From positions 18,827,999 to 18,891,998 of the forward strand of contig NC_092565.1 of assembly GCF_037975245.1 (NCBI RefSeq): a stretch of DNA of 64,000 nucleotides, read 5' to 3'. The position numbers and the translations under genes were made by a program. The notes below the pieces were generated by a model that saw nothing but the letters and a program-made list of their open reading frames with translations, did not search any database and was not told the DNA's origin. The stretch comes from Apostichopus japonicus (Eukaryota > Echinodermata > Holothuroidea > Aspidochirotida > Stichopodidae). Below, one piece after another: positions 1-64,000 of the stretch (the stretch's first letter is position 1; each line of letters opens with the position of its first letter).

Positions 1-1452
1 AAGTGTTAGACACCACCATCGATCCCAGAAAATACACACACAGCTTGCTACCGTCGGTAATTAGACACTAGTGTACATGTCAGTACATACAGCTGCGGTC
101 AATACCCACAGCACAATGTACAAACGATACAGCGATGGACATCTCAGGTCCAGCTAAAGATAAGCAGATATCACGTTTCATTACTGTCTGCATTATGTAG
201 CGACAAGAGAGAAACGTCACTTGCAAGCAACAGAAAGTTAACTTTTTAACGATGGCGGTACGCTATTTAGGCCAATTCTTAATGCCTTTAAATCACTGAA
301 GAGCAAATAATTCAACAATTTTTAAACCACTTTCTAATCCAAAAAGTATGTTACATGAGTATCAATCACGACCCATATCAACCAATATATCTGACAGAAC
401 AATTCACTAATAGGAATAATATAAGAAATATAACATGATAACATTACATCTTGAGAACAATGCCGGAAAAAAGTTGGAAATTGGGAACCCAACCTTGATT
501 TTATCCTCCTTTGTTTTTGGTATATGCAATTTTGCGTGACGGCAAACAAAAAACTAGCGAAGTCTAAGAACCGTGCAGGATAATCAGATAGAAATGAGAC
601 AACACTGTAACCGTAGATTCTACGGTAATAGATAATTGACATAGCACCATCTATTAAAAATAAGGTGTTTGTTTACGCGTCTGTAAACCTATCGTTGATA
701 ATTGTCAGTTTTTTGTCACGTGACCTGTTCCCAACCTCACGTTTCGTCTGTTGGATGTGATGCCAACAACAACAAAACTGGAATTCGACTGATGGCACAC
801 CCAATTGGACATGCGGGGAAGGGGACGAGGTTATTTGCTTAAGCGAAAATATTCATTTCCTTCTTACCTCGTAAGGTATACGTATATGACCGGATTGCAA
901 CAACCTTTGAAAGAAAAGGGATGAGATTTTAAGAAAGTATTAAGAAATAGCAAATTCAAACTTGTAAATTATTTTCCGGTTTTTCCCCGCGAGATGGTTT
1001 GTATTGCAACGATAGTGATCACTGACTGTATCTTAAAGTCAATATTTTAGGTATGTGGGGGGGGGGGGTGGGGAGGGGGAGGGGGAGATCTTATTCATCT
1101 AGATCTGAAGATAACCAATTTTGTTAATTGTTCAAGATATGTATCACAGTTGGTGATCATCACCATGGTGTTCTTCAAGGTTTTGGATCTTAGTGACTCC
1201 TCCAAATAATAATTAATACAAACGCAAGAGTTTTGCCTTTAAACGGCAATTTATTCTTTCTTCCTCTGTACTCGTTCTACTATACTTGGTTGACGCCCAA
1301 CTTTATAATGCAATAATTTCACTAACAATTTCTACACTACTTCGCACATATAACTTTTTGTATACCAAAAAAATGTACCCTGGCAGGTATCTAGGGTCAA
1401 GGGGTTATCACTCTGGTATAATTGGCTACAGCTAAGGGGTAATGGTTTATAT
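1..1452. other. Intergenic, no gene seen
   Basis: I see no exon with coding character on either strand. The stretch is AT-rich and has one G homopolymer with flanking G-rich sequence near 1057-1087. It probably belongs to the intron or flank of the SLC16-like gene whose last exon lies at 6934-7139, but none of that gene's other exons could be found here. Confidence 0.5.
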
Positions 1453-3163
1453 CAGGGTTGTCCAACCTTTTGCTGAGGAGGGCCACATGGAATAATTATG
1501 ATGAAGGAGGGGGCCGCATGAACCCCACGCTCGATATTTCGATTTTTTGCCCAAAGCCCAAGGCAACAAAATGTGAGCACTGCGCGCGGAGCGCACTGAT
1601 TTATTTTCCTTCCTGATAAAACATGAATAAAGTCCAGCCGCAAAGCTGCAGATTGTAACGTCCTGCTTACGATCACACAAGTTATTTCCGTGATGGTTAG
1701 AGTTTTTGTATATCAACTTGGTTCTATGAAGGGATTTGTTTATATTAGGAGACTCGAGGTAAGTTGTGTACTATTTGGTTTGCTCGTTGTGTGTGTGTGG
1801 GTGCGTTTGTTTGGCTATCTGACCGACGACTTGAACAAAAGAATTTCAGGTCCTCGGTTGTGATTTCTAAAGAATCACCACGTCCTCGGAAGAATTCTAT
1901 TGCAAGGGTATTGTTAAGGTTAGGGTATGTTGATTTGAACAATGGAAAATACAATGGGGTCCTCGGACTGAATGTAATACAAACATGTGTGTGTATGTAT
2001 GTGACTGTGACGCCCAGCTTCTAAACACGACATCTCAAGATAAGGATCATGGATAATTTTCACACTTGGTATATGGATTTCCATATTGAGTACAAGAGTC
2101 ATGTTGTTGTTTAGATAGATAGTTGTTGTTTGTGAAGGTAAAAAGTCATTTGAAGTTACTAGAGGTCAAACTCTAAACCGTTAAACATGATATCTCAAAG
2201 GTATCAATCATGGCTACTTCTCATACTTGGTGTGTGGATGCATCACTTTGAGTACAAGACCCCTAAAGTTGTTGGTGGAGGTGTGTATTGCCACGTACCA
2301 TATAGACTGACATGTGTTTATCATGCCATGGTATAATTGTACATCAAAATAGTGGTTCGGGACATTTATATTATAAGAACTATTTCTGGTAAACAAGCAG
2401 AAGTCTAGTGTAATGAATGTATTGAAACCTCAATTCATTGTGCATTCTGGTTTCTATATAAAATGATTTTGTATTTCCTTTTATTCCCATGATGTTTTGT
2501 TACATCACTATGTTAACATTACATGGTTCTAAGTGGTAAATACAGGAACACCCTCTCGCGAACCATCTTTTAACTGCCAACAAAAGTTAGTTTTGAACTA
2601 ATAAGTTATCAACAAAGTAAACGCACCTTTCATTGCATGAAGGAACAATATTGTTATCTACGTATTACTGACTAACAGTATAGTATAGTACAGTATAGTA
2701 TAGTACACCACAATTCCTTGCTTCCAGATCACGATTACAAAATACTTTACATGCAGAATTTTTGGTAACTTGTAGCAGAGCGGGTGATCTATAGTGGATA
2801 GGCGTATATGAAAATGTAAGCCTAGCTGGCCTATTCTCAATTTGAATGTTCGTATTTACAAGTGACATATACTCTCTCGCAATGTGAAACATTTGTTGTG
2901 TTTGTTTACTTTAATGCAAATCATTTAAAAAAAACTTGGCTCATGTAATTTACCCCCCTCCCCTCCGCTGAGAGTGTCAAACAAACTGACCTGTATGCAG
3001 TTTTTTGGACCCAGAAGCTTCGAATGATTGATTATATAGCTTCAAATTGTTATCAATAAACCTGCTCACTAAAATTTCGCACCGTACAGCATCTCTGGCG
3101 GGCCGGACGCAACCCTGCGGCGGGCCGGACTGTGGCCCGCGGGCCGTAGGTTGGACAACCCTG
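1453..3163. mobile_element. hAT-type non-autonomous DNA transposon, 1.7 kb
   Basis: The ends are inverted repeats that begin CAGGGTTGTCCAACCT: the left end is at 1453, and the complement ends at 3163. The flanks are near-identical 8-mers, gtttatat on the left (1445-1452) and gttcatat on the right (3164-3171), one base apart. Eight-base target duplications and CAGGG.. termini are typical of hAT elements. GC-rich sequence rich in GGGCCGC/GGCCCG lies just inside both ends. No transposase frame is visible, so the element is non-autonomous. A dispersed repeat (about 2020-2450) sits inside it. Confidence 0.75.
2020..2450. repeat. Dispersed repeat family, copy 1
   Basis: This segment aligns over about 400 bp with 8020-8405. 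Shared blocks include AGAGGTCAAACTCT, CATACTTGGTGTGTGGATGC, GTGTATTGCCACGT and AACAAGCAGAAGTCTAGTG. More distant relatives lie at 23200-23570, 25700-27060 (split by an insertion) and 41100-41310. They share phrases such as 'actaaatatga' and 'gagatatcgtgtttacaa'. No coding frame or clear termini are visible. It may be an old non-autonomous element of unknown class. Confidence 0.7.
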
Positions 3164-3400
3164 GTTCATATCAAGTTGACAGGGAGTGGAGTTATATGGG
3201 GGAGCTCTATCTAATTTCTAAATATAATCTCTATGCCATTTTTTGCTTTCGCCCTCTATTTTAGTTGTACTTCTCAAGCACGGAAGCCACTAAATACTAA
3301 CCCCTACAGCGGGTCGGACCATTTCGAGTGCTCTCGGAACTCGGTTTCGGGTGCAACTGTGCTCGGCGCTCTCGGTTCCCGAATTACGTTATTTTGCCCA
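3164..3400. other. Spacer between hAT element and tandem array
   Basis: No gene is seen. The 60-codon frame here lacks any recognisable domain and stops inside the first tandem unit. Confidence 0.4.
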
Positions 3401-4120
3401 GGTCTCGGAAGTTAGTTGACTCTATATATGTAATAACTTGTGAGACCTGCTACTCGAGATAGAGATAGATATAATAGCGGTTTGAAACGGTTCTTGTAGT
3501 TTTTAAATGATATTTGTAAATAACCAGGTCTTGGAGGTTAGTTGACTCTATGTAATAACTTGTGAGACCTGCTAAGAGATAAAGATAGATATAATAGCGG
3601 TTTGAAACGGTACTTGCAGTTTTTAAAATGATATATGTACACAACCAGGTCTTGGAGGTTAGTTGACTCTATGTAATAACTTGTGAGGCCTGCTACGAGA
3701 TAAAGATAGATATAATAGCGGTAGTTGAAACGGTACTTGCAGTTTTTAAATGATATTTGTAAATAATCAGGTCTTGGAGGTTAGTTGACTCTATGTTATA
3801 ACTTGTGAGACCTGTTATTTGAAATGACGATAGATCTAAACGTTTGAAGTGAATTTTGCAGTTTTTAAATTTGATATTTGTACACAACCAGGTCTAGGAG
3901 GTTAGTTGACTCTATGTAATAACTTGTGAGACCTGTTATTTAAAATGAAGATAGATCTAAACGTGTGAAGTGAATTTTGCAGCTTTTAAATTTGATCTTT
4001 GTACACAACCAGGTCTTGGAGGTTAGTTAACTCTGTGTAATAACTTGTGAGACCTGCTACTTGAGATATAAAGATAAATACAACAGTACTTTATTGCAGC
4101 TTTCTAATATACATTTGTTA
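3401..4120. repeat. Tandem repeat, ~121-bp unit, six copies
   Basis: Units start at 3401, 3527, 3648, 3770, 3891 and 4012, each with GGTCT-GGAGGTTAGTTGACT and then TAATAACTTGTGAGACCTG. The steps are 126, 121, 122, 121 and 121 bp. The unit begins with GGTCT and carries its reverse complement AGACC about 45 bp later, so each unit contains a short inverted pair. The reverse-strand frames across it (about 64 codons) only mirror the repeat and are not genes. Confidence 0.9.
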
Positions 4121-4449
4121 ACTTAAAATGTCAAGAATAAACCGTGAAACGCTTGGATATTTGGGTATTTGTCTCCTATTTTCCCCTCTTTTACTTAATC
4201 GCGAGCGGGACTTTGCCCGGCAATTCGTACGTGTTACACGAGCTCGTACCCGCACTATACACGTGAAATGTACACCATGTGCATCTACGTAGTTATGCAA
4301 GACTGTGACGTCAGGTGAGATCATTCTCGCTCGGGATCCTTACCGATGAACCGAACCGCTACGCGGGTTAGTATTTAGTGGCTTCCGTTCTCTACTTAGT
4401 CGATATACGCGCGCGTATGGCAAGCCGTTTTAACATTTACCTCGCAATT

Positions 4450-4935
4450 CGACTTAAGTCGAATACATTTCACTTAAGTGGAATTCAATTTCACTTAAGC
4501 AGAATACTATTTAACTTAAGTGGAATTCTATTTCACTTAAGTGGAATACCATTCCACTTAAGCTTAATTGTATTTTACTTAAGCTGAATTCATCAACTTG
4601 TCACTGCATTTTACTTAAGCTAAATTCTATTTCACTTAAGTGGAATTGCATTCCACTTAAGTGGAATTGTATTCCACTTAAGTGGAAATGCATTTCACTT
4701 AAGTGGAATTGTATTCTACTTAAGTGGAATACAATTCCACTTAAGTGGAATTGTATTCTACTTAAGTGGAATACAATTCCACTTAAGTGGAATGTCCTGT
4801 CTATTTCACTTAAGTGAAATACAATTCCACTTAAGTGGAAATGCATTCCACTTAAGTGAAATGTGATTGGATAGTCTATTTCACTTAAGTGGAATGTGAT
4901 TGGCTAGTCTATTCCACTTAAGTGGAATGTGATTG
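4450..4935. repeat. Left palindrome array of the foldback element
   Basis: The array consists of self-complementary units around CACTTAAGTG, many extended to TTCCACTTAAGTGGAA. Its inner edge carries three copies of AATGTGATTGG.TAG (about 4858-4940), which contain CCAAT-box cores on the minus strand. Confidence 0.9.
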
Positions 4936-5566
4936 GCTAGTACATTTACCGCTAAACTTTGCCCATGCCTTTGCGCGCCATTATAAACAACTTGCCGCGA
5001 TACGTGTACGTACATACGTGGTGTCGATATGTGCACAATGAATATCGGCTGTCCATCGGGATCCAGCTAGCACTTAACATCCGTGCAAGGTGTGTACGTA
5101 CGTACCTGACCTGGTACCTGACGAATACCATTACCAAAATAAAGCCATAGCAAATACATTATAAGTGGTTGGAGCTACAGCCGAAAACGCATTGACAAGG
5201 GCAAGAAAAAGTTTTACTTTTTGTGGATCTGGGGTTTTGGATGGAATCTTTTATTTCGTCAAAGTTTCACTATCTAAAAAGTTACGAATTCTGCCTATGT
5301 TACTTAAACAAGATGTAAGTCGCCTCTGTTGTGCATCATACTGATTGTTCCCCTGTGCAAGTGAGGAAACAACACTTCGAATTGTGTCTCTAACAACAAC
5401 AATTATTTGATCGCATTCCAGCAATGTTAGATGTGAATGATTAGCCGTAGCCATGATGTACACGTGCAACGAGGATCGTCTAAATCATCATATGTGATGA
5501 GCAATTGAATGCGTTACGACGAACATTACCCTAAATTGTATTTATATGTAAGCCACATATCAACAT
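4936..5566. other. Unique core of the foldback element
   Basis: This non-palindromic core holds a TATAAA at about 4982 beside the three inverted CCAAT motifs of the left arm. An AATAAA lies at about 5139. A 72-codon minus-strand frame runs from 5469 to 5251 (MHVYIMATANHSHL..., Gln- and Leu-containing, ending LDSETLTK). I do not recognise the peptide. It has a more protein-like composition than the surrounding frames, so it may be a captured coding fragment, but it could also be chance. Confidence 0.35.
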
Positions 5567-6060
5567 TTCCACTTAAGTGGAATTGTATTTTACTTAAGCA
5601 GAATAGAATTCCACTTAAGTGAAATTGACGCCCAAAAGATGTTATTCCACTTAAGTGAAATTGTATTCCACTTAAGTGGAATACAATTCCACTTAAGTGG
5701 AAATGCATTCCACTTAAGTGGAATTGTATTTTACTTAAGTGGAAATGCATTCCACTTAAGTGGAATTGTATTCCACTTAAGTGAAATAGATGGGCTATTT
5801 AGCTTAAGTGGAATACAATTCCACTTAAGTGGAAATGTATTCCACTTAAGTGAAATACAATTCCACTTAAGTGGAATTCAATTCCACTTAAGTGGAATTC
5901 AATTCCACTTAAGTGAAATAGAAATGTCCATTTCTACTTAAGTGAAATTGAATTCCACTTAAGTGAAATTGAATTCCACTTAAGTGGAATACATTTCACT
6001 TAAGTGGAATTCCATTTCACTTAAGTAGAATGTATTCCACTTAAGTGAAATGTATTCGAC
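5567..6060. repeat. Right palindrome array of the foldback element
   Basis: This is the inverted partner of the left array, with the same CACTTAAGTG core units. It ends in GTATTCGACTTAAGTC, which mirrors the start of the left arm. Confidence 0.9.
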
Positions 6061-6106
6061 TTAAGTCTAATTGCGAGGTAAATGTTAAAACGGCTTGCCA
6101 TACGAG

Positions 6107-6933
6107 CGATCACTTACCGGTAATTTTGTTGCAAATACGCACAGTCTTCTCTTTCCAGTCGTTTTCATGTAGAAATGTTTTGATACTCGACCATCACAAG
6201 TTGAAACAACGATATCTTCATACGTTGATCTACGTTTCCGCATAAAACTTACGTAAATCATGTTGTAACGCTTATAATAACATTATTGAGTCATCCTGAC
6301 TGTCATAACCCTTGTTCAGAAAGCTCATCTACCGGTTGGGTTTTACAGTGTAGCTTGAGCCCTCTCCCGCCACCTCTGTACGTTTCTAAAATTTCAGTGG
6401 GATGAAACATACATTAAAGCTGTGGAGGGGGCATATAATGTAATTAATCGCTACCGCCTGATTATACGTTTGTAAAACTATGTAAATATATCCAAGAACG
6501 CATAGTATCACCCGAACTGTAACATTCTAATCGGAGGATCTAAGATGTATAATTATACTGCGCACTTTCAACTGTATGGAAGCAGTGTGGGAACATATCA
6601 AGTACTTGGATGTAATGCGATACACTGTTTCACTTATTCTTGAGATTTGCGATTTCGAAAATATAGCGATAGAGATATCTGTTTATATTTGACGAGTATT
6701 TACCCCCCCCCCCCCCTTTTTCCTTTAAGAAAGAGAATAAGATCTTTTCCTATTCATTATATAACAAAACCTGATGCCCCTTACCTCAAAGCAATAATAT
6801 ATATATGCCATAAAAAGTGCTATTTTTTACTTCTTCTGGGTTCATTATTCAATTTTCGTGTTGAGTTTATCATTCAATATAATTTCTGTTAGTCTTATTT
6901 TAATTTTCCCCATTTTTGTGTTTCAACTTCCAG
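6107..6933. other. Likely last intron of the upstream SLC16-like gene
   Basis: I see no coding segment. The stretch contains a C homopolymer near 6703-6716 and ends in a pyrimidine-rich tract with the acceptor CTTCCAG at 6927-6933, which feeds the exon at 6934. Confidence 0.5.
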
Positions 6934-7139
6934 GCGCAATATTTGATATAACTGGCTCATATACCATGGCTTTCGTTATCAACGCTGGTCTATATCTCTT
7001 TGGAGCGGCGCTTCTTATTTTTTTACAATGTTGGAAACATTTGCGGCGCAAAAGACGAAGGCGGTCCCGTCAGAGTGTCCATAAGAATCCGTCCTCAGAC
7101 CTTCAAGGTGTTGACAGCCACATCGAAGTGAATGACTGA
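6934..7139 (+). CDS. SLC16/MCT-like transporter, terminal exon (partial gene)
   Basis: This is the last coding exon of a monocarboxylate-transporter-like (major facilitator) membrane protein. It opens after the acceptor TTCCAG at 6933, in phase 1. It encodes (G)AIFDITGSYTMAF, the start of a final hydrophobic segment, then a transmembrane helix (AFVINAGLYLFGAALLIFL), then a strongly basic tail (RRKRRRRSRQ) ending GVDSHIEVND. The same layout is seen in the paralogue's last exon at 39584-39819, which reads [13 protein letters not shown], has an Arg-rich tail and ends [10 protein letters not shown]. The two genes are therefore tandem duplicates. Earlier exons were not found at 1-6930 and probably lie upstream of the window. 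The usual 'GxxxDxxGSY' segment before the last helix supports the family call. Substrate is unknown. Confidence 0.75.
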
Positions 7140-9177
7140 CTTTAACATACTTTAGTCAGCTAGGGACACCGGAAAAATATTGAGATTGGTGGGGCTGTTA
7201 AACAATCCGATGAGCAATCTGTGTCCTCCGGAAAAGATCTAAGGTTGGGGGAGGTGGGGGGGGGGGGGTTGGAGGAGGTTGGGGGGCTAGTATAATGAAG
7301 GGTGCCTTGCATCCGAAATGGTGCTGTTTTGCTACTTTTGTATAGTAGATTTGTTTCTCAAAACTTGACGGAAACTCTGAAGAAAAATTTATGATCGACC
7401 AAATTATTGGTGGGGTACATGCCCCATCTAGAGGTCTCTCCAATATTTTATAAAGGAGAATTGTGGCCCTTGGGCCGTTCAAGCCTACTCTGCATGTATG
7501 GGGCTTGGAGCATCCTTCCCTAGGTCTTACAGCAAGGTTGTTGCTAATATCCACTTTTGACTTCTTGTATATGCGGTTAAAAGGCGGTTGATCCGCCCCA
7601 TCCAGGTCCCTGAATCGGTACCTGCGACCTGCTCCACCCAATCTCGCGCCCTTGTCAGTGTTGAACTCTCGACGTATGATAAGTCACATTTTGGTTCCTG
7701 AATATACCAGCGCCCAATATGACACAAATTACATGGAGGAAAAACATATCACATAGCCTAATTTTATAGTAGGCAAGCCCGTTTAACTTCCCAATGTGCA
7801 ATTACATATAGCACCATGTATCTGCTTAAGTGCCTATAACCTTTGTTCATAGAAAGTATTGATGTTGTAGATCTGTACTATGGAGATTTGAACAGCAGTC
7901 ATAGTGGCGAGTGAATTTTGCGTTTTAGCGAGTAGATTTTTAGTCACGGTCGCCAAATAGCGAGTACTTTTAAAAAATATTTCAGTCTCGAGGACTGAAA
8001 ACCTTTAAAACATAATTTCTCATAGTAGAAATCATGGATTCTTTTCATACACTGCATATGTATTTGCCATATTGAGTACAATAATCCTGTTGCTTGTGAG
8101 GTCAATCTCATTTGAGGTCACCAGAGGTCAAACTCTGAAAACCCTTTTACCTGATATCTAACGATGGTAATTGTGGATACTTCTCATACTTGGTGTGTGG
8201 ATGCATCACATAGATTACAAGACCGTCCTATTGCTTTTGGTGGAGTTGTGTATTGCCACGTGCAGTAGACTTGCGTTTACCATGCCATAGTGGTATTGTA
8301 CATCAAAATAGTAGTTCGGGCCATTTATATTCTGGCTAACAAGCAGAAGTCTAGTGCTATGACGTCATCGAAACCTAAATGCATTTTGCATTCTGGTTTA
8401 CTTGATTGTACTACCGTAAAATGATGCAAAGATGTGTTCGAATATTTTTTTTCTAACATATAAACTGTACGCTTGGCTGAAGCGGTCACATATTTTTGAA
8501 GCTTTAAAAATTATTCTAGTCGCATCCATCTAGTTATAGGGAAATTACAATTTTAAAATTAAATTCCTAATCAGTCGTGCATGCAGTCTGACGCTTAACG
8601 TGATGAGCCAATGAACTTTAAATATGTAAAAAAGGAAATTATGACTATCGTATATGGCAGGATAATCGTATTGAGGTGAGTAAGGAGTCATTAAAACTAC
8701 TTATCAACTGGTCAAACCCGTTAATTTAATATTAGCAAGAAGGCTAATACTTTACTACAACAACGCTAGGTGAGAGTTTACTCTAGCAGTGTTATAAACA
8801 CAACTAAAGAGCGTCGTATTGTCTAAAAGAGGCTATGCTAAATTTCAAATGGTGTTTTAAGTGATTCTATAATCTTATCGAAATCGGTAAGTAATACAAA
8901 CAAACACATACAGCCAATCCCAGTAAGCTGATACAACAAGCATATGCCAATACATGTGTTTGTATGTATGTGTGTGTATGTGTATGTAAAGCTTCATTAA
9001 CATCTTCACTAATATCTTCATACATGGACAGTCACGATGCGTTCTTCCTCTATGAACAAAACAAGAACCCTATGAAAGTCAATCGACTATATCCATCAGA
9101 TACTTGGTTTTGAAAATAAATAGCCACGGAGTATATACTTTGCCAGAGCATTCGTACTTCCTCATTCGTACTTCCTC
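7140..9177. other. Intergenic with repeats
   Basis: No gene is seen. G-rich tracts lie near 7245-7290. The segment near 7445-7500 (TTTATAAAGGAGA..TGTGGCCCT) resembles 36730-36790, so both belong to one dispersed repeat. The long minus-strand frame at 7641-7198 runs through the G/C homopolymer (a poly-Pro run) and is judged spurious. A copy of the 400-bp dispersed repeat lies at 8020-8405. A TG-rich microsatellite lies near 8955-8988. Confidence 0.5.
8020..8405. repeat. Dispersed repeat family, copy 2
   Basis: It aligns with 2020-2450. Matching blocks include AGAGGTCAAACTCT, CATACTTGGTGTGTGGATGC, TGTATTGCCACGT, TACATCAAAATAGT, AACAAGCAGAAGTCTAGTG and GCATTCTGGTTT. The copies differ by many substitutions and small indels, so neither is recent. 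Confidence 0.75.
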
Positions 9178-9450
9178 GGCGGAGTGTATAGCCTAGTGGT
9201 TAACGCCGGCGTCTCCCAGTCATGAGATCCCCGGTTCGATTCCCCGCCAACAGCAATGTGTGTCGTCTGGCAAGGGTGTTGTTCAATAACAACTTCCCGA
9301 CATGGACGTTAAATGAATGTGTGCCGAGAGATTGGCTTCGGTCAGCTTGCGAGTCTACAAGCCTCCATGGCTTCTTTCGCGAGTTCCTGCTTGCGGGAAG
9401 ATCACATATACATACATATACTATACTGGCGGATTGCGAGACGAAATAAA
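9178..9450 (+). mobile_element. tRNA-derived SINE
   Basis: The 5' head looks like a tRNA: GGCGGAG opens it, an A-box-like TAGCCTAGTGGTTAACG follows, and the B box is GGTTCGATTCC at about 9234-9244. The 3' acceptor side CCCCGCC can pair with GGCGGAG with one mismatch. The T-arm does not fold correctly, so this is not a working tRNA. A unique-looking body follows and ends near an AATAAAG at about 9446. A related head sharing TAGCCTAGTGGTTA lies in reverse at about 15800-15870. Confidence 0.7.
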
Positions 9451-10743
9451 GCCATATTTTACAGTATACTATAGTGTAAGATTCTATAAGTTTCACCGTA
9501 TGAGTTGGATGAATGAATACTAAACCCTTGTGCGGGATGGTTTACCTTCCGTCACAACAATCACAAATCCAGCATCCGTAATAATGGTATAGAGGGTTAC
9601 CAGATCACGGCTTAGATGACCTAAGTTAAGTTTGCTATCATAATGGGGGGGATTATCGTCGACTGAGGCACGAAGAAAGCAAGAAGACTAATATTCCGTT
9701 GTGGGAACTCTAAATACGGCCTCAATAGAGATTTATCATTCATGTCTGATATTGTGATCGTTGAACTGTTCATGTTTAAGACATGTATTAGACTAAACGT
9801 ATGGAATCACTACAAATCTGGCAGGTTGTATTCGATTCGGTAGTCTTACTATATTCATAAAAAAAATAATGTTTTATCGATTGATGAGCTTTGGAGATTT
9901 ATTAAGCAAGTAATTTATTTACATCAAACCTCGCTCTGAAATTGTTAGATTATTTCAAAAGGGTATTTCTCTCTGGAAATTAGAATAAAAATGCAATGGC
10001 ATAAAGGACTATAAAAAGAAGTTTATATCTTAAAGAAGATAATGTTTCTTTGTTGATAACGTTTTTTAAAAGAAAATGTATAACATTTTATTTAAGTAAG
10101 GAACTTCATGCGTTCTAAAAGTATGAAAATATAAACATATGACTTTGTTGAACTGTGACCGATTCGTAGGTTTTTGTAAAAAACCGAACTTTTGTTGTTC
10201 TTGTTGTCGATTGTGCACAATTGGCGATCACACATAATTTGGAAACATGATATTCCTAAAAAAACATGGTATTTCAGTTTTGCTTTTCGCTTAGTTTTTC
10301 TGGTTTTATCTATATTTTCCACTAATATGAATGCCCACACACACATATACAAAAACACACCCGATTCAAATTCAAATCAATTAAAAATTTGATTCCACAT
10401 ATCATATAAAGGTATGGAATATTCATAAGAACAATGATTGTTTGTCAAAAGTTTTATCAACATCCGTTTCAGCTCTTCTTCAGCAACGGAAAATGAGCGA
10501 TTATGTAGACATTTTTTATAGTGCTCTTTGTCATTTTAGTGGACTCGATTTCGTCATCGTTTGTATAGCCTCAGTTAATACCTGTTGTAGAAAGTGTCAA
10601 ACATAATTAGGAAGGCCCACACAAGCCCCTTTTACGATATGAATATTAAACAACCTCCGCTGATTTCCAAAACTCCTAATCAAGGCGAAACATATATCGT
10701 AAGTTATTAATTTCTAAGGTTTCGCACATATCTTGACCCCGGG
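9451..10743. other. Intergenic, no gene seen
   Basis: The stretch is AT-rich. The frames here are short and overlap on both strands without domain character. No feature stands out. Confidence 0.4.
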
Positions 10744-11492
10744 CAGTGGCGTAGCCAGAGGGGGCAATGGGGGGCAATGCAACCCCCCCCCCAAATTTGC
10801 TCTGTGCTACAGTCTTCCCCCCCCCCCCCAATGAAATCCAGTGATGTATTCAAAATACTTCTTTTTTACATTTTTCGAGTTCTAATCACAAGTGTTCATA
10901 CCTCAGGGCTCATGTTCATACTTCATATAAGGTCAGAACTTGGTAATCAGACCGAGATATTACACATTTTGGGCCTTCATCATACCCACATACGGAGACC
11001 GTTGATCAATATCGTCCTACAGAATAAGCGCCAATGATTTGGCCGGTTGTATACCATTACAAACTAGCGCTAGCAACCCATGTTCATTTTCAGCGACCAA
11101 TGATGCCACTCGTGGAGAATTTTCACCGCACGTATAGGCCCTATAGGCCTAGTGAAACTTGTTTGCGTGGAAATCTGGGCATGTAGTGAATTAGAGTAGT
11201 TAATTTATTCTTTGTATCCTTTTCATAATTTGCGGAATTATTTATTCATTTTCACATGCTGCGTTACTGTTATTTCTTAAACCATAGCTCCCCTATAGCG
11301 TATTTCGAAACGATGGAATTGAAGATCATTATATTCATTTTCGTATCTCACATAGACCTGGGTGTGTTTTTGTGCAGACGAGGTGCCCATTCATACATAT
11401 ATTTCTTGGTAATTCCTACCATCAACCATCACGGGGTTGCCCCCTTAAGAAAAATCTTGCCCCCTAACAATAGAATGCTGGCTACACCACTG
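10744..11492. mobile_element. hAT-like non-autonomous element, 750 bp
   Basis: It opens CAGTGGCGTAGCCAG and closes with CTGGCTACACCACTG, an inverted pair with one mismatch. This terminus is common among hAT-derived non-autonomous elements. Two C homopolymers lie just inside the left end. The flanking 8-mers (accccggg and ccctgagg) do not match well, so the target duplication is eroded or lost. No transposase frame is visible. Confidence 0.65.
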
Positions 11493-11993
11493 CCCTGAGG
11501 GTTCCCATTTGTGTAATAATTACATTGAATCCCTTTTGAAATTCCACTTCCATGTAAAGCAATCAAACAAAACGCTCATCATTCCACAATATGTATGTTA
11601 TAAACTTTACCTCGAAAAGTCATCAGTGTTGGCCCACACATTCTAGCATGATACACACACACAAAAAACATGCTAGAATTTTTTCAAAAGTACTTTGCCC
11701 AGAGACTCTGATCTTTCAAATTCTTCCTTGCTAATTTGTGGATAATTGAAATAAACTTAAAATGATTCCGTGCCTACCGAAAAGGGGGAAAACACACGAT
11801 AATGTTTGATCTTGTGTTTTCTTTATTTTCAATGTACCCACAGTGTTATTCATGGATGAAATATGCCATTTCTGGGGGCCTGTCCGGTTTGAATCTTATT
11901 ACTTGTTCTTGTCACTGGTGCGTGAGATTGCTGTAAACATTCACTTCTATACATAGAAACTTTAATTACATAATTTACAGAAGACAGTTCATT
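11493..11993. other. Flank or leader of the gypsy fragment
   Basis: No gene is seen. It may contain the 5' LTR or leader of the retrotransposon that follows, but I could not find a matching 3' LTR after 14345, so no LTR is claimed. Confidence 0.35.
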
Positions 11994-12873
11994 ATGAGTT
12001 TCGATGAATATATGTGTCATGGTAAGGAACTAGGTCTTACAGGAAAAGAACTATTAGACTTCGCTAGGGGAACGGGAACAAATCCAAAGGGAACGTGAAC
12101 AAGTCCAGAGGGACGAACGCCAAGCGCTTAGAGAGCTTGAAGCAAAAGATAAAGAAAGAGAACATGAAACCAAAATGAAAGAGTACGATTTAAGACTGGC
12201 AGAAGAGCGAACAATGGCAGATCGTTCTTTTAACGAACATGAAACAAGAAGGGTTTCAAGGGCTGTTGAAAGTAGAAGATTGCCAAAATTGCCGAGTTTC
12301 GACGATAAAAATAACAATATAGACAGCTATCTCAGGCGTTTTGAGAGATATGCTGAAGCCATGGAATGGGGGAAAGAGGACTGGGCACTGCCACTAGGGG
12401 CGTTGCTCACTGGTAGGGCTCTTGAAGTATATTCCAGGATGGGTGACATAGAGGCAAAAGACTATGACCAATTGAAAAGGGCACTTTTGAATAGGTACGA
12501 ACTTAATGAAGAAGGTTATCGCAGGAGATATCGTACTGCAAGGATCCAAAACGGGGAGACTTATGCGCAGTATGTAGTCGGGTTGAAAGGGTACTTACTG
12601 AGATGGGTAGACATGGGGAAAGGCACTAGAGACTTTAACCCATTGGTTGATTTACTGTTAAAGGAACAATTGAGTAATATGTGTGGTAGAGATTTGTCTT
12701 TATTTTTGAGGGAAAGATGCCCCACTGAGATCAAAGAAATGGCAGAGCTTGCCGATAAGTACGTTGCGGCACACGCAAAACGGGAAGACAGAAATTGGGG
12801 TGAAAACAGGTATCAAAGTAAGGTAAAGAAAGCTAGTACTGAAGCTAGTACTGAGAGTGTTGAACCTAGCTAA
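11994..12873 (+). pseudogene. Ty3/gypsy gag (frameshifted)
   Basis: This is the structural (gag) region of an LTR retrotransposon. An ATG at 11994 opens a short frame (MSFDEYMCHGKELGLTGKEL), and a frameshift near 12060-12070 moves it into the long frame 12175-12873. That frame begins as a charged, helical Arg/Glu-rich segment (REREQ.. RDERQALREL.. KDKEREHE). It then reads through a capsid-like block with RLPKLPSFDD, YLRRFERYAEAMEWGKEDWA, LGALLTGRALEVYSRM and CPTEIKEMAELADKYVAAHA. The capsid block resembles the gag of gypsy elements that carry a zinc knuckle. The frame stops at 12873, overlapping by 17 bases the next frame (12857), which holds the zinc knuckle. The element is broken and no longer codes for an intact polyprotein. 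Confidence 0.8.
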
Positions 12874-14345
12874 GGCTCGTGACACTAGAACTTGTTTTAA
12901 GTGCAATCAAACAGGCCATATTGCCAAATATTGCCCGTTAAAAGGTCAAAGGTTTAATAAGTCTGCAGCCCTCCAAACGATAGGGAAAATGTCTGCTGGA
13001 GCAGGGGTAGATAAGGCAAATGAGAATCAGTCACTAGGTGCTTGCATAAAGCAAAATCATGTAAAAGATAGACATGATCGCAAACCTGGCACGTACATTA
13101 GGGTGCCATCAGGAACAGAGGTTCCGGTGATCAGTGCAGTTAACGTAGAAGTCGGTAAGATACCTGTAAAAAGGGGTTTAGTGAACAAATGTCTGGTGGA
13201 CGTGTTGAGAGATAGTGGTTGTAGCACAGTGGTAGTGCGCAAGAAGTTTGTTAACGATGAACAGTTTACAGGTGAAACACAGACTTGTGTATTATTAGAT
13301 GGCACTGAAAGAGATGCGTCTGTAGCATTAATATCTGTAGATACACCATTTTATGTAGGAGAGGTGGAGGCATTGGTAATGGAATGCCCATTGTATGACC
13401 TTATTGTAGGAAATATAAGCGGTGTTAGGGATCCGAATAATCCAAATTCAAACTGGGAGGTCACACAGGTGACCAAAAAGATAGGTGTACTGGGTGCAGA
13501 AGGGGGATTAGCTCAAACACGTAGTCAAAGTGAAGTCAGGAAAGCACTTAGGCCTTTGGCTGTAGCGAATGCACCAAGTGTAGTAACAAAGGAGAAAATT
13601 CTAGATGCCCAAAGAAATGAGATTGGCTTAGCAAAGTTATGGAAATTAGCAGAAAAGGGTGAATCCAGACGATCGGGGAAGGGAAACGACACTAGGTTTG
13701 TCATTCGTCACGGAATGTTATTCAGGGAGTTTATGTCCCCAAAAGAACAGGACGTGCAACCTCTTGTTCAGTTGGTTGTCCCATCAGAGTTTCGTGGTCA
13801 TGTACTTAAGATAGCTCATGACTCTCCCCTGACCGGTCATTTAGGGTGTAACAAGACGTTAGATAGAGTACAAACGAACTTCTATTGGCCAGGTGTACAC
13901 GGAGATGTAACACGCTACTGTCTTTCATGTGACTTATGTCAACGGACGGTGCCAAAGGGTAAAGTTGGAAAAGCCCCTCTTGGTACCATGCCCATGATCG
14001 ATACGCCTTTTCGGCGGGTAGCGGTTGATCTCGTAGGCCCAATCACCCCCATGACCGACCGCAAAAACCGGTATATACTTACCGTGGTCGATTACGCCAC
14101 CAGGTACCCAGAAGCGGTTGCTTTGTCGGGTATTGATACCGAACGTGTGGCGGAAGCGCTTCTAGAGATTTTTACACTGGTTGGAATCCCAAATGAAATC
14201 CTGTCTGATATGGGAAGCCAGTTTATGTCTGAACTTATGAAAGAAGTAGGACGTCTTTTGTGTATCAAGCAGCTCCACACCACCCCATATATCCGCAATG
14301 CAATGGATTAGTCGAGCGCTTTAATGGCACTCTGAAACTCATTCT
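12857..14345 (+). pseudogene. Ty3/gypsy zinc knuckle-protease-integrase fragment (Gmr1-like order)
   Basis: Domains in order: a CCHC zinc knuckle (CFKCNQTGHIAKYCP, near residue 13); an aspartic protease active-site region (LRDSGCSTVVV, near residue 120); then, with no reverse transcriptase or RNase H between, an integrase HHCC zinc domain (residues about 325-365: H..H with CLSCDLCQ); then the first part of the DDE core (VAVDLVGPI, later LSDMGSQF). The frame stops at 14311. The homologous C-P-Q-C-N-G-L region continues in another frame to about 14345 and then ends, so the catalytic Glu lies past a frameshift and the rest of pol is missing. In most gypsy elements RT precedes integrase. Gmr1-like elements of deuterostomes have integrase ahead of RT, which fits this order. 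An internal deletion of RT/RNase H is the alternative. Confidence 0.8.
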
Positions 14346-17332
14346 AGTATGTGATGAATATAGTTTAATGAATAGAATGAATACATTAATGAATATGCAA
14401 CACTAAACAGCGACGGTGTCAGCGTTATAACTAATGCATACTACTCAAGTTTTATTTTTAGATTCCAAATTTAAATTAAAATGTTGAACTGGAAGCCAGC
14501 CACCCGACGTGGAAGTTGTATCCATACATCGGGCTTCTACAAAAGTGATCGTAAAATTAGGTGCCTCGTGGCATGTAGATAAGTGTTTATTTTCATGGTC
14601 GCGCTACCATAGTAATGCAGGTATGCAATGTACACTAAACCTGTCAGATAGTACAGTAGTCCTGTACTACTATAGTGATACCGGTTGTTTTCTTTCTTAA
14701 TTAATTCTTCCTCTACTTTAGGTTTAATTACCGTACAAAGGACCTTGAAAGCGAAATTATTGCTGAATTGAATATTGACTCATATTGAATATACAATAAG
14801 TATGGTAAATCAGTGTTCCTTTGATTAGTTATACTGTAGCTAACTGTTAGTATATAGCCTATAGGTGTCAGTATAATATTAGTAGCCTATAGTCAGATTC
14901 CTATTTCTAATAAAGTTACGCTATTAGGTCTAGTCAGAGAGAGATTGTGAAGATGATCAACTTAGGTCTCTGGTACCTAATGTAGTATTATGTATAACCA
15001 TAGGCTAGGTTTTGCACATTTATTACTGTTGTCACTAGTCTGCTAGTCGCAACGACGATCAGCTACTCTTCGGGAAAGAACCGCTACGTTTGTATTGAAT
15101 ATACATTACAGTGCGTTCTCTCATTGGCTTTGTTTGAGGCATGACGTAACAGAATACGTGGATTTTGTTTGTGTGGATACTTTCGTTCATTAATGTCTCA
15201 TTAATGAAAAGTTTTTGGCAAAATCAGCTCGGTGAAACCTTCTCATATTTCATGGTTCGTCAGATAAGCCGCTTAAACCAAGTTTCCATTTTTTGCAAAA
15301 TGAACAGTTTTATTTTTTTTGTGTCCAAACGCACGGAATCAACTTTATATATTTCCGAGGATGGGTCGGCTACTTTTACAGTGTCGGTAACATGCTGTTG
15401 AGATCCTAGCATGGCTGACCGGTATCATTTGACCTTCTAACACACTTGAGGGCACCGACACTGTGACCTTATACGTTCGATAAAAGTCCATATACAATAA
15501 GGAAGAATGAGGAGATTAGGTACAACAATTACTCCTTTGAATAACTGTTAACGATCGTAGTTCTTTTACGGATACTCAGGATTCACGAATCCAACAAAGG
15601 ATTTGTACTTCTAAGTATGTAGGATGCCTTCTAAGGATGCCTTACAATGTACACCGTTCATCTACTGAAACCATTACCTTCGCAATACCGTTACGGTATG
15701 TGTCAATCTTATAAATTCGTGTATATATTTTTTATATATATATACATATATATATATATCATTGAAATCGTAGTGAGTTGGAAAATCAAGAACAGTGAAA
15801 AAACTTCCAGCCTCCACCGGGATTTGCTTAATATGCGGACACCCTAACCACTAGGCTATGGACGCTGAATGTATGTCCAGAGGTTCGAAAGCTGTAAGGA
15901 AGGTCATAGATATACAAACAATTTAAAATTCAAGAAAGGTGCAACGGTGCAATGGAACCGTGTTATTGTATTCAGTGATGTAGTATAAAAGTGATTCGTT
16001 AATTGATAGTGCCGTTTGCCCGCCGTTTTATTTCGAAAGAATTCTCCAGGATTTAAGGAGTTCAGAGAAAGGGTTAGCTATTTTCTCCAATTATCATTCT
16101 CAGTATCTGGAGCCCCCGTTAAAAACAGAAAGAAATGTCTGTGTGTTTATCTTTATTATAAAGAGAGAGAAGAGATCGAGACATACCTAATCTGATTATG
16201 CCTGTGGCGGATTCTGTAGAGATGAACCAAGTCTTTTCCATAGCATATAAACTGAAAATAAACTGAAACGTGTTGTCAAGTGACATTTTGAAGTTTGAAA
16301 GTATAGTGTGTTTTTTTTTTAACGAAGTCCGACCAGCACATTGCAAGAGCTTATCGTTAAGGTTCGGAATTAGCCATTGGTGAGTATATGCCTACGTATA
16401 TTTTTATCACTATTCTTTACATTCGAATCAAACGATATTAATATCAGGTGGTCACATTCGTTGTGGCAAGGGCCTTAGGGGCCCGGTGAAAGCCTGCTGA
16501 GAGATGCATTTGGCCCTTCACCCATCTAATCTGCACTCGACGCTATGCCATGTAAGTGTAATAAAAACAGATATGTAAGAAAGATGTCTGGCCATATAAG
16601 ACTTACTTGACGGGCAGTTGTTAACCGTTGACTCAACTTTTCGGAACCACTGTGGCCATTGTGACATTCAAGGTGGGCCCGGATTATGAATGAACCCTCG
16701 GAACCTCTGCTGCGCCTCTGGTCACAATATGTTAGGTTTACGGAGTCGTGGCGTGTGAGAGGCCGAGAGAGGGGGGGGGGGGCGCACATAGTTTCATGCG
16801 CACCGTCGATATATTGTAGCTCACTGGTGAAGCCATGTTTAAAAATGTAACATGTAGGTATCAAAGGTGAAACAAATGATCAAACTGAGACTGAAAATGG
16901 CCTTTAGATTTTATCGATAATTCAAGATGTTTTATGGTCAATGAAAGGATGTAAACAATGAAATCATAATTTTTTTCACTGAAAAGTTATAGAACACTTC
17001 AATTTTTACAACTGCGACGCTTGCTTGTTTCCATGGAGACCTCGTATGCCTAATTTTCTGAGTTGTGCATTGGTTATTTACACGTTCGAACGATATTCTT
17101 CCAATGTTCATAGTATAAGTTACCATTCATACGCCGCCATTTTAAAGTTTCCTTCCCTGTACATTTTGATATGTATAAGTAACCGTGTAAACTCCACATT
17201 AAACCTAATGAAAGTGGTACATCTTCAGTGTATTAAAAATCGCACACCAATCACTTTTTCCCCTCTATACAGGTGACATTTTACTATTAAAACCTATCCT
17301 GAATTCGATAATAGGAATACTTACCAAGTACT
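14346..17332. other. Region upstream of the SLC16-like gene
   Basis: No gene is recognised. It contains an AT-dinucleotide run near 15730-15760, a reversed SINE head (15800-15870), a G run near 16771-16781, and GC-richer sequence at 16460-16760 that may be another old repeat. The reverse frame at 16864-16526 has no domain character. The promoter of the transporter should lie at its right end, but I cannot point to a TATA box or initiator with confidence. Confidence 0.4.
15800..15870 (-). mobile_element. tRNA-derived SINE head fragment
   Basis: Read on the minus strand it gives CATAGCCTAGTGGTTAGGG, then GTCCGCATATTAAGC, then CAAATCCCGGTGGAGGC. This is an A-box-like segment shared with the SINE at 9178, followed by a mutated B-box region. 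No body was assigned. Confidence 0.55.
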
Positions 17333-17480
17333 ATGAGAGACTTTATTCGAAAAAGATGGGGCTACATCGTCTGTGCGGCTGGCTTTTTCATATGTTGTGG
17401 AATACTTTCCCCGATTAATTCCTATGGTAGACTGTTTACTGCAATACAAACCGACCTAAATACGACCACGGTACAATCTG
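17333..17480 (+). CDS. SLC16-like gene, exon 1
   Basis: The start ATG at 17333 gives [20 protein letters not shown] short basic N-terminus precedes the first hydrophobic helix, as in MCT proteins. The exon ends at TCTG, with donor GTAAGT at 17481, phase 1. This is the first ATG that leads into TM1, and no acceptor is needed upstream. Confidence 0.85.
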
Positions 17481-20400
17481 GTAAGTGAACAAACTTAATG
17501 GGTAACTATAATGTCTCACTTATAGTTGATTTTCCTATACGGTATATAGTAAAATATTACGAAAATATAACATTCGTGTCCCCAAAGCATCAGTTAAACG
17601 TAATATCATATATACTAAAAATGTAAAGGTGTCATTTGAATGTTAAATTGTTCACTTACAAAATGTCAATCCATAAAGAAAAACAATACTCAAACAGTAC
17701 AATCTATTATTACCTGATGAATTTTGACAATTTACCATGTCCGAATTACAGATCTCTCGTTTTTTTCGGTTTCTGATCAAAACTTGGCAATGTGACTATT
17801 TTTACCAGTTGTCGAATTAATTAGATCGAGTACTGTTAATTGAAACAGTGTACGTGAACAGGTTAAACACAGGACGAGACATTTTCCATATGTTCATGAA
17901 AAATAGCATCGACTTTCGACAATTGCTGGTTGGATGCAGTAATTCACGTCTGTGACCATTAACTGAGAGTGAACAACTCATCACCATATTGAAATATTGA
18001 CATTTAAGGGCCAAACCTTGCAAGCAGGCACGTTAGCCAGCAATTCTGAGGTGGAAGGGCACCAACAATGTAAGGAGTGGCAAAAACAATATGAGGACGG
18101 GTATCACAATAAAAGGACGGGAACCAACAATATCAGGAGCGGCACTGACAATATATGGCGTGGCACCACCAATATAATGAGTGGAAAAACATTATCATGA
18201 GTGGCACCAACAATATAAGGACGGGTACAACAATATAAGGACGGGCACCAACAATATTAGGACGGGCACCAACAATATCAGGAGCGGCACTGACAATATA
18301 TGGCGTGGCACCAACAATATAAGGAGTGGAAAAACATTATCATGAGTGGCACCAACAATATAAGGACGGGTACAACAATATAAGGACGGGCACCAACAAT
18401 ATCAGGACGGGCACCAACAATATCAGGAGCGGCACTGACAATATATGGCGTGGCACCACCAATATAATGAGTGGAAAAACATTATCATGAGTGGCACCAA
18501 CAATATAAGGACGGGTACAACAATATAAGGACGGGCACCAACAATATCAGGACGGGCACCAACAATATCAGGAGCGGCACTGACAATATATGGCGTGGCA
18601 CCAACAATATAAGGAGTGGAAAAACATTATCATGAGTGACACCAACAATATAAGGACGGGTACAGCAATAAGGACGGGCACCAACAATATCAGGACGGGC
18701 ACCGACAATATCAGGACGGGCACCAACAGAATAAGGACGGGCACCAACAATATAAGGACGGGCACCAACAATACAAGGCAGGGCACCAACAATATAAGTA
18801 CGGGCACCAACAGAATAAGGACGAGCACCAACAATATAAGGACGGGCACCAACAATATAAGGACGGGCACCAACAGAATAAGGACGGGCACCAACAATAT
18901 CATGACGGGCACCAACAATATAAGGACGGGCACCAACAATATAAGGACGGGCACCAACAATAGAAGGACGGGCACCAACAGAATAAGGAGGGGCACCAAC
19001 AATATAAGGACGGGCACCAACAGATAAGGACGGGCACCAACAATATAAGGACGGGCATCAACAATATAAGGACGGGCAACAACAATATAAGGACGGGCAA
19101 CAACAATTTGAGGACGGGCACCAACAATATATGGACGGGCACCGACAATATAAGGACGGGCACCGACAATATAAGGACGGGCACCAACAATATAAGGAGT
19201 GGCAAAAACAATATAAGGAGTGGCACCAGCAATATAAGGACGGGCAACTACAATATAAGGACGGGCACCAACAATATAAGGACGGCGCCAACAAAAGGAC
19301 GGGCACCAACAATATAAGGACGGGCACCAACAATATAAGGAGGGGTACCGACAATGTAAGGACGGGCACCAACAATGTAAGGAGTGGCAAAAAACAATAT
19401 AAGGAGCGGCACCGACAATATATGGAGTGGCACCAACAATACAAGGACGGGCACCAACACTCATATCCTGTAACTTGTAAAAGTTTGGTACTCACGGTGG
19501 TGGTACAGATCGGGGCGATGACGTAATTTTAGCGGCAAATTTAAATCAACATTTCATACCTAAATTGTTATGTTATGAACACCTCGTACAAACCTTCAGA
19601 ATTAATCTCATAATTTCTATCAAAATATTACTGTACACTACATGGACTATTGAAATCGGAGATCAAAAACGTGTCGATGTTTCTTGATATTGACTTCAAT
19701 CCTCTCTCACCTGTCGTATATAAATAAATACACACTCTGATCTACCAAGCTTACAATCATTGGTAACAGTTTGAGCACAGCGCCCCGCTAACTCCTTCAA
19801 ATAGCCATGGAGGTAAATCTGTGTTTACCTCCATGAAATAACTCACGTATCCGTCGAAACAGCTGTTACTGAAAACATAATTATTTTAAAGGCAACCGTG
19901 TTCTGTTAGTGTTTATTGTTTTGGATGTTTCTCCAACAGGCTACTTGCGTAGGCATTCATTTGCATCTCTCCTAATTCTGATCACTTCGCGGTCTTTCGT
20001 TAAAGTGTATTCAGTATAGTGGTTATCAGACCGTCGTGATCACGTTGTCACGTAAGGGGACAGTCGCTGAGTGCCGCAGCACAGTGAACTTGTTTCGCAG
20101 TAGCCTGTCTCTTAGAGACACTATTTATTTATTTTGGTTTTATCTTAAACTGAAAATAAAAAATAAAAAAATATATTCAAGCTAATATCCAATTGTTGGA
20201 TTTCCGAATCGTGCAAATGCGCATTTCTCTTTAGCGCAAATGTGGCTTCACGTACTGAACATTCGACCGTTGCCATGGCAACCAAAATCTCCAACAACTT
20301 TTCTTCTTGTTTTTTTCTGTAACATAGGCTGGATCGGATCCATCTCATGGGCTAATAGCTTTTTTTTCAGTCCACTTGCTGTTGCTATCGAACGCTGCAT

Positions 20401-23400
20401 CGGTCATCGGTTGACGGTAGTTCTTGGATGTACGCTTGCGTCATGCTGTTATCTTGTGACGTCATTGATGACAACCTACATAGGAGTGCTGGTGTGACAG
20501 GGAATAGTGTCCGGGCGTCTCACGGACACTATTCCACGGGAATTGTGTCCGTAGGACAACTTTCTCGGGGGGAATTGTGTCCGGCGGACAGTATTATCTG
20601 TCCGGACGGACACTATTAACTAGGAAAAAACGTCCGTGTGTGGTGATTATCTGTCCGCGCGGACAGGATGAGAGAATAGCACGGATAAATGTGTCCTACA
20701 AGCTCTTCTGCATGGAAACGTAGTGCAAAAACATCAGGACTGCAAGGCTTCTTTGGAGTACGCCTTTTCATCTTAATTGCATTTCTTAATGGCAGGATTT
20801 ATAGAGGAACTTTAGACCAATTTCACTACATGATGAACGGCTGAAATATATGGTCATTAATGATTTCTTGCATGATACTATTTGGACAGACACAAATGAA
20901 TGGAAATATCAATTTAATTTAAAATTTATTGCAAATTTAATTCTCCTTCATGTTCTCTGCTGCATAAGATAAATACATTTCTATAAAATGACAAAAGTGC
21001 TGCAAGACTCGTGCAACATCCTACGTCTATTGTGACATAGAACAACTGTATCTGTTTCTTTATTTTTAGTACAAGCTGTTTCAAATACTTTGTTTTATAA
21101 AAAATCATCCGATTTCCCTTCTACTTTTAATACTAATGCTTGACAACCATTGACAATAACAGATAGCCTCACATATAGTAACTTTTGAAATCTTGGGGAT
21201 CTCAAGACAAAATGACATTCACATGGAAAAAAAGGTTACATAAATCAAAGTAAACCATGCTTTGGCGTCCACAGTTGTAGCCTAGCAGTATTTGTTGGTC
21301 AGGCAATCAATTCAAGGTAGACTACTGTTAATCCAATTATCGACAGGCTGTGAATGTGAACTATGGTGAAAATACTTGGGAATTCCTTTTCATGTGATAT
21401 ATTTTAAGATTGGGCAATGCCTAGCTGGTTGGAAATGGTACTTGGGAAGCAATATAAAATCATATGGTATAGGAGGAGCAGAGGGTTTGTGTAAGGTGTT
21501 TTCGTGTGTTCATGACATATCAACGATCGAATCATGATATATTGCCTGCACAGTCAGGCAGTGCATTATTCATTAGAAGGTATTTCCAAACGAATATCTC
21601 ACCATGCACAACTGGTATTGATAAACACCAAAAACGTTTGTTGCTACGATGTATTGTTAATGGACATAAAGGCCTCTAAGCTATATCATTTATTTTCAAC
21701 AAAAATCAGCTGAAAGTATGTTGCATTGGCTTCAAATATGCCAGATACTAAAATATGGTCACCTATGGTCAAAATTATTGTTTTTGTACCACCTGTAGGA
21801 AATTTACCTCACTGGGACATTCTGTCCTTTTGCATGTTCTTTTAAAATGTCTGAGAAAACTTTGGAGATTATAAAGACCTCAAGGAAAGTACTTCTTGAT
21901 GTCACAATACAAGTTTGTGGCCTATACAGACTACCTTCAAATGACATGCTGCTGGTCACACTAAGTATCAGGCTTAATATAAATACTGGGAAAGGAGGCT
22001 GTGTGAGAACCAGTTCTACTACACTCAGATTGTTTAGTGTTAGTCAAAGTATCTCAATGACTATTGTTCAAATGTTGGAAAAGAAAAAAAAAATGAATTA
22101 GGGCTAATTAGGAAATGCAAGCTGAAGCCAGTGAAATCATATTTGTACACAATTCAGACAACTTGGTATCAGTTAACATTTCTCTTGCTTTTGTCTACAT
22201 ATTTGGCCCACCTTTTCCTTTGACATTAAATATTCTTTGCACTAAAAGTTTGGCCTTGACACAGTCAACAGTATAATCACTTGAATCCTTTACTGGGGAG
22301 CATCCAAGGCCAGTCAACACTGAAAATAAAAATACACATATATACACATACATATGTACACATATACAAACATATACACACATACATACACACATACATA
22401 TACATATATATATATATATATCTATACAAAACGTACAAGTGCAGCTGTCTACAATAAATTATCCAGATAACCATTTTGTAAATAAATAGCAGCACGATAA
22501 ATAAAACTATTTCTATACACATTAATTCTGAATTTTGGTGTTATTGCTTTGTTTCTCAGATTATACCTAGTAGTTTCTCGAAGTAGAGAGTTAAGTTCGG
22601 TTTGCAAAGAATGTCTGTCATTTCTCTGTATGCAATTTACACTTCTAATGAACTCATTTTTAGCAGCATTGTTTACAGTACTCATAAGAAAGTTAAAATC
22701 TATATTAAAAATTTTAGAACAATACTTTAAAAAAAAAAATTCTCTTATTATCTTTAATTCGTAAAAAGTGATACCAAGCAGAAACAGCATATATTAGGTG
22801 TGGTAAGATATTGGCAGTAAAAACTCTTTTCCTTACATCAACATGGAAATATGGAACTATATACGATAGAGTTGAGACTATGAAGTACACCCGTTTAAGT
22901 ATTCTGCTTATATGACCACTGAAACTTAGTTTGTCATCAATACAAACACCTAGATATACTGTATGATGAGTGCGTTCTACTTCTGCATCTTTAATTGAGA
23001 TTTTAGTTAACTTACATGATAAAAGACCTTTTCTATGAAAACGCTTATTCAGTTGCAACAACTACATAATGCATCACAGATAAAGAAACTATATCCCAGT
23101 TGTTACTTGCCTTGATATACTTGAATGGCATATGAGGACAGCTGTCAAGTAGCATCTATGCATAAACCAGGCTGTGGTTTCTCTGATCCAACATGAGTAT
23201 CATTTCATATGAATGGGACATACTGACACACTTGATCTTAGTAATACAGCAAGAAGTGACAAACAGTATATTCACAATGACAGATGCTGACACAAATGAC
23301 CACTGATAGCCTGCTTGTACTCATTCAATGTGATACATACTACAGTAAATATGAGATTTCTTCCAGCTTCCTCATCTTGAGATATCAAGTTTTAAAGGTT

Positions 23401-26026
23401 TACAAAATTTGACCACTGTTAATCTCCACAATAACAAAGGCCTCTTTTAGCCATGTGGTATACTTACAGACTAAATATGATATCTGTTCAGCTTCCTTTC
23501 TTGAACTTATAATTTACAAGGTTTTCACAACTTGAACCCTGTTTACCCTTTGACATCCACCCCAAAAATATAGGATATAATCAATATGATTCACATACAT
23601 ACCAAATCTTACATTTTCCAAGCTTCCCTTCTTTTTACCTGAAGAAAGACGAACTAACTGCCATTTACTGTCCTGGATGTGACACATGAGTTTATAGATT
23701 ACAACTACCAATAGAACAACTTAATTTCTATGTGTGGTAAAATATATGCTTGTAATGTGAGACTTTTGTTAGAATTTTGTCACCTTAGAGTCCTTTGAAC
23801 TTCACAATCAACAAAAACAATCCCAGGATTTACTTATACCATCATTCTGACTGGAGTTCTCTGGGAACATTGCTCTTGATTCAACCTTACAATGACATTA
23901 CTTATGCATTATAAGATAATAGAAATACTAATTCTATTCAGTATACTAATTGTGTGCATATTTTTCTCCTTGCCAGGGGGAGAAAAACAGACCCTTTGAT
24001 ATATGTGGAGGGGGAGGAAGTGTGTGTGTGAGGGGGGGGGGGGTTATAAATTGAAGTGTGGTTTGAACAGAGGGAATGTGTGAATTAAATATTGCTTAAT
24101 ATAAGGACACTTATTGCCGTTTCCAAAAAGTGATCTGACAGCATTTATGCTTTGTTTTCTTGTTGCTTGTTGTTTTTAATCTAACTTGCACATATAAACA
24201 TACTTAAACTTCAAGCAGGATTTTTTTTCTGGAATTGTCTATCAGTGGGGGTGGGGGGACAAACAATAACGATATGCATGAAAGAAAGAAACCTTTTTAT
24301 CGTAAATTATCAAGTTCTTGTCTTAACCGCTGGTTGTTATACTCAAACACCTGATCATCTCCAACCTCATCATATTCAGCTTGGATAGCCCTGGTAAAAT
24401 GCTCTGACCCTTGGCACCAACCTATACCTAAACATAAAAGTTTAAAATAATTGACTGAATAGAGAAGTTAATAAGTAACCACATTCAAGCTAAAAAAATG
24501 CATGTTTACACCACATATCATATTGAAAAGATAATTGTGCATCAGGATCATTACTTTGGTAAGCTTTTGCCCAGTTGACTACAGGCTGCTTCAGCTTCTG
24601 TTTCGGTGCAACCTGTGACAAGGTGGTAGAGATGGTCCACAGCATGAGAGACAAGAACGTCATTGAGGTAATTCAGCCTGCAGAAAAGGACGCATGAATA
24701 GTAAGCATTGCTTCAAAGTTACAGAAATTAAATAGAAAGTAAATATTACTGTGAAAACATGATTTCAGCAATCATTACGAATGGGTACTTCAAATTAATG
24801 TATGTTGCAGCATTCGGCAATAACAAGGTGAAGCATTCAGACTAGCAATATTGTTTATTGCCACAAATGCAGATCTGATCCTCCATGAGCATGCGAGCAT
24901 TCAGACTGATCCCCCAATTGTGGGTCTGATCCACCGTGAGCATGTATGGAGTATATTCAGACTAGCATGTCGTTCGCCCTTGTGGGTCTGATCCTCCTTA
25001 ACCATGCAATAATTTATACCATCGGATGTTGATCACCCAAATTGTAGGGTCTGATCATCCTTGAGCATGCGAGAATGCAAACTATAGCAAGTTGATCGCC
25101 CTTGTAGGTCTCGTCCTACTTGAGCATGTGAGATTCAGACTAGCAAGTTGATCCCCTCATTTGTGGGGTCTGCTTGATCCTCCTTAAGCATGCGATTATT
25201 CAGAGTATAGCAACTTGAATCCCCAAATGTGGGATCTGATCCTCCTTGAGCATGCGAGCATTCAGATATACAGTATAGCAAGTTGATAGCCTATTGAAGT
25301 CTGTACGCATTCCTGTGTATTGTATCAAGGCCAAGCTTAGAGTGAGATCTGATCAAGTGTGACCTATTTGCAGCACTAAGGTCAAACTGTTGCAAACAGA
25401 TCTCTGTTGAATCAAAGCAAAGAACACAATCATAGCACACTAGAAACTTACTTAACCATGAATTGTAAAAATAGGCCTTACGAAAATTTTTTGAAAAACT
25501 TGCCACTTGGCCAGTGTAAGGGATTCCCTCTCTCCTTCAGCTATCATAGCACAGAAAATTCCTTGGGAATATTATTATAATATTACTCATATTACTAGCA
25601 ATATTGTGAGCAATGCCATGTGCTTCTTTCAAATAGCGTTAATTCAATGATGTAACATGAGCTGTTTTTTTTTCATGAATCTGGCATAATTTATAGTTAT
25701 AGGGTGTACAACTTACTCGATCTTAGTAAAGCAGTGTGATGTGACAAACAATAAATTTGCAATATCACAGGCTATCCTGAAATGATGATGACCTCAACAA
25801 CAGGTTTCTTTTAATAATTGTGATACATCAACATACTAAATATGACATCTGTCCTTTTGAAATATTGTGTAAAACATGGTTTTCACAATTTGAACCCTCA
25901 AACGATCCATTGACCTCGGCCATAGGCGTACGAGGCGGGGGGGGGGGGCAGTCTTAAAAAACAAATTTCCAGAGGACAAGAAATTCAGGCAAAAGTCCTG
26001 AAAAATTCGGGCAGCCTATGAGGAGA

Positions 26027-26101
<75 letters not shown>

Positions 26102-29100
26102 TATATATATATAGATATATATATATAGATATATAGATATATATATGCAGTAGCTTGCCCAAACGTTTTTCAAATTTTTGCCCGACAATTCATTGATTTT
26201 CTTTATTTAGCATCATGATGCCCGAATATTTCCGTGTAACACCACCGTAAGCGCAGCTCACCTGGGCTACCACGCTTTTTGCACGATCAATTTTTTTCTA
26301 ACTAGTCAACTGTATACCTGGACATCTCCGACATGAGTTTATATAAGAAACATTTTCTTTTTGATGGAATGGATGGTGGGGGGGGGGGGGGAGTGCCTAC
26401 AAGCCTAGAAGTACAGGTTTACCACATTCTTTGTTACATTTTATACTGTTTTGTGAGACAAATTGCAGTCTCACCCGACATAGCGACATTATCCCGCCTA
26501 CGTGTCGTTGAACAATGAATGTTTTTCTGGAGGTACTGTAGCTGAGTACTGTGTTATTATAATAAATACGGTAACTAAATATGAGCTTAAAAATATACTG
26601 TCCTATTTTTCCTCTTCAAAGTGATGTAACCATTTTTTCTTCCTCTAATTTGCCAAATTTTTGTAGGGAAGTGTAAATTTCTAAAATATGAGATTATAAA
26701 AGAAAGAATGTTTATATGCAACTTGCAAGGCCTCAGATGTGCCGTTCCCGGCAATCTGGGAGGCTTTTTTTGCCAAAAATGTTCCTGTACGCTACGCGCC
26801 AACCGATGGTGGCGCGCCGCTTAGATAGTGTCACGGGAACTTTCGGACACAAAACTTTCTGCCCCCCAAACTAAAATGGTCCCGTACCCCTATGACCTCG
26901 GCCCACAACATTAGGCTTCTGACCCAAATGACCTTAAACAATACAAAACCCTTCTTGTGCTCAACAATGTACTCTTTTGCACAAACTATGGGATCAATCT
27001 AAGCTTCGATTCTTGAGATATCGTGTTTACAATGTGGGCGGTACACACATGCCAGCATGAATGAGTAGGTTACAATTATTATCAAAGCCAGGAAAGCTGC
27101 TCTTCAGAAGTTGAACATTATATTGCAGAGTTTCAAACTGACATCACATAAAATTATCTTCTCGAAACTAAAACAAATGAAATTTAATTTCTGAAAACAA
27201 TTGTCAGGAAACTGAAGTTTTCTTCTAATTAACTTATTCCTGTCTTTATTATTGTTGAATGGTTAATTTGTTAGGCCATTAAGTCGAAACTGATTTATTG
27301 TGTGAATACAGCTACAGTCCTTTACCCTCACATAAGCCAGCAAATACTCAGAACTGATTAAGTTGCTGACTATTTTTAAGGAAATTCTGGAGGAATCATG
27401 CCAATCCTCCTCCTCCCCCACCCCCCCCCCCCCCCAAAAAAATACTGCAAAGAAATCTTACTTGTGCAAAATTCTTTAAGTAAAATTAAATTGAATTTCT
27501 TCTTCTGAGGAAGGCCTGTGGTACTGTTCATAAGTGTGTACAGTCCTTTCTCATTCACAGCCTTCACTTCATACGGCCCAATTAGCCGAGAGTTTTCAAG
27601 CTTCCCTCCTATTCGGGCATCCTTTCTAGCATTCCGTACGAGAACACTGGAACCAACTTCGAAGCTCTGAATAAAATAAAATCCAGCAGATATACGTAAA
27701 CATCATAATACAATGCATATGTTGCCATTCATTTAACTACAACTTCAATGTACAACATAGCATTATATAATTACCTTTTTTGGTGCCTATTATCCAAATT
27801 CTTTTTTTGCCGTTCTTGGGCTTTGCCAATATTTTCTTTCACAACACCTTTGATTATGTCCCACGACTGTGACATGAGTTGAAAAACCCTCTCCCGCTGT
27901 GCATCGCTGCAGTCTGTACTTTGGAGCTTCTGGTTGGACAATGGCGTCTTCAATGTCGACTGGTAGCATTGCTCTCTGGATATATGAAGATAAATTAACA
28001 ATCAATTATTCACAACACTTTGTTGACTGAAGAATAAATAAATTTTTATATATTTTATTTTCACTATTAAGACCATTGAACCAGAAATTTGAGTCACATG
28101 ACATACTCAAACCAGCACAAATATAAAACCCATATATATATTCTGTGCTGTTATACGTCCAACTTGCATACCAGCCAATTATGATAAATATATAGTATAT
28201 ATATGAAAAACAAAACCAATGTCAGTGGCATTAATTGCATGTATCTTTTAAATTAATGGGCATGCATTTACAGTTTAATGAATGTTCATATTTTGTACTT
28301 GCTGCAGAGTGTACCATATACAGGGTTAATATTTATTTGTTTAGATATTGTAACTTAAATTGGGTTATTGATGGTCCTCTATTTAGCGGTTTTTCCCAGG
28401 ACCTGGCATGTGTCAAATTAGATTTTATCATACAGAGGACTGGTGTAGCTATGCAAGATTTGTCCAAACTCTCTTATCCCTGATTGCTTTTCTCTGTATA
28501 TGGCCTTAGCAAATGTAAATCTCTATTCAGCAATGGTAGGTTTAAATTATTACAAACCTTCCAAACATCACAGCAAAAGGTGAAAGACCTATTGAACCAT
28601 GTTTGGCTGTATGGTACCCCATGAGAACTGAAGACAGCATTTCATCTCAGTCATCTTGGTTTTCATTGACAACCTTGATGAGTGACCTTTGCAGAGTTTG
28701 GTTGAATCTTTCATCAAGCCCATTGGTATGTGGGTGGTAGCTAGAGGATTCTCTGTGTTACACCCCTATCATGTCAAACAGGGACTTGTTCAGAGCATTA
28801 ACAAATTCTCCTCTCTGGTCTGAGATGACAATTTTCATGCACCCAAATCTAAATAAATGGAAACATTTAAATAACTATTGTTAAAGTATTGATTACGAGT
28901 AATGTAATGAACTACTGGCATCTGCAGAATGGCTGCATGGTTTAATCAGGAAATCATTTCAGCACTGATTTAAAAAAAAAATTAAGTTAAAAGCACTGAC
29001 CATATCCCACTAACATTTTATTGACATTAACTTAAAAAACAACTTCTATAAATTCCTGTAACCATTTGGCCGCTTTCTGGGTCACAGTTAAAACAGTGCA

Positions 29101-32100
29101 AATGCAGGTCTGCGTAACTAATTCCATGTAAAGTAGATGGATATTTACCTGGCCATGGTTTCAAACAGAAAGTTTGCAACAGTTTTTGCTGTTTTGTTTC
29201 TTACAGCAACAGCCTCTAGCCATTTTGAAAAATAGTCACATAGGGCTTATATGATGTACTTATTTCCATTGATGGTCTCTGGAAGGGGTCCAATCATATC
29301 CACACCCATCTAAAAAAAGAAGTAAAATGGCATTCAGAACCATACACAATCTAATCATACAACTGATGTTCAAGTGATTTATATCTGAGTTTTGTAAAAT
29401 GCTAAACATTCAATTTTTTTTATTTTTTTTTTATTGTAACTCACACTGGAAGACTCTGTTACCAATTTTTTTCTTCATTACCAAACCTATTACTTACTGA
29501 CTTGTCAAACCCAACTGTTATATGGAAGTCCAATGGGAAATCTCTGAAGTGAGATGCAAATCACATGCAGTGATCTAGCTGACAATCTAGCTGGTAATTG
29601 TCACTAGGGACTATCATAGTACCTGGATGAGTGATTGATAGTTAGTCAGAAAATTGCCTTGGAAAATGTCAGTGAGATGACAGGGTTACACCTAACTGAT
29701 GTAGGAAGCATACATTGGTACAACCATGGAGTTTACCTCCATCGTACAACCTGTACTTTGGTATATATATATTGTAAGCATTTAGAAATGTTAGAAATTA
29801 ATCTTTGAAGGGAATTTGCAGAATTTTTTATATTAATGACAGAAATTCACACTGTAGAGTTACAGTATGGAAGGAAAGACTTCTTGGTTATTAACCAAGT
29901 AGCAAATTTTACTTAAATAGATGTTGAAATAAGCATATGGGTTCATTGGGGATGAATTTTGGACAAAAGGATATGGCTTTGTTGGTACTTTAGTTATGAA
30001 CTGCATATGAATGTACTACCTAGGACATTTTCTCGGATACTTCTTTATGACAACAATTCAACTACTGAACTCTGTTATGTTCATGTGTCATTCTTACTTC
30101 ATATCACAATTCAGTTTTCTTTTCATTTTGAAATTCATATCAGATAATTATGAAGTCCTATGTAAAGGTTTTCCTGTTGCTTTAATTATACGCAGCTAAA
30201 AAAAATACCAACATGTGTTCTTAGCGGAATTTGTGTTTATGGCTGCAGTACATGAAAATTCGCGACGGTACTGCAAGTCATTAAGTCTACTGAATGTACC
30301 ACCATCATGATCATCTTTAATATATGCTTAGTAAATTATAACTTTAAGAACAAATGAATGAGCTAGATCTTTCATTCTCTGGGTAATCTCCACACATACT
30401 CCTTATACTCTTGCACTGGCCAACAAAGGGATGCAAACTTTAAGCATCGGTTGATAACTTGATATGCATATGGTGAATGACATAGGCGTAGGAGCCTCAT
30501 TTGATTTGGGGGGGCTGTAACGACTTGCCCGAAAAATATAACCAAAATTTTTTCGCGCGCTCCACGCGCGTTCCACATGTTAATGTGCATATCATATAGG
30601 CATCCATCAGTTATTAAATCACCTGCCAATAACATAAAATCATTTTCCGTGTTATTACCCTTCCATATTGGTTAGAATTATTGGGGAAGTCGTTACAACA
30701 ATAATGATAATAATAATAATATAAGATTAACCATTGAAAAACACATTGCAAATTCTTCATCATTTTCACTAGGTGCCAGTGGCGGAGCTAGGGGGTATTT
30801 GGTCAGGGGGGGGGGGAGAGAATGGTCTGTAGGGGCGCTTTTGACACTATCTAAGCGGAGCGCCACCACAGGTTGGCGCGGAGCGTACAGAAATTTTTTG
30901 AGTAAAGTTACTCCCTAGATCGCCGGAAATGACCCTTCCCGAGCCTTGCTAATTTGCAGGTAAACGAAGAATAAATAGGTGTCATCGCCATTTGTCAGAA
31001 AATTGCACCAACAAAATGTGACAAATGTCAATAGGTATTTGAGAGCGCAATAAAAAAGTCAATAATCGCGAATAAGTAAAAAGTGGTAAAAAGCTGAAAG
31101 GGCGCCAGCAGTCCATTTGAGTCCGTCAGGGGGGGGGGGGGGCATCCGCTCCCTCTGACTGTATGGACGCTCCGCCACTGGTAGGTGCACGCAAAGTTCT
31201 CAGCATATTGCCCAAATTTTCACCAAAAAAAATTGTGAAAAAAATGCAAATTATTATTCTTTCAGTAGGTGCCCGAAAAAATTCTTATTCTCGAATTTTC
31301 ACCAAAATATTGAAAAACACATTGCAAATTATTATTCTTTCAGTAGATGCCCGAATAATTCTCAGCATATTGCCCGAATTTTCACCAGAATATTGAAAAA
31401 CACATTGCAAATTATTATTCTTTCAGTAGGTGCCCGACAAAAATTCTCAGCATATTGCCCAAATTTTCACCAAAATATTGAAAAACACATTGCAAATTAT
31501 TATTCTTTCAGTAGATGCCCGAATAATTCTCAGCATATTGCCGAATTTTCACCAAAAAAAATGAAAAACACATTGCAAATTATTATTCTTCCAGTAGGTG
31601 CCCGAAAAATTCTAAGCATTTTGCCCAAATTTTCACCAAAAAAAATTGTGAAAAAAATGCAAATTATTATTCTTTCAGTAGGTGCCCGAAAAAATTCTTA
31701 TTCTCGAATTTTCACCAAAATATTGAAAAACACATTGCAAATTATTATTCTTTCAGTAGATGCCCGAATAATTCTCAGCATATTGCCCGAATTTTCACCA
31801 GAATATTGAAAAACACATTGCAAATTATTATTCTTTCAGTAGGTGCCCGACAAAAATTCTCAGCATATTGCCCAAATTTTCACCAAAATATTGAAAAACA
31901 CATTGCAAATTATTATTCTTTCAGTAGATGCCCGAATAATTCTCAGCATATTGCCGAATTTTCACCAAAAAAAAATGAAAAACACATTGCAAATTATTAT
32001 TCTTCCAGTAGGTGCCCGAAAAATTCTAAGCATATTGCCCGAATTTTCACCAAAAAAATTGGTTGGGGGGGCTGCAGCCCCCCCAGCCTCCTACGCCTAT

Positions 32101-35100
32101 GAGTGAATGACTTTGCAGTTACAATCATACAAACAAATATTGCTTTTAGATGACAAAAAACAAAGTGATTTAGTAATAACTGTGCCGCTTGTGAACAGTA
32201 TTTTCGACCCAGGCCTAGCATTTATAAGCTGAACGCATAAGGTGGTCCATATGTATTCCATTGACATGTAAGGCCTATGAGCTAGGATAGGTATTTGAAG
32301 AAAAAATACATGTTACACAACTTCCATTGCAGATTCCATCAAAATCAGGTGTACATGTGCCTCCTGCTGAAATGCCGATGAAAATAATACTTAGGTGGTG
32401 AAATTGTCACCACTCGCATCCTACAAGGACTCTTACAGAAATAGAAATGAACCGGTATTTCTATTGATTTAGACACCTTCTCAGATCCCTTTCTTTCAAA
32501 TTAGGGTCTTATACCAAAATACTCCTATCATTTGGTCAAATAAGTTCATGATAACATGTGGGATAAAACGAAAGCAAATTGTTGTGCATTTTTATTTGCT
32601 CTCTTTTCAATTGTTTTTCTCAACACCCAGCTATCCTCCTGAATAGAAATTTATTCACCCACCCTAAAATTTGTCAAAGAGATTACACTAGGCCTATATT
32701 AGTTTTTAGGTCCATTCTGGTCACTATTTTAGCAATACTACAGTATATCACCAAGCAGTGTCTTCATGTGATAATACATTGCAAATTTAATATAAATGAT
32801 ATAAACTTGGTTTAACCATGGAGCTATAATCCCAGGTTTATAGCTCCATGGTTTAACCTGCACTAATTTAATTGCAACATTGTTTTGTGCATATATTAAC
32901 AACCTTAATTACTGTGGTAGAATGTTTAATGAATATTCATACCATAACCATGTACATGTTTGCATAATTAAAATATCACCAGCAAAAAGGCCTATTAAAT
33001 CGTACATTATTAGCCAACACAGCTAACCTTCTGACAATGAAGTGATGGGCAGGTGGCCAACTGATTACCTATAGCATATATTCGACCTGCTGCAGTGTCT
33101 GTGCACATCCCGGCAACAATGTATTAAAAAAATATGGGAAAACCTCTAAAAAGAAAGAGATAATAAAGTAACACTCATTAATTTAATTGATCCTCCAAAA
33201 TGGACAAGACAGGGACCCCCCCCCCCTCTCCCTTGCTACCTTGTGTTTTAACTAGTAAGGGGACTAATCCCAGGACATATCTTTCAGAAAATCTGAAAAG
33301 TCCTATCCTGAAGATTTCTTTTTGTTTGTTACCTAGCAATTTCAAACACATAATCATTATTGAAATTAAAAGCTTGTATATTGATGGTAGCATGGGTACA
33401 CACTACACAGCTGATATGTAACTGACAGCTGATCCGGAAGATTTGGAAGCTACCACAGTAACATAAATTATACCAAGTAGGTTTATTTCAGAGATTGCCA
33501 ATTGGAGTGGCTTAAATTTGAATAAAACAAATTATTTGCAAATAGGGTTAACTCTCGAAATCCTACTCCTAGGCTACAGCAGGCTAGCCTATAGTAGCCT
33601 AATACTATTCGTGTCTTGCCGATTAATTATGCATCACGATATTCTCTAACACTAATAAAGTTTAGACTTTTCAGTTCTACTCTTAGGTGATTACAAATAA
33701 TAAAATATACCTATAATCTGCAAGGCCCAAATGGCCAATGCACTTAGTTCAAGTTATATGCATCTATGGAATCATTTTGGCCTGACTTTGGAATCCGTAC
33801 CATATGAATGTGCAAGCTTAATTCGAATCGGCAGAATAACAACTGTATAATCCGGCTGAACGTACGTTTCTTCAGTGGAAATAATTCCTAAAAGTTTTAT
33901 ACAAATAAACAAATAATACACTTACCGCCAAACCCTTCTTGTAAGCTTTAATTTTGTGGGCTTTGGCCAAGGGCCTATCTTCGTTGCCATGTGGGCCGAC
34001 GTAAACTAGATTGGCATCTCCCGTCAGTCTAAAGCTCTTCGATCTTCCCCTTATCGATCTTTCTGGATTTAACGTAGACTTTTCAGGGTACAGTCCTGAC
34101 GAAAGATATTTTCCAATGATAATGTAGGCCTACTCGTCATCGGTATCCACCTCAGGAGAAGTCATCTTGTAATATCAGATCGGGCTAAGTAAGCTAACGG
34201 TCTCAACTCTTAATGCAATTACTGTGCGTGCAAATATTCAACTACTAAGAAATTTTGGGCTTGCGACATGTAACGTTAACGACGTAGACGGCACATTCGG
34301 CTTACTTCACTGAGTAAACAGCAGTATACATTTTACAGTAGAATGCAAATACGCATGCGTGAAATAAAAACTTTGTCACACCCAGAACGTAGAGCGGGAG
34401 ATTTCCACATTTCCCGCGTACTGAATAAAATATATTGACTCTGACCAGGAGTTTTTCCATAACAACTCCCTGCTCTGACCCCGGATTTGACCTCCATGCT
34501 CCGGATGGCGGGGAACTTTCCGCCGCCGCGTACCGGTTGAAATACATTTACCTTCAACCTCTACATGGTTGATCTTTCTCCAACGTTTAGAAATTCCGAC
34601 CTTCCAAACAACTACCCTAATGGTAGTAACGATTGATAAGCAGCAGAGTCAGACAGACATGACTAATTAGTTCGGAAGATAAGTTTAACATTCATTATGC
34701 AGCCTTCTGACAGTCGACGATCGAAATAGAGCGGACAGCGTCCCTCTGGAGTGTAGTCTCCATGATAATAATAACATTTTGCCACCTCTTCCCACAACAG
34801 TCGACACTGGAAGTATTAGTTATGCTTTAACCGAGTTTTGAGGGTGCATGCTGACCGATATATAACATTGTCAACCTGGTCTTCGCTAGTAAATTACCTC
34901 CTTTTAAGTAATAAGGGAACATAGATAGGGCCAGAAATGTTTGTCACTCAACAGAACCACGTTAAAGCTCTTTAAAGAGAACCCGGACACTTTCCACGGT
35001 GGCGTAGAAAGCAAGGGAAAGTGTCCCTGAGACACTATTCACGCAAATGGGACACTATTTTCTAGTAATAAGTGTCCTACGGACGCCCGGACACTCATTA

Positions 35101-37100
35101 CTGCCACACTGGCATTCTTAGGCATTATATGCGGTACAGCACTTTGCTTCTCTATACACGCAATGATGTGTGTTCTCTTCAAAGCGTTCGCTGATTCTGG
35201 TCGTCAGTCAATGGCTATGAGTATCGCACTTGTAGGGGCTTCAGTTGGTAAGAAACTTTCAGTAAGTTTTAATTAATTGATATAATTTATTTCATTGTTC
35301 ATTTCTTAAATTAACTTTCTTAGTGACATTTGCAGTGGTTGAATGCATAGTATAGATTCATTCGATTACATGGAAGCACTCAGAGGGACATGTTTTAAAT
35401 GCTTCCCTCCTCTCTTAAACCCGTCTCCTCCTCAAATAATGCGCGTTTGATAAGTTTTACAATTAAGTCACACCCTACAAAGCTTATTTATAATATTCTT
35501 GTTAAATCAAAACTTCTGACACCCACCCCCCATCCCCCCTCCGGAGCTGTTTCTAAGTCGGAACAAATTGGAAACTTCAATTGCAACTGGAATAATGTGT
35601 TCCTGTTACCTAATTTTCAATTAAGATTTATTCATAGAATAATTGGTACCAACTTCTTTCTTCACGAAAGACGACTCCCGCCTTTGTAGATTTTGAAATT
35701 CTGAGGATGAGACCCGCGAACTCTATTTTGGTCCTGTCCAGTTTACTGAAATGTATTGGCAAGCTATTTCTGCAACATGTCTTTGATAATAACCTTTGAC
35801 CTCAATTGAGAATATGTGATTTTTGGATTATTACCGTATATGAAATGAAGAACCCAAGCAACTTGTTTATACTGTATGCAAAATATTTTATTTTCAATTG
35901 TAAAATGCATAACAAAATTCCTGACGTATCCAGTTTTCAATGTAAGTTCCTCTCTGTGAGACAAGTAGATCGTCATATATATTGCTTAAATTGTAATTTT
36001 CAACACGGAACATGTTTGAAATATTATTCTGTGGCAATTGGTCAATTTCTATATATTCTTAAATGGTAAACCACTCTCTTTATTTCTTCGTAGGTACCAT
36101 TTTTCTCTCCTTGACCTACGAGAAGATTGTACCTATCATAGGATGGAGACAGACGCTTCAATTATCTTCTGCCTTCTGCGCGATACTTTCCATCCCTGCG
36201 TCATTCTTGGTCACTGCAAGAAATGAGACATCGACTAAGTCAACGGAAACAACCACCGCTGTGATTGACGAGAAACAAGAAAGTCATAAAAACGAAGATA
36301 GACCCATCTCATCGATAAGTGACAAGGTTGATAGAAACATAGTAGATCAGTCTGCGGTAGATACTACTAAAGTTCGGGACAAGCATTGGCTACGCCTCAT
36401 CGTGTTATGGAGGGCGTGGTTCATATTCTTCGCTATGTCATTTCCAGCAATGTCTTGGTCTGTGTATTGGGTGAATTCGGTAAGTGTCTAGTTTTATAAG
36501 TACCGATGTTTGTTAGAAGTTAAAATCTAACGTTATAGCATAAAAATTAACCAACATTCAATGCTGATCTAACATGTCATTGGTATAATAAGTTATATAT
36601 ACAATATTATTCTTTCTTCCTGGAGCAGTGGCGTGCGCATGGTTTCAAAAGTTGGTCGCTAAATTCTAAATTCTGATTTAGGTAAAGGCATGACCGCTGT
36701 GAAAGGGGCGGAGACGAATGACAGATTTTTATAAAGGAGAGATGTGGCCCTGTGGTCGACTGCCATGTAAGGGGGGGGGGGGGGGTCCTCTTCCAGAAAC
36801 AATAACAGTTTAGACGTCGAATGGTGTAATCTATGGTATATTAAGACTTTAAATTAGGTCTATAATTAGGATTAAACTTGTACACTCGGAAGAGTGGTCT
36901 TAATAGTCCCTGACTGAAAGTACAAATCACCCGACTGAACTATTTCCCCCGACTGAAGATGGAAGTGGACGGGCTATGACCCCTGTCCCCCTCCCTTCCC
37001 TTGAGCACGCCAATTTCCAGAGACATTCAAAATATGTGTACTAAAAATTGCAACTGTCACCATACATAGAATAGTATATACAAAATAATAATAATAATAA

Positions 37101-37131
<31 letters not shown>

Positions 37132-39819
37132 AAAAATAATAATAATATCGGTTGGAAAACAGTTATATTGCGAATCTAAAAAAGTGGTATGAGCATAGGT
37201 TATAACTTACATTTCACGTCATGTGTGGATATCCACTTTATAGTGCTAGATCATTCTGGATTTTGTAAACAATTGCTCAAAAAATATTTCAGATGGGAAT
37301 ACTGTGAATTTCTCCTGAATTACGACCCCCACCCCGCCCCTCCTTCCAGCCAGCGTTCGAACACGTGACCTTCCAAATATTATAGGCTTCATTGCTTCTA
37401 ACGTCATCTTCCATATCATCTCGCCTATAACACTCAGCCAGTGTTAAATCTAAGTTTGAGTGGATAACAACTAGGACACCGTATGGTCTATAATTTAAAG
37501 TTCAGAGGTTTTCTTACATTATTTATAGATAACAATTAACACACACCAAAGATTGACTTTATCTGATTTACAGGTTCAGAAAAATTACGTTTTGAAACTT
37601 ACCTCAGGATATATATATTCTCCTCAAAATAATTTTGGGAGTCTAGGCAAAAGATAATCAATGACGTCACCATTTTTCTGGGATAGAGGAGTCGATTTGT
37701 CCTTACTCTTAACCTGTTGAGCATGTGTTTTGGTGAAGTGTTGTTTTGCATTTATCGGATTAAATTGCACACAAAAAAAAGTTGACAAATTTCTGAACTA
37801 TTCTTCTAACTATCGAATGCTGATCTAATGCCAATCATCATCGCCTCTCTTACCTCTGCCCAGATTAGTTATTTTGAGAGTATTTCAGCTTCCGCAGACG
37901 ACATCTTGGTTTATGTAACCATAATGACGGTTTCAGATTTCCTGGCAAAGTTATCTGTCATCATCGTACCACGTGGGACACTAAACGAAGTTAACGCTCT
38001 AATCCTCTCCGATGTTGTAGGCGTTTTTATCACACTCCTCTTCGTCCTGTGGCCAGCTAAACCAGTTCTTATAGTCTGTTGTGTCTGTAAGTTGCAAATA
38101 TCAAGAAGATAAAACCGCTTCTTAAATCTTTTAACTGTTTTCTTTGTGTGTGTGTGTGGGGGGGGGGGGGGGTTGGCTTATACCTAACCTAAATAGATAC
38201 ACTTGTTACGGCATATGTGTTTGGTCTACACCGGTAACTGATGTTTTCCTTGTCTTTTTCTTTCAACATTACAACATTACGCGACTCATATAACACACTC
38301 TGACGTCATTAGATACATGTTCAGCAATGTCTTTTAGAAGAGAGGCACCTCATTCACACAATATGCTATCGCCTCTCCTATAGATCTATAAAAATGAATT
38401 GAGAACTCAAAATACATTATGTTAGGAGAGGGACACCTCACTCACACCAAGCAGTATCACCTCTCCTAAAGATCTATCAAGTGTATGACGAATTCAAAAT
38501 ACAATGTTTTAAGAGAGAGACACCTCACTTACGCCATGTACCATTGGTAAGCAGGTTAGTTATATTGTTCATAGGATAGTTATATTGTAATGTTTATTGT
38601 TTTTTATTCAGATATAGGAATAGGTCGAGCTTTGTACAATATTTTACCATTCAAGGCTACCGTAGACTTGCTAGATGTGGCCAACCCAGAGCAAGGTATC
38701 ACGCTTGGCATGTTTGCTCTTGGAGTAGGATTTGCTGTCGGAACAGTTCCAGCAGGTAATATAGTTAAAAGGTTAACCCGGAGGAAAATTTGCCTTTCAC
38801 AGATGATCGAGGAACATATTATAAGCATACTGGTGAAATACAAAAAAAATAAAATCCTACATAGCGTTATCGATATATATATATTGATAAATTTCAGAGA
38901 ATTCGCAATGTTTTGAAAGGTTTGGATTCATCATATAATCACTGCTATATACAGACTTTCTAGAGGCACTATGAATCTGGGTCCCCTCTTTGAAGTTCCT
39001 TAAGCATATTATGATAATGAGCCTAAACATTTCTTTACCACATACATCATTGATCCCCCTTAATGACCCAGGAACTGACCCCTCCCCCACCCCGCCTTAT
39101 CATGGCTGGGCCAAGTGTCCTAAAAATTGCTTTATACCCAAAATGGCAACAATTGTTTCAAAATATCAATACAATTCTTTGGTACTTATGGGAACATCCA
39201 ATTTCCATGACATCCGCCGCTTCGAAAGAGTCCCGTATAATAAAATGTTACAATTACTGACAAAAATCGATTAAACCAGTCTTTCAATGAAATTATTTTC
39301 CATCAAGTGTGGCTTCTTCTTTTTCACCGTCTTCTAGTTTATTATATCTCAAGTGACTTCCATGATCAAATTACTAGTCCACTGGACCAATTGGCATCAT
39401 ATCCGTATTTAAGAGCGATATGTTTAGATTATATTTAGATAAAAGGGAAAGGGGCCACATAGCTCTGTCTGACTCGTCGAAGATCGATAATTTACGCAAT
39501 CTATATAGAGCAGGTCATCTTTCCATCTCCGTATTCCAACTTTTCTCCATTTTATGCTGTTCTTTTCTCTTTCCAATTTCCAGGCGCTATATACGATATA
39601 TCTGGCTCTTATAGTGTGGCGTTTATCATCAACTCTGTCTTCTTCAGCATTGGAGGGGGATTCCTCATGATTTTGAAATCGTGTAAACCAAGATGGAGAA
39701 GACGTCGGGAGTCCCGTCACAGTGTCCACAAGAGCCAAACATTGTGTCAGAACATCCATGGAAGACGGACCTCTTCCGATTCCCATGGTGTTGACAATCA
39801 GATTGAAATAAAATGCTGA
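17333..39819 (+). CDS. SLC16/monocarboxylate-transporter-like gene, whole span (exon 2 interrupted)
   Basis: Gene-level entry. Six exons: 17333-17480, 20328-20492 plus 35113-35247 (one exon cut by an insertion), 36094-36479, 37864-38086, 38612-38755 and 39584-39819. All introns are GT-AG, and phases are 1, 1, 0, 1, 1. Omitting the insertion gives 1437 bp, or 478 residues plus stop, the usual size of SLC16 transporters. The predicted protein is a 12-helix MFS carrier in the plasma or an inner membrane that would move small carboxylates or similar solutes; the substrate cannot be read from sequence. Family signs are the TM1 region ([11 protein letters not shown]), the segment [20 protein letters not shown] matching the TM5 motif, GWRQTL after it, a long hydrophilic TM6-7 loop in exon 3, and an Arg-rich C-tail. 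Whether this allele makes functional protein depends on the insertion; no other disabling change was seen. Confidence 0.85.
17481..18014. other. Intron 1, part before the minisatellite
   Basis: AT-rich intron sequence; no feature was recognised. Confidence 0.5.
18015..19465. repeat. Minisatellite, 21-bp unit with 145-bp higher-order repeat
   Basis: The unit is close to AATATAAGGACGGGCACCAAC, repeated several dozen times across about 1.4 kb of intron 1. In the left part a higher-order unit repeats at exactly 145-bp steps: TATCAGGAGCGGCACTGACA starts at 18131, 18276, 18421 and 18566. The right part is simple 21-mers with scattered variants (AGGAGTGGC, AACAGAATAAGG). Because 21 is a multiple of three, open frames run through on both strands (NNIRTGT repeats on plus; LILLVPV and YCWCPSL on minus); these are not genes. 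Confidence 0.95.
19466..20327. other. Intron 1, part after the minisatellite
   Basis: No gene is seen. The right end is a T-rich tract leading to the acceptor AACATAG at 20321-20327. Confidence 0.5.
20328..20492 (+). CDS. SLC16-like gene, exon 2, left half
   Basis: It opens after acceptor CATAG and encodes [20 protein letters not shown], then RCIGHR, then the next helix to TTYIGVL. The reading frame then runs into the transposon: the first codons inside it are GTG TGA, so translation would stop at 20497. The last four bases, CTGG (20489-20492), reappear at 35109-35112 as a target-site duplication. The exon resumes at 35113. Confidence 0.85.
20493..20700. repeat. Left terminal/subterminal repeats of the Ginger element
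   Basis: Within 200 bp there are many copies of GTGTCC/GGACAC, several arranged as short inverted pairs (GTGTCCGGGCGTC, CACGGACAC, GTCCGGACGGACAC, CTGTCCGCGCGGACAG). A similar cluster lies at the right end (34985-35100). Such subterminal motif clusters are often transposase binding sites; that role is inferred. Confidence 0.75.
20701..22420. other. Ginger element interior, no gene seen
   Basis: AT-rich interior. The frame at 21847-22101 has no recognised domain. A CATA-type microsatellite followed by a (TA) run lies at 22330-22425. I see no exon of the integrase gene here. Confidence 0.4.
22440..23061 (-). pseudogene. LINE (non-LTR) reverse-transcriptase C-terminal fragment
   Basis: Read on the minus strand from about 23061 it gives a non-LTR RT C-terminal segment: [19 protein letters not shown], then [13 protein letters not shown], and later [14 protein letters not shown]. 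The 'YLG..D..L.F..HI' string is the usual thumb-proximal signature of LINE RTs. Near 22729, at an A homopolymer, the frame shifts, and it continues as [42 protein letters not shown], which matches the typical LINE tail. The 5' part is missing. It lies inside the Ginger element and is a dead 5'-truncated copy. Confidence 0.75.
23200..23570. repeat. Dispersed repeat family, copy 3
   Basis: It shares with 25700-25912 the order GATCTTAGTAA, AAGTGACAAACA, then ACTAAATATGATATCTGT and GGTTTTCACAA.TTGAACCCT. These mark it as a diverged member of the dispersed repeat family. No coding content. Confidence 0.55.
23571..24296. other. Ginger element interior, no gene seen
   Basis: Contains a G homopolymer within TG-rich sequence near 24005-24045. 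No coding segment was recognised. Confidence 0.4.
24297..24427 (-). pseudogene. Ginger integrase gene, putative last exon
   Basis: Read on minus after an acceptor [24 protein letters not shown], then [17 protein letters not shown] and TAA. The composition is clearly protein-like (acidic, amphipathic). The domain is not recognised. Assignment to the integrase gene rests on strand, spacing and splice sites. Confidence 0.5.
24555..24677 (-). pseudogene. Ginger integrase gene, putative penultimate exon
   Basis: It follows acceptor CTGCAG and reads [20 protein letters not shown], then [20 protein letters not shown], to a donor GTAATG. Open across its length. The domain is not recognised; it may be part of a C-terminal domain fused to the integrase. 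Confidence 0.5.
24833..25290. repeat. Diverged tandem repeat, ~60-bp unit
   Basis: About seven imperfect units carry GCATTCAGACTAGCAAGTTG, GTGGGTCTGATCCTCC and TTGAGCATGCGAG. Unit lengths vary through small indels. It lies in a putative intron of the dead integrase gene. Confidence 0.8.
25921..26894. mobile_element. TIR element, 974 bp, with perfect 8-bp target duplication
   Basis: It begins CATAGGCGTACGAGGC and ends GTCCCGTACCCCTATG, an inverted pair with a few mismatches. The flanking 8-mers are identical: acctcggc at 25913-25920 and 26895-26902. Inside are G homopolymers (about 25938 and 26379) and an AT-dinucleotide block (26028-26146). No transposase is seen. The 8-bp duplication suggests a hAT-superfamily non-autonomous element. 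Related termini occur at 30481-32102 and near 40290. Confidence 0.8.
26028..26146. repeat. (AT)n microsatellite, ~115 bp
   Basis: Nearly pure AT dinucleotides broken by single G substitutions (TAGATATAT). The Tyr/Ile frame across it is a by-product. Confidence 0.95.
27462..27666 (-). pseudogene. Ginger integrase gene, exon with C-terminal integrase domain
   Basis: After an acceptor ATTCAG the minus strand reads [17 protein letters not shown], then [18 protein letters not shown], then [20 protein letters not shown]. This is the small beta-barrel region ('VGDxVLVRN.....GPYxV') found after the core of gypsy/Ginger integrases. Open through to donor GTAAGA. Confidence 0.75.
27775..27973 (-). pseudogene. 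Ginger integrase gene, exon after the core, frameshifted
   Basis: It reads [20 protein letters not shown] in one frame and then, after a frameshift near 27905, [19 protein letters not shown] and [18 protein letters not shown] in another. 'R.AMLPVDIE' is the usual continuation of the integrase core after FxxMFGR. The donor is GTAATT. Confidence 0.75.
28558..28848 (-). pseudogene. Ginger integrase gene, core exon with second Asp and Glu
   Basis: The minus strand reads [19 protein letters not shown], a stop after DMIGV, then [19 protein letters not shown] and, after another stop following [19 protein letters not shown] and FAVMFGR. The SDQ Asp and the DER Glu sit about 35 residues apart, as expected for the DD35E core. 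Two in-frame stops disable it. Confidence 0.85.
29149..29309 (-). pseudogene. Ginger integrase gene, core exon with first Asp
   Basis: The minus strand reads [18 protein letters not shown], a TAA after YII, then [18 protein letters not shown] and NFLFETMA. 'VDxIGPLP' is the first-Asp signature of this integrase class. The donor is GTAAAT, and its phase matches the next exon at 28848. Confidence 0.85.
29310..30480. other. Ginger element interior, intron-like
   Basis: No coding exon is recognised. The frame at 29959-30199 has no domain. The zinc-binding exon of the integrase should lie between here and 33926 but could not be identified. Confidence 0.4.
30777..31180. mobile_element. hAT-type MITE, 404 bp (copy A)
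   Basis: It opens CAGTGGCGGAGCTAGG and closes GGACGCTCCGCCACTG. The flanks are ctaggtgc (30769-30776) and gtaggtgc (31181-31188), seven of eight bases equal, as expected for a hAT 8-bp duplication. Two G homopolymers lie inside near each end. It is the same family as 44546-44895 in the opposite orientation, sharing CGCCGGAAATGACCCTTCC and CTTAGATAGTGTC (as complement). Confidence 0.85.
31181..32065. repeat. Tandem array, ~75-90-bp units in a 413-bp higher-order repeat
   Basis: Units contain GTAGGTGCCCGA, TTCTCAGCATATTGCCC, GAATTTTCACCA and CACATTGCAAATTATTATTC. The block starting at 31393 repeats at 31806, so the higher-order step is 413 bp and covers five or so variant units. The open frames on plus come from this periodicity. 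Confidence 0.9.
32103..33925. other. Ginger element interior, intron-like
   Basis: No coding exon is recognised. A C homopolymer lies near 33217. Small inverted repeats include the pair AACCATGGAGCTATAA / TTATAGCTCCATGGTT at about 32813-32854. Confidence 0.4.
33926..34165 (-). pseudogene. Ginger integrase gene, putative first exon
   Basis: ATG at 34165 (minus) gives [11 protein letters not shown] and then a TAG. The same frame continues [30 protein letters not shown] and [11 protein letters not shown] to a donor GTAAGT. It is 240 bp, phase 0. It reads as a normal N-terminal exon apart from the single stop. Confidence 0.65.
34166..34984. other. 5' flank of the integrase gene within the Ginger element
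   Basis: No other coding segment was recognised. The promoter of the dead gene would lie here; no motif is clear enough to name. Confidence 0.4.
34985..35108. repeat. Right terminal/subterminal repeats of the Ginger element
   Basis: A cluster of GGACAC/GTGTCC motifs (CGGACACTTTCC, AAGTGTCCCTGAGACAC, GGGACACTATT, AAGTGTCCTACGGAC) leads into GACGCCCGGACACT and the terminal CTGCCACA. It mirrors the left end. Confidence 0.75.
35113..35247 (+). CDS. SLC16-like gene, exon 2, right half
   Basis: It continues the frame broken at 20492: with one CTGG kept, the junction reads YIGVL then [16 protein letters not shown]. Then come [20 protein letters not shown] and IALVGASV, the MCT TM4-TM5 region. It ends at GTTG with donor GTAAGA at 35248, phase 1. 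Confidence 0.9.
35248..36093. other. Intron 2
   Basis: Runs from donor GTAAGA to acceptor CTTCGTAG. The overlapping short frames here have no domain character. Confidence 0.7.
36094..36479 (+). CDS. SLC16-like gene, exon 3
   Basis: Encodes [20 protein letters not shown], a helix ([16 protein letters not shown]), a hydrophilic Ser/Thr/Lys/Asp-rich loop of roughly 65 residues ([10 protein letters not shown] .. [11 protein letters not shown]), and the start of the next helix ([19 protein letters not shown]). This is the TM5-TM6, central loop and TM7 layout of SLC16 proteins. It ends VNS at donor GTAAGT, phase 0. Confidence 0.9.
36626..37011. mobile_element. Possible hAT-like non-autonomous element
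   Basis: It opens CAGTGGCGTGCGCATGG. The right side has CCCTTGAGCACGCCA, an imperfect complement of the left end, and the outermost bases are mutated. The interior shares TTTATAAAGGAGA..TGTGGCCCT with 7445-7470. The target duplication is not clear. Confidence 0.4.
37085..37147. repeat. (AAT)n microsatellite
   Basis: About 20 AAT trinucleotides with two AAAAT interruptions. Confidence 0.95.
37864..38086 (+). CDS. SLC16-like gene, exon 4
   Basis: Encodes [20 protein letters not shown], then [19 protein letters not shown] and [15 protein letters not shown], matching the MCT TM8-TM9 region. Donor GTAAGT follows at 38087, phase 1. Confidence 0.9.
38087..38611. other. Intron 4
   Basis: Contains a TG/G-rich run at 38142-38172 and a short local repeat near 38335-38525 (GAGAGG.ACACCTCA.TCACAC.A, about three copies). 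The acceptor is TTATTCAG. Confidence 0.7.
38612..38755 (+). CDS. SLC16-like gene, exon 5
   Basis: Encodes [20 protein letters not shown], then [19 protein letters not shown], the TM10-TM11 region. It ends in phase 1 at donor GTAATA and joins the last exon as [10 protein letters not shown]. Confidence 0.9.
38756..39583. other. Intron 5
   Basis: No feature was recognised. It ends in a long pyrimidine tract with acceptor TTTCCAG. Confidence 0.7.
39584..39819 (+). CDS. SLC16-like gene, exon 6 (terminal)
   Basis: Encodes [17 protein letters not shown], the last helix, and a basic C-terminal tail ([16 protein letters not shown]) ending [10 protein letters not shown] and TGA. It is the paralogue of 6934-7139. 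Confidence 0.9.
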
Positions 39820-39851
39820 CACATATTAACAAAAACCTTAAAAACTTTAAA

Positions 39852-39857
39852 AATAAA
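39852..39857 (+). promoter_or_regulatory. Polyadenylation signal AATAAA
   Basis: AATAAA 33 bp after the transporter stop codon. A short inverted repeat, CTCGGAA..TTCCGAG (39861-39882), follows. It is well placed for the transporter's 3' end. Confidence 0.6.
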
Positions 39858-39883
39858 AAACTCGGAAATAAGAAATTCCGAGA

Positions 39884-41993
39884 AAAAATTATAATTATTA
39901 ATCTGTGTGGCTGCTGTCATTAATGTAGATGGATTTTTGTACCTATATGCTAGCTAGGTATATTATAAAATGGGCAGTCATGGAGGGCCTCGATTACAGT
40001 CGAAAAGTAAGTGTCCCGAGGCTGCCCGAATTTTCAACAGCTTTTCGGGCTAAGAAACGGGAACGATTTGGGGACAATGGGGAATGATTTGGCAAAAAAC
40101 GGGAACAATTCGTGCAAAAATCGAAGAAAATTCGACCAAGCGACCGTATACTAAATCTTCGCAATATTTATAAATTTTTTCAACAACTTTTGCTCGAATT
40201 TTAAACCCCCTGATATATTTGGGGCAGTACCGTATGTTCCTTACCGCCTTCCCCGTGCCCCCCCCCCAGCCCGCCTCGTACGTATATGGTCTTATTGAAC
40301 CTACTGGAAGTTTAACCTTTTACTTTCTCTCTTTTTGTTTCCTGTAATTGGTTCAAAATGAGTCAAACATTGTTGTTAATAACAACAATGGGAACATAAG
40401 ATCATATTTTAAGTTTTAAACGGTATTTTAGATCAAGTCCCACATCAAATTGAATCATGAAGTGAATAAAAAACAACAACATTAATAATTCGAGCAAAAG
40501 TGCAACATAACTGCCATCTTCTTCATTTTTATATCGTGGAAGAAATTAATTTAAAAAATATTGCATAAATAATTTATACCTTAACTTATGGGGATGTTAT
40601 AATTTCTTTTGTAACTTATAATGCCACAATTAAATTTCCATGTGTGTTAACCGAGACCTTCTAACTTTGCATAATTCAACCACGTGAGATTAAATTTGGT
40701 TTAATGATTAAATTTGAAAGAAAACAGTGGCAATTTATAATTATTTTGCTTTATGTTTTTTCTGATGTACCTCGGTAGTCTGACCGTACATTTTCTTTAA
40801 AGTAGTATCAGGAAAATTAATTCCTAGGTCCCAATGCAACCGATTCACACAGAGATTACAGTAACTACTGTAAATATTAAAACGTGGTACCACAGTAAAA
40901 ATTGGATTGTGCTGACAAATCGGTATAGCATGTGCTTTTAGGTTTACATTAAGAACTGATATGTGTAATCCCAAACAACTGGATGTGTTGGAAGTACACA
41001 TATCCTCAGTTCTTACTGTAATCCTACATCATGTAATCACACCATCAATCATCAATCCTACATCATGTAATCAACATGCTACCGATTTATTGCACGATCC
41101 AGTTTTATTTTGGTACATAACTACAAATGACCGTTGGCCTCCACCAAAAACAATAGGCTTCTTTAGCTTAATATGGTACTTTTGCACTTTAAATTTGAGA
41201 TCCTCCCAATACTTGTACTCAATGTAGTACTTCGACACACTAAATATGAAATTGGTCTGATATTCCCTTCTCGAGAAATCGTGTTAACAAGCTGGGCGTC
41301 ACAAACCCACTCACACACACACACACACGCACATAATATTTCATATGAGTACACATTGATTACTATTGCTTGAACTTTAATCAGGTGACGATTCAGAAAA
41401 AGTTAGTGTTTGATTGGAATAAGTATACGTTAAGGTCAACATAATATAAATCTTTTTCACATAAATTGGACCAATACACTGATGACCCTTCAGTCGATCC
41501 TTCAGTCACGTCATTAGGTGTACTATATATCTTCAGCTCTTGGCAATACCGCGGAGTATCTTTGTCACGGTATACGCAGTTTCCCGTAGGTAGGGCGGAT
41601 AAACCTATAACGGCTTATCAGTGGCTCCGGTTGCGCCGCTCTTGTCCGAACCCCCGAACGTGCCACCCGGTTGAGATGTGGAAGGCGCCCATATTTCTTC
41701 TTGGTCTCGAAATGTGATATACCAATGTGTAAAACGACAGTAGACAATGCATATACATGGTAGATGGCCCTGTTGGTATACCTATATAGATACTCTTCAA
41801 TCTGTATAAAATTACTGCCCTTTCATATTTATATGTATATATATTTTTTGTTTACAGTTTAAAGCTATATATAACAGTAGAATCGAAAACGACTTGTATT
41901 ACCTCGAAACCATTCATGACTTCTTATGATTATTATTCCATGATTTGTCTTTTTTAAGAGGCAATGTTTACTTCAGTTACCACGGTTACAGAT
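39884..41993. other. Intergenic between SLC16-like gene and minus-strand ORF
   Basis: Contains repeat sequence near 39990-40290 related to the element at 25921: the minus strand ends with CATATACGTACGAGGC, and the body has AATTCGGGCAGCCT. A C homopolymer lies near 40260, a diverged dispersed repeat at 41100-41310, and a (CA)n run at 41309-41330. No gene is seen. Confidence 0.5.
41100..41310. repeat. Dispersed repeat family, copy 5
   Basis: Shares AATAGGCTTCTTTA, ACACACTAAATATGA, GAGAAATCGTGTTAACAAGC and GGCGTCACA with other members (compare 26930-27045). No coding content. Confidence 0.55.
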
Positions 41994-42989
41994 TCACTTT
42001 TGACCAGAAAATTGACATAAGTCGCGTCCCTTGGACCATACTTGTTTGACGTCAGAAGTCACTTTCCTGCTATCGTCCAATCTTATTAAGGTTTGCCAGG
42101 GTCTGGTCATGACTATATCCCTTAATGTTAAATCAAACGGCTGATATATATAGTCTACATCAACTTTTTGATTCGATAGGCGTCGAGTGCTCTTGAGGTT
42201 AGGTGCTTTTATTTGCACACTCGGCAAGCTTAGCATAAAATCGTCTTTTGTCCGAGCAGCCAGAACGTCCCTCTTTCTCTTTTTAAACTTATGTTTCGCA
42301 ACATTTGAAATACGACACAATTTTTGCAGATCTGATTTAGTTTCATGATTTTCAGCACAGGTCTGAGATAAGACATCTTGCGCAATTTGATCATGTGAGC
42401 AAAGACCTCGCAAGGTTGAAGTTGGATTGGCGAACACGGTCATTGGTGGATAACCCTTTTCTGTAGTTGCCATGGACATATTTTGCAGTCGCACAAACAC
42501 ACGACATGGGTCGTGCGTACACACTCTTGAACTTTGTGATGGTAAATGAGTCTCCAAACAAGAATGTTTCAATTGATTAACATGACCCCCGACTCTACGA
42601 TCCCTACTTAACTCACTTACAGTGTCTTTCCTATTTCTAAACCACCATCTTGGACGTTTTTGCTTCAGAAAAGGCCAAGTCTTTTTCGAATAATCCCCTT
42701 GGTGACATGAATGCGGGGTGAGGCCTTCTTCGTTTCCATAGATACGTGATTCCGGTCGTTCGTCCCATGGAGTCGTGGGTGGATTATCTAATACTGATCT
42801 TAATCCTCCTGTTACTGTTTCCGGGGATGGATATGTCCCTTTATCGAAATGATTTTGTAATCGAATGGACATACAAATTGGCGGTAAAAATTGCTTCGGA
42901 CGAAACGAAGCGTTATAACCCGGTTCCATTTTGGAGTAATATATAGGTACACCTAATGAACTCAAAGAAATTCCAGAATTCAATGTCAA
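41994..42989 (-). CDS. Hypothetical protein, 331 residues, single exon
   Basis: An open frame of 332 codons from ATG at 42989 to TGA at 41994, far longer than chance frames in this AT-rich DNA outside repeats. The start MTLNSGISLSSLGVPIYYSK leads into an aromatic/proline segment (MEPGYNASFRPKQFLPP). The protein is basic and hydrophilic, with Lys/Arg clusters (KQKRPRWWFRNRKD; HKFKKRKRDVLAARTKDD). It has no signal peptide and no membrane helix. A C-terminal block reads VDVDYIYQPFDLTLRDIVMT. I do not recognise a family. The motif style (short aromatic-proline segments, many charged residues) resembles axonemal or cytoskeletal accessory proteins, but that is only an impression. Introns are not evident. 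Confidence 0.65.
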   Translation of the reverse strand: MTLNSGISLSSLGVPIYYSKMEPGYNASFRPKQFLPPICMSIRLQNHFDKGTYPSPETVTGGLRSVLDNPPTTPWDERPESRIYGNEEGLTPHSCHQGDYSKKTWPFLKQKRPRWWFRNRKDTVSELSRDRRVGGHVNQLKHSCLETHLPSQSSRVCTHDPCRVFVRLQNMSMATTEKGYPPMTVFANPTSTLRGLCSHDQIAQDVLSQTCAENHETKSDLQKLCRISNVAKHKFKKRKRDVLAARTKDDFMLSLPSVQIKAPNLKSTRRLSNQKVDVDYIYQPFDLTLRDIVMTRPWQTLIRLDDSRKVTSDVKQVWSKGRDLCQFSGQK

Positions 42990-44537
42990 AACTTTCTGAA
43001 GTTAACTGACGTTAAATCAATAACAAATCGGCTACAAAAGAACGAAAGCATCTGTACAGTTCAATCCAAATCAATTAGCTTGTATGTTTCAATGATCACA
43101 ACGTTACTCGAGCCGAGTAGGTGTTTGTAAACATTCCGCACAATATATTTAGTCAAATATGTCAATTGCTGTTCAATTCCAGTTACGAAACAAAACAAGA
43201 AAGGTGCATTTAAAGAAACTGTAAAGATGTCTTGAATTCACAAGGTATTCTGTCAATAATTATCTGTGGAACTCCACACGATCCTTTACATTATCCGATT
43301 TCCTTCGCAACTGCGTAAGAGCAACACCGTACTATAATATACCACACTGACTGTATGTCAGTGCCATGGTGACGTGTATAGGTTATAAAATACTGTTCTT
43401 CTTAATACGAAGGCAAAATAACACGTATTTCCCAGCGGAGGGCTGAGGTGAGTATCAGGGTCATCAATAAATAAATTTTCACCGAAGGAACTCCTCAGAT
43501 CTCGCGAGCAACTATACACAAATCACATTCTTTTTGTGTCAAAGGTGACAAGTCGGATAAATGGTAAAATTAATGGTAAATACAATTTCCGGGAATATTT
43601 CTTCCGATATGGGTTCGGGTAGCCTATATATAGTTTATTATTTTATTGAACTGCTGGTCCATCTGAGTTAGTCTAGTTCTCTTAAGTTCTGCTATATTGG
43701 GTAGGCTTTAGTAAATGTTTTGTTCGTTCCAACTTTAACCTTATATTTCATTGCTTATTCAAGTACAAGCAGTGCCATGATATTCTTATTGTGTATATGT
43801 TTACTAACGCTACTATTTATGTCGCCCGATGTGAAAGGCACGTTACTAATAAAAGTACTTATATAGAGTTTAGGATAGGGTAACGTCTGTCATACCAACG
43901 ACGGACAACTGCACATGTATAGGGTTGAACCTAGGAAATAGATAAAGGGAGACCCAGACACAGGTTTGCGATGAGGGGCAGGGGGGTTGGAGATGCCATA
44001 GCAATTGCCGTCTGTGGTGGCACCACACCTGAGCTTAAATCATTACTGTAGAAATCATCGGATCATCCGTCTCACTCCCCACTTCCATTCCCGCCCAAAC
44101 CCTCCCCAACCCCCACCCCCACCCTCCGAAACCCCACCCAAACCTTCCTCAATGCCTCCTCTCGTCGGGATTTTGCTCAAGCTAAGCTGAAATAGGCAAC
44201 ACGTGGCTTCAATCAGTCTAATGTTCATGTATTCATAAGATTACATATGAAAGAAAAAACATCAATAAATGAAAGTCACATGGCAACATATATCTCGTGT
44301 GTCATGATAAATGTATTGTGCAATCATTTGCTTGAAATGAAACAAATGACGTCAGACCATGTAGATGGCGCAAAATTAATCTGTTTGATCAGATTGTTTA
44401 AAGAAATTATATTCTGAACCACTTGTAAAAATAAATCTATGTCTATAGCATGTGCGTCTTCTATGAAAATACATTTGGAAGCATTGACAAAGACATTACA
44501 TTTACATGAATTATCATACAAAGTAACAATATACAAT
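42990..44537. other. Upstream of the minus-strand ORF, no gene seen
   Basis: Probably includes the promoter of the 331-residue ORF. A pyrimidine-rich C/A tract lies near 44080-44150. The frame over it is compositional. Confidence 0.4.
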
Positions 44538-44545
44538 TGCCAGAC

Positions 44546-44895
44546 CAGTGGCGGAGCGTCCATACAGTCAGGGGCGGATGTCCCCCCCCCCCCCCTCACC
44601 CCCTGACGGACTCAAATGGACTGCTGGCGCCCTTTTCAGCTTTTTACCACTTTTTACTTATTCGCGATTATTGACTTTTTTGTATTGCGCTCTCATCTAC
44701 CTATTGACATTTTTCACATTATCTGCAAATTAGCAAGGCCCGGAAAGGGTCATTTCCGGCGATTTAGGAGGTATCTTTTCTGGAAATGTCTGTACGCTCC
44801 GCGCCATCCTGTGGTGGTGCTCCGCTTAGATAGTGTCGAAAGCTCCCCTACAGACCATTCTCGCCCCCTGACCAATACCCCTAGCTCCGCCACTG
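44546..44895. mobile_element. hAT-type MITE, 350 bp (copy B)
   Basis: It opens CAGTGGCGGAGCGTCC and closes CCTAGCTCCGCCACTG. The flanking 8-mers are identical, tgccagac at 44538-44545 and 44896-44903, the classic hAT target duplication. It is the inverted relative of the copy at 30777-31180. A C homopolymer lies near 44581-44594. No coding content; the plus frames are by-products. Confidence 0.9.
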
Positions 44896-44903
44896 TGCCA
44901 GAC

Positions 44904-45632
44904 AACCTAATTATAACCAAAAACTGAGAGACACATGATAACTCCCTCATAACGTTTCTAATATCAGCAACGATAAACAGATCGCACATTCTACTCAACT
45001 GCGTATTGCCATTCAGAACGTTTACGCATTTCCTTTCTCAGAGCCATTGTTTTTGCTTCGCCGTGGCGGATTTTCAAAGGAACGGTACTATACTCTGCAA
45101 TTAGGGTGGGTTTAGGAGAGGGTTAAAAAGGTTTCACCCAGAACAAAAGACCTCTTTTGAGGCCTCTTAATGGTAAGATATGCACCAAAAGAGCAATGTT
45201 ATAAGATACAAAAAAAGCAAGAGAAAGTATAGTTGCAGAAAAAAGTTGTCTGACATTTTTCTCTCTGTTTCGTTATTTCCAGAGGCGTAGCAATAGGCGA
45301 TTCGGGCGGTTCGTCGAACCGGGCCGTAAATGACCCCAGGGTACGTTTCGACAACGGATCATAACGGTTTTTACATTCATAGCTTTGTGCCTAGTGTAGT
45401 TTGGAACTTTGCAATGATGAAGTAAGGATAAAGGGACCCAACTCTCACTATCGAACCGGGTCCCCTGAAACCCAAGCTACGCCACAGGCTATATCAATCA
45501 AGTTGGGTGTATCTGTACCAATAGGCTCCCTATCCATAAACTTGAACCGCTACAGACTTGGTTTTGCTTGTGTTAACTTTGATTGCTGCATTGGTCCAGG
45601 GAGCCACAACAACTCGTAATTGACTGGTGAAC
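44904..45632. other. Intergenic, 3' of the two-exon minus gene
   Basis: No gene is seen. It contains sequence of repeat type near 45283-45490 (AGGCGTAGCAATAGGCGATTC .. AAGCTACGCCACAGGC), possibly another old TIR element of about 200 bp. Confidence 0.4.
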
Positions 45633-45973
45633 CTATGAATTCGTTTGTGATATTCCCGCCATTTGCTTTCTAGCATATCGTCTGCTCGCGTCTTCATCTA
45701 GTCCTCTGAGCCAGTGTATTACTTTTCTCCCAACTTCCTCCGGAACCGTATCTTCCAGGTTTGACATAGTTGCCTGTGAGATGCGAGAGGCAGGTCTGAG
45801 AGCTTCATCTTCAACAGAAGACGCATTTTCGAAGGATCTAAGAGATTTCTCTGTCACTGGAGGACTTATCACAGAATCTATGTTATTGCTGTTTAAATCT
45901 TTGACTGTCTTAAGAGGACGATCTTCCTTCTTTAAAGTTTTCCTGTGTTGCTGAACATTCTGTGACCGTGCAG
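45633..45973 (-). CDS. Two-exon gene, exon 2
   Basis: Opens after acceptor CAACAG in phase 1, joining as A-ARSQNVQQHRKTLKK. It is rich in Ser, Asp and Lys, and ends KVIHWLRGLDEDASRRY.. then GISQTNS and TAG. Confidence 0.65.
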
Positions 45974-47756
45974 CTGTTGAATAAACAAACAAATACAATA
46001 TAGCTGATTTTAAAACACGCGTTAGCTGTTTCTTTCGTTATTTGCAGTTGATGAACGGAGGAGTGGGTGTGTGTGTGGGGGGCGTGGGGCGGGGTGGGGG
46101 GGGGGGCTACACATCGAGAGCCTATTTGGATCATGCCATTATTGATTTATAAAACCCTTAATTATTGCGATAAATCAAGATGTCCGCGATATCCAAAGAA
46201 CCAACTTTGTTTTGAGAGGGATTAAAGATTAAGAATTGTTGTCTTTTAAATTTTTTATCAAAAGTTACAATGATTATATATTTTTGTTTTATACTGATTC
46301 GTAACGGAGGCACAAAACCACTAATTTGCCTATAACTCATACGCCTTATTTACGTGATGGTGATATCGATGAATAGCCATGAACTATCAATCGATCAACA
46401 GCCATGATCGAGAAATCGTTAATTTGTATACCATTAACAATTAAGATTTTGCAGTTTAGAGTCGTATTGCAAGCTTCAGGTTAACTTGAGCTACAAGTTA
46501 ACATCGAGTCGGAATAGATGCGATAAAGAGTGATTTTGTTGTATAGAGAACTGGTGAATTGCTTTTAGACAGAAAATTGTTTCAATGTTCCTCGTCCGTT
46601 GTATCCTAATGTCAATCCCGCCCTCACCTGTCTCGTCCAATGTTATATCAACTGAATAGCCTTATATACCACAAGTTGAGAATTCATGCAGCTTTTCATG
46701 CAAGATAAGAAGATGCTCGAGCAACCTAGGAAAGTTGCTCAGCGTGTAATCGGTGCTCAATTACCATCGTCGGAGTACTTGTACCATGAGAGGGTCTGCA
46801 ATAAATTGAAACATATCATGCAAGACCCAACACACCCTTTGTTTCAGCACTATAATCACAACCGCTCTGGACTGCGTTTATGCCCACCACGTACACTTAG
46901 GGGTCGCTTCAGATACTCATTTGTGCCTAACTATATTCATATATTTCATTCACAAGTGAGAAGATAAGTTTCTTATTTGTAGGACTTGCTGTATATTTGT
47001 TGTATTATTGCATGGGTATCGCAGTGTATTGACTTAAACTATTACTATTTTTTTCTTTCGTTTACCACCTGTGAAAGCCGAATTTCCGATTGTGGACAAT
47101 AAATTCAAATTCAATTCAAATTCAATTCAAATCAAGATAGGCCCTATATAAATGCGGTCCATATTCGGGATGTTGATGGTGGGACGCTTGGGTTTATATT
47201 ACGTGTGTTTATGTGTGTTAGTAATAATAGTGTCTGTATGTATATATGAGATGGTGTACTTATAGTACAGGACTACAAACTTAACAAGATTCATTAATGT
47301 ATAAAACAGGCGGTGATGGCGTAACGTATTATTATATATCGTACCTTCATATTGTATATGTTTAGAGCCATGTGAAGCCTGCTGTCTTCGATGGGTTTCC
47401 ACTGGCCTTGCTGCTGGTACTTCCGAGATGATGATGTCTTTTCGAGCTGATGGAACCGGGAAGAAAAGGAAATCCCCGGAGTTGCGCTTTACTGGTGCAG
47501 ATTTTGGAGATGTTGGACTGTTGGAGGAGGCTGACGTCACGGAATTTCGACTTCTGGGGGATAGAGCTCCCTTAGGAGAAGACGTTTCGTTCTCATAATA
47601 GGTAGATCGTATCGACTGTCTGCCGTTATAAGTTGGTTCTGTCCTCACATTGCTGAATTGTAGATAAGAGCTCTGACGACGGGTTTGAAGCGATCGATGA
47701 AAATGTAATCTAGCTTCAGCTCGGAGTTCTGTCTCAGACTTGACACGACGCAACAT
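45633..47756 (-). CDS. Two-exon gene, 250-residue disordered protein of unknown function
   Basis: Exon 1 is 47756-47345 (ATG, 412 bp; ends at GAAG with donor GTACGA). Exon 2 is 45973-45633 (acceptor TTCAACAG; ends TAG). Phase 1 on both sides gives 753 bp in frame. The N-terminus is basic (MLRRVKSETELRAEARLHFH); the middle is Ser/Pro/Arg-rich (SPKGALSPRSRNSVTSASSN). A patch of hydrophobic sequence (DFLFFPVPSARKDIIISEVP) precedes the splice. The C-terminus ends in an amphipathic segment with a Trp (EVGRKVIHWLRGLDEDASRR). No signal peptide or membrane helix. I recognise no family. Ser-Pro-rich sequence suggests regulation by phosphorylation (inference). The intron holds a LINE 3' fragment on the other strand. 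Confidence 0.65.
46670..47135 (+). mobile_element. LINE (CR1/L2-like) 3' end fragment
   Basis: Plus-strand frame 46686-46967 reads PRKVAQRVIGAQLPSSEYLY, NKLKHIMQDPTHPLFQHY, LRLCPPRTLRGRFRYSFVP. This is the typical C-terminus of CR1/L2-type reverse transcriptases ('R..RIIG', 'DP.HPL', 'RT.R...SF.P'). A short 3' UTR follows and ends in AATAAATTCAAATTC plus repeated AATTC/AAATTC pentamers at 47098-47133, the simple-repeat tail of this class. It is 5'-truncated and lies in the intron of the minus-strand gene. Confidence 0.75.
47345..47756 (-). CDS. Two-exon gene, exon 1
   Basis: Start ATG at 47756. The predicted peptide is Arg/Ser-rich and ends HGSKHIQYE at the donor. Reading past the donor gives a hydrophobic tail that is intron translation, not protein. 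Confidence 0.65.
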
Positions 47757-48814
47757 GAAGAGGAATAAAGTTGAGTCGACCGTAAGGGGAGAACTCTAAA
47801 CGGTCGCATACTTCTGTAAAAGAGGGGAAGACACTAATCGGCTATAAATAAAGTAGACCAACGGAAACAATGCCTTATCACGTACTTCTATAGTTGTTAT
47901 GGCTTAAAGGAAAACATATTAAATGTAGGTTTCAAACTACTACTATCTGCAAGAAATATTTTCAGAAGCTCCCAAGCAAGCATATTCTGAGAAACACAAG
48001 GCTAAGTAAAATATGACCGTGTACTGTTACGTGACTTCTGACCAGGGACCTTCGAGAGCCAGACCGGGTCCATGGACGGGTATGTCACCGGATCTCCTTT
48101 TAAAGTCTTTGTTTTTGCATAAGTATATTATCAAAATGTGAATACATTATTCTAGCTTCGCCGAAAATTACCCCAGGCTCCTATTATATGAACAGGGCAC
48201 CTGTGGACACACAGGCCCCCCCCCCTACCTCCACGCTTACGCTCCCTTCTCGTGAAGGATACTACTAACAGTCTGAATGCCTAAATATAACAGTAAATAT
48301 TTCGCTTCAAAATATGTTGTACGGTCCAAGAAATGCCTATTTCAGTTGCAGGAAACTGAATGGGACACCGACACTACTGTTAAACAAAAACATGAATTTA
48401 TTGCACATTAATCAAAGAAACATTTAAAGCGTCATTAAATAAAAGTTTATCATTTGTAAGTAATGCCTATCTTCAGCACTCTTTGGTTCAATTACATCAA
48501 CGTAATTATTGCCGTATTTAATCAACTAAAAAATGCGTCAAATTCCCAAAGACACTTATCCATGAAAGACAAAGTTGAAAGGTACGGTGTGTGTAGTTCT
48601 TTAGTTAGCTGTAAAACAAAACGACTGATGCTTATTCCTCCCATAAGGTACATCCTGTACATATCATGTCTTCACTTCATCCTCAAATGCACTCCACCCT
48701 CCTCCCCCCCCCCCCCCTGCAAGTTTTCAAACTTAGTAACTATTTCAGCATTGCTATAGTAATTATTGTGTCACGAAATGCGGTAACGTTTTCATTTGAT
48801 AAGTGACAGATCGA
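47757..48814. other. 5' flank of the two-exon minus gene
   Basis: No gene is seen. A C homopolymer lies near 48217 and another near 48704-48718. The promoter of the minus-strand gene should lie at the left end. Confidence 0.4.
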
Positions 48815-49147
48815 AGCTCCAAGCAGAGTAGCCTATATACTATGACTCATACACAAAAGAATGATAGTAATACTAACGTTTAGCTGGTTAGTGTATAGCT
48901 CTACGCAGTGTATAGCCTACATACTTCTGACTCATAGTCATACACAGAAAAATGCTAGGAATACTAACGTTTAGCTGGTTATTATAACTCCAAGCAGAGA
49001 AGCCTTCATTCTTATGACTCATACGCATCAGAATGGCAGTAATACTAACGTTTAGCTGGTTAGTATAGCTCCAAGCAGAGTAGCCTACATATTAATGACT
49101 CATACACAGATGAATGTTAGTAATTCTTACCTTTGGCTAGTTAGTGT
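48815..49147. repeat. Tandem repeat, ~85-bp unit, four copies, each with an AP-1-like site
   Basis: Units share AGCTCCAAGCAGAGTAGCCT, ATGACTCATACAC.. and AATACTAACGTTTAGCTGGT. TGACTCA, the AP-1 consensus, occurs at 48843, 48928, 49015 and 49096, once per unit. The array lies about 1.1-1.4 kb upstream of the start codon of the minus-strand gene at 47756. An enhancer role is speculative. Confidence 0.8.
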
Positions 49148-52100
49148 AGAATGATTTTGATAAATTATTAGTTCACTACCGATAATTCCATGACGTCATC
49201 AAATATTGCACATACTCACCATTCTGGATGGTTCAGTTGCATCCTTCATTCACAAGAACAAAACTGAATTAATTTCTCAACAAAACGATAACTTACCTCC
49301 AAGATAGGAAATCCGTTGGTCTCTTCTTTAGATAATGTTACAAAAGTTTCCTATCATTTCTATTTTAATACACATTTTGCTTTCTTTGTGTTCTTGTAGA
49401 GATGTACGCACTTTGAATCCAAGAATTAGAACGTTGTCATGAAACTAAACGAGTCCTCGAGACACAATTGAGCTCCGTCTGCTTGAAGACCTCGAAAAAA
49501 AATCAATAAGTAATCGAAATTGTCATGGCTGAATAAATTGCTGTCTTTATTTAACAAACCCTCTTCTTTCTCGCTTTTGTAGTTTCTGAAGGGGGATCCT
49601 CGAGGTCCTAAATTGTGTTTGCTAATCATTGTTTTGGCATGACACCAGTCAATGCATTTAACGGACGTTCAATTGTCCAAGAATGTGCAGTACATTAAAA
49701 CTATCTCTCTCAAGTTAGTTGATAAGCTTTAATTTACATAGAATGGTCCAGTCACAGTTAAATGGTATGTATGATGAGTATTAAAGTAATATATTTGATT
49801 TAAATAGACAAAAAATAACTGCAAGAAGGACATTTATATGCAACATTTTAGCTGAAACAAACCTGAATACAGATTCCATTTATAGGTCCCTTCGAACAAT
49901 CCAATCCGGTCGGATGATAATCGGCGGTGTAGCCATGGTGGTTGTATATAGGGCCTGGGCCCGACGCTCCAGATTCTGGCAAGATCGATGCATTGTTGGC
50001 TCATGTGTATCAACACGACCACTCTATATAAACCCCCTTTCAGTCACCGCAATGAAACATACACAATTCCAGATGAATTGTTAAAATATCCTTGATGTTA
50101 AAAATTGATATCTGGCTTTACGTCCCTGAGAGATAACATAGAACATTTTGTGTGTGGAATAAGTTGTTAATTTTGTTCTGTTTTATTGTCTAAATATGCA
50201 ACAATTCCATCAAGAGATGAAGATAATTTCACTGGTTAGTTATTACTGACTAAATTTTGAAGTGAATGTCACGACAAATAAACAGAGTTCTCATAAAATT
50301 AGATAACTGTAACGGTTCAACGGTGTAAAGGGGTAACGGTGCAACATACCGCTTGAAGGCATATCAACTTGATTAACATATTGTCATAGGTTTGTTTTCA
50401 ATTCAGATTGGCATTTGATGACATTGCAATTGTTTATCAAATTTCACGAATCTCGAATGATTTAAATAGCGAATTAAACACCTGCGTTTTAATTAAATCG
50501 GTGTGAAAACACCAGCAAAGCTGTTGACAAAAGTTGTTTAAGTCTCGATAAATAGCTAGCAGATTATCGCTGAGTTCAAAGGTTGACAATCAATAAATTC
50601 TGACCGAGTCGTTTGATATCACCAATTCGTCACCAAGTTTTGCAGTTTTGGATTCGAGCTCATAATATGAGCTGAACATGGCAGTAACATACTGAGAATA
50701 ATGAGTTAGGGCACAACATTAGTTTTGATATGTTTCATATCGTAGATAAATACAGTTATCAATCCTGATTGTGTTTCTATATTACTGTGAAATTTTTAGA
50801 AATGACCCTTCAAACAGCTTAGGTTCATCAAATAGACTGGACTATGTAGTCTAACGCAAAGACAATTAGATCAGTTACGCAGATGTAACACAAAACTCAG
50901 AAAGAAAATATAAGTCTACTTTTATGGCCACAAATGACATGTTTGACGAGTAAAAATAGTTATGAATTTCATTCAGTTCTTGTTCATTTATTAAAATTTA
51001 TAAAACAATGTGTTAACATTTAGGCCTGCACTGTGGAGCCGACATCATCACTTGTTTTAGCCTGAAAAGGAGTATTTAAGAGTTTTATCATACTTTAAAG
51101 GTGGATATCTTAAATGAAAATCAGAATAGCTGTAGAAACATTAGTGTTACTTAAAAACTCAAAAGTTTCTTTTAAAAAATGAGATAAATGACTGAACATG
51201 CGATGGGGAGGAGTGTAGAGGGGTGGCGGTGGGGGGGGGGGGGGTTGGGAGGCTTGTCCCTCAGATCAAGAAAGGGTATCGTTCCCCTAAATTGTGTATT
51301 ACCCTGTACATGTTTCCCTGAGACCACTGCAGGAATACTACGAGAAGTACAACCCCATATTTTTGCAATACCGCCATCATTTTGAAGCAAGCCTGAGCGT
51401 TAGCAGTATGATGTTATTATCTCTTATTCATATAGTAGAAAAATATATATGACGATCCGACATGTTGTGATCATTTGTTTATGACAAAGTAGGATAGTAA
51501 ATCCAGGAGACAACCACCAAAACGTGTTGTCTATGAAAGGGGTCAGTCAAGTTGGTCATGTGCCGGGGGGGGGGGGTAAGCTTTGTCATGTGAGGGTGGG
51601 CAAGTGTTTTCCTCCAAGATGACACAACAAATACTTTGAACACAGATTATGTATAAGGTATAGAAATACCTATAGTGCCCATGGGAGAAGTTCCTCTCCT
51701 CGTCCTTCAAATGATACAAAATTCACGAGACTGTTTGAACATACATGTTATTTATCTTTCGAAATTTCAAATTACAAGTTTGGATTATTTCTACTGAGCT
51801 CGATCTGTACAAAAACGAATAACCCTCCTGCACTTCCCCTTCCCCCACCCCTATCCCACTCCAAGTTGACGGAAATAACATCTTCAGCAGAACTTTTTAC
51901 CTGAGTAAATTTATAGCAAACTATAATAAACGGCATCATTTAGGTGAATCGGTCAAGTGAGCTAACTATTATTTGACATTGTGGTATTTCTGTTTACGTT
52001 TCATACATATTTACGTTATTACCTTCCCACCGTAAACACAGATAACGCATTGTTTATGGCATTTGCAGGTTTTCTTAATACAAAATTTGCTTTTCTTTCT

Positions 52101-55100
52101 TGTTGGAGGGTGGTGAGATGTCGCCCGTTCGTTGGTAAACGGGAACGGATAGTATATGTTACACACATTCGCGACCTCTTCGCGGTATCAACGGCGAATA
52201 GCGGTATCTTGAACAACCACAACAATCATACGAGAATAAACAGCTTGACAATTTAAACCGTATGAAGCGATATAACCAAACGTAACCCAATCACCATGAC
52301 TGCTGAACTTACATTAGAACACAACTTTAGGGAAAATAAACAAACTTACAGTGGTTCGAAAGTAAAGTCACTTAGGACAAAGGGGTATATTTAGCAGTGA
52401 TCGCAAAACCAATATTTGGCCGTCCATTAACACCAGCGAGGTGTCAAGAACTGAACAATTCTTACATCTATTCGATGTAACTTTAAGTCAAGGTGTAATT
52501 TACTTGTTACATTTACAATAGGATGAACTAAATTTCAGATCACTTTAAAGGAGGTCTCTGTCGCAGCGAACACTTCAACAAAAACGTCTGCAGGTTTGCT
52601 TCAAGAGTCTCTGACTTCAGCTTTGAAAGGATTTAAAAATAATTATTCCCATTTAATCTGAAAGAAATGAAGAGAACAACTAATAAAACGACTAAATATA
52701 AACGAAAGATAAATAAATCCTCGCATTGTGTATATATGTGTGGGGTAACCTAGGGGGGGGGGGAGGGATAACCTCGCTGGGGCAAACCAAATGCATTTAT
52801 CTCTAATGGAAACGTTTGCTACATCACTGTATATGTGAGGTCTCCAAAGTATGACGCCACTTTTTTGGGCATTAATCCTACATATGTAACAAAGGGCACA
52901 GGTCACGTGTGTGTGTGGGGGGGGGGGGGGAGGACTGGGTATGAATTACTACCAGCTGAGTGTTCCAACTGGCAACTTGATGGAGAATTGAAACAAGACT
53001 TCATATAGATTTGTTGTTTCGCGACGAAGAGGTAATCATCATTCCTGCCTGGTTGCATGCAGTGGTAATACATGGAAAGTATATCATATCTCGTTTAGAG
53101 TTATTAAGTGAACTTCTTTGCAGTCGGTGTGTTTGACTATCCGTAACTTTTCTAAGCATCTACACTTCAACAGTTATATTTTCTGCGAGGGCGAGAGAAA
53201 GACATTGGTTGAAGTTGAAAGGGCCACTGACTACATGGATTGAGCAATGTGCAGGGTATGTCGGAACTCGTACTCAATTAGCCTATAGGGCCTTAAAGGT
53301 CTGCATATACCCTATAAGTGCATGATTAAGTTAGCTGGGTTTTTTTTAATTGGTTTTTTACTCAGGGTGGACTAAATTCTTTCCCGGGCCTATTTTTGCC
53401 CGCCCCGCCGCATATTGACTAACCCTTGCCGTATACCCCCAAACCTCTCTCTATAATGAGATGACTCTTATACAAGTGGCTATATGAAGCACAAGTAGGC
53501 AATATCCGGCTACGTAGCATACCATTGAAGCAAACAGTAGCGGAATGGGAACGGTGATGCCCTGTGAATAGTGATTGGAATGAATGTGCCTTTTGTCGGT
53601 ACTGAATTACGGATCCATTCGGTCAGTTTAAACAATGATTAAACTTTTGTTTCTTTGGGATATTGCTTTGCTTGACCAACCCTTTGGTTAGGTCACAGTC
53701 CTTGTCAAATTTCTGGTTTGTTTGTAACATTTTGTGTGTGTTAAAGTTCGGTTTTATTTATTTTGTTAAGTCCACAGGAACAATCATTGTTATCAATTGC
53801 AGTCAAATCACACTCGCTGATCATACGCATATATGAATACATAATATCAACACAGCCTATATGCTTAGGCATGGAATCTAGCTAACAGATCATCCACATT
53901 TTTGAACACATAAAAAGCGAAGACTGTTTATCATATTGACTATGCATGGAAAGCAATTAATTAAAAGAAAACAGAAAACAAAACAGAAAGAAAAACATTA
54001 AAATGTTACCAAGTAACTACACCAACATTTACATGCCACCCGGTGGGAACTCTATAAAGCAGAAATAAAGTATGTGTACAAATCACACAGTACACTTCCC
54101 CTGTAAATATATCATTTTAACAATTGAGTTGAAAGAAGTATTTTTAACAATAGAGGTTGAGAGGTCATGTTGCCTCCAACCTTCAATCCACACATCACCA
54201 AAACAAAGAAACTATCAACTCTTCTAACCACACTCCCTTATACAATTCGTTGTGTCGAAAATTTAACGGGGGGTTCACATCGCAAAAATCTATTTTGGGA
54301 CTTAACCTTTCTACATGTGGAACATGAAGAAGAATTTTAATTTGAAGTGACCATCTCTTCGGTTTTCAATAAGAAAATTCTTTTATTTTTAACAATGAGA
54401 AATCGTATATTACACCCCGCAGAAAGAAAATTAAAGCAATGATGATATAATGCTCTCACATACTATAATATATACCATTGATTTAAGACAGTCGGTGTTA
54501 TTGAGAGGGCACACCATCTCTTTAAGTTCGTTGCACATAGTCAAGACGATAGCGGGCGGGCTCGACTTGTCACAGCTGGATGTCATAAATTGAAGACCAA
54601 GGCATCCGAGGAGTAATTTTTATACTTCATAGAAGTTTTTTCAACAGCAGACGATACCCTTTTATTTCACGTGGCTTGAAAGTGACTTTCATCATTGAGT
54701 ACGTTTAAGTGCACTTTAAGGAACCCTGAGGATGTTGGGGATTTCAACAATCAATTCGAAGCTATTACCTGTTAAGTTCTTTCCGTGATACGTTACTAAA
54801 CCTTAGGATACATAGGTTTGTGCATCAATTTATGTGCTCTGTCCGGATATACCGTTTATGAATTCTTCTTGCATATATATAGTCACGTTAATAACATTTT
54901 ATGGAGCGCGGATTGTAAGAGATATAATAAAATTTGGATGTCATCAACCGAAAAGAAGTGGATAAAGTTGATAAGAATAAATTTGTTCATGATCCAATTC
55001 GCGTATCGCATCCTAAACAGCTGAATGGAAAAAGTACCGGTATCAAATTTAGCCATTTATCAAGATACATTTCCCCGCAATTTCTTTTGTTTGTTTTGGC

Positions 55101-55856
55101 CAACAGAGAGTTTATTCTTCTCGTCTTGAAGAAATACATTTTTTGGAATTTCATGATTGCTTTTCTCGGATTGAAGGGAGATTATGCAAAATATTATACT
55201 TATGCAAGCAGGAGTCGTCACATCCTTAATATACATTCTTGTTGGTAACTCTGAAGGCTCAAAGTTACAAATTTTTAGCTGTCAATGGATCAATGGCTAA
55301 CGGATCATCATATATAACGTTACGTCATTGAAGTAATGCAACAATTGCACATTCTTCGTTCTTTTGATGTATTTGCATGGGCTCCATTTTGTTGAAAGAG
55401 TTTATTAATATGAGTTCAAATGACATCGTGTACTTGCTGCAGCATGTGCCCATGTTATAAAAGCGGGAAATATAATAACTTTGATGGGTAGATTACGATA
55501 AGTTTTGTGTTATAGATATGGTTGTCTTTTGGTCAGAAATATCTGGATATATCTAATTTCATAACCGACGTGACGAACCATCTTTATATGTTCAGAAATA
55601 ACCTTGAAATTTTACGCAAACGCCTTTAAAAATATTATTAACACTAAACCGTATTGCTTAAATTAATGGGATTTCAATTTTAATGAAAATTTTACAGACA
55701 TGTGGGAGAATCGATATTTCGCATAATCGATAGAAACCTACTTTAATTATGTATGCAAGTTTATTTCTGGTGGTATTAACATGCATTGTACGTAATATAT
55801 CAATGTTAAAGTTTTATCGATTTGATGACGCCATAATATAAACTCTTACTAGGATA
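49148..55856. other. Gene desert, 6.7 kb
   Basis: No gene or clear repeat array is seen. G homopolymers lie near 51231, 51565, 52753 and 52917. Short frames here do not look like exons. A few GC-rich repeat-like segments occur (53370-53420). No RNA gene was recognised. Confidence 0.4.
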
Positions 55857-56549
55857 ATGTATGCTTATTTCAACCATCATAATTTACTCAATGTGAAGTC
55901 TGGGAAACGACTTAGATCGATCCAGGAATTATCGCAGAGTTGCTCTTTACCGGCGATCGCATATCTGAATAACAGACTATTGAATGTAGAATTGGGTCAT
56001 TTAAACACATTCACTATGGAGAATATTGATTCTACCGCTAACCAGAAGAGTCATCGCCGCGTTAGAAAACAACCAGGACAGAAACTCTTACCAAAAAGAC
56101 AGCACGTTAATTCTAGAGATAGCCTGGGCCTACATAATCCAAAGGAAATCTTGCCAAGACCTTTTAAAGACCCTTCCCCTCCGATTGAAGACGTCACCTT
56201 GCCCAAGGAAACAAAATCAGACGACGAATTGGAAGTTGAGGTTAAAGAGGAACCAAAACGAAAATTATCTCATAAAACTCTAGAGTTTGTGTACGATGAA
56301 AAGTTAAAAACAAGTGCCCTGGTTGCTGAGCGGGAAGTTGAAAGAAACGACTTAGAAGAGACTAGATCCTCCGCTAGTGAATATTCTCCGATGCAGGTCG
56401 TACATTTCGAGAACAGTTCATCATCAGAAGCAGACTCAGAGAAACTAACTCTTGAAAATATACAAAACAGACCTGAAGAAAGTACACGAGAGAAGACGTT
56501 TAGACTATTAAAATGGATATTGGACGACCAAGATCGATTGACTAGCTAA
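55857..56549 (+). CDS. Hypothetical charged protein, up to 230 residues
   Basis: An open frame of 231 codons. The first ATG is at 55857; an alternative in-frame ATG at 56016 (MENIDSTANQKSHRRVRKQP) would give 177 residues and starts the more charged part. The sequence is Lys/Glu/Ser-rich: PPIEDVTLPKETKSDDELEV, KEEPKRKLSHKTLEFVYDEK, then an acidic/Ser patch (FENSSSSEADSEKLTLENIQ), and a C-terminal amphipathic segment with Trp (KTFRLLKWILDDQDRLTS). It has no membrane helix or signal peptide and is largely disordered. I do not recognise a family. ATTAAA at 56580 is a possible poly(A) signal. It may be the last exon of a longer gene. Confidence 0.6.
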   Translation: MYAYFNHHNLLNVKSGKRLRSIQELSQSCSLPAIAYLNNRLLNVELGHLNTFTMENIDSTANQKSHRRVRKQPGQKLLPKRQHVNSRDSLGLHNPKEILPRPFKDPSPPIEDVTLPKETKSDDELEVEVKEEPKRKLSHKTLEFVYDEKLKTSALVAEREVERNDLEETRSSASEYSPMQVVHFENSSSSEADSEKLTLENIQNRPEESTREKTFRLLKWILDDQDRLTS

Positions 56550-56579
56550 TCAAACAACGGATACATGAAAACAGTCCAT

Positions 56580-56585
56580 ATTAAA
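56580..56585 (+). promoter_or_regulatory. Possible polyadenylation signal ATTAAA
   Basis: ATTAAA, a common variant signal, 31 bp after the stop of the 230-residue frame. Confidence 0.35.
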
Positions 56586-58909
56586 TGCAGAAGAAATAGA
56601 ACTTTACCTTCAAGGACATTGTAAATAAGTGGTACCATGTTTTCCATTGTTGCAGTAACCAGAATGTTTCATATGGAGGAGGAAACTTGGTGTGGTGGGA
56701 TACGTAAGTAGGATGGGGGGGGGGGGGGGTCAGCATTGAGCAGGGTGAAAGTTGATTGGTGGCTTGGTGCCATATATGATGCTTTGGGTTGTTTAATTTC
56801 CACTCAGTAAGTTGGAGTAACTGTTGACACTCCTTTGCCAGAATTTTCGTGATTTTTTTCGTACTTCATCACAGTAAAAAGAACTCGAATTGCATGCATT
56901 GCTTCTGCAACTATTACCATAATTTAATGAGATTTAAATTCTAACATGTTTAAAGTCTGGAATGCTCCTTTAAGGCTTAACCGATGATGACGTCATTGTT
57001 CAGTATCGGCCGGGTATGATTCATATTTCTCCATTGTTGATTGAAATCTTGAAACTTTGTCCCAAAAGAAATTCCTCGTTTATGACAAATACTAATGGGA
57101 TAACAATATCACTGTTTAAGACTACTTGAGCCCTATTTTTCTCATAATTTAATTTTAGCTTACGAGGAGCTGGTATGTGCACTAGACTAGATTTTCCAGT
57201 CTCTTTACGATGAGCAGGATACGATTATGCAGTATTTTCTCAAAACCTAAGTGAGATAGAATTGTAACATGCACCGATAAAAACTGTTTTAAATGTTCTG
57301 TAATAACCAAATTGTTTTTTTGCCTAAAATCAACTTTTCATTCAATGTATGTATGAATACATAAGATTAGCAAGTTTCCCCCCCCCCCCCCCCCCACATA
57401 TAGTCACTCTCCTTTAGTATGATAATGGAGGGATTAAAACATGACAAAAAGATATATTTTGCCCAAAAAAACTATCATTGAAGATGATATTAGAAGTTCA
57501 GGAAGAACTGATTGAAACTCAGGTAAAATGGACAAATACATTAACACAACATTGAAATGTAATTTTCTTCATAAAATGTTATTATTTATTTGTACGTATA
57601 TCTTTGATATGCAGGTATCAAAGTTTCTAACAAGGCCATGGAATCATCAATATATGTATTTCTTAGTATATCAAAATTATCATCATTAGAGGACAAGAAA
57701 AGGCATGGAATAATTAGTTATCTCATAGAATCAAGAGAAAAGGCCTTATCTAGATTTAAAAGGATGCTGGTTAAAAAATGGGTAAGTCAGACATGTGGTA
57801 AGAGGTCTGGGACTGCCCCATTGACCCCTCTTTCCCAGTTTTCTCATAGCGATCAGGTTACTACAGTTTAATTTACATGCTAATACACATTACAGAGCAT
57901 GGATTGAAGAATTTGAAAAATAATGAAAAAAACTTCCTCATGATCATGTACAAGATATTTTACGTTAATGCCACAAACTGAGACAAGAAATACCCATATT
58001 TTTGTCTGTATGGTAACAGAATGTTGAGAAGCACTATGTACCTTTACCCTCCCTCATAGAGGTTGACAATGACTGACAGCAGTTTAAAAAAAAAAGAATT
58101 ATGAAACCATCTCCAATGCGGGACAGCAAACCTCCAAAGAAAATCTCTCATGTTTGTGCTAGCACTTTATCACATTGCCACAAGATGGATATCAACTTTG
58201 GAATCTATGAACATGTCTGTTCTATGTTTCACATGACCAGGGTTGGCAAGATTCGGATAAGAACAAGTATTTGAGTGTTTAGGATAATTCATTATACAGG
58301 AATAATTAAATGCTCTTCGAGTTTTAGAACTTGAAAAGTTTGACAAGTTAATTGCTTTCTTAGTATGGATGTTTGAAACACTGATAATACTTAAGGTCAA
58401 TTACAGGTCGGAGATAATTCTCGGAGATAAAACTACGAATCAACGATGAGTTATTACTGTTCTCATGACTGGCAGCTGGCATACCTCCCTGAGGAAGCCA
58501 GTGAAATCACGAAGGAAAAGGTAAAAAAAATTAACAAAATGGTCAGGACTGTTATTATTGTAAACTTGACGAAGTATTTCCAAAGTGACTGTTATTCAAA
58601 CCTAGACAAATTAATCAGCTGGCGTTTATATCCTCTAGTAGGATTTTTGCCGACTTAACCCATTCAGATTCAGATTAAGCAATTCTCAACCAAATTGTCA
58701 AATATGCAAAGAAACAACACTAAAAAATAACTACATTGAGTACGGTACAGTAGAGAGGGTTCAAAAAAGGTTATTATCATTAATCCAATGGAGATGGATG
58801 ACCTCTGCAGCTGGACAATTAAATAAGTCCACAAAATAATATATTTATCATTTAATCACTTCTCATAAACTTGGTCATTAAAAGCTGAATAAAGACATGT
58901 TTTCCCTTA
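56586..58909. other. Intergenic between the 230-residue ORF and FAHD2
   Basis: Holds a G homopolymer at 56716 and a C homopolymer at 57379-57396. Frames at 57638-57871 and 58446-58658 have no known domain, and I do not call them genes. Confidence 0.4.
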
Positions 58910-58915
58910 TTTATT
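58910..58915 (-). promoter_or_regulatory. Polyadenylation signal of FAHD2
   Basis: AATAAA on the minus strand, about 190 bp past the FAHD2 stop codon, the nearest such signal. Confidence 0.55.
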
Positions 58916-59106
58916 TGTTTTGTCATCTCAGTCATTTACTGAAATAACTCAAGTTACAATTTGGCATCTGGTTCCCCTGCAATATATTTTACTGGAAGAG
59001 CTGTCATGGAAAATACCAATGCTTTCCTACTTTTAGATGAGGCGACACAGTTCAGCAAATTGCTTTCTTTGATGTTAAAATTCCACGTTTTAACTCTCAG
59101 GGGCAT

Positions 59107-59169
59107 TTAAATAATCTTGTTGGTGATTGTTCCAATTTCATCTACCTCACACTCCACAACATCTCCTCT
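59107..59169 (-). CDS. FAHD2: FAHD2 exon 6 (terminal)
   Basis: After acceptor [28 protein letters not shown] and TAA. The final 'GDVVE.EI..IG...N.V' strand is conserved at the end of FAH-family proteins. Confidence 0.95.
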   Translation of the reverse strand, partial: RGDVVECEVDEIGTITNKII

Positions 59170-62100
59170 CTGTAGAAAAAAGGGTAAGAGAGAAACCAGT
59201 ATAGAAACTTGATGAATTTTGAATTAAGAAATGGAAGTCAAAAGCAACAAAAGTCGTTAAAAACCGTCGTAGCCAGTCATAAATGCATCAAGACACGGTC
59301 GAGACTGATCACAACAGCTATCTTGCAAAGAGCATAGAAAGTGTTGGCTAGAATAAGATTCAAACCAGTGACCTAAGGGTTATAATCCCTCACTCTACCA
59401 GCTAAAACTATCCAGCCCTTAGTTGGTGGTGATGGTGAGTTCATGACACTGTTTATACAATGTGAAATATTTTTGAGAAAATGGCCAAGTTTTACACCAT
59501 TTGAACCAGCTTACACCCATTTGAAATAACCTGTTGACCCCTTGAAGCTCAGAGGGAGACAACTGGTGGGAGACTCATGTGCATGTTTAAAGCAAAAGTA
59601 AAAACTATGGTGAACTAGTCCAGTCTGTGGCGTTAAAAGCTATAAGACCAACAATAGCACCCATTGAGGTCATGATTTGAAGTATTGGCCAGTCAAAGTA
59701 AAGAAGTGGGTTATTCAGTCAGGCCAAAGCCACAGTTTTCCGGAACCAGATGGTCTCTGGCAGATGGGCATGGAAGCAAAGAGGCAGGTAAGCTTACCTT
59801 TAAAAATACTGGCTCTGGTTTTTGAAAGATCCCAACACCTGGAGGGGTACCAGTCAGTATGATATCACCTGGTTTGAGAGTCATGAACCTGAAATATTAA
59901 AACAAAATGGTCAAGGAAGAAATATTCTACTGCACATTAACTCCTAATGATCAACCCAATTGAACATTAAAAGAAAAACATTGTTCTCTTTTGACATTTA
60001 TTTTTTGGTTGAGACGTAACAGTGTATTCCTCCTATAGCAATTTCTTGCACATCTTCCCCCTCTCCCCTCCATTCTCCTTGCCCTTAATTTGCCCACAGC
60101 CAAACTAGTAACAAAGATAGTTCATAAAGCCCTTACACCATGTTGAGTGCTAAAGTTATTTTTTTTTAGCTTGCTTCTAGTCTTTCAAGCCTTGGTATCT
60201 TCTGCAATTAGCCCTCAAAAAAAACTCTCGGAGAAACTATGTACTTCGTGGAAAAGGGACATCAGTAAATGAAACTGTATTCACCTTGAGACATAGGCCA
60301 GCAGCTTGTGAGTGTTGAAGACAAGATTCTTGGTGTTACTATCTTGCACTGTCTTCCCATTCACTCTACACCGTAATCCCAAATTATTGGGATCTGAAAT
60401 AATCAAGAAAATAAAGATTTGAAGGAATAAAGAACAAGGGACAAGGATCACCCTAATAAGTTAAAGATCACCAGTATCTGCCAGATCTAGCATTGAGGGT
60501 GCATCAATGCTCAGCAAAGGTCTCACTTCAATCAGTATTTTACTGCCACCATAAACACGTCATCCCTTCCCTCCCCTCCCCCCCCTCCCCCGATTCATTT
60601 CCTTGCAAAGTTTTAACTCCTCTTAATATCTGGAAATTGTTTGGATTACCAAAATCCACTGGGAAATTATTTTTAGTGATAAACTGACATAAGTCAGTCA
60701 AATTATCCTTGTTCTTTTGGCTGATTGTCCATTTTCAAATATATTTTCCCCAGAGTGGTTCCCAAGGTTGAAATTTATTGTGATAATATTTCACCACAAT
60801 TTTACCAGCAACATTAGGCTTAGTCTGTCTCAATATAACCGTATCAGATTTACTGCAGCAAACTTGCATATATGGAATTTGAAGCATCAAAATTAATGCA
60901 AAAAATAAAAGAGAAATCAACAAGAAAGCCAATAGGCTTATTGTGATTCCTTGCCAATTGAGATTAGGATCCCAAGCTTTCGTCATTGTTGATTAAATTG
61001 ATCAGCAAGGTTCTTTCACTGACTTGAGCCTTCGGGCAAGGAATCAAAAAGCAGATTATTGAGTTAGGTTTGTGTTTTGCAACAACAATGTTTTTATCAT
61101 ATATATATATGTATATATTATTCTATTTAAGCAAAAAAAAACTTCCATATTTTTCTCCATAAAAAAAAATTAAAAGAGAAAATTCAATCAAGATGAATAA
61201 TAGCTTTAAAAAAAAATATAAAAAAATTAAGATTGGATGGGTACTGCTTTTGAAGAACATTTCAATATAATTAAAACAGATTAATAAACATATCAGTTCA
61301 ATATACTGACTGTACCTGATATTGCATCCTTTGTAACTAAAGCTGGTCCCAATGGGCAAAAGTCATCCATAGCTTTTCCCAAAAGCCATTGTTTGCCATT
61401 ACGTCTCATCTGCCAATCCCTTGCGCTAACATCGTGAGCAACTGTGTACCCGGCAACATGGTCCATGGCATCTGATTCCTGCAGGGGCATTCAAATTAGA
61501 AATTGCACTACAAGTAAGAAGGGGAAGAAATGTCAAATCGCTTCAAATCAATAGACATTTTAGATGTTTATATAGAAAAAACAATGCAAACACTTTGTAA
61601 AATCCATGAGTCATAAGATGTAGACATGTTCCAGGCCTCAATAAGACAGTAAAAATTGCATTTCATAATCCTTTTCCAGTGTCCACAAAACTAATGCAAG
61701 TTACTTGAGCAATGCTCTCTACTTGATCTCTGAAATTTTCTTTTTTGAGCAAACAAAGGGCCAATCAGTCTGTAGTCAGCTTCCACACATAACATCAATA
61801 CTGGGTTCAGCCCTGATTCTAATATGCAAATTAGACAATGTTAAGTATTTCTGTAATGAAAGCCTGACAGATGTAGACTAAAGTGCTGGTGTAAGCATTG
61901 AAAATGAATAGACTTTCTCAAGCTATTACGTATACCTGTTGTGTCACATTCATGTGACAAACTAATTAACATAATAGTTTCTGTTCAATCAATATTGATT
62001 GCATGAGAAATTAAAATAGAGATGCAAGCATTAGCTTTGAGAAAACTTGTTAAAACTGTTAAATATTTCTATTAAAGCATGCTCTGGCCAAATACAGGTT

Positions 62101-63330
62101 TAGGTATCTACAATGAAATGGATGTATGACAATTTAGTTGTACAGTAGTTTATTTCATGAATGCTCTCAATTGTTTTGTTTGCTTAACAATAATTACTTG
62201 AATCAGCTTGTGCTGAAAATCACAACAATTGCCCAAAGTTTCTAACATTGACAAAATAGTAAAAGTAATGGTTTAAATATCCACCAAAAGCTGTGCGCAT
62301 GTGATAATGAACGCTGGTTCCTAAGCAACTGGTATTGTATTAACATCAGTTTTGTTGCATACGCAACAAGCAGTACGCCATCTGCATAACGTCAATGCAT
62401 CAAATGCTCACTAACATGTCAAGGTTATTGTTGCAAACTAAAATTTAATATCTGCTTCAGAACAAAATCTGAATATGATTTTCTAAACAAACCTTTATAT
62501 TTTTGCCAGCTTTACCAATAACAATAACCATCTCAACTTCCCAGTCAAGTTCCTCTGTCTCATCAGGATACCTAATGTCATCTTTTGGTCCAATGATACA
62601 GCTAGCAAATTTGTTAAATACAAGTGGTTCTTTTGGTACTGGCTGATTTTGTTCCTCGCAATGGTCCACATAGTTCATTCCGATGCAAAGGACTTTCTCA
62701 GGGTCTGTGATTGGAGCCAGTATCTTGATGCTATTTCTAGCGAGTACATTTTCAGTAGATACGGATAACCTGCCAAAACAAAATAAATATACAGTACTAA
62801 ATAATCCATACAGACCATGCATTGATGAATCAAAGAAGGTGATTTTTAAACAAGGTTATGTATGGTTCAATTATATTGTGCTTGATCAATCATAATTTAA
62901 ATGCGAACATACAGTATACTGTTGTAGGTAATTCCATTTTTTTCTGGGTATAGTGTTATTACTATTGAAAGATCTGAATAATTTTATGACAAACTAAGTT
63001 ACTTTAATCTAGATCCATGATCCAAGTAAATAACTTACTTTATACTTACTCTTTAGCTCTCTTCATCAGAGCTTCACCACCTTTCAAGAAGCCCACCATG
63101 TTACTTGGCATCTCAGGATCAACAGAGAGATCAACCACATCACCATTCACCCCTTGCTCCACACCAATCTTTCTCTCACCATTTTTCTCAAATTGGACGA
63201 GTCTCATGTTGTAAAATGGACGAAAACCAATTGACCACTTGCCCAGCCGTTTTTCAATCCCCGAAAACAATGTTTGGCTGAGCTTAGTCTTGCAGCCTAC
63301 GTTCAGGACCTGTCGAAATTGCTGCATCAC
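59107..63330 (-). CDS. FAHD2: FAHD2-type fumarylacetoacetate hydrolase domain protein, whole gene
   Basis: Six exons: 63330-63050, 62769-62493, 61478-61316, 60393-60285, 59888-59798, 59169-59107. All borders are GT-AG, and the total of 984 bp encodes 327 residues plus stop, near the usual FAHD2 size of about 314. Residues 1-93 form the N-terminal region with a basic, presequence-like start ([20 protein letters not shown]), which hints at mitochondria. The FAH fold follows: [12 protein letters not shown] near 122-133, then [22 protein letters not shown] with probable metal ligands E171 and E173, and HDVSARDWQ with D202, then [13 protein letters not shown]. Members hydrolyse or decarboxylate C-C bonds of small keto acids with a divalent metal. 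The exact substrate of FAHD2 is not settled. ATG codons at 63330 and 63327 are adjacent; either could start. Confidence 0.95.
59346..59417 (-). pseudogene. tRNA-like pseudogene (SINE head or decayed tRNA-Ile)
   Basis: It is 72 nt on the minus strand. The acceptor stem GGCTGGA pairs with TCTAGCC (one G-U). The D arm contains TAGCTGGTAGAGT. The anticodon arm is GAGGG-ATTATAA-CCCTT, with TAT at positions 34-36. The B-box region is GGTTTGAATC. The T stem is badly mismatched (ACTGG against CTTAT), so it is unlikely to be functional. It lies in FAHD2 intron 5. Confidence 0.6.
59798..59888 (-). CDS. FAHD2: FAHD2 exon 5
   Basis: After acceptor [25 protein letters not shown], then [10 protein letters not shown], donor [19 protein letters not shown] is the most conserved FAH-family string. 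Confidence 0.97.
59889..60284. other. FAHD2 intron 4
   Basis: No feature is seen beyond AT-rich sequence. Confidence 0.7.
60285..60393 (-). CDS. FAHD2: FAHD2 exon 4
   Basis: Encodes [20 protein letters not shown], then [14 protein letters not shown]. Donor GTGAAT, phase 2. Confidence 0.95.
60394..61315. other. FAHD2 intron 3
   Basis: Contains a C-rich run near 60578-60590. The reverse frame at 60986-60735 is hydrophobic but has no splice support and is not called. Confidence 0.6.
61316..61478 (-). CDS. FAHD2: FAHD2 exon 3
   Basis: After acceptor [61 protein letters not shown]. It carries the metal-ligand Asp of 'HDVSARD' and the lysine of 'GKAMDDF'. Donor GTACAG, phase 1. Confidence 0.97.
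61479..62492. other. FAHD2 intron 2
   Basis: AT-rich. No embedded element was recognised. Confidence 0.6.
62493..62769 (-). CDS. FAHD2: FAHD2 exon 2
   Basis: After acceptor [82 protein letters not shown]. It contains the first metal ligands. Donor GTTTGT, phase 0. Confidence 0.97.
62770..63049. other. FAHD2 intron 1
   Basis: A short AT-rich intron. Donor GTAAGT, acceptor TTGGCAG. Confidence 0.8.
63050..63330 (-). CDS. FAHD2: FAHD2 exon 1
   Basis: Start ATG at 63330, second Met at 63327. It encodes the basic N-terminus and [39 protein letters not shown], the small N-terminal domain of this subfamily. Ends in phase 2 at donor GTAAGT. Confidence 0.93.
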
Positions 63331-64000
63331 ATGAGTATGCAGGCATTAGCTAGGCTATACGGACTTCCTTTACAGGGGGCGGGTATGATTCGTGGTACAA
63401 GGTCTGCAAATACAATGCTGATAACAATCTGAGTAAATCGTACCAGTTGTCTTGTTGTGATGTCGAACGCGATTGGTGACTGTAAAATGTACGATCATGT
63501 CCTTTTAGTCGAAGGTCGTTTTATATCATTCGAAAATAGTTTGGCGTCGAGTTTAAAAATGGTAGTATATTTACCTAAGTAGGCTAAATGAAAATATTAA
63601 AGGAAACCGTAGTCCGTGACGACAAACTGACATTTTTGGTTTCTGCTGCCGTGGGCAAACCTTTCCATCGGCATTGACTTTTTTCATGTGATCATCTTTG
63701 ATGTGACCTTTGTCCTCTACGAAAACAAGTTGGCAAAGAAACTATTTTGGCTAACATTAACAACAGAAAAGCATATATAAGAATGAGAGTTTTTGTTTTA
63801 CGTCCCTTCGAGAGAAAAAAAAGTTGGTAAAGTATTAAATACATATGCATGTTCTTTCTCTGAAAGACTTGTACTATGATAGCATCCAAAATTCGAAGCA
63901 TCTAGCAAGATAGTTTAGCTACTGATCTGTACACTAACGTTAGTGTACAGAGCAGTGAGTGTAGCGTCTTTGATTTGATCACACTGGTTACTCATCATCG
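63331..64000. other. FAHD2 upstream region
   Basis: Contains the presumed FAHD2 promoter; no TATA box is evident close to the start. The reverse frame at 63901-63692 has no domain character. A short inverted repeat, CTGTACACTAACGTTAGTGTACAG (63927-63950, 24-bp perfect palindrome), lies here. Confidence 0.45.

Follow-up and report, generated by a model that had tools for sequence, protein, structure and literature searches.

The window analysed here is a stretch of 64,000 nucleotides from the holothuroid Apostichopus japonicus, and it carries on its forward strand an SLC16-like gene of six exons. Exon 1 (17333..17480) is followed by an exon 2 that lies in two parts (20328..20492 and 35113..35247), and exons 3 to 6 are found at 36094..36479, 37864..38086, 38612..38755 and 39584..39819, the last including the stop codon. 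The segment splitting exon 2 (20493..35108; 14,616 bp) has the termini TGTGACAG...CTGCCACA, and its terminal repeats, target-site duplication (TSD) and ten other copies mark it as a probable Ginger1-like non-autonomous transposon, with its transposase remnant on the minus strand. The TSD, CTGG, stands at the end of the left part of the exon (20489..20492) and again at 35109..35112. With one CTGG kept, YIGVL joins AFLGI, the coding sequence amounts to 1437 bp with consistent phases, and GT and AG are in place at all ten splice sites remaining once the element is removed. The encoded protein of 478 residues matches MFS_1 in Pfam (8.5e-23) and monocarboxylate transporter 1 (MCT1) in the PDB (2.9e-11), the latter alignment crossing the YIGVL/AFLGI join without a gap. 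The sequence-only reading that preceded our analysis had given the duplication, the rejoined exon and the otherwise undamaged host frame, and all three proved right, the duplication to the base.

Read with the element in place, the host frame meets a stop (TGA, 20495-20497) after residue 105; we infer a loss-of-function allele of the SLC16-like gene, for which the population may still be polymorphic. An old intron at the join, an objection that the earlier reading had foreseen, is rejected: exon 2 is matched in one unsplit stretch at nine other loci (24–46% identity), two of which were read through the join.

The left end of the element, TGTGACAGGGAATAGTGTCCGGGCGTC, and the reverse complement of its right end, TGTGGCAGTAATGAGTGTCCGGGCGTC, are identical at 22 of 27 positions without gaps; the two ends have a 13-mer in common, and gapped similarity between them extends to about 100 bp. 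None of 1000 mononucleotide shuffles attained their gapped local score (250 bp from each end), but 3 of 3000 pairs of 250-bp segments drawn at random from the window did, and the terminal repeat by itself is therefore not decisive. The matter is settled by other genomic copies, which are bounded by the same ends with a 4-bp duplication. The termini of the window element, TGTGA and TGTGG, follow the pattern TGTNR, as do the ends of other copies. Across the 16 copies with both ends read, the 4-bp TSD is exact in 11, carries one mismatch in three and is worse in two. CTGG (4) or its complement CCAG (3) accounts for 7 of the 11 exact duplications, the others being CCGG, CCTG, CGGG and TTGG (1 each), and none is CCGT or ACGG. 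The target site of the family can be written TG-CYGG-CA, and a G precedes the TSD in 16/16 copies. The same junctions speak to the suspicion that assembly mis-joined a repeat into the exon. Repetitive as the element is, its ends are complete at both junctions, the 4-bp duplications there match, its site fits the family target, the host exon resumes exactly beyond it, and no second, empty copy of the exon occurs among the 34 matches of the host protein in the assembly; we regard such an error as scarcely credible.

A genome search for copies sharing the termini, proposed by the earlier reading, returned at least 40 left ends: with the left 216 bp as query, 40 scored matches (of 75 candidates) were 97–100% identical, a lower bound for the size of the family. 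The same left end found no match in plasmid and viral contigs. We read ten other copies, nine of them with both ends; the right end of the tenth is not within the stretch read. The full copies, that of the window included, measure 13,030–15,728 bp.

The remains of a transposase lie on the minus strand of the element as exons separated by GT-AG introns. Exon A (29149..29309) holds the first part of the DDE core and a stop, TAA, at 29247-29249, and exon B (28558..28848) holds the second D and the E and a TGA at 28647-28649; both stops occur at the same positions in 11/11 copies, the window copy and the ten others. A further stop in exon B, TAA at 28758-28760, is found in 4/11 copies. Exon C (27775..27975) has a broken frame in the window copy, and the exon D region (27449..27664) shows by eye a GPY motif, LIGPYEV, in a stretch that has no Pfam match in this copy. 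The DDE core of the window element matches rve at 5e-7, just under the curated cutoff, the IS481 model at 1.7e-15, below the cutoff of that model, and Ty3 integrase in the PDB at 3.3e-8. The two stops common to all 11 copies indicate that the transposase was already broken in their common ancestor, so that their mobilisation was presumably in trans. In the genome-wide list, TGA stands in 45 of 46 stop-bearing matches at 84% identity or more, only 11 of them confirmed as the same codon. The earlier reading had suggested a long-decayed copy recently moved in trans; mobilisation in trans is supported by the shared stops, whereas the decay belongs to the ancestor of a dispersed family and not to one old copy.

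That reading had also described dead genes and nested insertions within the element. The transposase stops bear out the former. A mosaic of recent nested insertions is ruled out for the bulk of the element because the ten other copies are laid out in the same way; only the segment 30481..32092, which contains an 83-bp tandem array, sets the window copy and its nearest sister (C21) apart from the nine other copies read, in which it is missing. An open-frame remnant common to several copies (22452..23061, minus strand) resembles by eye the 3' part of a non-LTR reverse transcriptase and has no Pfam match. Over all six frames of the window element, Pfam listed nothing except one sub-threshold rve_3 match, and neither OTU nor Ulp1 was listed in these scans. 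Pattern scans found no H2C2 zinc finger in the window copy and no convincing YPYY site in this copy or in the stop-free relative C12 described below. Rfam and tRNA scans gave no hits.

The intact host frame might seem at odds with so decayed an element, and the earlier reading had offered as one way out that the gene is somehow kept functional. We find that this proposal is not needed. The window copy and C21 differ at 34 of 12,980 sites (0.26%), and changes private to the window copy number 10 in 11,325 sites. At 0.26% divergence the expected chance of zero host lesions is about 0.7–0.9, an estimate in which the transition/transversion and indel ratios are assumptions. The insertion is probably recent, and an intact frame needs no special explanation because no lesion is expected yet at such an age; we therefore reject the argument that the host gene must work because it is intact. 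A gene kept functional by removal of the element at the RNA level, as a new intron with the donor CTG|GTGTGA, or by in-frame skipping of exon 2 could draw on the same undamaged frame and on two further features. The insertion makes a donor-like GT at 20491/20492 that scores 1.8 where the host donors score 1.4–6.5 (rank 25 of 723 GT sites; scores from a weight matrix), and skipping the joined exon 2, which has 300 bp and runs from phase 1 to phase 1, would preserve the frame. The phase-compatible acceptors, however, score 0.4 (35208) and -3.7 (35073) against 6.4–10.6 for the host acceptors, splicing to 35208 would lose 32 codons, skipping would cost 100 residues of a 12-helix transporter, and youth alone accounts for the frame; we consider a rescued gene improbable.

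The age itself can be questioned, since the divergence of a pair of copies gives the date of their split and not that of the insertion. If the C21 copy derived from the window copy, the insertion could have a greater age than 0.26% implies, and gene conversion might likewise have lowered the divergence, the gene having been kept, or lost but not yet hit. Zero lesions are compatible at the 95% level with up to 1.2–1.9% substitutions per site. An older insertion would nevertheless have to reconcile identical TSD copies and a host frame free of lesions with the 2.0–3.2 lesions expected at 1.25% divergence, and we judge it unlikely, if somewhat less so than a gene rescued at the RNA level. Our preferred reading, which we hold to be very probable, is the insertion of a non-autonomous and recently active Ginger1-like DNA transposon into exon 2 of the SLC16-like gene, with duplication of CTGG and truncation of the protein at residue 105. 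The target would have been TGCTGGCA, inside exon 2.

The genome also holds four stop-free relatives, and the right terminal repeat of the window family is present in three of them (C12, C9 and C17:21.01M), with differing flanks; the fourth, C17:21.118M, had no match in the stretches examined for the right end and for UCH. The C12 relative is 95–98% identical where compared, its H2C2 exon and its exons A, B, C and D are free of stops, and its translation matches H2C2 (8.5e-16) and rve (2.4e-10, above the curated cutoff) in Pfam; its GPY motif, recognised by eye, is SWLGPYKV. The two ends of the C9 relative lie 26,680 bp apart, of which 14,182 bp were read; its DDE exon is known from a search match only, and its TSD has one mismatch (CTAG/CTGG). 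Both the C9 and the C12 relatives carry exons of a USP/UCH (C19) deubiquitinase downstream of GPY, and in the sense frames of 17.5 kb of the C12 relative Pfam listed UCH instead of OTU or Ulp1. The window family looks like a deletion derivative of a larger stop-free lineage. Internal deletions would have removed the H2C2 exon and about 11–12 kb with the UCH exons to give the 13–16 kb family, and the common ends and stop-free exons suggest that the transposase of the larger lineage (about 25–27 kb) cut and joined the ends of these derivatives in trans.

The earlier assignment to the Ginger type holds for the ends, the duplication and the transposase, and has to be qualified for the size, the target and the protease. 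With Ginger1 the window family shares TGTNR ends, a 4-bp TSD with a C/G-rich target, a Gypsy-like DDE integrase, the GPY motif, GT-AG introns in the transposase and, in a relative, H2C2. The published Ginger1 elements measure 2.6–7 kb with terminal inverted repeats of about 40–270 bp, are flanked by CCGG (75%) or CCGT/ACGG (24%) and, where a C-terminal domain is found, carry an OTU or Ulp1 protease, which is absent in Ginger1-1_BF (PMC2836005). The copies of the window family measure 13.0–15.7 kb and the C9 relative 26.7 kb end to end, only one CCGG occurs among the 11 exact TSDs, and the two relatives have UCH (C19) exons; the family is Ginger1-like, with a greater size, a less strict target and a different protease than the Ginger1 of 2010. 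Ginger2/Tdd elements have in common with it TGTNR ends, an integrase-type transposase and a 4-bp TSD in animals, but Ginger2 targets RTATAY and is described without GPY (Bao 2010, PMC2836005), whereas the window family has GPY and the C/G-rich target TG-CYGG-CA. A ubiquitin-hydrolase domain tied to a DNA transposon, as in the relatives of the window family, has a precedent in XP_001314237.1 of Trichomonas vaginalis, in which a transposase is linked to a C19 peptidase (Bao 2010, PMC2836005), although that transposase is a Transposase_11 protein and not a Ginger1-like integrase. We ruled out a Gypsy LTR retrotransposon (direct LTRs, intronless pol) by the inverted-repeat ends and the integrase split by GT-AG introns, a Polinton/Maverick (6-bp TSD, PolB, capsid genes) by the 4-bp TSD and the absence of such Pfam families from the six frames of the window element, and IS3EU/GingerRoot, with a 6-bp TSD and mostly TA..TA ends (PMC10045372), by the 4-bp TSD and TG..CA ends. 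The window family resembles non-autonomous derivatives of the Ac/Ds kind in that the ends are kept, a working transposase is lost and the genome contains stop-free relatives sharing the right end. Derivatives formed by deletion and mobilised in trans are known from Ac/Ds; those of the window family, at 13–16 kb, exceed in length the autonomous Ginger1 elements described in 2010.

Taken by itself the insertion is of a common type, met here at an early stage: the element jumped into an exon at a site that fits its target, and the outcome is most likely a naturally occurring null allele of the SLC16-like gene. It belongs to a family of integrase-type, Gypsy-related transposons that is datable through common stops and private changes, and its presumably trans-mobilised cargo of 13–16 kb is about twice the size of the largest Ginger1 of the 2010 description, in which the deubiquitinase class of its relatives is not listed for Ginger1. 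With about even confidence we propose a giant Ginger1-like lineage (about 25–27 kb) in which a USP-class (C19) deubiquitinase has become coupled to the integrase-type transposase, adding a third sort of ubiquitin/SUMO protease to the OTU and Ulp1 domains of Ginger1. Its deletion derivatives of 13–16 kb, dead throughout the family, would have spread in trans to dozens of sites, a coding exon among them, during the most recent 3% of divergence. If this holds, deubiquitinase-type proteases would have been gained repeatedly and independently, and such repeated gain would mean that integrase-driven cut-and-paste transposition depends on their activity. How integrase-type transposons are excised and why ubiquitin/SUMO proteases recur among them are open questions according to the Discussion of Bao 2010 (PMC2836005), and a family that is still alive, with recent derivatives and with relatives free of stops, would make both of them testable.

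The 671.6-Mb genome is assembled in 35 contigs, and the window occupies 18,827,999-18,891,998 of the contig designated C5. Here, an SLC16-like exon is broken by 14,616 bp between positions 20489 and 35112, with CTGG on either side of the inserted element. The element ends, TGTGACAG and CTGCCACA, are imperfect inverted repeats (22/27 bp identical) and carry subterminal GTGTCC/GGACAC repeats. When the element is removed and one CTGG is retained, the host gene consists of six exons of 1437 bp in total, with consistent phases and GT/AG at all ten splice sites. Its product is a major-facilitator transporter (MFS_1, 8.5e-23) whose closest PDB match, monocarboxylate transporter 1 (2.9e-11), aligns across the join without a gap. 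With the element in place, the frame stops at 20495, after residue 105. A complete tandem SLC16-like paralogue (C5:18820841-18825325; exon 2 identity 45%) lies left of the window. Within the window, a Gypsy-type retrotransposon at 12058-14358, whose gag frame encodes a SCAN domain (1.6e-6) and whose pol has H2C2 and rve, separates a lone SLC16-like last exon (6933-7133) from the host gene. In intron 1 of the latter, a 21-bp unit is tandemly repeated 68 times (18053-19459), and 21-bp palindromic arrays (ATTCCACTTAAGTGGAAT) occupy 4447-6073 upstream.

An old intron at the join, named by the sequence-only reading as a finding that would refute the insertion, was not borne out when the host protein was searched against the whole genome (34 matches). 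Nine further loci match host residues ~48 to 148 or beyond unbroken at 24–46% identity. A TAA was counted in one of these nine rows, and in the DNA read it sits past the exon. The tandem neighbour (on C5; YIGVL-LFMGF) and C5:9.01 Mb (YGGLL-LFYGV) were both read, and each passes the join uninterrupted. None of the 34 matches is a second or empty copy of host exon 2. The host gene could still work if splicing bypassed the element or skipped exon 2, which is possible but unlikely. The insertion creates a donor-like CTG/GTGTGA (score 1.8, host donors 1.4–6.5), and the frame survives skipping of the 300-bp exon; however, on the same weight matrix the two acceptors that would preserve phase reach 0.4 and -3.7, whereas host acceptors score 6.4–10.6.

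The element belongs to a dispersed family. Among 75 candidate matches to its left 216 bp, 40 were scored, at 97–100% identity and spread over many contigs. Ten other copies, read over ~16 kb apiece, share an identical layout; nine have both ends and measure 13,030–15,728 bp, while the right end of the tenth, c8b, was not found within the stretch read. Eleven more copies were sampled at the left end, and the right end was seen in six of the nine sampled on that side. Among the 16 two-ended copies, the window's included, the target-site duplication is exact in 11, has one mismatch in three and is worse in two, and G precedes it in all 16. The host site TGCTGGCA fits the family target TG-CYGG-CA, which explains why host exon 2 could be hit. 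A short stretch of the element (21710-21940) recurs in both orientations within the relatives on C12 and C9 discussed below, and also close to other copies, and so resembles an independent dispersed repeat. On C3, left ends at 22050922 and 22053062, separated by 2.1 kb, share an identical 16-bp flank, which suggests local duplication of the element's start, and the copy at C15:27887390-27903390 has ~2.3 kb extra within the transposase region.

The minus strand of the window element encodes the remains of a DDE integrase with a GPY motif, split by introns into exons A (29309-29149), B (28848-28558), C (27975-27775) and D (27664-27449). The DDE core matches rve at 5e-7, a little below the curated cutoff; its closest solved structure is Ty3 (3.3e-8), and its top NCBIfam match, IS481 (1.7e-15), is well under the model cutoff. 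A TAA (29247-29249) and a TGA (28647-28649) are common in position to all 11 copies read, the window's included, and a third stop sets four of them apart as a subfamily (those of the window, C21, C6 and C8:25.09M). In a genome-wide transposase protein search, in which 150 of 1315 candidates were scored, TGA was listed in 45 of the 46 stop-bearing rows of at least 84% identity and two TAA in the exceptional row; that the codon is the same one was checked in the 11 copies read. In the transposase region, open frames reach 150 aa in none of the copies read. The copies thus descend from an ancestor already broken, and were presumably mobilised in trans.

The sequence-only reading had also taken the contrast between an intact host frame and a decayed element as a possible sign of hidden function. 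By substitutions alone, with simple repeats excluded, the window copy stands 0.26% (34 of 12,980 sites) from its nearest sister, the C21 copy, 1.3% from the other two subfamily members and 2.4–2.9% from the remaining seven, values that date the split of copies rather than the insertion itself. Private changes among 11,325 sites number 10 in the window copy and 15 in the C21 copy. At 0.09–0.13% per lineage, a model with assumed transition bias and indel ratios predicts 0.15–0.34 disabling lesions in a neutral host gene, with a probability of zero of 0.72–0.86. The intact frame is thus explained without hidden function, and zero lesions rule out (95%) only ages above 1.2–1.9% substitutions per site.

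The window element is Ginger1-like by resemblance; we do not call it a Ginger1 member because, when tested, it showed neither the published target specificity nor the protease domains of the 2010 definition (Bao 2010, PMC2836005). PMC6431247, PMC12863088 and PMC10045372 were also consulted. Four loci carry the DDE exon without stops at 83–84% identity (C12:11.107M, C9:19.189M, C17:21.118M and C17:21.021M). The right terminal repeat of the window family recurs, with different flanks, at the C12, C17:21.01M and C9 relatives; the C17:21.118M relative had no match in the right-end or deubiquitinase (UCH) stretch fetched. In the C12 relative, exons A to D are stop-free, and ~1.7 kb including an H2C2 exon (8.5e-16) is absent at the corresponding point of the window family. 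The C9 relative runs from a left end at 19,208,494 (878 bp, 87% identical to the window element's; flank CTGG) to a right end at 19,181,815 (flank CTAG), a span of 26,680 bp; the part read amounts to 14,182 bp. A further 25 stop-free copies of the same exon at 74–78% identity (among the 150 scored of 1315) are clustered at C19:31.17-32.30M, C20:0.34-1.40M, C4:29.05-29.43M, C14:0.22-0.63M, C11:0.20-0.53M and C21:0.26-0.44M, spaced mostly ~170–230 kb apart and, on C19, C20, C11, C21 and C14, within ~1.4 Mb of a contig end. In the one clustered unit read, exon B is open and the element only partly present.

At two loci, C12 and C9, USP/UCH-type deubiquitinase exons lie downstream of the stop-free transposase. 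In the C12 relative (C12:11111900-11116000), they are 3' of GPY on the same strand and score 3.6e-6 and 1.5e-5, both passing the curated cutoff; the Cys-box NLGNTCYM and His-box GHYSCAKRV are conserved in both relatives, and in the PDB the Cys exon comes closest to USP21, a weak match (0.009). A point against the deletion-derivative reading given below is that UCH exons were seen at just these two loci, mutually 95–98% identical, and one large duplication common to both would likewise have brought them along; however, the right-end flanks at C9 are unlike those at C12, and C9 has family ends of its own. Between the two loci, the Cys exon has one synonymous and one non-synonymous change and a 45-codon His-box stretch zero and two, which are too few to argue for selection. 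In the literature collection searched, we found no paper linking Ginger with UCH or deubiquitinases. The C12 and C9 relatives are 95–98% identical over the compared stretches, and homologues of the window element's left-half blocks are collinear in the stretch read of the C12 relative and, but for one local rearrangement, in C9. Given these collinear blocks and the larger C9 span, we read the window family as a probable deletion derivative of a larger lineage, which would have lost the H2C2 exon and ~11–12 kb with the UCH exons.
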